Below are positions 1 through 38,311 of a stretch of DNA of 38,311 nucleotides, piece after piece (positions within the stretch are counted from its first letter, which is position 1; the number at the start of each line of letters is the position of its first letter). The translations under genes were made by a program, and so were the position numbers. The DNA lies in NCBI GenBank assembly GCA_021824625.1, contig JAKAKE010000085.1:1-38311 (forward strand). The letters run 5' to 3'. The stretch is from Bacteroidota bacterium (GTDB taxonomy: Bacteria > Bacteroidota > Ignavibacteria > Kapaibacteriales > UBA2268). The notes under the pieces were generated by a model, which ran no database searches, was not told the origin of the DNA, and was given only the letters and a program-made list of their open reading frames with translations.

Positions 1-411
1 AGTTGAACATCTGTAACAAAGAATGACAAATTATGATAACAACTCCAGAGGAGTTGAACGTCTGTAAAAAGATATAACTGAAAATAATGCCAACTCCAGA
101 GGAGTTGAACGTCTGTAACAAAGAATTACAAATTATGTAACAACTCCAGAGGAGTTGAACGTCTGTAACAAAACAAAACTGAAATTAACCACAACTCCAT
201 AGGAGTTGAACATCTGTAACAAGATATAACTGAAAATAGTGCCAACTCCAGAGGAGTTGAACGTCTGTAACAAAGAATGATTAAGTTAGATAACAACTCC
301 AGAGGAGTTGAACGTCTGTAAAAAGATATAACTGAAAATAATGCCAACTCCAGAGGAGTTGAACGTCTGTAAAAAAGAATGACAAATTATGAAACAACTC
401 CATAGGAGTTG
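1..411. repeat. Left tandem palindrome array (about 51-bp period)
   Basis: Eight copies of a 17-nt perfect palindrome, CAACTCC-AGA/ATA-GGAGTTG, start at 40, 91, 141, 192, 243, 294, 345 and 395, plus a truncated copy at 1-5. The period is 50 or 51 bp. Each palindrome is followed on the plus strand by AACRTCTGTAA and then about 22 nt of AT-rich filler. Two main filler types recur (one containing gatataactgaaaata, one containing gaatgacaaattatg), suggesting a higher-order unit of about 101 bp. The array continues off the window's left edge. An open frame on the minus strand here exists only because most units are a multiple of three; I do not regard it as a gene. Confidence 0.93.
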
Positions 412-446
412 AACGTCTGTAATTTCAAAATAATACAGGTTGACTT

Positions 447-920
447 ATGGCAAACACATATACCCAGATTTTTATCCATCTTATAATTGTTGTAAAAAAC
501 CGTGATAATATATTGTCTCAATCCTTCAAACATGATGTTTTCAAATATATTACCGGTATAATCCAAAAACGAGGTCATAAATTATTAATAATTAACGGAA
601 TGACCGACCACGTCCATGTCTTTATCGGTTTTAATCCGGATGATTCACTATCAGAATTAGTGAAAGAAATAAAAAGATGCTCTACAAATTATATTAACGA
701 AAAAAAATTCCTAAAAGGACATTTCAGTTGGCAGAATGGTTATGCGGCTTTTTCATATTCAAAATCCCAAATAAAAAAAGTAGTTCAATATATTGAGAAT
801 CAGGAAATACATCATAAAAAGAAAACTTTTAAGGATGAGTATATCGAGTTGCTGAAGAAGTTTGAAGTAAAGTATGATAGTAAGTACCTCTTTGCAGAAG
901 TAGTCTATGATAAAGTATAA
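447..920 (+). CDS. tnpA: IS200/IS605-type Y1 (HUH) transposase TnpA
   Basis: A 157-residue protein of the Transposase_17 / Y1 family, single-strand DNA transposases that cut and rejoin through a phosphotyrosine and recognise hairpins at the element ends. The HUH motif is visible as TDHVHVFIG (His55, His57), and the likely nucleophile is Tyr115 in QYIENQ. The length is full for a stand-alone TnpA and there is no frameshift. It starts at ATG 447 with a weak AGGTTG upstream. The gene lies alone between two arrays of palindromes that are in opposite orientation to each other, as expected if these hairpins are its ends or amplified derivatives of them. No TnpB/IscB partner is present. The arrangement also recalls REP-associated tyrosine transposases (RAYTs). 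Family assignment is firm; the link to the arrays is inference. Confidence 0.9.
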   Translation: MANTYTQIFIHLIIVVKNRDNILSQSFKHDVFKYITGIIQKRGHKLLIINGMTDHVHVFIGFNPDDSLSELVKEIKRCSTNYINEKKFLKGHFSWQNGYAAFSYSKSQIKKVVQYIENQEIHHKKKTFKDEYIELLKKFEVKYDSKYLFAEVVYDKV

Positions 921-924
921 CGTT

Positions 925-1408
925 CAACTCCTACGGAGTTGGATTTATGGTAAGTAATAGAATGTTACATACGTTCAACTGCTACGCAGTTGGTCTCATG
1001 TTTCAGATTCAGATTGTTACAGACGTTCAACTGCTACGCAGTTGGCCTCATGTTTCAGATTTAGATTGTTACAGACGTTCAACTGCTACGCAGTTGGCCT
1101 CATGTTTCAGATTCAGATTGTTACAGACGTTCAACTGCTACGCAGTTGGCCTCATGTTTCAGATTTAGAATGTTACAGACGTTCAACTGCTACGCAGTTG
1201 GTCTCATGTTTCAGATTTAGATTCTTACAGACGTTCAACTGCTACGCAGTTGGCCTCATGTTTCAGATTTAGATTCTTATAGACGTTCAACTGCTATGCA
1301 GTTGGTCTCATGTGTCAGATTTAGATTCTTACAGACGTTCAACTGCTACGCAGTTGGCCTCATGTTTCAGATTTAGATTCTTACAGATGTTCAACTCCAT
1401 AGGAGTTG
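925..1408. repeat. Right tandem palindrome array (52-bp period)
   Basis: Ten 17-nt palindromes start at 925, 976, 1028, 1080, 1132, 1184, 1236, 1288, 1340 and 1392; apart from the first step (51), the period is exactly 52 bp. The inner units are CAACTGC-TAC-GCAGTTG (loop TAT at 1288). The first (925) and last (1392) have the CTCC/GGAG stem of the left array. Each is preceded by the reverse complement of the left array's flank (ttacagacgtt), so the two arrays are inverted relative to each other around tnpA. Intervening sequence (cctcatgtttcagatttagatt) is nearly identical in all units. The last unit abuts the dsrD terminator. Confidence 0.94.
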
Positions 1409-1411
1409 TAT

Positions 1412-1448
1412 AAAAAAAAAGCGGATGAACAAAAAAGCTCACCCGCTT
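1412..1448 (-). terminator. Intrinsic terminator of the dsrABD operon
   Basis: Read on the minus strand, an 11-bp stem (AAGCGGGTGAG with TTCATCCGCTT, two G-T wobbles) is followed by a run of nine T. It lies about 20 bp past the dsrD stop codon and directly before the right palindrome array, so it separates the dsr operon from the mobile element. Confidence 0.85.
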
Positions 1449-1467
1449 CTCTATCACTAATATAAGG

Positions 1468-1716
1468 TCAGTTAGCCGCACCCTCGACATGAGGGACTTC
1501 GATATAACTGCCGCCGAAATAAGTATAAACAAGTCTGCCGTTGTTTACCAATTCCTTGATAGCATCTTTGCAAAGTTGTTTATCCACCTTGTCCTCGCCG
1601 AACATTTCAATGCTTGCTTTTTGCAAGTCAGTCGCTTTCCATTTCTTCATCCCCATCGTATCCTTCACCATTTTATACATAGCATCAGCGAGTTCCAGTA
1701 CAGGTATCTGAGCCAT
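1468..1716 (-). CDS. dsrD: DsrD, dissimilatory sulfite reductase accessory protein
   Basis: An 82-residue protein matching the DsrD family, a small winged-helix protein encoded just after dsrB in sulfate and sulfite reducers. It has been described as an activator of DsrAB rather than a catalytic subunit. Recognisable stretches are MKKWKATDLQKA and GRLVYTYFGGSYIEVP; length agrees with the usual size of about 80 residues. The start is set by a strong AGGAGG about 8 nt before ATG 1716, only 16 bp after dsrB. It is the last gene of dsrA-dsrB-dsrD and is followed by a terminator. Its presence argues for reductive rather than oxidative use of Dsr, since most sulfur oxidisers lack dsrD. Confidence 0.93.
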   Translation of the reverse strand: MAQIPVLELADAMYKMVKDTMGMKKWKATDLQKASIEMFGEDKVDKQLCKDAIKELVNNGRLVYTYFGGSYIEVPHVEGAAN

Positions 1717-1732
1717 TTCAGCCTCCTATGAA

Positions 1733-2815
1733 TTAATATGTTAAATGAGCAGAACGCTTGTATGAAAGTCCTGCATACTTAAAGTCGTCTATGTGTTCTT
1801 TTTTAAATTCGATTCCGGACATCCTGAAGAACTTGGGCCAGCCTATTCTTTCAATCCATTCACCCATTCTTTCGTGCTTATGTGCGTTCTTTGCCCAAAG
1901 CTCCACGAGATTCCTAATTGCATCCGTAACTTCGGGCCAGCGTGGCGGATTATTTGGAATGAAAGGAATCGCAAGTTTCGAGAACATTGGTTCATGCCTT
2001 GCGTTCGATACCTTGCCGCCAATCCAAATCGAAATACCGTCATTAATTGGATTTGCTATCGGTAATGCCGGACAAACTGTGAAGCAGTTTGCACAGTACA
2101 TACATTTATCTTCTAAGATTTCCACACCCTGCTTGCCGTCATAAACCGCGGGCCTGATAGCCGCAGTGGGACATGATGCAATCACATTAGGAACTTCGCA
2201 CATTTTCGGTAAGTTTTCTTTGTCAATCTTTGGCGGACGCCTGTGAATACCAAGTATTGCTATGTCCGAACAATGAACAGCACCGCACATATTCAAACAA
2301 CATGCGAGAGCTATTCTCAGCTTACCGGGGAGTACCATTGTTTTGAAATAATCAATACACTCGTCCATCACTGCTTTTACGATACCCGAAGCATCTGTAG
2401 CAGCAGAGTGGCAGTGAATCCAGCCCTGGGTATGCACGATACTTGTGATTGAATTACCAGTGCCGCCGACGGGATGTCCTAAAGCATTCAATTCTGCTAT
2501 CAGCGGTTCAATGTTTCCTTCTTTGGTTAATAAAAACTCAACGTTGTGGCGTGAGGTAAACCTTAAAAAACCGTCACAGTACTTATCAGCCAATTCAGCA
2601 TATTTTCTGATTTTAACTGTGCTGAGCAATCTCGGTGAACCTGCCCTGACCGTAAATAATTTTGCCCCATTGTCCGCAACATGCATCAGCACGCCGGGAC
2701 GAGGAATTTCATGGTATTTCCATTTACCGTAATTCTCCTTGATAATCGGGGGCAGAAACTTGGAATAATGAGGCGGTCCAATGTCCGTTTTTCTTTGAAG
2801 CACTTCTTCTGCCAT
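1733..2815 (-). CDS. dsrB: Dissimilatory sulfite reductase beta subunit DsrB
   Basis: The 360-residue beta subunit of the siroheme/[4Fe-4S] enzyme DsrAB, which reduces sulfite with DsrC as sulfur acceptor in the cytoplasm. Landmarks are [14 protein letters not shown] (Cys135), [13 protein letters not shown] (Cys172-182, cofactor-binding cysteines), [12 protein letters not shown] (Cys215) and an inserted ferredoxin domain with [12 protein letters not shown] (Cys238, 241, 244, 248). Length is normal for DsrB. It lies 48 bp downstream of dsrA and 16 bp upstream of dsrD, so it is very likely co-transcribed. No truncation or frameshift is seen. Confidence 0.97.
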
Positions 2816-2863
2816 TTTTATTTTCCTTTATTTATTTATAAAATTTTGTTCTTTAATTATAAA

Positions 2864-4075
2864 TTATTTTGTTACTTCTTCACCTTCTTCGAAGTATTCT
2901 TCGTAGAATATGTATGGATTTTCCCTCGGATGAGCCACCATTTCGGCCTGTGGCTCGAGTCCGACAGCATCGAGGAAATTGCCCATGCCGACTCTCTGGA
3001 TGAATTCGCCGATTCTTTCTCTGTTCTTACCATCCTCGCACCAGAGGTCCCACATGTTCTCGATAAGCTCCCAAAGCTCAGATTCTTCGAATGGCTCTTC
3101 AAACTTAATGAATGGAACCATTACGGAAGAGAGTAATGCTCCTTCAACGATGGGTGCTTTTGAACCGACCAGCACTACTGCCCCTCTGTCTTTTCCGGGT
3201 GCCAGTGCTTTCGGCATTACATTTATACAGTGCATGCAGTGGCGGCAGCTGCCGTTGTCAATATCCAATTTTTTCCCGTCCCATTCAATGCACTTGCCTG
3301 GGCACATCATCGCAATCTCTTTTACAATGTCTGTACCATTATCAGCATATTCCCTTACTTTAGCCATATCGACCTGGATTTCATCCCTCCATGTTCCTAT
3401 GATAGATATATCTGCACGTGCAATGGATGCAACGCAGTCATTGGGGCAGCCCGACATTTTGAATTTCATTTTATATGGAAAAGCGGGCCTGTGCAATTCA
3501 TCCTGAAACTTGTTTGTAATGAAATGTGTCAAAGCCATTGTATCGTAGCAAGCCCATTCGCATCTTGCCTTGCCGCAGCAACAGCTTGGAGTTCTAACAT
3601 CGGAACCCGAACCGCCGAGGTCGAATCCTGCATTTGTTAGTTTATTGAAAACCGGTTCCAAGTCTTCCGTCCTTGTACCAAGAAATACAATATCGCCTGT
3701 CGAGCCGTGCATATTCGTTAACCCCGAACCATGTGCATCCCAAATGTCGCAAAGAGTCCTGAGCGCTTCGGATGTATAGAACCATCCCGAAGGTTGATTA
3801 ACACGCATTGTGTGGAAATGAGAAATACTCGGAAATTTTTCGGACAGGTCGGTATATCTTCCTATCACACCGCCTCCGTAACCCATTACCCCAACGATAC
3901 CGCCATGTTTCCAGTGTCCCTTCTTTTCAGTGTAGGACTGTTCGAGTAGTCCCAGAAGGTCATTTGCCATCGGATTTGTTTCGGCTGACGATTTAATCTC
4001 TTTGACGAAACTCGGCCATTCGCCCTTTTCAAGTTCATCCAGCAGCGGGGTTGCATACTTTTTGTCAACTGCCAT
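2864..4075 (-). CDS. dsrA: Dissimilatory sulfite reductase alpha subunit DsrA
   Basis: The 403-residue alpha subunit of DsrAB. Siroheme/[4Fe-4S] ligand motifs are visible as [13 protein letters not shown] (C-x5-C within residues 165-176) and MSGCPNDC (Cys210-x3-Cys214). The inserted ferredoxin domain has MCPGKC (Cys258, 262) and SCRHCMHC (Cys277, 280, 283). The N-terminal substrate region contains [19 protein letters not shown]. The start at ATG 4075 follows an AGGGAG. It is the first gene of dsrA-dsrB-dsrD. The upstream 330 bp hold a terminator of the preceding gene, so the operon should have its own promoter. All key cysteines are intact. Confidence 0.97.
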
Positions 4076-4404
4076 TTTAACTCCCTAAATTTGTTAAATA
4101 TCTTTTTATTATTTTTGGTTAAATCTATTTATTTAATCAATTCATTCTACTTAAAAATTGTGAGGATGGAAATCATTAAAAAAATTACTGTTTATTTATC
4201 CTTCATCACTTAACTAATTGTAAATTACTCTATTGCTTATTTTGTTGCTACTCAAATTATTTGTTTGTAATTGCACTGTTGCAGTGATAGTAGGAAAGAA
4301 AAAAATTAGTAACAAGTTGACTATAAAATAAAAAAAATAAAAAAAAACACCAATCTTTCAGAATTGGTGTTCATTACATTGATATTAATATTTATTCAAT
4401 TAAA
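4076..4404. other. Intergenic region upstream of dsrA
   Basis: About 330 bp of AT-rich DNA between dsrA and the LEA-like lipoprotein gene, both on the minus strand. It contains the terminator at 4328-4371 and, towards dsrA, presumably the dsrABD promoter. I could not pick out a convincing promoter consensus or a repressor palindrome. No coding sequence is supported here. Confidence 0.6.
4328..4371 (-). terminator. Intrinsic terminator after the LEA-like lipoprotein gene
   Basis: A perfect 9-bp stem (AACACCAAT at 4346-4354, ATTGGTGTT at 4363-4371, 8-nt loop) is followed, read on the minus strand, by a long T-rich tract. It lies about 30 bp after the stop codon at 4405. Confidence 0.85.
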
Positions 4405-5040
4405 TTAATTTGTGAATTCCTTATCAACTATCGTCAGCCTGCCCGGATAGCTTATAGGCCCAAACGGTGTTGTTACCGTTGGACGAGCATCGAGTTTCAA
4501 TCTTGTAGGACTGCCTCCGATACCACCTATGTTTAATGCAAGGTTAATTACTTTATCATAACCCTGCCTGCCGAAAAATTCATACAGGTCAAGGCCCATT
4601 GACAAAGGAATAATGGTTGATTGTCCTGTTCCGGGAACTGTGACATCATTAGCAATGTTGCCGTTAATAGTCTTAACATCGTCAATATACAAATTCCAGT
4701 CAAAATCAGTAATGGTTGCATTTGCCTGTCTGGAGCCTTTAGTTTTCCCGTCATTCGGATTTTGTGCGGCGACATTAAGAACAAATTCAGCAGGAAACTT
4801 TTTTGTCGCAAATGCCTGTGTAAGCTTTAAACCATCCATCATAGAAAAATCATTTATAGACTTCTTATTTGTTACATCAATGCCTGCAACTCTAAATCCG
4901 TTCACGTTTTCAAGCTTGAACTTTAGTTTCTGAATATCGGCAAGTGTCTGTGATATTTCCCTGATTGTACTGCAGCTTTGAATAATAATTAATGATATTA
5001 AAATAATTGCAGAAGCCGTCAAATAATAAAATTTCTTCAT
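4405..5040 (-). CDS. Lipoprotein with LEA14-like domain
   Basis: A 211-residue predicted lipoprotein. The N-terminus (MKKFYYLTASAIILISLIII) is a signal peptide ending in a lipobox-like IIIQSC, so Cys23 would be lipidated. The rest (AGIDVTNKKSIND, FVLNVAAQNPND, FDWNLYIDDVKTINGNI, then a C-terminal FGPISYPGRLTI) resembles the LEA14/water-stress beta-sandwich fold found in many bacterial lipoproteins. An in-frame ATG 12 nt upstream (5052) is possible, but the GAGG it overlaps fits better as the ribosome binding site of ATG 5040. It sits between dsrA and a receiver protein with its own terminator. Its role in sulfur metabolism, if any, is unknown. Confidence 0.75.
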   Translation of the reverse strand: MKKFYYLTASAIILISLIIIQSCSTIREISQTLADIQKLKFKLENVNGFRVAGIDVTNKKSINDFSMMDGLKLTQAFATKKFPAEFVLNVAAQNPNDGKTKGSRQANATITDFDWNLYIDDVKTINGNIANDVTVPGTGQSTIIPLSMGLDLYEFFGRQGYDKVINLALNIGGIGGSPTRLKLDARPTVTTPFGPISYPGRLTIVDKEFTN

Positions 5041-5101
5041 TTTATACCTCATAATTAATAATTGTTTTCATAATTGTCGGATAAACCTTGATTATAGTAT
5101 A

Positions 5102-5128
5102 AAAAAACCCACGTAAAATTCGCGGGTT
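5102..5128 (-). terminator. Intrinsic terminator after the receiver-protein gene
   Basis: The 8-bp stem AACCCGCG/CGTGGGTT (one G-T wobble, 7-nt loop; arms 5106-5113 and 5121-5128) is followed on the minus strand by TTTTTTATA. It lies between the receiver protein and the lipoprotein gene, which suggests they are separate transcripts. Confidence 0.8.
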
Positions 5129-5174
5129 AAATTATTTTTCAAATATTCGTTCAAATGAATAGAAAATTTTAATG

Positions 5175-5663
5175 TTAAATAACACCTTCTTTTCTCAGTA
5201 TATCATCAATAGTCATTCCGGAAACATTTAATGAACCTTCGATTACTTTTTCAAGAGTTTTAATCATAGCACTGGATTTCTGCTGTTCCAGGTTAAAATT
5301 TGAGAGTAATTTCACTTTTGCTATAAGCAACTTTTCTTCTATTGGCTTACTTAAGAAATCATCGGCTCCGGCTTCAATTGATTTAATCTGATTTGCAACG
5401 TCGTTTAGGGCTGTAACAATAACAACCGGTACGTGTCTTGTTTCAGACATCTCTTTCAATTTCTTAACTGTTTCATAACCATCCAACCTGGGCATCATTA
5501 CGTCGAGTACGATTGCATCAGGTAATTTCTGCTCAACCTTTTCCAGGCAGTCTATCCCGTCATAAGCTTCAACTGCATCATAACCGCTTGCTTCGAGGTA
5601 TCTGCGTAGCAATTTGGTAGTAATCCTATTATCGTCAACAACAAGAATAAAAGGTTTTTTCAT
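5175..5663 (-). CDS. Stand-alone response regulator receiver protein
   Basis: A 162-residue protein with one CheY-like receiver domain (residues about 5-120) and a short C-terminal helical tail without a recognisable DNA-binding or enzymatic domain. Key residues are Asp10/Asp11, the phosphoacceptor Asp54 (VLDVMMP), Thr84 and Lys106 (LSKP). The tail ends with MTIDDILRKEGVI. It lies on the dsr strand, transcriptionally isolated by a terminator. The nearest kinase in the window is the cysteine-rich PAS kinase at about 15.3-16.7 kb, which could be its partner; that is inference. No output domain means it probably acts by protein-protein interaction. Confidence 0.9.
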   Translation of the reverse strand: MKKPFILVVDDNRITTKLLRRYLEASGYDAVEAYDGIDCLEKVEQKLPDAIVLDVMMPRLDGYETVKKLKEMSETRHVPVVIVTALNDVANQIKSIEAGADDFLSKPIEEKLLIAKVKLLSNFNLEQQKSSAMIKTLEKVIEGSLNVSGMTIDDILRKEGVI

Positions 5664-6275
5664 ATTTTTTCCTTTTAAACCAAATAATTAGTAATTCTTT
5701 CTCATAATGAGAAATTCAATATAATATATAACATTTGTAAAAACAAACATTCATATAATATTATTTTTACAAAATAAAGGAAAAATTGATAATTAAAAAA
5801 TTTGAATAGATAAAATTGTCTTAACCGCAGATTAAACGGATTAACAGATTTCACAGATTATAAAACACCATACAGTCTAAAGTATAGAGTCTAATAGCCT
5901 AATTTTTTAATTGTCGTCTGAAAAACAATAAAAGAATAGAACACTGATATCACAGATGTAACGAATAAACACAGATTTGTGAAAATCAGTCTGATCAGTG
6001 ACATCAGTGTTCCATTAATAAAAGCTACTGTCTAAACAGCCACTTTTTAAATGCTGAGTGTTGAGTTGGAATAGTAGTTGTATTGCTTTTCGAACTTTGC
6101 GTTTTCCTTGCGGTTTTTGCGTGAAATATTAATTTTATTATAATTTCCTCTGAGGAACTCTGTGAAAAACTCTGCGAAACTCAGTGAAACTTATTTTGAT
6201 TAAGTCTAATTTTTTGACACAGAGTTCAATTTTATAATAAAAATATTATTATTGAAAATTTCGTCATTCCAATTA
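5664..6275. other. Gene-free region with decayed repeats
   Basis: About 610 bp without a credible gene. It contains degenerate dispersed repeats: a cagattaa/cagatttcacagatt-rich patch near 5825-5860, a 74-bp element with terminal inverted repeats at 5939-6012, and a gcgaactttgcgtttt...gcggtttttgcgtgaaata patch near 6090-6128 that resembles one at 18516-18554. No stable ORF with a ribosome binding site is seen. Confidence 0.7.
5939..6012. repeat. 74-bp palindromic element with 15-bp inverted ends
   Basis: GAACACTGATATCAC at 5939-5953 and GTGACATCAGTGTTC at 5998-6012 are inverted copies matching at 14 of 15 positions. The interior contains further near-palindromic sequence (cagtctgatcagtg). 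The structure resembles a small non-autonomous repeat or MITE-like element; no target duplication was clear to me. Confidence 0.65.
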
Positions 6276-6539
6276 ATGAATACAAAAAATAAGAAGATTT
6301 TAAAGAAAATATTTGAAGTGCCAACACGTTCTGATATTGAATGGAGAGAGGTTGAAACATTATTACGTTCTTTAGGAGCAGATATATCCGAAGGTCGAGG
6401 TTCAAGAGTTAGAATTGCTCTATATAAAGTAAGAGCTGTTTTTCATCGTTCTCATCCAAAGAAGGAATCAGACAAAGGAACTATATCATCATTAAAAAGA
6501 TTTTTAATTGAAGCAGGAGTTCATGATGTTGACATATAA
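6276..6539 (+). CDS. hicA: HicA family toxin (mRNA interferase)
   Basis: An 87-residue protein of the HicA family, small dsRBD-fold mRNA-cleaving toxins of type II toxin-antitoxin systems. Diagnostic stretches are WREVETLLRSLGA, EGRGSRVRIAL, VRAVFHRSHPKKE and SSLKRFLIEAGV. This subtype has GSR where others have GSH, with the histidine supplied in FHRSHP. I prefer ATG 6276; a TTG at 6252 could extend it by eight residues but has no better ribosome binding site. It overlaps hicB by 14 bp in the typical toxin-first order. It lies on the opposite strand to the dsr genes, inserted between dsrP and the receiver gene, which suggests acquisition. Confidence 0.88.
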   Translation: MNTKNKKILKKIFEVPTRSDIEWREVETLLRSLGADISEGRGSRVRIALYKVRAVFHRSHPKKESDKGTISSLKRFLIEAGVHDVDI

Positions 6540-6852
6540 AGACTATATAGCGAAAATTAATTTCGATGAAAATGAAAATATTTTTCATGGTGAAATCATC
6601 AACCTAAAGGATGTAATCACATTTCAGGGTAGTTCAGTTGATGAATTGAAAAAAGCGTTCATAGAATCTGTTGACGACTATCTGGAATTTTGCCGAATAA
6701 GAAATGAAAAACCTGACACTCCATTAAACGGTTATGTTTCACTTCAAATACCACTTGAAACACAGAGAAAATTAATAGAAGCAGCGAAAAGGACAGGAAA
6801 AGATTTTGATATTTGGGCAGTTGAGACATTGCAGAAACATGCTATCGTATAG
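6526..6852 (+). CDS. hicB: HicB family antitoxin
   Basis: A 108-residue antitoxin that would neutralise HicA and probably autoregulate the pair. The N-terminal half is the degenerate RNase H-like HicB fold (YIAKINFDENENIFHGEI, SVDELKKAFIESVDDYLEFC). The C-terminal end (YVSLQIPLETQRKLIEAA) looks like a ribbon-helix-helix DNA-binding segment. GGAG at 6516-6519 sits 6 nt before ATG 6526; ATG 6523 and an upstream TTG 6508 are alternatives. It is translationally coupled to hicA through the overlap. Confidence 0.88.
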   Translation: MLTYKDYIAKINFDENENIFHGEIINLKDVITFQGSSVDELKKAFIESVDDYLEFCRIRNEKPDTPLNGYVSLQIPLETQRKLIEAAKRTGKDFDIWAVETLQKHAIV

Positions 6853-6856
6853 AATC

Positions 6857-6880
6857 AGGGGTAATTCTTGAATTACCCCT
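6857..6880. terminator. Hairpin between convergent hicB and dsrP
   Basis: A perfect 10-bp stem, AGGGGTAATT and AATTACCCCT, with a CTTG loop. It lies 5 bp after hicB and 14 bp from the dsrP stop. The plus-strand side is followed by an AT-rich tract (acataattttatt) rather than a clean T run, so it is a likely but not ideal terminator that could serve both directions. Confidence 0.6.
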
Positions 6881-6894
6881 ACATAATTTTATTA

Positions 6895-8055
6895 TTATGT
6901 TGTTTTCAACATTCTCCTTACCGATAATGCTACTTTGTACAGCACTGTAACAATCAACAAACCTACAGCATATATGGAAACAGAAATAGTTGCTTCAACC
7001 CATGTAGGCCAATAATCAGGCACATAACCCAAAGGTGAAGGGATGAATCCCGTTACAACCATTCCCAATCCTTTATCAATCCATATTGACAAAAACACTG
7101 TGATTGCGGCTATGGACAATAACTTTTCATTCTTCCTGTATTTTGGAATCAATAACAGTATCAAAGAAATTATTGCAAATGCAGTGGATAACCACATCCA
7201 GGGAACCAGCCTGTAATTGCCGTCAAGACCGAAATAAAGAAACTGAAAATGCCTTGCATGGTCAGGTATTCCGCTGTAAAGTCCTGTGAATATTTCCATA
7301 AGCAAAAAGAAAATATTCAAAAGCATTGCATAAGTTGTGATGATTGCGAGTTTCTGAATCGGCTCGCTTCCCACATCAAACTTTGTCATTTTTCTTAGCA
7401 AAAGGCAGAGTAAAATCAATAATGCCGGACCCGCAGAAAATGCTGTTGCTAAAAACCTCGGAGCCATCACTGCCGAAAGCCAGAATGGACGTGCCGCCAA
7501 GCCCTGATATAAAAACGCAGTAACAGTGTGAATGCTCACTGCCCACGGAATTGATAAAATCACAACTGGTTTCAACCATTTCGGAGGTGCTATTCCTTTC
7601 TTCTCGCTGTCGAGAGTATATCTGCTTATTATCACATTCAGAACAAGGTAACCTCCAAGCGACACTGAATCCCAAAACATAGGTGAATTTGGCGATGGAT
7701 AAAGAAATACATTAACAATTCTCAGAGGTTGTCCCATGTCAACGAAAATAAAAAGCATACACATAATAACAGCACCGATTGCAAGAAATTCTCCGAGTAT
7801 TGTGATTTTCCCAAAACTCTTGTAATGATGAACATAATAGGGCAACACAACCATCACGGCAGATGCCGCCACACCAACAAGAAACGTGAATTGAGCAATA
7901 TAAAATCCCCATGTAACATCACGGCTCATGCCGGTTACGCCCAAACCTTGATTAAATTGATACATGTATGCAAGTACGCCACAGCCAATTAATATGAGCA
8001 GAAAAATCACCCAAGCCCAATATTTTTTACTACCTGAAAAAGCCAGTTCTAACAT
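6895..8055 (-). CDS. dsrP: DsrP, NrfD-family membrane subunit of DsrMKJOP
   Basis: A 386-residue polytopic membrane protein of the NrfD/PsrC family with about ten hydrophobic segments. It exchanges electrons with the quinone pool for the DsrMKJOP complex. Recognisable regions are VTWGFYIAQFTFLVGVAASA, FIFVDMGQPLRIVNVF, MFWDSVSLGGYLVLN and PWAVSIHTVTAFLYQGLAARPFW. Its start follows GGAG and is 13 bp after dsrO. It is the last gene of dsrMKJOP, ending against the convergent hicAB pair. Confidence 0.95.
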   Translation of the reverse strand: MLELAFSGSKKYWAWVIFLLILIGCGVLAYMYQFNQGLGVTGMSRDVTWGFYIAQFTFLVGVAASAVMVVLPYYVHHYKSFGKITILGEFLAIGAVIMCMLFIFVDMGQPLRIVNVFLYPSPNSPMFWDSVSLGGYLVLNVIISRYTLDSEKKGIAPPKWLKPVVILSIPWAVSIHTVTAFLYQGLAARPFWLSAVMAPRFLATAFSAGPALLILLCLLLRKMTKFDVGSEPIQKLAIITTYAMLLNIFFLLMEIFTGLYSGIPDHARHFQFLYFGLDGNYRLVPWMWLSTAFAIISLILLLIPKYRKNEKLLSIAAITVFLSIWIDKGLGMVVTGFIPSPLGYVPDYWPTWVEATISVSIYAVGLLIVTVLYKVALSVRRMLKTT

Positions 8056-8068
8056 AGTTCCTTCTCCC

Positions 8069-8833
8069 TCATATTATATAATAAATTTCAGGTTGTGTTC
8101 CCAATTCGGGCTTCCTTCTCATTGAAAAATTAGTTCCCAGCATAGTTCTAATCTCTGAATTTGGGTCCTCAAGGTCGCCAAACACCATTGCCTTGTTCGG
8201 ACAGGCTTCTACACAAGCAGGTTTCAGGCCTTTTGCTAATCGTTCATCACAGAAAGTGCATTTTTCGACGACACCTCTTGTCCTTGTCGGAAAATCAGGA
8301 TTCAATTGTTTGATATGTGGACGAGGTTCCCTCCAATTGAAGCTTCTCGAACTATAAGGACAAGCCGCCATGCAATACCTGCAACCGATACAGCGATGCC
8401 AGTCCATCATTACAATTCCATCCTTGCGTTTCCATGTCGCCTGAGTGGGGCAAACATTCACGCATGGCGGATTTTCGCAATGATTACAAAGTAATAGTGC
8501 AGGTTTATTTTTTATATCTGATGGGATATACTCATTTTCCTGCTCTATAAAAGCATGTTCAAATTTCTCTTTCCAAATCCATTTAATCTCATCTTTCTTA
8601 TTATTAAAGTGAGGCACATTGTGAGTACTGTGACAGGCTTCTATGCACTTCGTACAGCCTTCGGTCTCATGGCATTTTTTCAGGTCAACTACCATTGCCC
8701 AGCGTTTGCAGGCAAAGCCCTCTGATTTTCTGGCTTCAGCTTCGGCAAATACTTTCAAAGTTTGTTTGCCTGCTACACCAAGAGCTAAAGTTCCACCTGC
8801 TATTGCTAAAAATTTTCTTCTGTTTATACTCAT
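8069..8833 (-). CDS. dsrO: DsrO, periplasmic ferredoxin-like subunit of DsrMKJOP
   Basis: A 254-residue iron-sulfur protein with a twin-arginine signal (NRRKFLAIAGGTLALGVAG, Arg5-Arg6), so it is exported folded to the periplasm. Four cysteine groups typical of the DmsB/NrfC-like family are visible: CHETEGCTKCIEACH, CNHCENPPCVNVCP, CIGCRYCMAACP and CTFCDERLAKGLKPACVEACP. It would pass electrons between DsrJ and DsrP. Its ATG overlaps the dsrJ stop as ATGA (8830-8833), indicating translational coupling, and GGAG precedes it. Confidence 0.96.
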   Translation of the reverse strand: MSINRRKFLAIAGGTLALGVAGKQTLKVFAEAEARKSEGFACKRWAMVVDLKKCHETEGCTKCIEACHSTHNVPHFNNKKDEIKWIWKEKFEHAFIEQENEYIPSDIKNKPALLLCNHCENPPCVNVCPTQATWKRKDGIVMMDWHRCIGCRYCMAACPYSSRSFNWREPRPHIKQLNPDFPTRTRGVVEKCTFCDERLAKGLKPACVEACPNKAMVFGDLEDPNSEIRTMLGTNFSMRRKPELGTQPEIYYII

Positions 8834-9246
8834 TTCATTATCTCCTTCTTTACAAGCGACGGATCAATATGGCAGTCCCAGCAATAAGGTTTCACATCAA
8901 GATAATTATGACATTCGTCGCAGAATTTCGCCTTGTTTTCATGGCATTTCATACATGTTTTCGTTAAGCTCATTTCAGCTTTCACACCATTAAGCAAAAA
9001 ATAAGTTCCATCTGCTTTTTTCAGAAATCTTACATCCTGCCTTACCACTTTATCCCTCCATGTATTCAGCATCTCCATATGGTAGTCTTTCATGTACTCT
9101 CTGCTCTCGATGCACTTTCCGCTCTGAGGAAGTTGAGGATTAGCTTTCACTGATGATTTTCCTCCTGCCAAATTAATCAGTATCGGCGATGTAAATAAAA
9201 GTATGAATATTAATATTCCAATTAAAACTTTTCCTGTGTCGTACAT
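8830..9246 (-). CDS. dsrJ: DsrJ, triheme cytochrome c subunit
   Basis: A 138-residue membrane-anchored periplasmic cytochrome. An uncleaved-looking hydrophobic N-terminus (residues about 7-27) is followed by the conserved CIESREYMKDYHMEMLNTWR region, whose Cys45 corresponds to the unusual cysteine heme ligand known in DsrJ. Three CXXCH sites follow: CMKCH (98-102), CDECH (109-113) and CWDCH (122-126). It starts 1 bp after dsrK behind a strong AGGAGG. Family membership is clear from the triheme pattern and operon position. Confidence 0.95.
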   Translation of the reverse strand: MYDTGKVLIGILIFILLFTSPILINLAGGKSSVKANPQLPQSGKCIESREYMKDYHMEMLNTWRDKVVRQDVRFLKKADGTYFLLNGVKAEMSLTKTCMKCHENKAKFCDECHNYLDVKPYCWDCHIDPSLVKKEIMK

Positions 9247-9247
9247 A

Positions 9248-10858
9248 TTATAGAACCTCCTTCCGGGGTAAAGGATTATTTCTCAAATCGGTCATTCTTT
9301 CCTTCTCCCCTTTCATCACAAGAGCATTACCGACAAGTTCATGAATACCTGCAACCTCAACTCCCGGCACCCAATATTGCAGAAGTGGAGGAAGTGTAGC
9401 CTTATCAATAGCACAAATACATGTCAATAAATTTACACCGTTGTTTTCAGCGACGTATTTAACTGCATTTGCCCTGGGGAAACCACCTCTCATCCTCATC
9501 TCGAAGTTTTCTTCTGTACCAAGACCTGCACCGCTCCCACAGCAGAAAGTCTGCTCTCTTATTGTATTGTCGGGCATTTCTGTGAAGTTGTTCAATACAT
9601 TTTCAAGTATATATCTCGGCTCCTCGAATAGTCCCATTGCCCTTGCAGGATTGCATGAATCATGGAATGTTGCATTCCAATGATTGTTTCTGCTTTTATC
9701 TAATTTAATTTTATTATTCTTGATTAAATCGGCTGTGAACTCTGTAATATGAACCATCTTTGTTGAACGGGTATTTTCGAACACAGTTCCCGTGATTGGT
9801 GATTTGGGTACTTCCAAAAAATCAGCGGGGCCATTGAGTGTATCCATGTATTGATGAAGCACCCGCCACATGTGCCCGCACTCGCCCCCGATAATCCATT
9901 TTACCTTGAGCCTTTTTGCTTCGGCATATATTTTAGCATTCAATGCCTTCATCAATTCATGGGAAACAAACGAGCCGAAATTACCACCCTCTGAGGCAAA
10001 AGATGAAAATGTAAAATCCAATCCTATTTCATGGAACAGCGCCATATATCCGAGAAGGGTGAAATAATGAGGCTCTCCAAAATAATCGGCAGATGGTATA
10101 ACAAATAAAATTTCTGCACCCTTCTTGTTTATTGGAGTCTCAACCCTGATGCCTGTCAAATCTTCGAGGTCGTCTGCAGCAAATTCTATCGAATCCTTGA
10201 ATCCGTGAGGTTGAATCCCGAGGTGATTTCCTGTCCTGTGGCAATTTGAAACAGGCGTCATCACCCAGTCAATGTTAACGCCAATCAGGTTCATCAGCTC
10301 ACGTGCAAGAAATGTAATTTCCGCTGTGTCAATACCGTAAGGACAGAACACAGAACATCTTCGGCATTGAGTGCATTGATAAAAATAATAGAACCATTCT
10401 TTCAATACATCAAATGTAAGTTCAGTTGCACCTGCCATTCCAGCCATAAGCTTGCCTGCGAGAGTAAATTCTTTCCTATAGACTGCTCTCAGAAGTTCAG
10501 CTCTCAGCACCGGCATATTCTTCGGGTCGCCTGAGCCAATAAAGAAATGGCATTTATCCGCACAAGCTCCGCATCTTACGCATATATCCATGAACAATTT
10601 CAGAGAACGGAATTTATCAATCCTTTCCCGAAATCCTTCGAGAATAATTTCCTTCCAGTTCTCCGGCAGTTTCCAGTCTTCATCATAAGGCTGCCACTTT
10701 CTCGGATTAGGCTGATGAACATATTTTAGGCTTTCGGGATTTCCTCCATAATTGTATGTTCCTTTTTTATATTCAACCGGATTATCAATCCAGTGTTTCT
10801 TCGGAGGTTTATAACTGATTGTCTGAGCTAATTCTTCCGGTTTCATCTTAAGAGACAT
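9248..10858 (-). CDS. dsrK: DsrK, HdrD-like catalytic subunit of DsrMKJOP
   Basis: A 536-residue cytoplasmic iron-sulfur protein of the HdrD family, thought to reduce the DsrC trisulfide. Two [4Fe-4S] ferredoxin-type motifs are present: CVRCGACADKCH (Cys93-103) and CTQCRRCSVFCP (Cys162-172). The C-terminal half carries the CCG-type region with TFHDSCNPARAMG and QTFCCGSGAGLG, expected to bind the special catalytic [4Fe-4S] cluster. Its start overlaps dsrM by 11 bp and has an AGGAGG. Length and motifs are complete. Confidence 0.96.
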   Translation of the reverse strand: MSLKMKPEELAQTISYKPPKKHWIDNPVEYKKGTYNYGGNPESLKYVHQPNPRKWQPYDEDWKLPENWKEIILEGFRERIDKFRSLKLFMDICVRCGACADKCHFFIGSGDPKNMPVLRAELLRAVYRKEFTLAGKLMAGMAGATELTFDVLKEWFYYFYQCTQCRRCSVFCPYGIDTAEITFLARELMNLIGVNIDWVMTPVSNCHRTGNHLGIQPHGFKDSIEFAADDLEDLTGIRVETPINKKGAEILFVIPSADYFGEPHYFTLLGYMALFHEIGLDFTFSSFASEGGNFGSFVSHELMKALNAKIYAEAKRLKVKWIIGGECGHMWRVLHQYMDTLNGPADFLEVPKSPITGTVFENTRSTKMVHITEFTADLIKNNKIKLDKSRNNHWNATFHDSCNPARAMGLFEEPRYILENVLNNFTEMPDNTIREQTFCCGSGAGLGTEENFEMRMRGGFPRANAVKYVAENNGVNLLTCICAIDKATLPPLLQYWVPGVEVAGIHELVGNALVMKGEKERMTDLRNNPLPRKEVL

Positions 10859-11864
10859 GGCTTTCCTCCTTATCTAACGGCATACCCGCTCCCTTCATCA
10901 CTGTCCTGAACTCATCTTCGTATTCTTCGTAAGTATGCGGCTTCATCTTTAATTCATCTATCCATGGGTTAACATGCCTTACCATCCTGTTTGTATTAGC
11001 AAGGTTTCTTGTGGGACTCATAAATATCCCGGTCAAATGCACCAGTTTACTCATAGGGAAATAAATCAAGAGTGAGCAAACAAAGAACAAGTGTAGATAG
11101 AACCAGGAGCTTAAACCAACAGCATGTACAGATGGCGAAAAGCTTAGAATACCCAGCATCAATTCTTTAACAGCAACAAGGTCTGTCTTGAAAAAATATC
11201 TCATTAATATTCCCGTGATTGCAATCCCCGATATTAACAGTAGGGGAAAATAATCTGACGGCAAAGAAATATATCTGATTTTAGAATCAAACACACGCCT
11301 GAAAAACAAGTATGAGAGAGCTGCTACAATTACACAATCTGTAATATATATAATCGGAACCCATATCTGGAAAAACCCGTCTATTTCCTGCAAATAAGGA
11401 ACAAAGAATGGTATCGGTTGTGTGAAAAACCTGAAGTGTCTCAGGAAAATTATTAAAAATGACCAGTGAAATGCAAGGCTGAAAAGCCAGAGCCATTTGT
11501 TTGCCCCGTAAGTCAGATTTGGCCCTTCTTTCAATTCCGCTTTCGTATTTCTGAACAATGAACGGAAGAACAGCACTTCCAGAGCCATCCTGCCAAGCAC
11601 ACCAAGATATGAACTCGGATTATCGAGTCGGTTCTGCTTGATGAATGACAATGATTTCTGCTGGCCGCCCGTTGTCGGAATGCGAAAGGGAACCGGCGAG
11701 CGAGCCCATATTACAATTCGAACAATAATACCGACAATAAACACCGTTATTGCTATATATGGTATTATCACAGCGAAAACGTAATTCAATCCGGGGACGT
11801 TCGCTCCTATTAAGCCGAGCAGTGTGAGTGCGGCTAATGCAACTAACGAAAACCAGATTCCCAT
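10848..11864 (-). CDS. dsrM: DsrM, cytochrome b (NarI-like) subunit
   Basis: A 338-residue membrane protein with an N-terminal extension of two hydrophobic segments and a NarI-like cytochrome b core. Candidate heme-ligand histidines lie in LAFHWSFLIIFLRHFRFF and near SKLVHLTGIFMSPTRN. It takes electrons from menaquinol and delivers them to DsrK. It is the first gene of dsrMKJOP; the upstream 400 bp contain palindromic elements and presumably the promoter. The short cytochrome b gene at 18.6-19.3 kb is a distant second member of this family in the window. Confidence 0.94.
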   Translation of the reverse strand: MGIWFSLVALAALTLLGLIGANVPGLNYVFAVIIPYIAITVFIVGIIVRIVIWARSPVPFRIPTTGGQQKSLSFIKQNRLDNPSSYLGVLGRMALEVLFFRSLFRNTKAELKEGPNLTYGANKWLWLFSLAFHWSFLIIFLRHFRFFTQPIPFFVPYLQEIDGFFQIWVPIIYITDCVIVAALSYLFFRRVFDSKIRYISLPSDYFPLLLISGIAITGILMRYFFKTDLVAVKELMLGILSFSPSVHAVGLSSWFYLHLFFVCSLLIYFPMSKLVHLTGIFMSPTRNLANTNRMVRHVNPWIDELKMKPHTYEEYEDEFRTVMKGAGMPLDKEESHVS

Positions 11865-11964
11865 TAAAAATTATCCTTAATTTATTATCAATTAATTTTA
11901 TTTTAAATATTTTTCATTTTACTATGCTGAGTCAATTAACTCCGACAATGGACTTTTTTTTTAT

Positions 11965-12094
11965 TGAATAGCCGCTATCTTCAGATAGTGGAGGTTTTTT
12001 TGTAGGGACACAAAATTTTGTGTCCCTACATTCAAGGAAAAATCCCGATTCGTTATCATAAACCGTCCCACTACTTAAAAGTAGTGGCTATTCA
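11965..12094. repeat. Composite palindromic element, copy 1
   Basis: A 130-bp unit bounded by perfect 9-bp inverted repeats, TGAATAGCC (11965-11973) and GGCTATTCA (12086-12094). It contains three nested palindromes: CCGCTATCT/AGATAGTGG (11972-11991), a 30-nt perfect palindrome whose arms are TGTAGGGACACAAAA and TTTTGTGTCCCTACA (12001-12030), and CCACTACTT/AAGTAGTGG (12068-12087). A related copy lies at 37646-37759. REP-like dispersed elements of this type are non-coding. Confidence 0.85.
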
Positions 12095-12215
12095 TCAATA
12101 TTAAACTTCTTAAATTCTTGCAATAAATTGAAGTGCAAATTATATACTGTAATGAGGGTGTTGTAAAATAGTATTTGGAAATTATTATTATTAATATCGT
12201 ATTAATAATGCACCG

Positions 12216-12255
12216 CCTTATCGTCTGATAAGGTTCTGCTGCCGATTAAGGCAGC
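12216..12255 (+). other. Two adjacent hairpins before the NYN pseudogene
   Basis: CCTTATC/GATAAGG (12216-12233) and GCTGCC/GGCAGC (12238-12255); the second is followed by ATTTTTTTTATTT, a terminator-like layout on the plus strand. They lie just before ATG 12274, so they may be a relic of an upstream gene, a leader attenuator, or a dispersed repeat. Confidence 0.5.
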
Positions 12256-12273
12256 ATTTTTTTTATTTAAATA

Positions 12274-12918
12274 ATGAAAAGTGTAACATTTTATTTTGAT
12301 GGCTTTAATTTTTATTATGGTCTTCGTAATCAAGTCCGTAAAGATAGGATTTGGAAAAAGTATTATTGGATAGATTTTATTAAATTCTGCGAACAATTTC
12401 TAGGTACTGACCAAATGATTCTAAAAGTCAAGTACTTTACTGCTGCACCTCTTAATGCAGGTAAACAAAGCAGACAGAGTGCATTATTCAAAGCTAATAA
12501 ATTAATTAATGATGATAAATTCGAGATTATAAGAGGAAAATATTACAAAAAAAGCATTCAATGCCAAATTTGAAATCAGTTATTTTATATCCCTGAAGAG
12601 AAGCGAACAGATGTGAATATATCAGTTCATTTAATAGGTGACATTTCACTCAATAAAACAGATATTGCTATTTTGATTAGTGCTGATAGTGACTTAGTTC
12701 CAGCTATTGAATTTATAAATGAAAACTTTAATGAAAAGAAAATAAAAGTTTACTTTCCACCTAGTAATTCAAGTACCGATTTATTTAATGCTATAAATCG
12801 TAAAGTTGTTTTTCTTGATAACAATAAATATAAATTTGAAAATAGTATAATGCCAGATATAGTATATGATAAAGATAAAACTGATTTTGCAACGATTCCC
12901 CAAAAATGGAAAATATAA
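12274..12918 (+). pseudogene. NYN-domain (PIN-like) protein interrupted by one in-frame TGA
   Basis: The sequence from ATG 12274 to TAA 12918 is one continuous reading frame except for TGA at 12571-12573. The first part (SVTFYFDGFNFYYGLRN) has the N-terminal acidic motif of NYN-domain ribonucleases and the second part (DIAILISADSDLVPAIEF) has the second acidic motif, so both halves belong to one protein of about 214 residues. At the break the frame reads SIQCQI-stop-NQLFYIPEEKRTDVNI; the stop takes the second position of an apparent Cys-x2-Cys pair. Nonsense mutation or a sequencing error is the likeliest explanation; recoding is an outside possibility, as no convincing SECIS-like hairpin follows. 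Other genes in the window end normally at TGA, so the genetic code is standard. Confidence 0.8.
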
Positions 12919-12965
12919 TTTATTATATAGTACTTATTTAAAGTGAATTATTTAAGTTAACTTAT

Positions 12966-13895
12966 TCACGCTTCTTCAAAGTAATCTATATCTATCTTCT
13001 TAACCTCGTAATTAGATTTTGATGCAAGACCTATGTTATATTCAATCATTAAATCAGCAAGTTCCTTACCGTCAATCAAAATAATTTTTGGTTCAATTTG
13101 TGCAACAAAATCATAAGCACTTTTGGGATAATTTGATGTTGAAATAAAAATACCCTTCTTTGCTTTCTTTGATAGAAGAGAACCTGCAAAATCTCTTATT
13201 TGACCTACGGGAACAGTATTATCCCATTTTTTTGCCTGTACATAAATTGTATCAAGTCCTAATTTATCTTCTTTGATAATTCCGTCAATTCCTCCATCAC
13301 CTGATTTCCCGATAATCTGCCCCGCTTCCTTTTTTGAACCACCATAACCCATTTTGATTAATAAGTCAATAACCAACCGTTCAAAAAATCCTGGAGTACA
13401 ATTTTTTATTTTCTCAATTATATCAGATGCTAATTCATCTTTTAATCTGGCAAATGAATAATCTAAAAGTTCTTCAGGAGTTTTTTCACTTTCAATTCCA
13501 ACTTCGATATGAGAATTAGAATTTTCATCTTTTCTGGCTTGGTAAGATGTCTGATAAGATGTTTGCCATTCTTTAAATTCAGGTAGTTCCTGTAGAAATT
13601 TAATATCAATACGTTTCGGTTTACTTGCTAAAACCTTTTTTCCCTTATCAGTTATTTTGTAAACAGCCCTTCTTGGTTTATCAATTAATTGAGCTTTTTT
13701 TAAATATGTTCTTGACCACCCAACACGATTATTAATTATTTCTTGGTTTCCGCTGGGTAAAAGTTCTTTGCGCTCATCATCGGTTAATTCAAATTTGATT
13801 GAGATTTGTGTGATTAAATCTTGCAGTTCATGTTCTTGACCATCACCCAAAACTTCTAATAAAGGCAGCATTATTGTTTGGAAATCAGGTATCAT
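12966..13895 (-). CDS. mrr: Mrr-family restriction endonuclease
   Basis: A 309-residue protein with an N-terminal Mrr_N winged-helix domain (residues about 6-95, including VGWSRTYLKKAQLIDKPRRA) and a C-terminal Mrr_cat PD-(D/E)xK nuclease domain (about 165-290). Catalytic residues are Asp204 in GDGGIDGII and Gln220-x-Lys222 in YVQAKKW. Mrr enzymes are type IV restriction nucleases that cleave modified or foreign DNA. It is intact and stands alone among an NYN pseudogene and a MjaI-like nuclease, forming a small defence patch between the two dsr-related clusters. Confidence 0.9.
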   Translation of the reverse strand: MIPDFQTIMLPLLEVLGDGQEHELQDLITQISIKFELTDDERKELLPSGNQEIINNRVGWSRTYLKKAQLIDKPRRAVYKITDKGKKVLASKPKRIDIKFLQELPEFKEWQTSYQTSYQARKDENSNSHIEVGIESEKTPEELLDYSFARLKDELASDIIEKIKNCTPGFFERLVIDLLIKMGYGGSKKEAGQIIGKSGDGGIDGIIKEDKLGLDTIYVQAKKWDNTVPVGQIRDFAGSLLSKKAKKGIFISTSNYPKSAYDFVAQIEPKIILIDGKELADLMIEYNIGLASKSNYEVKKIDIDYFEEA

Positions 13896-14055
13896 AAATA
13901 TTTTTTGTAATAGTGAAGTAAATATGATTAATTACAACTATTTCTTAACGTTTTACGAAATTTACATACAAATAAATTAAAATGCAATTAATATTTTTAT
14001 TAGATTTGACACTGAAAAAAAGCAGAATGAATTTAAATTTTCAATACTTAGAATA

Positions 14056-14565
14056 ATGTACGAAAATCAAATACAAAATATATTAAAAGAAAATCCACAA
14101 ATTCAAGAAATACTTGGTAAGGTTCTACACAAGAGACTTATTAATGAATTGAAAACAAATCTTTATGATTTCTCAGAACAAGAATGTATTAATTATATTC
14201 ATAATATTACATCTTTTAGTAAACTTGCTGGATATATAAGACAAAATTCTGCTATTTATGATAATTTAGCTAAACTTTTTCCAACTTTAAATCTTGAAGA
14301 AATAGAACCAGAGTATGAACATTCTTTAGATATTGATTATACAGCAAGAGTTGGTAACAATTCTATTGGATTTCAAATCAAACCTATTACTGCAAAATAT
14401 AGCTTTGCAAATTATTCGCCAACTGAAAGAATGAAAGCCGGTTTTAAGGAATTTAAAGAAAAATTTGGTGGAAATGTTTTTATAATTTTTAGCTTAGATG
14501 GTGAAATTGGGAATGAAGATATAATCACCGAAATCCAATCCGAAATTGAAAGATTGAGTAAATAA
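14056..14565 (+). CDS. Probable type II restriction endonuclease, MjaI-like
   Basis: A 169-residue protein with a PD-(D/E)xK-like core, LDIDYTARVGNNSIGFQIKP (Asp92/Asp94, Gln107-x-Lys109), followed by RMKAGFKEFKEKFGGNVFIIF. This resembles the C-terminal half of the MjaI restriction endonuclease family. No cognate DNA methyltransferase is in the window, and I cannot tell whether the protein is full length or lacks an N-terminal part. An unprotected active nuclease would be harmful, so it may be inactive, truncated or protected from elsewhere. The start at ATG 14056 has no strong ribosome binding site. Assignment is from motif pattern only. Confidence 0.6.
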   Translation: MYENQIQNILKENPQIQEILGKVLHKRLINELKTNLYDFSEQECINYIHNITSFSKLAGYIRQNSAIYDNLAKLFPTLNLEEIEPEYEHSLDIDYTARVGNNSIGFQIKPITAKYSFANYSPTERMKAGFKEFKEKFGGNVFIIFSLDGEIGNEDIITEIQSEIERLSK

Positions 14566-14573
14566 TGTAATTT

Positions 14574-15086
14574 CTATTCTCTCTCCCCATACTTCTCATT
14601 CAATCTGTCCACCATCTTGCCGTATCTGGCTTTGACTTCACCCGCTTTGATTTCAAATACTTTCTCTTTCAGTCCAACATATATATCAAATGCAAGCGAG
14701 ACAGCCTGGTCAATCCTCGATTCAAAATCCAACACTTCCCCGAAAAGCATTTTATCCTTCTCATCATGATGATACTCTTTCCTGATGATTTTCTTCAGTA
14801 AATAGAAAAAACCGACAGCTTCCGAAGGTGAGAAATCCTGCACGGTTCTGATTTTTATTATATCTTCTATAGCTGTATTGAGTTTCTGCGGGTCAGTGGG
14901 AACGATTAGCTCATCTAAAATTTCAGGAAGACGAACTGAGAAGGTATATCCAACCGGATTGCCGAATTGATTTTTATTTTCGAACAGGAATTTACCTGCT
15001 TCATCTGGATAGGTCTCAATTACGGCTTTGAGCCATTTCTCTGCGATTTGGCTTTTGCGCTGCTCCAGTATTTCGTGAAATTTCAT
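14574..15086 (-). CDS. RsbRD_N-domain protein associated with the DsrMK-like module
   Basis: A 170-residue, mostly helical soluble protein resembling the RsbT co-antagonist RsbRD N-terminal domain (residues about 5-145: ILEQRKSQIAEKWLKAVIETYP, YTFSVRLPEILDELI, SPSEAVGFFYLLKKIIR). Proteins of this type occur next to dsrMK-like genes in sulfate reducers, and related domains act as non-heme-globin-like sensors in stressosome proteins. It lies 173 bp downstream of the kinase gene on the same strand, so it is plausibly part of the same regulatory unit. The C-terminal tail is charged and likely helical. Function is inferred only from the domain and its neighbours. Confidence 0.75.
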   Translation of the reverse strand: MKFHEILEQRKSQIAEKWLKAVIETYPDEAGKFLFENKNQFGNPVGYTFSVRLPEILDELIVPTDPQKLNTAIEDIIKIRTVQDFSPSEAVGFFYLLKKIIRKEYHHDEKDKMLFGEVLDFESRIDQAVSLAFDIYVGLKEKVFEIKAGEVKARYGKMVDRLNEKYGERE

Positions 15087-15259
15087 AATTCAGGAAAAAT
15101 CAGTTCAATTCAAAAATAACATATATAATATTTCACTCAATGATATAATCAAGTATGAGTGCAATTATAAAATTCCCTACTTTTTCATATAAAATGAAAT
15201 GTATTTTTCTGTCTGTAATGTGGATGTTGTATTAATATGATAATTTATTTTGTAGAATT

Positions 15260-16693
15260 TCAATTTCTCTTCAGCTTCACCAAAAACCTCGCCCCCTGTC
15301 CGGGCTCAGCTTCGACTGTGATTTCACCTCCATGTTCATCTACTATTTTTTTAACTATCATCAACCCGAAACCGCTTCCGCCGCTCCCTTTGGATGAATA
15401 CATTGTAGTGAATAACTTGCTTTTCACATCAGGTTCAATTCCGACTCCATCATCCGATATTTCAAGTTTAATTGTGCTGTCAGTCTCGCTGAGATGAATG
15501 CAGATTTCATGAGCTTGTTTTTCTTTATCCCAGATGCAGGCATGAATAGCATTCTCTACTAATGTTAATATTAATGTATAAAGAGATTTTTTATCACCAA
15601 AGTACGTTTGCAATTCAGAAATTTCAAGATTAACTTTAATATTATTGTCCTTGAATTTCTTAGTGTATAAATCGTGGATTTCCCGGCAGAATTGGTCAAT
15701 CTTCACTTCTTCCTTCTCAGGCAGTCGCTCCTTTGCAAAGTAAAGCATGTCTAATACCAAATGTGAAATCCTTTCCACATTTCGCTGGACCATGTCCCAG
15801 CCCTTCTTGACAGTCGTATCCTGCTTATTGCGAAAACCCGAATCAACAACATACATGCCACCTTCCAAACCCGTAACGATACCCTTAATCGTGTGGGCAA
15901 GACTCGATACAAGCTGTCCGAGGTGTGTCATCTGTGTATTGGAATTCATCAGGTTCGTTATGTTTGTGGACATTTCCATTACAGAATTGATATTCCCCCG
16001 GTTATCCCTGATAGGTGTAGCATATACGAGCATATTAATAGGCTCGCCTTTTTTTGAAGAAACTATTTCTTCGCTGAAATGCACGTTCCCGTCCTCAAAT
16101 ACCTTTGCAACAGAGCAGACTTCACACCTTTCATTTCTTTTTTTATACACCTTGTAGCAGTATTCCCCCGGCGAGCCCCCGAATTCATCCTTGAACTGCT
16201 TATTCACATCAATAAGCCTGAAATTCCTGTCCTGCACCGAGATGTAGCAGGGTACTTCATCATAAAGAGTGCGGTATTTTTCGGAGCTTTCTTCGAGCTT
16301 TCTCTGGAGCCGTTTAGTCTCTGTGATATCAGTTGCCATTTCCATGATGGCAACTATATTACCTGTATCATCCCTAACCGGGGCAACATTAACAATCACA
16401 TTAATCGGCAATCCCTCCTGCGAAAATACTATTTCCTCGCTCTCGTGGATTCGCCCGTCAATGAACACACTGTCCATTGGACAAACCTCGCACTTTTCAT
16501 CACGAAGTTTATAAACCGTATAACATGGCTCTCCCAGCCTGTCCCCAAATGTTTCCCTGAATCTTCGGTTGGCTTTTATAATACTGTGGCTCCTATCCTG
16601 AAGGGATATGTAGCATGGCACTTCCTCGAAAAGCAGTGCATCCGGTATTTTGAACGATTCGTAGTCCATCGCTTCAAAAGATGCAAAAGACAA
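15260..16693 (-). CDS. Sensor histidine kinase with two cysteine-rich PAS domains
   Basis: A 477-residue soluble kinase without obvious membrane segments. PAS1 (about 17-130) and PAS2 (about 140-250) each carry the same four-cysteine pattern: VPCYIS (Cys27, Cys149), E-x-CY (Cys57, Cys179) and C-E-V-C (Cys68/71, Cys190/193). The transmitter follows, with His267 in LAHTIKG, the N box NAIHAC (Asn381), DDGVGI and [13 protein letters not shown]. The repeated cysteines suggest a metal, Fe-S or thiol redox sensor; that is inference. It starts 2 bp after the DsrK-receiver fusion gene, so the receiver is the obvious phosphorylation target. The start is TTG 16693 or ATG 16669; neither has a strong ribosome binding site. 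Confidence 0.93.
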
Positions 16694-16695
16694 AT

Positions 16696-18450
16696 TTACT
16701 TCTTATGCTTGTAATGGTCAAGCACTTTATCAATTATCATCAATAATTCTTCTTTGACGATTGGTTTTTCCACATACCCTTCGGGCTTTGGCAATGAATG
16801 TTCAAATTGAAGCTTACGCATGTCGTACAATCCCGGATTTTCCGGATTGACACCGCTTATTACAACAACCGGAATATCCCGGTTCGCTCCGTCAGTCTTC
16901 AAATCCTTGTATATATCCAACCCCGAAACACCCGGCATAATCAAATCGAGTGTAATCAAATCCGGCTTCGCTGTTTTCAGCCACGCAAAAGCCTCAGCCG
17001 CACTCGTCGCTTCAAGAGTATTATAGCCGCTATCCTGAAACAGTGTCGAAAGGAATGTAACCACATCAGGCTCATCGTCAATAACCATAACCGTAAACGG
17101 TGCGTGAGCTTCGACAACCTCCTCAATAACCGGTATAACGGGTTTCTTCTCCCAGACAATAGCATCTGCTACTAACTCACCCACCAGATTCACCTTCATT
17201 CCAAGTTTATAAAATTTGATTAAGTCAGTCAATCCGTCCACGCAATTGTGGCAGGCAGTAGCACAAATACCGGCTCCTGTTTCTTTCAATTGGTCAGCCT
17301 TTACTTTTGCCGATTCCAATCTTCTTTTAGCATATTCGGACATAGACATTGCACCGCCGCCGCCCGTACAGCAAAAGTTATCAGCACGATTAGGATACAT
17401 CTCCCTGAAATCCATCACACTCTGCTGGAGCAAAAATCTCGGTTCTTCCGTTATGCCTCCGCTCCTGGCAAGATTGCATGGGTCATGGTATGTAACCGAA
17501 ACAGGATTTTTTGTCTTATCAAGTATAATTCTTCCCGTCTTCACATAATCAACCATGATTTCAAGAAAGCTGTACATCGGAAATTTCAAATCGCGTGCCG
17601 CCCAGTTGGGTGCTTCCCATACTGTTGCCCTGTAGCCATGCCCGCACTCCGAGGTTACAAGCATTTTCCCGTTCAGTTTCTCAACCGTATCATAAACGAG
17701 ATTGCCCATATGCGCACCCAATTTATTATCTCCCGCGAACAATCCAAAGTTTGTATTGTCCCATCCTTTTGTCGAAGACATTGTCCACGACTCTCCTGCT
17801 ACATGAAATATTTTTGCTGCGGCAAGCAAACTCATCGGAGCATATTTAATCTCTCTCGGATTCACAGCAAACACAATGTTGCAGTTCGGTTTGTCGAGCG
17901 GTATTTCTGCAGTATCATCATCAAGCTCGGATTTGATTTCTTCATTCAGCCATTCAATCGTTTCGAGGTAATCTTCATCCGAAATACCCATCTGATTGCC
18001 GATTTCCCATTGGTCTTTTGCTACGTCCAGAACACCCTGTGGTGCATAACCCTGCTCATAAATTATTGCCCTGCCGGTTCTCATCAGCAATGCTTTATCA
18101 ACACCCATAGGACAGTTGAAAGTGCAACGGCGGCACATTGTACAGCTCCCGAAAACAATGTCCATTAACTCCTGAAGGTCTTCATCCTTTTCAAGCTCGC
18201 CGCCGCCAACCCACTTGGGAAGCAATCTTCCTGCAAAATCGAAGTATTTCTTATAAAGTTTCCTCACTCTGTCGGCTTTGTAAGCAGGTGCCATTTTTGG
18301 GTCCCTTGTAGCAAGGTAATAATGGCAGGATTCGGTACACATGCCGCAATGCACACATACGCCAAACGAAAGAATTGCCTGGCGGTTCATTTTATTTTTA
18401 AAAGAATCAGTTGCTTTCTGTGCTTTCTCACTTTTTTGACGATTTGACAT
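16696..18450 (-). CDS. HdrD/DsrK-like Fe-S protein fused to a response-regulator receiver domain
   Basis: A 584-residue fusion. Residues about 25-435 are a full HdrD/DsrK-type protein: CVHCGMCTESC (Cys32-42) and CTMCRRCTFNCP (Cys103-113) bind [4Fe-4S] clusters, and the CCG-type region has YHDPCNLARSGG, NFCCTGGGGAMSM (Cys360-361) and CATACHNC (Cys396-403). Residues about 453-580 form a complete receiver domain with Asp458/Asp459, phosphoacceptor Asp502 (LDLIMPG), Ser532 and Lys562 (VEKP). Both halves look functional. It is followed at once by the PAS kinase gene and preceded by a NarI-like cytochrome b gene, so electron transfer and phosphorelay appear physically linked. A sequencing artefact is unlikely because the frame is continuous through the linker (EKKPVIPVIEEVVEAHAPF). 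Confidence 0.95.
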   Translation of the reverse strand: MSNRQKSEKAQKATDSFKNKMNRQAILSFGVCVHCGMCTESCHYYLATRDPKMAPAYKADRVRKLYKKYFDFAGRLLPKWVGGGELEKDEDLQELMDIVFGSCTMCRRCTFNCPMGVDKALLMRTGRAIIYEQGYAPQGVLDVAKDQWEIGNQMGISDEDYLETIEWLNEEIKSELDDDTAEIPLDKPNCNIVFAVNPREIKYAPMSLLAAAKIFHVAGESWTMSSTKGWDNTNFGLFAGDNKLGAHMGNLVYDTVEKLNGKMLVTSECGHGYRATVWEAPNWAARDLKFPMYSFLEIMVDYVKTGRIILDKTKNPVSVTYHDPCNLARSGGITEEPRFLLQQSVMDFREMYPNRADNFCCTGGGGAMSMSEYAKRRLESAKVKADQLKETGAGICATACHNCVDGLTDLIKFYKLGMKVNLVGELVADAIVWEKKPVIPVIEEVVEAHAPFTVMVIDDEPDVVTFLSTLFQDSGYNTLEATSAAEAFAWLKTAKPDLITLDLIMPGVSGLDIYKDLKTDGANRDIPVVVISGVNPENPGLYDMRKLQFEHSLPKPEGYVEKPIVKEELLMIIDKVLDHYKHKK

Positions 18451-18515
18451 CTTAACAATCCAAAATTTTTTTACATAATTTAATTTCTAATCTACCCGCT
18501 ATTTATGTCTTATTC

Positions 18516-18554
18516 GCGAACTTTGCGTTTACTTTGCGTCTTTGCGGGAAATAA
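18516..18554. repeat. Dispersed 'actttgcg' repeat between the cytochrome b and DsrK-like genes
   Basis: The patch gcgaactttgcgtttactttgcg... resembles the one at 6090-6128 and a fragment near 28396. It is followed by 'attctgaaccaacttcagaatgac' and 'cataattcataattc' sequence, both typical intergenic debris. The 188-bp gap therefore looks like repeat accumulation, which may separate the two genes transcriptionally. Confidence 0.55.
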
Positions 18555-18638
18555 ATATGGATTCTGAACCAACTTCAGAATGACTTTCAATCCAACTCCC
18601 ATTTCCCATTTCCATTCTTTTAACTCAACATTCATAAT

Positions 18639-19283
18639 TCATAATTCCCCTTTCACCTTGGGATATGTTCCCCTATGCCCAAAATGCTTTCCAAAATAAT
18701 ACCTCGAAAAGGGCCAAAGGATATAATGCGACATCTTGCTGAACGGAACATATGCAATCAAAAAAGCCGTAATAGCAAAATATGCCGGAAATTGCCAGTG
18801 GCTCTCGTTCATGTCCATAGCAAAAAATGCAACAAAAAACCAAATCACCATCATTGCAACCGAGAAATAATCATCAGGATGGCTTATAAGTTTATTGACA
18901 GGTGAAAACATCCTTCTTCCGAGACGGAGCAGTACTATGAAAAATGACATTGCAATTATTATTTTGAAAATGGTTACAACTGCCGCTGTCATTAATCCCG
19001 GTGCTTCAGGAATAAGGAAAGATGCAACAATTGCAATTGCTATTCCAATATGGAAAACCGCAAACTCAAGCCATTTATACCACTTTTTCCTGGTGCTTTC
19101 CATTGTCCAGGGCATTGCCAGGCAAAAGAAAGATGCAATAATTGCTTTCTTCTCCATTCCCCTGCCGGGAGTTCTTTCTTTCATCGGTTTGAATCTTAAA
19201 ATCCAGAACACTTTGAGAATATAGACCAAACCCATAATGGATAAAGCAACATACTGAACTTCATGCTTCAGCAACTCTAACAT
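18639..19283 (-). CDS. NarI/DsrM/TmcC-like cytochrome b membrane subunit
   Basis: A 214-residue membrane protein with about five hydrophobic segments, resembling the cytochrome b subunits that partner HdrD-like proteins (DsrM, HmcE, TmcC, NarI). Candidate heme-ligand histidines lie in FAVFHIGIAIAI and in the C-terminal SKMSHYILWPFSRYYF segment. It is shorter than DsrM at 10.8-11.9 kb and lacks that protein's N-terminal extension. A GAGG precedes ATG 19283. It is the first gene of the module with the receiver-fused DsrK-like protein and would connect it to the quinone pool. The exact family name cannot be fixed by eye. Confidence 0.85.
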   Translation of the reverse strand: MLELLKHEVQYVALSIMGLVYILKVFWILRFKPMKERTPGRGMEKKAIIASFFCLAMPWTMESTRKKWYKWLEFAVFHIGIAIAIVASFLIPEAPGLMTAAVVTIFKIIIAMSFFIVLLRLGRRMFSPVNKLISHPDDYFSVAMMVIWFFVAFFAMDMNESHWQFPAYFAITAFLIAYVPFSKMSHYILWPFSRYYFGKHFGHRGTYPKVKGEL

Positions 19284-19768
19284 ACTGACCTCAATGTTTG
19301 TTTGTCATTTATCTTGTGTTGTTATTTTCTTCAAGCAACATACCCTTTTTATTGGGATATTGCTTATGTATCCTCATTTTAAAGCATATTAAATCTATAC
19401 ACTATGAATACAAACTTAATACATTATATTGCGAAAAAATGCTGAATATTAATATTTATTAATCTTTTAATCAATTCGATTAATCGTGAAAAGTTTTTAT
19501 CGCATTATATAATTAAAAATCAATTAAGTATATAAATCAACCTGATGAGTACAAAAATTAATATTCATTCTGTTAATTTACAATTAAATCAAAATTAAAG
19601 TAACTTATTTGCAAAAAATTTAAATTTCTATGTAACTTTTATGATAAAATTGTGTTATTTATATGGGTAATTTGTCATTATTGGAAATCCCGAAATTTAG
19701 AATATTTTTTTAATTATCATTTTTAAGGATGAAATGAAAATATAATTGTTCTTAATCAGGAGGATGTC
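19284..19768. other. AT-rich divergent intergenic region
   Basis: About 485 bp of very AT-rich DNA between the divergent cytochrome b gene and the large T9SS protein gene. It should hold promoters for both directions. I see no hairpin, repeat or conserved promoter consensus that I can support, and no coding sequence. Confidence 0.6.
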
Positions 19769-22700
19769 ATGAAAAGGATAATAGTTTTTATAACAGCAAT
19801 AATAATTCTAAGCATAAATCCGGCTTTATCCCAATGGACCGAGTGCAACAATGGGATGTATGGAGGAATGACGTCATGCTTCGTCATCAAAGATACATAC
19901 CTGTTTGCCGGTTCAATAGGAGGTTTATACCGCTCATCGAACAATGGAACCAACTGGGAACATATTTATAACGGTTTACCACAATATCCTGTCCGGTCAC
20001 TGATTGTTGTCGGCAATAGCATTTTTGCAGGTACATTCGGAGGAGGGTTTTATACTACATCCGACAATGGTGCAAGCTGGAATGCATCAAATACCGGCTT
20101 GACAAACCTGTCAATGCTTTCTTTACTTCTTAAAGGATTATATCTTTTTGCCGGCACTACTAATGGCGGATTGTTTGTTTCAACCAATAACGGTAATTCA
20201 TGGCAGTCATCGAATACGGGAATACCCGCTGCAGAAGTAAACAATTTTATCCTGATTGGCGACAGTATTTATGTTGCTACGGGGGGGGGAGTTTATTTAT
20301 CTTCAAACAACGGTACAAGCTGGGTTGCGAGAAACACAGGACTCACAAGCACAAATATTAATTCGATTACTTATGATGGCACAATTCTTTATGCGGCATC
20401 CCACACTGACGGTGTATTCATCTCGACAAACAAAGGTGACAACTGGATTCTGTCAAGCAACGGCATCACTAATTTATCAATTCTCGATATAAAAAATAAT
20501 ACAACAAAAGTCTTTGCCTCAACAAACGGAGACGGTGTATTTTATTCCACCGACGGAGGTTCAAACTGGTTCCCTGCCGGTAATGGTTTGTATAATACTT
20601 ATGTTTTAAGGTTATATATAAACGGCACCAATATGTATGCCGGTACCGATGGCGGTGCATTCTATACCACCGACGATGGAACAATCTGGTCTGATATTAC
20701 AAATGGATTAACCAATTCGGTCATTATACATCTTACAAAAGATGACAACAATAATCTATATGCAGGCACTTATGGGAGGGGGGCTTTTAAATCCACAAAT
20801 AATGGTACCTCCTGGTACGAAATCAATACAGGCCTCGAAGAATTATATGTCTATTCTCTCATTAGTAAAAGTAATTCCCTTTTTGCAGGGTTATGGAATG
20901 GCCAGGTTTGCCGCTCATCTGATTTAGGCGGCTCATGGAGCACTGTGGTCAACAAAACTAATCCAAGGTCTATGGTATGGTCATTCGCACTAATCGGAAA
21001 TAATTTATTTCACGGCAACAGTCTCAATGGTGTTTACATCTCAACAAATGATGGCTATACCTGGACTGCGGTGAATAACGGTTTGACAAATACGAATGTC
21101 AGGTGTATGACAGCAAGCGGTTCAAATTTATTCGCAGGCACATCCGGCGGAGGTGTGTTTTTATCAACTGATAACGGCGGAAACTGGCAGGCGGTCAACT
21201 TTGGCTTATCGAATTTAAACATTAATTCAATAACGGCTAATGGCAGTAATATTTATGCAGGAACTTCCGGAAGCGGAGTATTTTTATCAACAAATAACGG
21301 CACGAATTGGCAGTCAATAAGTGCAGGAATGGGGAACCAGCAGGTTCGTTCTATTGTGCTTAGTGGACTTAGTCTGATAGCCGCTACCGGTAACGGTGTT
21401 TATTATTCCACAAATAATGGGACAAACTGGCTTCAGGCTAACGGAGGCTTACTTAATTTGAATGACTGGGCATTAACAATTAACGGTTCTGATGTTTTTC
21501 TTGGCACTTTCGGTAATGGAACCTTCAAAGCCGGTCTTTCTTCTTTTTTAGGTTCAGGTATTGCTGCCATTTATACCGGCACCCTGCCGGCATCAATCTG
21601 TGCAGGTTCTGCAATTCTTGTACCTTACACAATTACGGGAACTTTTAATCCGGGTAACACTTTTACCGCACAGCTTTCTGATGCTTCAGGTAATTTTGCA
21701 TCGCCGACTGTTATAGGTTCGATTAATTCTACATCTTCCGGTACCATTAGCTCCGTAATTCCAACCGGTGCTATTCCCGGTTCAGGTTACAGGATAAGGG
21801 TTGTTGGCTCGAATCCCGCAACCACTGGCACTGATAATGGTTCAAATATTACAATCAATCCCCTGCCTGTCCCGGTCATTAATGGCTTAAATACAGCATG
21901 TCAGAACACATCTCAAACTTTTTCGGCATTAGTTACTGCTGGACACTCGTATTTATGGGAAGTTAACGGCGGGTCAATTGCAGGAAGCAACAACCTGGCT
22001 TCAGTATTAATTAACTGGTCAACAAATCCGAGTGGAACTGTTACTCTTGTTGAAACCGTAGATGCTTCGGGATGCAAAGACTCGGCATTTAAGATTATTA
22101 CCTTGAATCCTTTGCCTAATCCTGCGATTAGCGGTTTAGACACCGTTTGCAATAAAAGCATACAGACATATAGCTGTTCTTATGTTCCTGGACATTCTTA
22201 TTCGTGGACTGCCACCGGTGGTGATATAATTAGTTCAAATATTTATTCTGTAAATATTAATTGGAACACTTCTAATACATTCGGCACAGTATCTTTGCAG
22301 GAAACGATTGATGCCACAGGTTGCTCAAATTTAACATCCAAAAATGTTATTATATTAAAAATTCCTTCTCCAACTATAACAGGCCCCTATTATGTATGCA
22401 ATGAAAGCATGAAAAATTACTCTACTACTTTCACTGCAAGTGATAGTTATCTTTGGAAAGCTAAAGGTGGCAGTATAATCGGTGCAAATAATCAAATCAA
22501 TGTTTCTATAAATTGGAATACTTCCCAAAGCAGCGGCACTCTTACGTTAGTAGAAACAAACATGACTACACTTTGCATTGATTCCGCCTTTCAGGTAATC
22601 AATGTATATCAATTACCATCACCGGCTATTTCAGGTTCAGGTTTATCCTTCAAAGATAGTGTTGAAATTTACTTAACAACTCCTGTGAATGGCAATTCAT

Positions 22701-23908
22701 TGCGATGGTACATAACCGGCGGGAGTATTATCGGGGACCACAACAGTATTGAGGCAAGAATACGCTGGCTCACTCCTCCTTCGGGTACTGTAACTTTAGT
22801 ACAAACGGTTGATTCAACAGGCTGTAAAGATTCAGCTTCCAAAGTAGTAACCATAAAACCTTTTTCTCCCTATTTTTCAGGTTCACAGCAAGTATGCGAG
22901 AATACATCTGAAAATTATACGGCATCATCAGTCAACGGATGTTCATACAATTGGACTGTCACCGGAGGCAATGTTATCGGTGCGGATAATCTACCTTCAA
23001 TTCAAGTTCGGTGGCTCAATATAGGTAACGGCACAATATCACTTGTTATGACGATTGATACATCAGGTTACAAAGACTCAAGTTTTAAGGCAATAACGAT
23101 TAATCCTCTGCCTTCAGTACCTGCAATTACAGGAACAAATACATCCTGCGTGAATAAAATTGAAAGCTATTCAACACCTGCCTCGAAGGGTTTTACATAT
23201 AAATGGGTCGCCGATGGCGGTTTCATCGTCAGCGATGAAAATTTGCCTAACGTTCAGGTCAGGTGGCTGTCTGAGCCTTCAGGTACTATCACTGTAAAAA
23301 AGACAATAATCTCAGGCACATGCTATTCATCTAATTATCAAACCGTTGATGTCAAACCCGGCCCAGTTCCTAATATAAATGGCACTCTCTCTGCTTTGAA
23401 TAATGCGGATGAACATTATTCAGTCACCAACCATCCCGGTTCTGTTTATAAATGGATTGTCGAAGGCGGGACATTTATCGGTACGGATAACCTGTCCGAA
23501 GTAGATGTACACTGGGGGGAGTTGAGTTCTGGAAAATTGAAAATGATTGAAACCAATTCTTATGGATGCACTGATTCATCCGAAATAACCGTTACATTAT
23601 ATGTAAGTTCGGTGCAGGATAATTCAAATCCCAACAGTATTTTATTAAAGATAATTCCAAATCCTGTGAACGGAAAGGCAAAAATTGAAATTACGGCTAA
23701 CGAAGATGTTAATGCAAATATTCAAATCATCAATTCTTATGGAAGAATTATTAATGACTTTGGAAATATATTATTGAACGAAGGAACTCAGAATATAGAT
23801 TGGGACTGTATTGATATAAATGGAGAATCTATCCCGTCAGGTATTTATTTTATCAAATTAACAGGGAAATACGGCATCATTATTGTATTAGCTTCTGTTG
23901 TTAGATAA
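19769..23908 (+). CDS. Large T9SS-exported beta-propeller/PKD-repeat protein
   Basis: A 1379-residue predicted surface or secreted protein. A signal peptide (MKRIIVFITAIIILSINPAL, then SQ) is followed to about residue 590 by many repeats of the type 'LFAGTSGGGVFLSTNNG-x-W', typical of BNR/sortilin-like beta-propellers. Next is a module (about 592-695: SICAGSAILVPYTITGTF, FTAQLSD) shared with the downstream gene. About seven PKD-like repeats of roughly 80 residues follow, most ending in GT-x-TLVET-x-D-x-GC. The last 90 residues (IIPNPVNGKAKIEI ... GIYFIKL) are a Por/T9SS sorting tail. Start has AGGAGG upstream. It has no visible catalytic domain and may be an adhesin or matrix protein. A run of nine G occurs at 20281-20289. 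Confidence 0.9.
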   Translation: MKRIIVFITAIIILSINPALSQWTECNNGMYGGMTSCFVIKDTYLFAGSIGGLYRSSNNGTNWEHIYNGLPQYPVRSLIVVGNSIFAGTFGGGFYTTSDNGASWNASNTGLTNLSMLSLLLKGLYLFAGTTNGGLFVSTNNGNSWQSSNTGIPAAEVNNFILIGDSIYVATGGGVYLSSNNGTSWVARNTGLTSTNINSITYDGTILYAASHTDGVFISTNKGDNWILSSNGITNLSILDIKNNTTKVFASTNGDGVFYSTDGGSNWFPAGNGLYNTYVLRLYINGTNMYAGTDGGAFYTTDDGTIWSDITNGLTNSVIIHLTKDDNNNLYAGTYGRGAFKSTNNGTSWYEINTGLEELYVYSLISKSNSLFAGLWNGQVCRSSDLGGSWSTVVNKTNPRSMVWSFALIGNNLFHGNSLNGVYISTNDGYTWTAVNNGLTNTNVRCMTASGSNLFAGTSGGGVFLSTDNGGNWQAVNFGLSNLNINSITANGSNIYAGTSGSGVFLSTNNGTNWQSISAGMGNQQVRSIVLSGLSLIAATGNGVYYSTNNGTNWLQANGGLLNLNDWALTINGSDVFLGTFGNGTFKAGLSSFLGSGIAAIYTGTLPASICAGSAILVPYTITGTFNPGNTFTAQLSDASGNFASPTVIGSINSTSSGTISSVIPTGAIPGSGYRIRVVGSNPATTGTDNGSNITINPLPVPVINGLNTACQNTSQTFSALVTAGHSYLWEVNGGSIAGSNNLASVLINWSTNPSGTVTLVETVDASGCKDSAFKIITLNPLPNPAISGLDTVCNKSIQTYSCSYVPGHSYSWTATGGDIISSNIYSVNINWNTSNTFGTVSLQETIDATGCSNLTSKNVIILKIPSPTITGPYYVCNESMKNYSTTFTASDSYLWKAKGGSIIGANNQINVSINWNTSQSSGTLTLVETNMTTLCIDSAFQVINVYQLPSPAISGSGLSFKDSVEIYLTTPVNGNSLRWYITGGSIIGDHNSIEARIRWLTPPSGTVTLVQTVDSTGCKDSASKVVTIKPFSPYFSGSQQVCENTSENYTASSVNGCSYNWTVTGGNVIGADNLPSIQVRWLNIGNGTISLVMTIDTSGYKDSSFKAITINPLPSVPAITGTNTSCVNKIESYSTPASKGFTYKWVADGGFIVSDENLPNVQVRWLSEPSGTITVKKTIISGTCYSSNYQTVDVKPGPVPNINGTLSALNNADEHYSVTNHPGSVYKWIVEGGTFIGTDNLSEVDVHWGELSSGKLKMIETNSYGCTDSSEITVTLYVSSVQDNSNPNSILLKIIPNPVNGKAKIEITANEDVNANIQIINSYGRIINDFGNILLNEGTQNIDWDCIDINGESIPSGIYFIKLTGKYGIIIVLASVVR

Positions 23909-23990
23909 GATTATCAAGAAAATTTAGAAATAATTAATTGTTATTTTTGCAGTATAAAGTATAGTATTATTTTATTTTTTTGGGGGGGAC

Positions 23991-26900
23991 ATGAAGAATT
24001 ATTTTCTTTATATCGTTTTAATTTTTTTATCTACAAACCTTTTCGCACAGTGGGAGTCAGACCGCAAGCTCTCGACAGCAGAAGTCAACGCACAGACTAA
24101 TGAGAACAATGGACAGTGCATCGCTGTCAGCGGCAATGTGGTGCATGTTGTTTGGGCGGATGCCATTGGCGGCAGCGGCATTTATTATAAACGTTCAACT
24201 AACGCAGGTGTTACATGGGGTCCCGATACAAGGCTCACGGCATCTCCGAGTATATCTGACTTACCTTCAATTGCTGTTGTTGGGAACAATGTTCATGTAG
24301 CATATCGCGACAGTACACCGAGTGCCTGGACATCAAATTATATTCGCTCTACTGATGGCGGTATTACCTGGGGTTCACCAATATCTCTCGGTAATTATAA
24401 CTTAATGCCTTCAATTGCCGCTTACGGAACATACATATATGTAGCATTAAATATTTTAAATCCCGGAAATTCGGAAATATGGTGCCGCCGCTCAACTAAT
24501 AACGGTACAAGCTGGGAACCGGCTGTTCAGATTTCCAATGCGGCGGGACGTCCCGAAGGCCCATCAATTTCAACATTTGGAGCAGTCGTACATATTGCAT
24601 GGAACGATAGCCGTACAGACACAATGCAAACTTTCTACCGCCGTTCAACTGATTTCGGCGCAACTTGGGGGCCCGAAATTCAAAGGACCCATTCTCCTGT
24701 TTTGGCTATTTTTCCTTCTGTCTCTGTATCAGGTGCCGATGTTGACCTCGTTTGGGATGACGGCCGCTTTGGCAATTACGAAATTTATCATTTACGTTCA
24801 TCTGATTTCGGCGCAAACTGGGGAACTGAGGAAAGATTATCATTCGACGCTTTAAGCTCGCTTTATCCAAATCTTGTACGCAGTGGCTCTCATTTACATG
24901 TTGCCTGGACAGGCGGCGGCCTTTTTTACAAACATTCAAGCGATGGAGGCACAACATGGGAAAACCCGGTGCCTTTGGTTAATGCGGCATCACAGCCGAC
25001 TTTGTCTTTTATTGCAGTTACCGGTAACGTTGTACATGTCATCTGGACCGACAGCCGGGACGGACACAAAGCTATTTATTATAAACGCAACCCAACAGGT
25101 AATGCCGCTCCGCCAAGTAATACGATCACGGTCTCGTCTGCACCGGCACAACTTTGCACAGGGGCAAGCTTTCAGGTTGGATATCAGGTTACAGGTATGT
25201 TTTTTGACGATAATGTATTTACAGCCCAGTTAAGTGATGGTATAGGCAGATTTACAAATCCGATTGATATTGGAACTCTCAACTCGAAAAACTCTGGAAC
25301 TATTAATGCATTTATACCCTTTAGTGTTACACCTGCGTCTGGTTACAGGATTCGTGTAAACAGTTCGTCTCCTCCGGCTACCGGAGAAGAAAATGATTTT
25401 GATATTTCATTAAATAATCACCCGACACCAAGTATTCAGGGAATGTCTTTAGTATGTCAGAATTCATCACAAACATTTTCTACCCCATTTACAGCAGGCA
25501 ATTCATATAAATGGACTATAACCGGAGGCTCTGTTTCAGGTTTGGATACTCAAAGAACTATCATTGTTAACTGGAATACTTCAAATACATTCGGCAAGGT
25601 ATCATTAAAAGAAACAATTATAAATACAGGTTGTAGTGATACCGTTTCAAAAATTATTACTTTTATACCGCACCCAACACCAAATATTCAGGGGCCTATC
25701 ATTTCTTGCAGAAATAATTACCAGACATTTTCAACAAATGCTGTAACCGGACATTTATATAAATGGACTGTGGACGGAGGAAGTATCGTAGGGCCTGATG
25801 ACAGAAATACTTTACTTGTGGAATGGGCAACAATTATGTCAAGCGGAACAATTACCCTTGTTGAAACTGTTGATATATATGGATGCACCGGTTCAGACAA
25901 GCATTATGTTGATATTAACCCTGTGCCGAGGCCTTTGATTACCGGTTCTATAAATACATGCAATAAAAGTACAGAAAATTATTCAACATTCAACACTAAA
26001 GGTAATTCTTACTTATGGAGAGTTATCGGCGGGACTATTCTCGGCGAAGATAATAAGACTGATATTCAGGTCAACTGGAATACTTCAAATTCAAGCGGAA
26101 CAGTAACTTTGGTTGAGACTACCGATTCTACGGGATGCTCTGACTCGACATCAATAAAAGTAACCGTTAATCCCGGGCTAATTATCGGCATATCAGGGCC
26201 TATGACCGTAAAAAAAGGAAGCACCCGAAATTATTCGGGGCAATCATCAGGTATTTTAAGTTATAAATGGAATGTTACCGGTGGTATTATCTGGGGAGTT
26301 GATAATTTGAAGGATGTTTCAGTTGTTTGGGGAACACAAAAAACCGGGACTATTAAACTTACCTGTATGAATTCGAACGGATGCATTGATTCTCTTCAAA
26401 AAAATATTTCAATTGGAAACTCATCAATAGGCATAACCGGTAGTGAGATTGTCTGTGAGCAGAGTGATGCCGACTATGCAACTCCGTTTATTTCGGGTAC
26501 AACTAATGAGTGGACTGCTATCGGAGGTTCGATTGAAGGAAGTAATTCCGATACTATTGTACAGGTTAAATGGGGAAATGCAGGCAACGGCAGTTTAATA
26601 CTGATACAAACTGTTGATGCAACCCAGCACAAGGATACAGCAAAGTTGGATATAGCAATCAGCGCCTTGCCCCAAGTGAGCATAATAGGTGCGGATACCG
26701 TAGTAATAGGCAGGCAATACACTTATATTGCAAGCCCGACTGACGGGACATATCAATGGGAAGCGATTAATGGTACAATTATCGGTTCAACAACAAACAG
26801 AGTTGCTGAAATAAAATGGAAATCAAATAATAACTGTATTGCCAAAGTAACCGAAACCAATATTGGAGGGTGTATTGATTCTGCATCATTGGATATGAAA

Positions 26901-27209
26901 TTAATGGTTAGTTCTGTTCAGGACAATTCCCGCAATTCTTATTTTCTGAAAGTATATCCTAACCCATCCTCCGGTATAATCAATATAGAATTTTTCAATA
27001 ATGAGCCGGACAATTTTGAAATTGAAATAACTAATGTTTATGGAATAACTGTCAGAAAAATTTACTCCCGAAAAATTGGAGAAGAAATAATTAAGACAGT
27101 TTGGGATGGCACAGATTCTAATTCCAACAAGGTGTTTTCTGGTGTTTACTTTGTAATAATAAAAAGTAAATCATTTACTTTATCAGAAAAATTTGTGCTG
27201 ATTAATTAA
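23991..27209 (+). CDS. T9SS-exported sialidase-like propeller/PKD-repeat protein
   Basis: A 1072-residue paralogue in architecture of the upstream gene, 82 bp away. A signal peptide (YFLYIVLIFLSTNLFAQ) is followed to about residue 375 by BNR/sialidase-type repeats (YYKRSTNAGVTWGPDTRLT, YRRSTDFGATWGPEI). The same linker module (SAPAQLCTGASFQVGYQV, FTAQLSD) follows, then about six PKD-like repeats, and a C-terminal T9SS sorting tail (KVYPNPSSGIINIEF ... GVYFVIIKS). No full sialidase active site (Arg triad plus FRIP) is evident, so enzymatic activity is doubtful. A seven-G run directly serves as the ribosome binding region, 2 nt before ATG 23991. Confidence 0.9.
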   Translation: MKNYFLYIVLIFLSTNLFAQWESDRKLSTAEVNAQTNENNGQCIAVSGNVVHVVWADAIGGSGIYYKRSTNAGVTWGPDTRLTASPSISDLPSIAVVGNNVHVAYRDSTPSAWTSNYIRSTDGGITWGSPISLGNYNLMPSIAAYGTYIYVALNILNPGNSEIWCRRSTNNGTSWEPAVQISNAAGRPEGPSISTFGAVVHIAWNDSRTDTMQTFYRRSTDFGATWGPEIQRTHSPVLAIFPSVSVSGADVDLVWDDGRFGNYEIYHLRSSDFGANWGTEERLSFDALSSLYPNLVRSGSHLHVAWTGGGLFYKHSSDGGTTWENPVPLVNAASQPTLSFIAVTGNVVHVIWTDSRDGHKAIYYKRNPTGNAAPPSNTITVSSAPAQLCTGASFQVGYQVTGMFFDDNVFTAQLSDGIGRFTNPIDIGTLNSKNSGTINAFIPFSVTPASGYRIRVNSSSPPATGEENDFDISLNNHPTPSIQGMSLVCQNSSQTFSTPFTAGNSYKWTITGGSVSGLDTQRTIIVNWNTSNTFGKVSLKETIINTGCSDTVSKIITFIPHPTPNIQGPIISCRNNYQTFSTNAVTGHLYKWTVDGGSIVGPDDRNTLLVEWATIMSSGTITLVETVDIYGCTGSDKHYVDINPVPRPLITGSINTCNKSTENYSTFNTKGNSYLWRVIGGTILGEDNKTDIQVNWNTSNSSGTVTLVETTDSTGCSDSTSIKVTVNPGLIIGISGPMTVKKGSTRNYSGQSSGILSYKWNVTGGIIWGVDNLKDVSVVWGTQKTGTIKLTCMNSNGCIDSLQKNISIGNSSIGITGSEIVCEQSDADYATPFISGTTNEWTAIGGSIEGSNSDTIVQVKWGNAGNGSLILIQTVDATQHKDTAKLDIAISALPQVSIIGADTVVIGRQYTYIASPTDGTYQWEAINGTIIGSTTNRVAEIKWKSNNNCIAKVTETNIGGCIDSASLDMKLMVSSVQDNSRNSYFLKVYPNPSSGIINIEFFNNEPDNFEIEITNVYGITVRKIYSRKIGEEIIKTVWDGTDSNSNKVFSGVYFVIIKSKSFTLSEKFVLIN

Positions 27210-27240
27210 ATTAATTTTATAGACAGACTTGAATCAAAGT

Positions 27241-27276
27241 ATGAGTCCCGAATTATATCGGGACTCATTTTTTTTC
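27241..27276 (+). terminator. Terminator between convergent T9SS and slipin genes
   Basis: A perfect 11-bp stem, ATGAGTCCCGA and TCGGGACTCAT (27241-27251, 27258-27268), with a 6-nt loop, is followed on the plus strand by eight T. It lies 31 bp after the T9SS gene; the slipin gene ends on the other side, so the hairpin may help in both directions. Confidence 0.9.
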
Positions 27277-27291
27277 ATTAGTAATTATTAA

Positions 27292-28056
27292 TTATTTCTG
27301 CTCTGTTTGTTTATCCAACAACTTTAAAAAAGGAGAAATTAAATCAATCGGAATCGGGAATATAGTCGTCGAATTTTTCTCCGTTGCAATATCCGAAAGT
27401 GTTTGCAGGTAACGCAATTGTAATGCAATCGGATGCGACTCGATAATTGTTGCGGCATCAGTCAGTCTTTGCGATGCCTGGTACTCGCCGTCAGCATTGA
27501 TGATTTTGGAGCGTCTCTCCCGCTCGGCTTCCGCCTGCTTTGCCATCGCCCTCTGCATCTCTATTGGAAGGTCAATCTGCTTTACTTCTACTGTACTGAC
27601 TTTGATGCCCCAGGGCTCAGTGTGCTCGTCAATAATTTCCTGAAGCTTTTTGTTAATGCGGTCCCGTTCCGAAAGCAGTTCGTCCATGTCTGATTGGCCC
27701 AGGATACTTCGTAGTGTTGTCTGTGCAATCTGGTTAGTTGCAAAAAGGTAATTTTCGACACTCACTATCGCCCTGTCTGCTTCTACAACACGGAAATAAA
27801 GAACTGCATTTACTTTGATGGATATGTTATCTTTCGTAATTACATCCTGCGGCTGTACGTCCATCGCCACTGTCCTGAGGCTTACTCGCACCATCTTATC
27901 AATAAACGGAATTAGAATAATCAGGCCGGGTCCTTTCACTCCAATCAGCCTTCCAAGCCTGAATATAACAGCCCTCTCGTATTCCCTCAATATTTTAATC
28001 GAAGAGAAAATCACAATAATTAGAAAACCAACGATTAGTAATAACGGCATTGACAT
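27292..28056 (-). CDS. Slipin / SPFH band-7 membrane protein
   Basis: A 254-residue stomatin-like protein with one N-terminal membrane segment (residues about 3-20) and the SPFH domain: [26 protein letters not shown]-like [32 protein letters not shown] and [17 protein letters not shown]. Such proteins form oligomeric microdomain scaffolds and often pair with an NfeD-like protein; no NfeD gene is adjacent here. Start chosen at ATG 28056, with AGAGG about 8 nt upstream; a second Met two codons later is possible. It appears monocistronic. Confidence 0.9.
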
Positions 28057-28510
28057 ATAAACCTCTTTAATAAATATAATTAAAATTTTTTTTTCACAAT
28101 TTGTATGAACAATATTAACATTAATTCAGATTAATTGCAATTTAATTCATAATTCGTTATTCCATTGTCATTTTAAATTTATTTCAGAATCCATACACCT
28201 AATCCACAATCAACTGCTTCAATCCTAAAAATCCCGTTCAGTCAATTTGCGCCCGAATAACCACATGCTTCAGTTTGGGGGGACAGACACGAGGCCAGAG
28301 CCGCTGCATCATCCCAGCCCCACACCTTAAAAGATGTGGTTAATCAAAATCAGCTAAATCACATAAATCATCTTATTCAAGGTTCAGACTATCTTTGCGG
28401 CTTTGGGTGAAACAAAAGAGTATTGATAACGGTTTTCGGCTATGGATGCTTCGACATGTTTAGGGTAACGGCAAACCTTCATTCGTAATTAGTAATTCGT
28501 TATTGAATTA
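28057..28510. other. Gene-free region with repeat debris
   Basis: About 450 bp without a supported gene, between the slipin and the transposase-like gene. It includes the hairpin CCACACCTT/AAGATGTGG near 28319-28340, a fragment 'ctttgcggctttgggtgaaac' like the dispersed repeats at 6.1 and 18.5 kb, and two copies of 'aattcgttatt' (near 28149 and 28493). These look like worn dispersed repeats or old insertion scars. Confidence 0.6.
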
Positions 28511-29659
28511 TTACATCATCAGACTGCATTTATCTAATTTCATTTCGCAGTTGAAATTCATCCCCGGTATCTGTACGGCACGAGTTGCTATTTCCACTAC
28601 AAACACTTTCAGCATTGGGCTTTCATCGCTTAGCTGGAGCAGTTCGGGAAGGCTCCCGCATGAAAAGCTTTTGAATGAAGTTGCTACCGGTATCTGCATA
28701 TATACTGCAAGCCTGCTGAAACCGAACTCCAGGCGGTTAAGCATCCACTTGGCTATCCACCCGTTGATTACAGGAAACGGATTGTCTTTCAGCATATGGA
28801 ATTTCTCAAACCTCTGCTTGAAAGCAGTTCCTAATCCGTCAATCCTTGCACGGGGTTTGTTGTCTAATCTTTCTTTGAGACGGTGTGCAAAAATATTTTG
28901 CGATGCTTTCAATAGCTCCTTCGTCTTATGTCCGTTCAAATCTTTTATATAATGCAGCAGGTTTTCCTTCTTAACAAATTCAAATGATTTCAACGCCTCG
29001 TTGAACAGTTTGGGATTGATTGGCAGTCGCGACAGACAGCAGGTCAGCTCTTTGTCCCTGTATGCTTTGTGGTAGGTGATTTTCAGGTCGGCATCCGGGT
29101 AAACCGCCTGCACTGCATCTTCGATTTGGCGAGAGCCGTTTGTAATAAATGTCCTGCATTTTATTTCCCTTTTGTGCATACGCTCAAGCAGGTGATTCCA
29201 CACAGTTCTCGAATCTTTCCTGCTGATTTCAAATCCGAGGACAACCGTAGAGAGAGCATCCACAGCCATTGCAAGAAACATCTGGTTCGATTTTGACCCT
29301 TTGGCGAGGCAGGAGAAATTACGTCCAATCAGGTATATTAAACGAGGCTCGTGATGGGAAACGCATAAATCAAGATAATCCTCCCAGTGCGGGCATCCAT
29401 CCAGAAATTCCCTTATTTTTTGGTTGATTCTCAGTGGAGAGCTGTGATAAACTTCGACGAGGTCGCGGCAGGTTCTGCCGCCTAAATATGCTTCGACTAT
29501 ATCAAAAGTGCCAGGGCGGATAATCTCGTTTTTTTCCAGCACCCAGGTCTTGCCGCAGTTCCTGCACCGGAAACGTTTGTTCCCTGTGGAGGTCTGCCCA
29601 TGCTTGATTACCTTAGAGCTTTTACAATAGATACATGACGGATTTTTCTCTTCTGCCAT
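28511..29659 (-). CDS. Zinc-ribbon transposase-like protein, mutator/IS256-like, catalytic residues altered
   Basis: A 382-residue protein with an N-terminal zinc ribbon (CIYC ... CRNCGKTW; Cys9, 12, 32, 35), a helical segment resembling a helix-turn-helix, and a core that recalls IS256/IS1249-type transposases. By eye, MAVDALSTVVLGFEIS matches the 'avgid..G..evLGf' strand pair and FITNGSRQIEDAVQAVYPDA the 'vvSDGh.gl..ai..vfP.a' segment. The expected catalytic Asp there is Asn174. The strand expected to hold the first Asp reads LIYLIGRNFS, and the expected TN-x-x-E reads ARIDGLG. I see no terminal inverted repeats. It may be a domesticated or dead transposase; family placement is tentative. 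Confidence 0.55.
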   Translation of the reverse strand: MAEEKNPSCIYCKSSKVIKHGQTSTGNKRFRCRNCGKTWVLEKNEIIRPGTFDIVEAYLGGRTCRDLVEVYHSSPLRINQKIREFLDGCPHWEDYLDLCVSHHEPRLIYLIGRNFSCLAKGSKSNQMFLAMAVDALSTVVLGFEISRKDSRTVWNHLLERMHKREIKCRTFITNGSRQIEDAVQAVYPDADLKITYHKAYRDKELTCCLSRLPINPKLFNEALKSFEFVKKENLLHYIKDLNGHKTKELLKASQNIFAHRLKERLDNKPRARIDGLGTAFKQRFEKFHMLKDNPFPVINGWIAKWMLNRLEFGFSRLAVYMQIPVATSFKSFSCGSLPELLQLSDESPMLKVFVVEIATRAVQIPGMNFNCEMKLDKCSLMM

Positions 29660-29846
29660 CGTTCGTGTTGCTGTCTTAATTCCTTAAAAAATATAAATTT
29701 ATTTTGCCTTAGCAACAAATAGATTATAAAAATACACATACAACATTTATGCAAAATAAGAAAAAAATGTTGCAAAGCAAAAAATTTAAGGAAAAGATAG
29801 ACAACAACGATGATTTTAAAATTTTCATTTGTAATACCTTATAATA

Positions 29847-30641
29847 TTATAATAATATTTTAAAAACTGCTTCATTGATTTTTAATAAATAAACTCCATT
29901 GTAAAAATTAGGTAAATCAATCGTAATTAGATTATCTGTAACTGGTAATTCATAATCAAAGACCTTCAAACCAATCATATTGTAAATTTCAATTCTGAAT
30001 ATATTATAATTTATTTTTTCTGGTATTTTTATATATAACTTTTGTATTGTTGGTAGAGAGTAAATACGATAATTATCTGAATTCAAATTAGTATTTTCTA
30101 TATCTTTCACTCCTATCCATTGATTGCTATCAGGTATGTTTAGAAATTCAAATAAATCAACATATTCGATACTGTCAATAAAGAATTTTAAGGAATCATA
30201 ACAGAAATACTCTTTAATTTTAAATTCAAAAATTCTTCCCCGTAAGCTACCGGAATCTGTTACACCGAATTCTCTTTTTATATAAAATCCTCCTAATATA
30301 CTGGATAGCTCTTTAAATTTAATGTAAGTGTTGTAATAAATAATTGAGTCTATAGCTCTATAATCAACTATCGTATCTGAAGGTATAGGTTTTTGGAAAA
30401 AAACATATTCATCAAAACCGATATATAAACCATTTTTTACATATCGTTTACCAAAAGTTAATGAATTGGGGCATGAATCAATCTTGATTGAGTCAGGGTT
30501 ATAAAAACCTTTATCAAGGTCATCAGGTAGTTCCATTTTTAGGCAACTATCTGATACTTGCCATTGATTTGCTAAAGATGGAATACTAATATTTACAATC
30601 ATCCCAACAATTACTACTAAGAAAAATTTTAAAATTTTCAT
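29847..30641 (-). CDS. Secreted protein with T9SS-like tail, tandem paralogue 3
   Basis: A 264-residue exported protein of unknown function. It has a signal peptide (MKILKFFLVVIVGMIVNISI), then a conserved start to the mature part with SDSCLKMELPDDLDKGFYNPDSIKIDSCPNS in pattern (D-S-C-L-K ... N-P-D-S-x-K-x-D-S-C), shared with the two upstream genes. The C-terminus (IYNMIGLKVFDYELPV ... NFYNGVYLLKINE) resembles a T9SS sorting domain. It starts 14 bp after the upstream paralogue with a six-G run in the ribosome binding region. No catalytic motif is visible. Confidence 0.72.
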   Translation of the reverse strand: MKILKFFLVVIVGMIVNISIPSLANQWQVSDSCLKMELPDDLDKGFYNPDSIKIDSCPNSLTFGKRYVKNGLYIGFDEYVFFQKPIPSDTIVDYRAIDSIIYYNTYIKFKELSSILGGFYIKREFGVTDSGSLRGRIFEFKIKEYFCYDSLKFFIDSIEYVDLFEFLNIPDSNQWIGVKDIENTNLNSDNYRIYSLPTIQKLYIKIPEKINYNIFRIEIYNMIGLKVFDYELPVTDNLITIDLPNFYNGVYLLKINEAVFKILL

Positions 30642-30655
30642 ATTATTATCCCCCC

Positions 30656-31480
30656 TTATTCGCTTTTAAATTTCAATAATTTGTATAAATACTTATTATT
30701 TATTATAATAAAATACAATCCATAATTTAGATTAGATATATCTACTTCAAAGGATTCTTTTTCTTTTCTTTCTATGCTTTTTATGATAAAATTACCAAGA
30801 ATATCATAAATTGAAATAATAATATCGCCCTGTTCAAAAATTAATCCTCTATTAATTAATATTTTATTATCTATAATACTAATATTAAATGCTTGATTTG
30901 TAATATTTGATTCAATAATTGATTTTGTAGCTGGTCTTCTATCAATACCAATATAATTGATAGAATCAGGTGAAAAATTTGCTACTATATAATTTATTAA
31001 AGTATCCGCACATATATAATTATCAAATATCATCAGACAAGTTGGCACCTTAATAAAATCACTGTCATTTGTCAATGCTAAATAATGCCTTTTGAAATAA
31101 TAGGGACCAAATTGATTTTCAATATCCTGAAAAATCATTTTCATATCGTTATGGTTTGAATCAATATCATTCCAGGTATATAAACTATCTTTTAGTAATG
31201 GTCTCTGTATAAATACATATACAAATCTTTCAAAAATTAACATGAATTTCTTTGCGTAATATTGCTTATAAGTAGGTGAATCAAGACATGAATCTACTCG
31301 TACTGAATCTGGATTACCTATAGGATATTCATCACTTCCAATTGGAAGTTTCAAGCAGCTATCTGGTGGCTGATACTGTGCCTTTGCCTGTGGCGGCATA
31401 CACACAAACAAAACAGCAAAAACAAATAAGGCGCATACGAGGACAGAACAATGTTCTGTCCCTACATTTAATTTTTTCAT
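30656..31480 (-). CDS. Secreted protein with T9SS-like tail, tandem paralogue 2
   Basis: A 274-residue paralogue of its neighbours. The leader (MKKLNVGTEHCSVL then VFAVLFVCMPPQAKAQ) is nearly the same as in the gene at 31614-32447, but the mature part differs except for the motif PDSCLKLPIG ... NPDSVRVDSC. The C-terminus (IISIYDILGNFIIKSIE ... LNYGLYFIIINNK) looks like a T9SS sorting tail. The codons for VGTEHCSVL coincide with a palindrome (GGACAGAAC/GTTCTGTCC, 31441-31461) plus CTACA, like the dispersed TGTAGGGACA element. AGGAGG precedes the start. Function unknown. Confidence 0.72.
   Translation of the reverse strand: MKKLNVGTEHCSVLVCALFVFAVLFVCMPPQAKAQYQPPDSCLKLPIGSDEYPIGNPDSVRVDSCLDSPTYKQYYAKKFMLIFERFVYVFIQRPLLKDSLYTWNDIDSNHNDMKMIFQDIENQFGPYYFKRHYLALTNDSDFIKVPTCLMIFDNYICADTLINYIVANFSPDSINYIGIDRRPATKSIIESNITNQAFNISIIDNKILINRGLIFEQGDIIISIYDILGNFIIKSIERKEKESFEVDISNLNYGLYFIIINNKYLYKLLKFKSE
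31441..31461. repeat. Palindromic element inside a signal-peptide coding region
   Basis: GGACAGAAC-AAT-GTTCTGTCC, continued by CTACA, matches one arm of the TGTAGGGACA...TGTCCCTACA palindrome at 12001-12030 and lies within the first 15 codons of the gene at 30656-31480. The corresponding site in the next paralogue (32408-32431) keeps GTTCTGTCCCTACA, but its other arm has decayed. Confidence 0.7.
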
Positions 31481-31561
31481 TTTTCTTTCCTCCTATGTTA
31501 TGTATCTAATCTTTATCATGACACATTAAATGCCAAAAGGTCTCAGAATGTTTTCAATCAG
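31453..31561. repeat. Duplicated promoter/leader segment, copy A
   Basis: This 109-nt stretch is identical, apart from one base (T/A), to 32420-32528. It covers the first codons, ribosome binding site (AGGAGG) and upstream DNA of two adjacent paralogous genes. The near identity contrasts with strongly diverged mature coding sequence. Confidence 0.9.
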
Positions 31562-31613
31562 ATGTTTTCTTATACTTAAATCACCATAGTAAGAATTATT
31601 ATTTAATAAATTT

Positions 31614-32447
31614 TTATTTAGAAATTATAAATTTCTTAATTTTAGAACCATTTTTTAGGAAGAAAATACCATTTGGTAAAAATGATAAATCCAGTTTCAT
31701 TATAATATTATCATTTAATTTCATACATGAATCATGATATACTATATTAAAAATATCATTAAATATTTCAATAATCTGCAAACCGTAGTCATTGCTTGTA
31801 ATATCAATTTTTATAATATCAATAACTGGATTTGGTGAGATTGTTATTTGATATTTATTAATTAAATCCTCATTAACATTAGTTGGTTGGATAGCACGAA
31901 ACGCATAATACACTTCTATTAATGTATCTATTGAATTTAAAAGATAATACTCAATAAACTTGTAATCTTGATATTTTTCAAAAAATATTTTAATCCATGG
32001 ATTTAACATAAATATTGAATCTGGGGGATTATCTTCTAAGCCTGTAAAATAAATTGCTCCTAATTCACCTTGTAATGAATCAAAAGTATTTTTCAACATT
32101 TTATAATTATCACTTATATCGTTAACATTTTTAAAATCATTTTTTGTTAGGATACTATCAAATGGATAATAGTTTTGGGGTAATTTTAAATAATAATATT
32201 TTTTTGCAAATAATTTCCCAAAAGTTTTTGAATACTCACATGAATCTGCTTTAACAGAATCAGGATTATAGGAACCTGTATTTGTCAATACATCATAATC
32301 ATTTGGCCAAATCATTTTGATACAACTATCCGGCGGCTGATACTGAGCTTTTGCCTGTGGCGGCAAACACACAAATAAAACAGCAAAAATAAATAAGCAA
32401 GCGATGAGGATTGAACTGTGTTCTGTCCCTACATTTAATTTTTTCAT
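31614..32447 (-). CDS. Secreted protein with T9SS-like tail, tandem paralogue 1
   Basis: A 277-residue exported protein, first of three tandem paralogues. The leader MKKLNVGTEHSSIL then FIFAVLFVCLPPQAKAQ ends at a likely AQ-YQPPDSC cleavage region, followed by CIKMIWPNDYD ... NPDSVKADSCEYSKTFGKLF. The last 80 residues (KYQITISPNPVIDIIKIDI ... LPNGIFFLKNG) form the clearest T9SS sorting tail of the three. AGGAGG precedes ATG 32447. The middle region shows no recognised domain. Confidence 0.78.
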   Translation of the reverse strand: MKKLNVGTEHSSILIACLFIFAVLFVCLPPQAKAQYQPPDSCIKMIWPNDYDVLTNTGSYNPDSVKADSCEYSKTFGKLFAKKYYYLKLPQNYYPFDSILTKNDFKNVNDISDNYKMLKNTFDSLQGELGAIYFTGLEDNPPDSIFMLNPWIKIFFEKYQDYKFIEYYLLNSIDTLIEVYYAFRAIQPTNVNEDLINKYQITISPNPVIDIIKIDITSNDYGLQIIEIFNDIFNIVYHDSCMKLNDNIIMKLDLSFLPNGIFFLKNGSKIKKFIISK

Positions 32448-32528
32448 TTTTCTTTCCTCCTATGTTATGTATCTAATCTTTATCATGACACATTAAATGC
32501 CAAAAGGTCTCAGAATGTATTCAATCAG
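32420..32528. repeat. Duplicated promoter/leader segment, copy B
   Basis: Second copy of the 109-nt segment at 31453-31561, with one mismatch near the far end. Together the copies imply recent duplication or gene conversion of the regulatory and leader region of two surface-protein genes. Confidence 0.9.
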
Positions 32529-32726
32529 GCTCGACTTAGTCTCTCGATTTGCTTTACACAAACAGTCCGGTAGATTGTTTCAAAAATAAATAAAAGACAT
32601 AAAGCCTTATCGCCACATTCATTTTTCATATTCAAACTTAATCAGAAATAATTAGAAAAGTAAGAAATATTTTGTAAGAGACAAAAAAAGTAATACAGGT
32701 AAGACAGGTATCACCTCGCGATATAA

Positions 32727-34919
32727 TCAATGTATCCTAACAACCTGGCCTATTCTCAGTTTGTCGGGTTTTAAATTTTTGTTGGCTTTTACCAATGAAC
32801 TGAGGCTGACACCATATTTTTTTGCAATTGATGATAGAGTGTCTCCATTCCTTACAGTATGTTTTCTTGATGATTTGGTTTTTTCTTTTTTTACCGGTTT
32901 TGCCTGGCCTGAATCTGTTTTTATTGATTCATTATTTTGTGGAATTGAACTAATTTTATTCAGGCTGTATTTACTGACTTTTGACGAATCCAAAGTTTTT
33001 ATTTTGTTTGAATCTGTATTTTTAGAATTCTGTTTATCAGAAAAATTACCTTTGAGTGAGGTGAGGTTTGGTTTTTTCTGATTATATGTATTGATGACAA
33101 GTTTACTGCCGGAACTAATGTTGTTGCTGTCAACCGGGATATTATTCCAGAGCTTCAAATCATCGAGGAGGACTCTGTATGTGTTTGAAATGCTGTACAG
33201 AGTCTCACCTTTCTTGACAGTATGAATAATCTGAATAGAGTCATCCTGATTATATCCGCTACTAATATTATTATCATTCCCATTGGAGGTTCCATTATCT
33301 TCAGCGTTCCCATTTTTAAAATTACCGGCTATATCTGTAAATTTAACGGGAATTCTCAGTTCGGTACCGGGTTGAAGCTTCACTTTATATCCTTTGAGAT
33401 TATTCGCATCAACCAGCTCGGTTTTCGGGATGTCAAATTTTTTGCTTATTGAGGATATGGTTTCGCCCCTTTCGACCGGATGAATGAACCAGGGCTGTTT
33501 CTCATCGGGTGTCAGAGCATTAAAATTAGAAGTGAATGATTCTTTTTTTCCTTTAGGAATTTTCAGTACATATTTGCCAACATCAGGCGGTGTGAATGCC
33601 CTGATTAGTTCGGGATTCATTTTTTTAATATCATCTTCGGCTGCATTCGGGCCGAGGCATTTTGTGAGTACGGCAAGGCTGACAGGCTCATTGAGTACAA
33701 AAGTATCGTACTTATAATCATCATCAAATTTAATATCGGAGATTTTAATGCCATAGTCTTCGGGATTCAAAGCAATCTTTGCGGCAGCAATGTAAAGAGG
33801 GACATAGTTGCGGGTTTCCCTCGGGAGTTTCTCGCGAATAGTCCAAAAGTCAAGAGGTATGGAATCATCTTCAAATTTTTTCATAGCACGCCTGACACCG
33901 CCATTTCCGCAATTATAAGCCGCAAGAGCCAAATGCCAGTCGCCAAATTCACTGTATAAATCTCTCAGATGCCTCATAGCCGCACGTGTGGATTTTTCCG
34001 GTTCGCGTCTCTCATCCATCCAGACGGATGGTGTGTCGTTTAGTCCGTATAGTTCGCCTGTTGTCCTTATGAATTGCCATAAACCCACTGCCTGTGACCT
34101 CGATACTGCATTGGGATTCAATCCGCTCTCAATCATTGAAAGAAAAATCAGTTCTTCGGGTACCTCTTCCTCGTGAGCAATTTTTCTCATCATGGGAAAC
34201 CATTTCCCGCTTCGTTCCAGCCATTTGATAAAGAATTTCCTGCCGGGATTTTCTGTAAGGAAAGTCAGAGATTTTTGTACAAATTCATTATCTACGAGAG
34301 GAATAGTTAATTCTTTAATTGCATTAGGATTGGAAACAAACTCACCGGCAATAGTTTTTCCATCCTTTGTTTTTGTTTCGTGTTGAATTTCAAGTTGCTT
34401 GAATTTAGGGAAAATTTTAGGCTCGATTTTTTCCACCTGGCGGTAAAATCTATCACGGATAATGAAGAGTTGAGATTCATCATCCAGGATATCGAGGTTT
34501 TTAATGAACATCTCATAATCTTCACTGATTGAATGTGCAAGTTCGTTGAAAGTACTGTTTTTGGTTATGTTAGGATAGCTCGATAAATTATTCAAATATA
34601 GAATTGCATCTTCAAAACACTTCACAGCATTCACAGTATCCTTGGCTTGTACAAATGCCAGAGCCTGAATATATTTTTGTCGGGATTTTTCAAGGTTATT
34701 CCTGACTCTTTCATCATCAATAGTTGAAGGAAGAGGCACCTCATCCAATTCAGAATATTCATCCGGGAAAATATAGAAGCTTTCAGTATCAATTTTAGAC
34801 TTTTTTGATAATTTTGGTTTGGCTGTCTGAGAATACAGCTCTGCCGGTATAAAACACAGGAGGAAAGCCATGATTAGAAAGCTCAATAATATATTTAATT
34901 TTTTTCTATTCAAAATCAT
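32727..34919 (-). CDS. mltD: MltD-like membrane-bound lytic murein transglycosylase with three LysM domains
   Basis: A 730-residue envelope protein. A signal sequence (residues about 8-30) is followed by a helical region and an SLT domain (about 245-385) with catalytic Glu264 in SMIESGLNPNAVS, AVGLWQFI, and LALAAYNCGNGGVRRA. Three LysM peptidoglycan-binding domains follow: HPVERGETISSISKKF, HTVKKGETLYSISNTY and HTVRNGDTLSSIAKKYGVSL at the C-terminus. Serine/lysine-rich linkers separate the last two. It cleaves murein glycan strands to 1,6-anhydro products. It is apparently monocistronic. Confidence 0.93.
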   Translation of the reverse strand: MILNRKKLNILLSFLIMAFLLCFIPAELYSQTAKPKLSKKSKIDTESFYIFPDEYSELDEVPLPSTIDDERVRNNLEKSRQKYIQALAFVQAKDTVNAVKCFEDAILYLNNLSSYPNITKNSTFNELAHSISEDYEMFIKNLDILDDESQLFIIRDRFYRQVEKIEPKIFPKFKQLEIQHETKTKDGKTIAGEFVSNPNAIKELTIPLVDNEFVQKSLTFLTENPGRKFFIKWLERSGKWFPMMRKIAHEEEVPEELIFLSMIESGLNPNAVSRSQAVGLWQFIRTTGELYGLNDTPSVWMDERREPEKSTRAAMRHLRDLYSEFGDWHLALAAYNCGNGGVRRAMKKFEDDSIPLDFWTIREKLPRETRNYVPLYIAAAKIALNPEDYGIKISDIKFDDDYKYDTFVLNEPVSLAVLTKCLGPNAAEDDIKKMNPELIRAFTPPDVGKYVLKIPKGKKESFTSNFNALTPDEKQPWFIHPVERGETISSISKKFDIPKTELVDANNLKGYKVKLQPGTELRIPVKFTDIAGNFKNGNAEDNGTSNGNDNNISSGYNQDDSIQIIHTVKKGETLYSISNTYRVLLDDLKLWNNIPVDSNNISSGSKLVINTYNQKKPNLTSLKGNFSDKQNSKNTDSNKIKTLDSSKVSKYSLNKISSIPQNNESIKTDSGQAKPVKKEKTKSSRKHTVRNGDTLSSIAKKYGVSLSSLVKANKNLKPDKLRIGQVVRIH

Positions 34920-35325
34920 TCTAATTCTTCAATATAATTTTCAGGAACAAACAATATAAAGTATATACTCTATAAAGACAAATAAATTTTGATTAAAAAA
35001 GATTAATCGTTTGTTATTAAATATTGGACTTATGAATTATCCGGTAAATTTAAGATTGCTGTTTCAATAAAAAGGGGGAAATTTTTTTTAAGATTATTCT
35101 GAATAATTCACTTATAAATTGACTGAAAAAAATAATGCACATCCAATTAATTAACAAAAGGTTATAAATTTAGCCAATGATAAATTAAATTTTAAATCTT
35201 CCTAAATTATTAAAATTCATAAACTTACAAAATATTTTTCTTGTTTTTTTGTCTTAAATACTATAATTTTGAATATAAGATAATTTGATAATTAAAAATA
35301 TAGTTTTATTAATACTGAGGTCAAA
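34920..35325. other. AT-rich divergent intergenic region
   Basis: About 400 bp between mltD (minus) and the SQR-like gene (plus), very AT-rich with long A/T tracts. Both promoters should lie here. I cannot point to a specific promoter, operator or repeat, and no coding sequence is supported. Confidence 0.6.
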
Positions 35326-36555
35326 TTGAAAAAGTTGTTAATTTTAGGCGGCGGAACTGCCGGAACCATCATTGCAAATAAACTGCACGAAGCCCTTGAT
35401 GCCGGTAAATGGCAAATCACAATCGTTGATAGAAGTGAAACTCATTATTATCAACCCGGATTTCTTTTCATTCCCTTTGGCATTTACACATCCAAAGATG
35501 TTATGAAACCCAAAAGAGATTTCTATCCGCGAGGAATTGAGGTTGTTATTGCTGAGATTGACAAAATCGAACCGAATGAAAATCGCGTTCTTCTGAAAAA
35601 TAATCAGGTGCTCAGCTATGATTACCTTATTGTAGCAACCGGTACAAACATTCATCCCGAAGAAACAGAGGGATTGATTGATGAAAACTGGCTCAAAGAC
35701 AAATTCGATTTCTACACACTCGAAGGTTCTTGTGCATTAGCCAATTTCTTCAAGTCATGGGAAGGAGGAAGGCTTGTAGTAAATATAGTTGAAATGCCAA
35801 TAAAATGTCCCGTAGCACCACTTGAATTTCTTTTTCTCGCCGATTCTTATTTCACAGAAATGGGAATGAGGGATAAGGTTGATATACACTTTGTTACTCC
35901 GCTGCCGGGTGCTTTCACAAAGCCGATTGCCTCCGGTATTTTTGGTGATGTACTCGAAAAGAAAAACATCAGGCTGACTACTGAGTTTGGAATTGCAAGA
36001 GTTGACAATGAAAAGAAAGCAATCGTTTCATGGGAAGAAGAAGAAATTCCTTATGATGTGCTTGTAACAATCCCGACAAACAAGGGAGACTCTGCAATCG
36101 AACGAAGCGGAATGGGAAATGAGTTTAATTATCTAGCGACTGATAAGGATACATTGCGTTCAATAGATTATCCGAATATTTTTGTAATCGGAGATACAAC
36201 AGACCTGACAAGTTCAAAAGCCGGTTCGGTGGCTCATTTTGAGGCAGAAATCCTTTACGAAAATTTCCTGAATGCAGTCGAAGGACGTCCGATGAGAGCC
36301 AAATTTGACGGACACGCAAACTGCTTTATAGAATCAGGATTTGGAAAAGGATTATTGATTGACTTCAACTTTGATGTCGAGCCACTCCCCGGGAAATTCC
36401 CCCTACCCGGCATAGGCCCATTCTCGCTATTGCAGGAAACCAAGATGAACCATTATGGAAAAGTGATGTTCCGCTGGGTTTACTGGAATTTGCTTTTGAA
36501 AGGACTTGAACTTCCTATAGAATCAAATATGACAATGGCAGGTAAGAGGTATTGA
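35326..36555 (+). CDS. Sulfide:quinone oxidoreductase-like flavoprotein
   Basis: A 409-residue FAD/NAD(P)-dependent pyridine nucleotide-disulfide oxidoreductase-type protein of the SQR family. The N-terminal dinucleotide fold is LLILGGGTAGTIIANKL, the middle has YDYLIVATGTNIHP, and the second FAD motif is NIFVIGDTTDL. Three cysteines sit where SQRs have them: Cys136 (EGSCALAN), Cys161 (MPIKCPVAP) and Cys333 (HANCFIESG). This fits sulfide oxidation to polysulfide with electrons to quinone. The start is TTG 35326, set by GAGG 5-8 nt upstream; no nearby ATG fits. The downstream DUF1641 gene begins 1 bp after its stop. Direction in vivo and exact SQR type cannot be settled here. Confidence 0.88.
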   Translation: MKKLLILGGGTAGTIIANKLHEALDAGKWQITIVDRSETHYYQPGFLFIPFGIYTSKDVMKPKRDFYPRGIEVVIAEIDKIEPNENRVLLKNNQVLSYDYLIVATGTNIHPEETEGLIDENWLKDKFDFYTLEGSCALANFFKSWEGGRLVVNIVEMPIKCPVAPLEFLFLADSYFTEMGMRDKVDIHFVTPLPGAFTKPIASGIFGDVLEKKNIRLTTEFGIARVDNEKKAIVSWEEEEIPYDVLVTIPTNKGDSAIERSGMGNEFNYLATDKDTLRSIDYPNIFVIGDTTDLTSSKAGSVAHFEAEILYENFLNAVEGRPMRAKFDGHANCFIESGFGKGLLIDFNFDVEPLPGKFPLPGIGPFSLLQETKMNHYGKVMFRWVYWNLLLKGLELPIESNMTMAGKRY

Positions 36556-36556
36556 T

Positions 36557-37222
36557 ATGACAGAAACAACAACACAAAACCAGATTGATGCAATCAATAT
36601 GAAACTCGATTTCATCGTGCAGGAGCTTGAATACCAGCGGCGGCACAGGCTTGAAATGGAAGACCTGAAGGATGACCTCATGATTGTAGCAAAAGATGTT
36701 TATCATACATCTCTGAAAGAATTGGAAGAATTTTCAAATCATATTCAGACAGGCGACATACTTCATTTGATGAAAAAGCTTGTCAGGAACACAAATAATC
36801 TATCTAATGCATTCGAGCAAATCGAAAGTTTCAGGGATTTCGTTGATGATGCTAAGGTGATATCAAAGGAAATGTTTCAAAGTTTGCTTGTCAAGTTTGA
36901 TGAATTAGACAGGGCCGGTTATTTCCAATTTTCAAAAGAGGTATTCAATGTTATGGATAAAATCATAACATCATTTACAGTCGAAGATGTTAAAAACCTT
37001 GGAGATAATGTTGTAATGATTTTGAATACAGTTAAAAACCTGACTCAACCTGAAATGCTTCAAACGGTGAATAATGCAGTTGATATTTACAAAAATCTCG
37101 ATTTGGAAAAGGCAGGAAATATTTCATTATTCAGCCTTTTGCGTGAACTGAACAAACCTGAAATGAAGCAGGGATTACTGTTTGTTACAAAGTTTGTTAA
37201 GAGTATGGCAGAAAATAAGTGA
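36557..37222 (+). CDS. DUF1641 protein coupled to the SQR-like gene
   Basis: A 221-residue helical soluble protein. The C-terminal segment NISLFSLLRELNKPEMKQGLLFVTKFVKSM is the DUF1641 signature region in pattern (LLREL-x-x-P-E-x-x-x-GL). The first 60 residues are charged and likely coiled coil (MKLDFIVQELEYQRRHRLEM). DUF1641 proteins are commonly encoded beside SQR-like flavoproteins and formate dehydrogenase-like genes; their function is unknown. The start follows AGAGGT within the SQR-like coding end, 1 bp after its stop, so the two are translationally coupled and probably interact. Confidence 0.85.
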   Translation: MTETTTQNQIDAINMKLDFIVQELEYQRRHRLEMEDLKDDLMIVAKDVYHTSLKELEEFSNHIQTGDILHLMKKLVRNTNNLSNAFEQIESFRDFVDDAKVISKEMFQSLLVKFDELDRAGYFQFSKEVFNVMDKIITSFTVEDVKNLGDNVVMILNTVKNLTQPEMLQTVNNAVDIYKNLDLEKAGNISLFSLLRELNKPEMKQGLLFVTKFVKSMAENK

Positions 37223-37233
37223 TAGATAAATAA

Positions 37234-37256
37234 GTGTCAGGTGTAACTCCTGACAC
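37234..37256 (+). other. Hairpin between the DUF1641 gene and dsrC
   Basis: A perfect 8-bp stem, GTGTCAGG and CCTGACAC, with a 7-nt loop, in the 66-bp gap. No T run follows, so it is more likely a mRNA processing or stabilising hairpin, an attenuator, or a dispersed repeat than a terminator. Confidence 0.6.
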
Positions 37257-37288
37257 GGTATAATTTTAAATTATAAGGAGTAAAAAAA

Positions 37289-37606
37289 ATGGCGACGAGA
37301 GAAATTTTAGGTAAGATGCTCGAATTTGATGCTGACAACCACCTGAAAAACCGCGACGACTGGAATGAACAAGTGGCATTGGAGCTTGCTAAAGAAGAAG
37401 GCATCGCTGAATTAACCGACAGGCATTGGCTTGTCGTAAACTTTATGAGGAAAGTGTTTATGGAAAAAGGGGACGCACCTTCAATCAGAAAACTGACAAA
37501 AGAAAGTGGAGTCGAGACAAAAGAGCTCTACGCACTTTTCCCTAAGGGTCCGGCAAAGAAAGCCGCAAAAATTGCAGGCTTGCCAAAACCGACGGGTTGT
37601 ATTTAA
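37289..37606 (+). CDS. dsrC: DsrC/TusE-family sulfur carrier with a single cysteine
   Basis: A 105-residue protein of the DsrC/TusE/DsvC family. Typical features are DDWNEQVALELAKEEGI, LTDRHWLVVNFMRKVF and the C-terminal arm GLPKPTGCI with the invariant penultimate Cys104 (CysA). DsrC proteins that work with DsrAB have a second cysteine (CysB) 11 residues earlier; here that position is Ala93 (KKAAKIAGLP, codon gca). Single-cysteine members are classed as TusE-like. It has an AAGGAG ribosome site and lies between a DUF1641 gene and a DsrE-family gene. It may take part in sulfur relay, but it cannot form the CysA-CysB trisulfide expected from DsrAB. A two-cysteine DsrC may exist elsewhere in the genome. 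Confidence 0.92.
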   Translation: MATREILGKMLEFDADNHLKNRDDWNEQVALELAKEEGIAELTDRHWLVVNFMRKVFMEKGDAPSIRKLTKESGVETKELYALFPKGPAKKAAKIAGLPKPTGCI

Positions 37607-37645
37607 GATTTGTTCTTTCAACTAATATATTCAATGAATTGTAGA

Positions 37646-37759
37646 TGAATAGCCACTACATTTATGTATTGGAAATTGTTGCGGGGTTCATTATAGTTAG
37701 CGGCTAAAGTCCGGCTCCTTCAGGCAAGTAACCCACCGTCTGAAGATATTGGCTGTTCA
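37646..37759. repeat. Composite palindromic element, copy 2
   Basis: A 114-bp unit bounded by TGAATAGCC (37646-37654) and GGCTGTTCA (37751-37759; one mismatch from the matching end of the 11965-12094 copy). It includes CCACTACAT/ATGTATTGG (37653-37672) and an inner AGCGG...CCGGCT near-palindrome. It fills the gap between the DsrC-like and DsrE-like genes and may insulate them. Confidence 0.75.
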
Positions 37760-37815
37760 AAAGAAAAAATTGAATTTGAATTTTTTGAATTTTTTTTATA
37801 AATAAGGAAAATATT

Positions 37816-38298
37816 ATGGAAAACACGAGTAATTATCCTCCGATTGAGAAAGTTTCAATCATAGTTTCCAAAGGTTCACTTGAAGGGGTTTATCCCGCTT
37901 TGATTATGGCAAACGGAGCAAGAATGGCTGGAATCGAAGCTAATTTGTTCTTCACTTTCTTCGGGATGGAAGCAATTATTGACAAGAAAATGGACAAGCT
38001 GAAAGTGGCTACTGTTGGCAACCCGGCTATGCATATACCTACAATTTTAGGGAGTATCCCGGGAATGTCTGCATTTGCAACTTCGATGATGAAAAAAGAA
38101 ATGGAAAAAATTGATATTCCACCGGTCAGAGAGTTTCTGACAATGATTCATGATGCGGGGTGTAACATATACGCTTGCAAAGCTTCTGTTGATATGTTCC
38201 ATCTTTCGAGAACAGACTTTTGTGAGGAAGTTGATGATATTATTTCTGTTGGCCAGTTCTACGAAGTGTCAGCCGGAGCTAATATTATATTTACTTGA
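37816..38298 (+). CDS. DsrE/DsrF-family sulfurtransferase-like protein (DsrE2 type)
   Basis: A 160-residue protein of the DsrE/DsrF/DsrH-like superfamily. The N-terminus (EKVSIIVSKGSLEGVYPALIMANGA in pattern) forms the first Rossmann-like strand and helix. A hydrophobic strand (ANLFFTFFGMEA) follows, and the conserved GCNIYACKASVDMF carries Cys121, the position of the sulfur-binding cysteine in DsrE-type proteins, with Cys116 nearby. The insertion with LGSIPGMSAFATSMMKK fits DsrE2-like members. It lies downstream of the DsrC-like gene, consistent with a persulfide relay, but separated from it by a 209-bp gap holding a repeat. Ribosome site AAGGAA precedes ATG 37816. Confidence 0.85.
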   Translation: MENTSNYPPIEKVSIIVSKGSLEGVYPALIMANGARMAGIEANLFFTFFGMEAIIDKKMDKLKVATVGNPAMHIPTILGSIPGMSAFATSMMKKEMEKIDIPPVREFLTMIHDAGCNIYACKASVDMFHLSRTDFCEEVDDIISVGQFYEVSAGANIIFT

Positions 38299-38311
38299 TT
38301 TGAATTTAGAG

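Follow-up and report, generated by a model that had tools for sequence, protein, structure and literature searches.

Genes for kinases and response regulators lie beside the Hmc and Tmc clusters of D. multivorans and D. vulgaris, as described in the part of PMC5109826 that deals with these clusters. The cytoplasmic partner of both complexes is given as not known in PMC4215793. The earlier note stated that no characterised system had the layout described here. This claim needs qualification, since kinases and regulators encoded separately next to Hmc/Tmc complexes have already been published (PMC5109826, same part); the difference from that account is the receiver domain fused to the Fe-S subunit itself. 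No report of the fusion was found among the matches listed in open-licence PMC text, where the D. vulgaris locus tags were unmatched too.

The whole stretch of DNA analysed (38,311 nt, hereafter the window) contains the four genes in question as ORFs on the minus strand between 14574 and 19283, in agreement with the initial description of a same-strand group. ORFs were called mechanically, with gap sizes set by the first start codon. The features are as follows.

18639..19283, minus strand: cytochrome b subunit, 214 aa, TmcC/HmcE-like
16696..18450, minus strand: Fe-S/CCG-receiver fusion, 584 aa, HmcF/TmcB/DsrK-like, receiver C-terminal
18100..18357, minus strand: two [4Fe-4S] cluster sites of the fusion (aa 32-117, Fer4_8), C32/35/38/42 and C103/106/109/113
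17242..17496, minus strand: CCG domain of the fusion (aa 319-403), C325-C360C361-C400xxC403
16720..17091, minus strand: receiver domain of the fusion (aa 454-577), D458, D459, D502, S532, K562
16945..16947, minus strand: Asp502 codon, predicted phospho-acceptor, Asp in 81/81 rows
15260..16669 (ATG, preferred) or 15260..16693 (TTG, 477 aa), minus strand: histidine kinase, PAS-PAS-DHp-CA
14574..15086, minus strand: RsbRD_N protein, 170 aa, Pfam match, gene of the dsrMKJOP operon
6895..11864, minus strand: dsrMKJOP, each gene above its NCBIfam cut-off
10848-11864, minus strand: dsrM, above cut-off
9248-10858, minus strand: dsrK, above cut-off
8830-9246, minus strand: dsrJ, above cut-off
8069-8833, minus strand: dsrO, above cut-off
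6895-8055, minus strand: dsrP, above cut-off
2864-4075, minus strand: dsrA, within the dsrA/dsrB stretch 1733..4075
1733-2815, minus strand: dsrB, within the same stretch

The proposed union of an HdrD/DsrK-like Fe-S protein with a receiver proved genuine, and profiles and domains identified the Fe-S part as one of the HmcF/TmcB/DsrK kind. Pfam assigned Fer4_8 (aa 32-117), CCG (aa 319-403) and Response_reg (aa 454-556, 67 bits), and the protein scored below the cut-offs of the HmcF (319 bits, cut-off 750), TmcB (300 bits, cut-off 735) and DsrK (262 bits, cut-off 400) profiles. Two 4Fe-4S motifs, a full CX34CCX38CXXC motif and a matching fold characterise it as a CCG protein, in which the CCG domain is expected to be the HdrB/D-type catalytic cluster. 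The best fold match of the modelled Fe-S/CCG part was EtfD (9ojn; Z 28.6, 389 aligned residues, 3.1 A), and comparison of the CCG model with HdrB gave Z 20.2-21.5; VIA-align re-examined Foldseek's list for these matches, and families missing from that list are not thereby excluded. The structure-model alignments comprised 66 and 61 rows. In the CCG tree, which took in 34 of the 81 fusions, the fusions formed one clade (34/34 rows used, SH-aLRT 99). Across a linker (residues 437-449) modelled with pLDDT <50, the C-terminal part resembled known receivers in structure comparison, and its best curated family was NF045717 (named for DVU0259), at 87 bits below the cut-off of 160. The receiver-only tree was poorly resolved (132 columns, 159 rows), and the fusion receivers need three changes on it.

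Gene order, domain make-up, invariant residues and co-occurrence with dsrA can be read directly from the sequences. The fusion was found in 80 further loci from at least 12 phyla, according to the record titles of the MAGs, which rules out a chance fusion or an assembly artefact. Of 133 confirmed stretches, these are the 80 with the best match to the full fusion, and receiver-less relatives are consequently under-sampled; contig ends cut two of the 80 (L036 and L104). Each [4Fe-4S] and CCG cysteine was kept in 81/81 sequences (window plus 80 loci). In the same alignment, D502 was kept in 81/81 rows, D458, D459 and K562 in all 80 rows with a residue there, and position 532 was T in 65 rows and S in 16. 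The domain thus has the acid pair, phospho-Asp, T/S, Lys and fold of an active receiver, and the view of it as complete, with Asp502 as predicted phosphoacceptor, held wherever rows cover the pocket. Because the receiver pocket and the Fe-S/CCG cysteines are invariant, both halves of the fusion are under selection. Absence of the gene order from related genomes had been set beforehand as a possible refutation, and the order does recur: the cytochrome b gene lies directly upstream of the fusion in 81/81 loci, and of the 77 loci long enough to show what follows the fusion, 73 have the kinase gene directly downstream. The four others have no kinase match in the 373 nt after the fusion (L034), a receiver in the kinase's place (L081 and L088) or a tandem-DsrC gene there (L106).

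The kinase carries two PAS domains with CxxC cysteines, as the initial description had it, and intact H267, N and G boxes. HATPase_c matched at 84.5 bits and the HisKA profile gave no match; H267, which sits in helix 246-288 of the model, was kept in 69/69 alignment rows, and N381 and D414 in 67/67. The H box, N box, G boxes and DHp helix identify it as a histidine kinase. It has no hydrophobic segment, and the four-Cys set was present in 71/72 rows for PAS2 and 53/72 for PAS1. The gene does adjoin the fusion, but the 2-bp gap first reported needs a TTG start. More probably the two genes are about 26 nt apart, because the kinases of the two nearest relatives (L029 and L030) begin at an ATG that corresponds to Met9 of the window (16669).

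The first gene had been called a NarI-like cytochrome b. Cytochrome b stands, and TmcC/HmcE-like fits better: there was no Pfam match, the NCBIfam scores for TmcC (36 bits, cut-off 240) and HmcE (36 bits, cut-off 275) were both below cut-off, and no DsrM match was listed in the NCBIfam profile search (cut-off 300 bits). Only H78 (80/80) and H186 (81/81) are conserved as heme ligands. The subunit therefore probably binds one heme b, since this is the one invariant His pair; in the alignments, the window's DsrM has two pairs, and the HmcE-like proteins of L114 and L119 show four ligand His as judged by eye. A single heme could mean that there is no quinone reaction whatever. As for the fourth gene, Pfam confirms the RsbRD_N domain (69 bits), and its place in the unit was rejected. 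The protein was sought in 30 genomes, of which 28 matched, giving 27 distinct loci (G022 and G042 are the same place); in 24 of the 27 its gene lies directly upstream of dsrM, and it was therefore assigned to the dsrMKJOP operon.

The cassette proper occurs mostly in hosts with the sulfite-reducing enzyme Dsr. The host genomes contained dsrA over cut-off in 65/80 cases, fragments only in 5, and no or a weak match in 10. Among 40 relatives, dsrA was present in 6/6 with the fusion vs 3/34 without it (Fisher p 2e-5). The three dsrA-positive relatives without the cassette still carry dsrM, which indicates that the cassette is accessory. DsrF, the oxidative marker, was over cut-off in 0/46 hosts (one weak match), and DsrD (PF08679), the usual reductive marker, was found in only 7/50 hosts and is absent from the window's genome; both samples were picked for having dsrA. 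The co-occurrence with dsrA in hosts without DsrF over cut-off fits an accessory of reductive Dsr. In family f29 of the phylum sample, which we infer to be the green sulfur bacteria, DsrF was over cut-off in 4/4 dsrA-positive genomes and the fusion had no match at E 1e-110 in 57. A link to oxidative Dsr was dropped on these grounds. One Zixibacterium locus (L058) carries, on one strand, dsrA, dsrB, a cobB-like gene, an NAD(P)-binding gene, dsrC, the macro-domain gene, cytochrome b, fusion, kinase, RsbRD_N and dsrMKJOP. A tandem-DsrC gene adjoins the cassette in L106 and L070, and in both proteins the last tail cysteine is missing in both domains. Within the stretches covered, 76/81 loci showed no DsrC-like gene, and the one in the window is 19 kb away from the cassette, which leaves four loci as the basis for DsrC as partner.

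Taken together, these features suggest, with about an even chance of being right, that the cassette is a TmcBC/HmcEF-like menaquinone-thiol module of reductive-Dsr bacteria in which phosphorylation of the Fe-S subunit acts as a gate. Such a compact membrane module would link menaquinone by electron exchange to a thiol/disulfide carrier in the cytoplasm, most likely a member of the DsrC pool. The one-heme cytochrome b would anchor the Fe-S protein on the cytoplasmic side of the membrane, and the CCG cluster would perform the thiol chemistry. The soluble kinase may sense the cytoplasmic redox state through its cysteine-bearing PAS domains and phosphorylate Asp502, which could act through the flexible linker on how the Fe-S subunit docks or how active it is. 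The cassette would then combine phosphotransfer with electron transfer; we infer all reactions and the way they run, which carrier and cofactors take part, and what phosphorylation does. A receiver can also serve as a docking domain without gating catalysis.

Further partners recur around the cassette, namely an upstream macro-domain gene, a stand-alone receiver and a transcription regulator. The macro-domain gene opens the cassette in 65/81 loci and is not in the window. Regulator genes were found within 4.5 kb on either strand in 52/81 loci (Rrf2 25, HTH-receiver 18, sigma-54 14; some loci with two), and a stand-alone receiver within 3.7 kb in 55/81 (same strand in 51), whose five pocket positions are each intact in 58-60 of 60 rows; both labels come from profiles built from neighbour clusters. 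Under phosphorylation gating, the stand-alone receiver, where present, might drain or share phosphate, and the macro-domain protein might give an ADP-ribose or NAD-related input. These receivers and regulators also favour an unlikely though substantial alternative by analogy with the regulatory hydrogenase and its kinase, in which the cassette serves as a redox sensor. The pair of cytochrome b and CCG protein would then matter little as a respiratory enzyme and would instead report quinone and thiol redox to the kinase. Together with the stand-alone receiver, a neighbouring Rrf2 regulator, MerR-HTH-receiver or sigma-54 activator would provide the output, and the fused receiver would be a contact or feedback site. 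However, all Fe-S/CCG cysteines are invariant, and an enzyme of HdrD size would be a costly sensor. Furthermore, an unfused, receiver-less sister pair from the phylum sample (L126, 42% identity) has no kinase or receiver within its 3.3 kb, suggesting that the redox function is the older one, and the second cytochrome/CCG pair that follows on the same strand in 10/81 loci (counted by its CCG part) resembles an electron-transfer set.

It is improbable that the cassette is an ordinary Tmc/Hmc complex, that is, a transmembrane circuit to a periplasmic cytochrome c, in which a regulator was fused by happenstance and the enzyme is under no special control. HmcF and TmcB are indeed the closest profiles, and an unfused Hmc-like cluster in the window's own genome is adjoined by separate kinase and receiver genes. 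Against this, the cytochrome b has one His pair rather than the two of Hmc, all scores are below the family cut-offs, and the cluster lacks a recurring gene for a multiheme cytochrome c such as tmcA. Neighbour clustering can split families and did not list the fusion as a single cluster; as a gene missing there says little, CxxCH motifs were counted directly. ORFs with at least two such motifs lie within 4.5 kb in only 3/81 loci, some stretches being short, with two on the other strand (L040 and L088) and one on the same strand (L091), and none was found within 4.5 kb of the window's cassette. Similarly improbable is a receiver that works independently of phosphate and is phosphorylated only incidentally, its role being docking or oligomerisation, either to bring in the kinase or to hold the Fe-S subunit at the membrane: docking-type pseudo-receivers exist and the linker is long and flexible in the model, but pseudo-receivers usually lose some pocket residues, and every covering row retains D458, D459, D502, T/S532 and K562.

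If phosphorylation does gate the module, its hosts may adjust respiration through direct phosphorylation of a respiratory protein. A broader proposal, which we make tentatively and lean against, is that among reductive-Dsr bacteria in many phyla a respiratory Fe-S subunit is the terminal two-component output, with menaquinone-DsrC flow switched by Asp phosphorylation without transcription, a cysteine-PAS kinase sensing redox and the macro-domain protein coupling NAD/ADP-ribose status. The fused receiver offers a single residue, Asp502, for probing the control of a CCG-type membrane complex. The cassette, often with the macro-domain gene, is common to little-studied dsrA-bearing lineages, including Zixibacteria, Acidobacteria, Ignavibacteria, Planctomycetes and others.

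Compared with known systems, the cassette is closest to Tmc and Hmc, with which it shares the pairing of an HmcF/TmcB-type Fe-S/CCG subunit with a TmcC/HmcE-type cytochrome b. Adjoining kinase and regulator genes, as in the Tmc and Hmc clusters that PMC5109826 describes, are a further common trait. In contrast to these complexes, it has the fused receiver, the macro-domain gene and a single heme-ligand pair, and cytochrome c genes do not recur beside it. Because its scores are below cut-offs, it was rejected as a member of Tmc, Hmc or DsrMK proper. It resembles DsrMK in joining a cytochrome b with a CCG protein, in co-occurring with dsrA and in the proposed partner DsrC, but differs in its DsrK score (262 against 400) and its single His pair where the window's DsrM has two, and the window holds a separate true dsrMKJOP besides it. 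EtfD, LutA and HdrB share the CCG fold of its Fe-S/CCG part, yet identity is at most 20% in these alignments, and the aligned chains match the fusion only to about residue 436, short of the receiver. The regulatory, or sensory, hydrogenase, in which the redox enzyme is the sensor, likewise ties a redox enzyme genetically to a kinase and, to our knowledge, has no fused receiver. CheB and PleD are response regulators with enzymatic output, in which the receiver is covalently tied to the enzyme; the fusion, by contrast, has its receiver at the C-terminus, and its enzymatic part belongs to a membrane pair as the redox subunit.

All four open reading frames (ORFs) described in the earlier note were present in the window. 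The domain search resolved the 584-aa fusion protein into a ferredoxin part with two clusters, followed by a CCG domain and, at the C-terminus, a receiver. Its best matches to named families (HmcF, 319 bits; TmcB, 300 bits; DsrK, 262 bits) all fell far below the cut-offs, and the top curated family for the receiver was NF045717 (named for DVU0259), at 87 bits against a cut-off of 160. The predicted fusion structure (mean pLDDT 87, pTM 0.71) contained a disordered linker at residues 437–449. The CCG part of the model resembled EtfD (Z 28.6, 389 aligned, 3.1 Å), LutA (Z 23.8) and HdrB (Z 20.2–21.5), and the receiver resembled many receivers (Z about 18–20).

Scanning genome contigs yielded 133 confirmed relatives of the fusion, and the best 80 formed, together with the window, a comparison set of 81 loci (L-numbers denote loci and G-numbers genomes). 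These 80 matched the query over nearly its entire length, with two truncated at contig ends. By record title, and excluding loci titled merely ‘Deltaproteobacteria’ or ‘Proteobacteria’, they represented at least 12 phyla: Bacteroidota, Ignavibacteriota, Zixibacteria, Acidobacteria, Thermodesulfobacteriota, Planctomycetes, Calditrichota, Gemmatimonadota, Electryoneota, Poribacteria, Abyssobacteria (placed in Hydrogenedentota) and Elusimicrobia. The closest among the best 80 of 133 were L029 and L030, titled Bacteroidetes and Ignavibacteriae, and identity to the window fusion was 49%–93% across 65 aligned rows. A tree built from the CCG part had a branch (SH-aLRT 99) that set the 34 sampled fusions apart from HmcF-like proteins, DsrK and a second CCG family; nearest to the fusions were the unfused proteins of L081, L088 and L126. 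On sequence grounds, the fusion gene is old and common to many lineages. The sister locus L126 (2–3008) is receiver-less and comprises cytochrome b, a CCG protein (42% identity) and then a cysteine-desulfurase-like gene (identified by eye).

The cytochrome b gene was directly upstream of the fusion gene in all 81 loci, and the PAS kinase gene was directly downstream in 73 (72 by ORF match, plus L091, where the kinase start is present at the contig end). The kinase position lay beyond the sequence end in four loci (L036, L073, L076 and L104), and no kinase adjoined the fusion in another four of the 81: L034 had no kinase match in the 373 nt after the fusion, L081 and L088 had a stand-alone receiver in its place, and L106 had a tandem-DsrC gene there. 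A stand-alone receiver was found within 3.7 kb of the unit in 55/81 loci, on the same strand in 51. Since the window lacks this usual receiver beside the unit, a 162-aa stand-alone receiver at 5175–5663, between dsrP and dsrA and distant from the unit's receivers, might serve the kinase. Regulator genes occurred within 4.5 kb in 52/81 loci (Rrf2, 25; MerR-HTH plus receiver, 18; sigma-54 activator, 14; two in some loci) and were absent there in 29. Because ORFs with at least two CxxCH motifs lay within 4.5 kb in just 3/81 loci, the unit includes no multiheme cytochrome. A second module (e.g., L089:12498–15037) consists of a membrane protein with no Pfam or NCBIfam match and a DsrK-like CCG protein (329 bits), whose gene lay after the unit, and on its strand, in 10/81 loci.

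A macro-domain gene (PF01661) preceded cytochrome b directly in 65/81 loci; it was missing in 14, including the window, and the sequence ended before it in two. In the CCG-part tree, 21 macro-bearing loci formed one subclade (support 100), with 13 macro-less loci outside it. Most macro proteins kept the GDIT, GSGFG and GFYG signatures. MacroD hydrolases have an Asn-rich motif, in place of which the unit's proteins have FYAxxDL; because of this replacement, our guess is that they may bind a ligand without hydrolysing it.

The RsbRD_N gene, which the earlier note had counted as the fourth member of the unit, belongs instead to the dsr operon and merely borders the unit in the window and L058. 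Its protein was sought under 30 genome handles, of which 28 matched, 27 of them distinct. In 24 of the 27 distinct loci the gene was directly upstream of dsrM on the same strand, with a spacing of 60–307 nt. The assignment follows from this pairing, which also occurred in dsrA-bearing genomes without the fusion (G008, G010 and G011). The three exceptions were L137 (contig end), L128 (a genome of the window's genus; its 1.5 kb of covered sequence contains no dsrM) and the window, where about 2.7 kb (11865–14573) including an Mrr nuclease gene separates RsbRD_N and dsrM. This stretch was probably inserted into the dsr operon and contains:

12274–12918 (+), two short ORFs that look by eye like one broken NYN-type gene
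12966–13895, Mrr-type restriction endonuclease gene

The window carries dsrAB and dsrMKJOP besides the unit. Right after dsrB, an 82-aa ORF (1468–1716) with no Pfam or NCBIfam match looks by eye, and from its position, like DsrD, a small winged-helix protein. At the left edge, an ORF resembling IS200-type transposases by eye (447–920) is flanked by ORFs made of near-identical repeats (126–347 and 947–1272).

Among 80 fusion host genomes, dsrA exceeded the cut-off in 65 (37/40 and 28/40), and five more had fragments at contig edges (G061, G089, G102, G107 and G115). It was absent or gave weak matches alone in ten (G044, G064, G087, G091, G093, G095, G108, G112, G114 and G116), one of which, G112, had dsrO- and dsrP-like genes near the unit (L101). 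Among 40 related genomes, all six with the fusion had dsrA, as did 3/34 without it (Fisher p 2e-5, the genomes not being independent). Of 395 genomes sampled from the phylum, 59 had dsrA, 57 of them in family f29 (taken as green sulfur bacteria), and at E 1e-110 the fusion was found among those 59 in the window's own genome alone. DsrF, the oxidative marker, exceeded the cut-off in 0/46 dsrA-bearing hosts, with G086 giving a single weak match; it exceeded the cut-off in all four dsrA-bearing f29 genomes used as contrast. Because DsrD was found in just 7/50 dsrA-bearing hosts, the assignment of a reductive Dsr direction rests on DsrF absence.

A DsrC-like gene was present in the covered stretch of four loci (L058, L070, L076 and L106) and in that of none of 76 others of the 81; the window's is 19 kb from the unit. 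In L058, a single strand carries dsrA, dsrB, a cobB-like gene, a gene for an NAD(P)-binding protein and dsrC (CX10C tail), followed by macro, cytochrome b, fusion, kinase, RsbRD_N and dsrMKJOP. The tandem-DsrC gene of L106 begins 10 nt after the fusion, and its relative in L070 stands just before the macro gene and overlaps it:

L106:9754–10497, tandem-DsrC protein, both domains without the last tail cysteine
L070:6068–6715, tandem-DsrC protein (assigned by 60% identity to L106), both domains without the last tail cysteine

Near the window's end, a DsrC/TusE-like ORF (37289–37606) whose tail retains the last cysteine alone, and the ORF after it (37816–38298), DsrE-like by eye, form a second sulfur-relay group.

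The window cytochrome b had no Pfam match and weak TmcC and HmcE matches (36 bits each). Only H78 and H186 were kept among the unit's cytochromes, whereas the window's DsrM and two HmcE-like proteins have four conserved His (by eye in the alignment). Judged by the NarI scheme, H78/H186 would hold the heme on the cytoplasmic side. A one-heme pair without cytochrome c would be suited to quinone–cytoplasm exchange rather than a periplasmic circuit. With no hydrophobic segment, the kinase is expected to be a cytoplasmic sensor. Four Cys were found in its PAS2 in 71/72 rows and in PAS1 in 53/72, and the two kinases examined beside Hmc-like clusters (L114 and L119) differ in lacking the first of these.

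Three regulators and four kinases are described beside Hmc and Tmc genes, an arrangement also present in D. vulgaris (PMC5109826); Tmc has a role in H2 use, and DsrC or ferredoxin are suggested cytoplasmic partners of both complexes (PMC4215793). No report of a CCG–receiver fusion was found among the matches listed for open-licence literature. Thus, Hmc/Tmc genes with neighbouring kinases and regulators were already known, whereas the fusion is apparently new. The window's own genome has an Hmc-like cluster (L114; G000 C179) with an unfused CCG protein, a separate receiver, an HmcE-like cytochrome and a divergent kinase of 601 aa with a second receiver.
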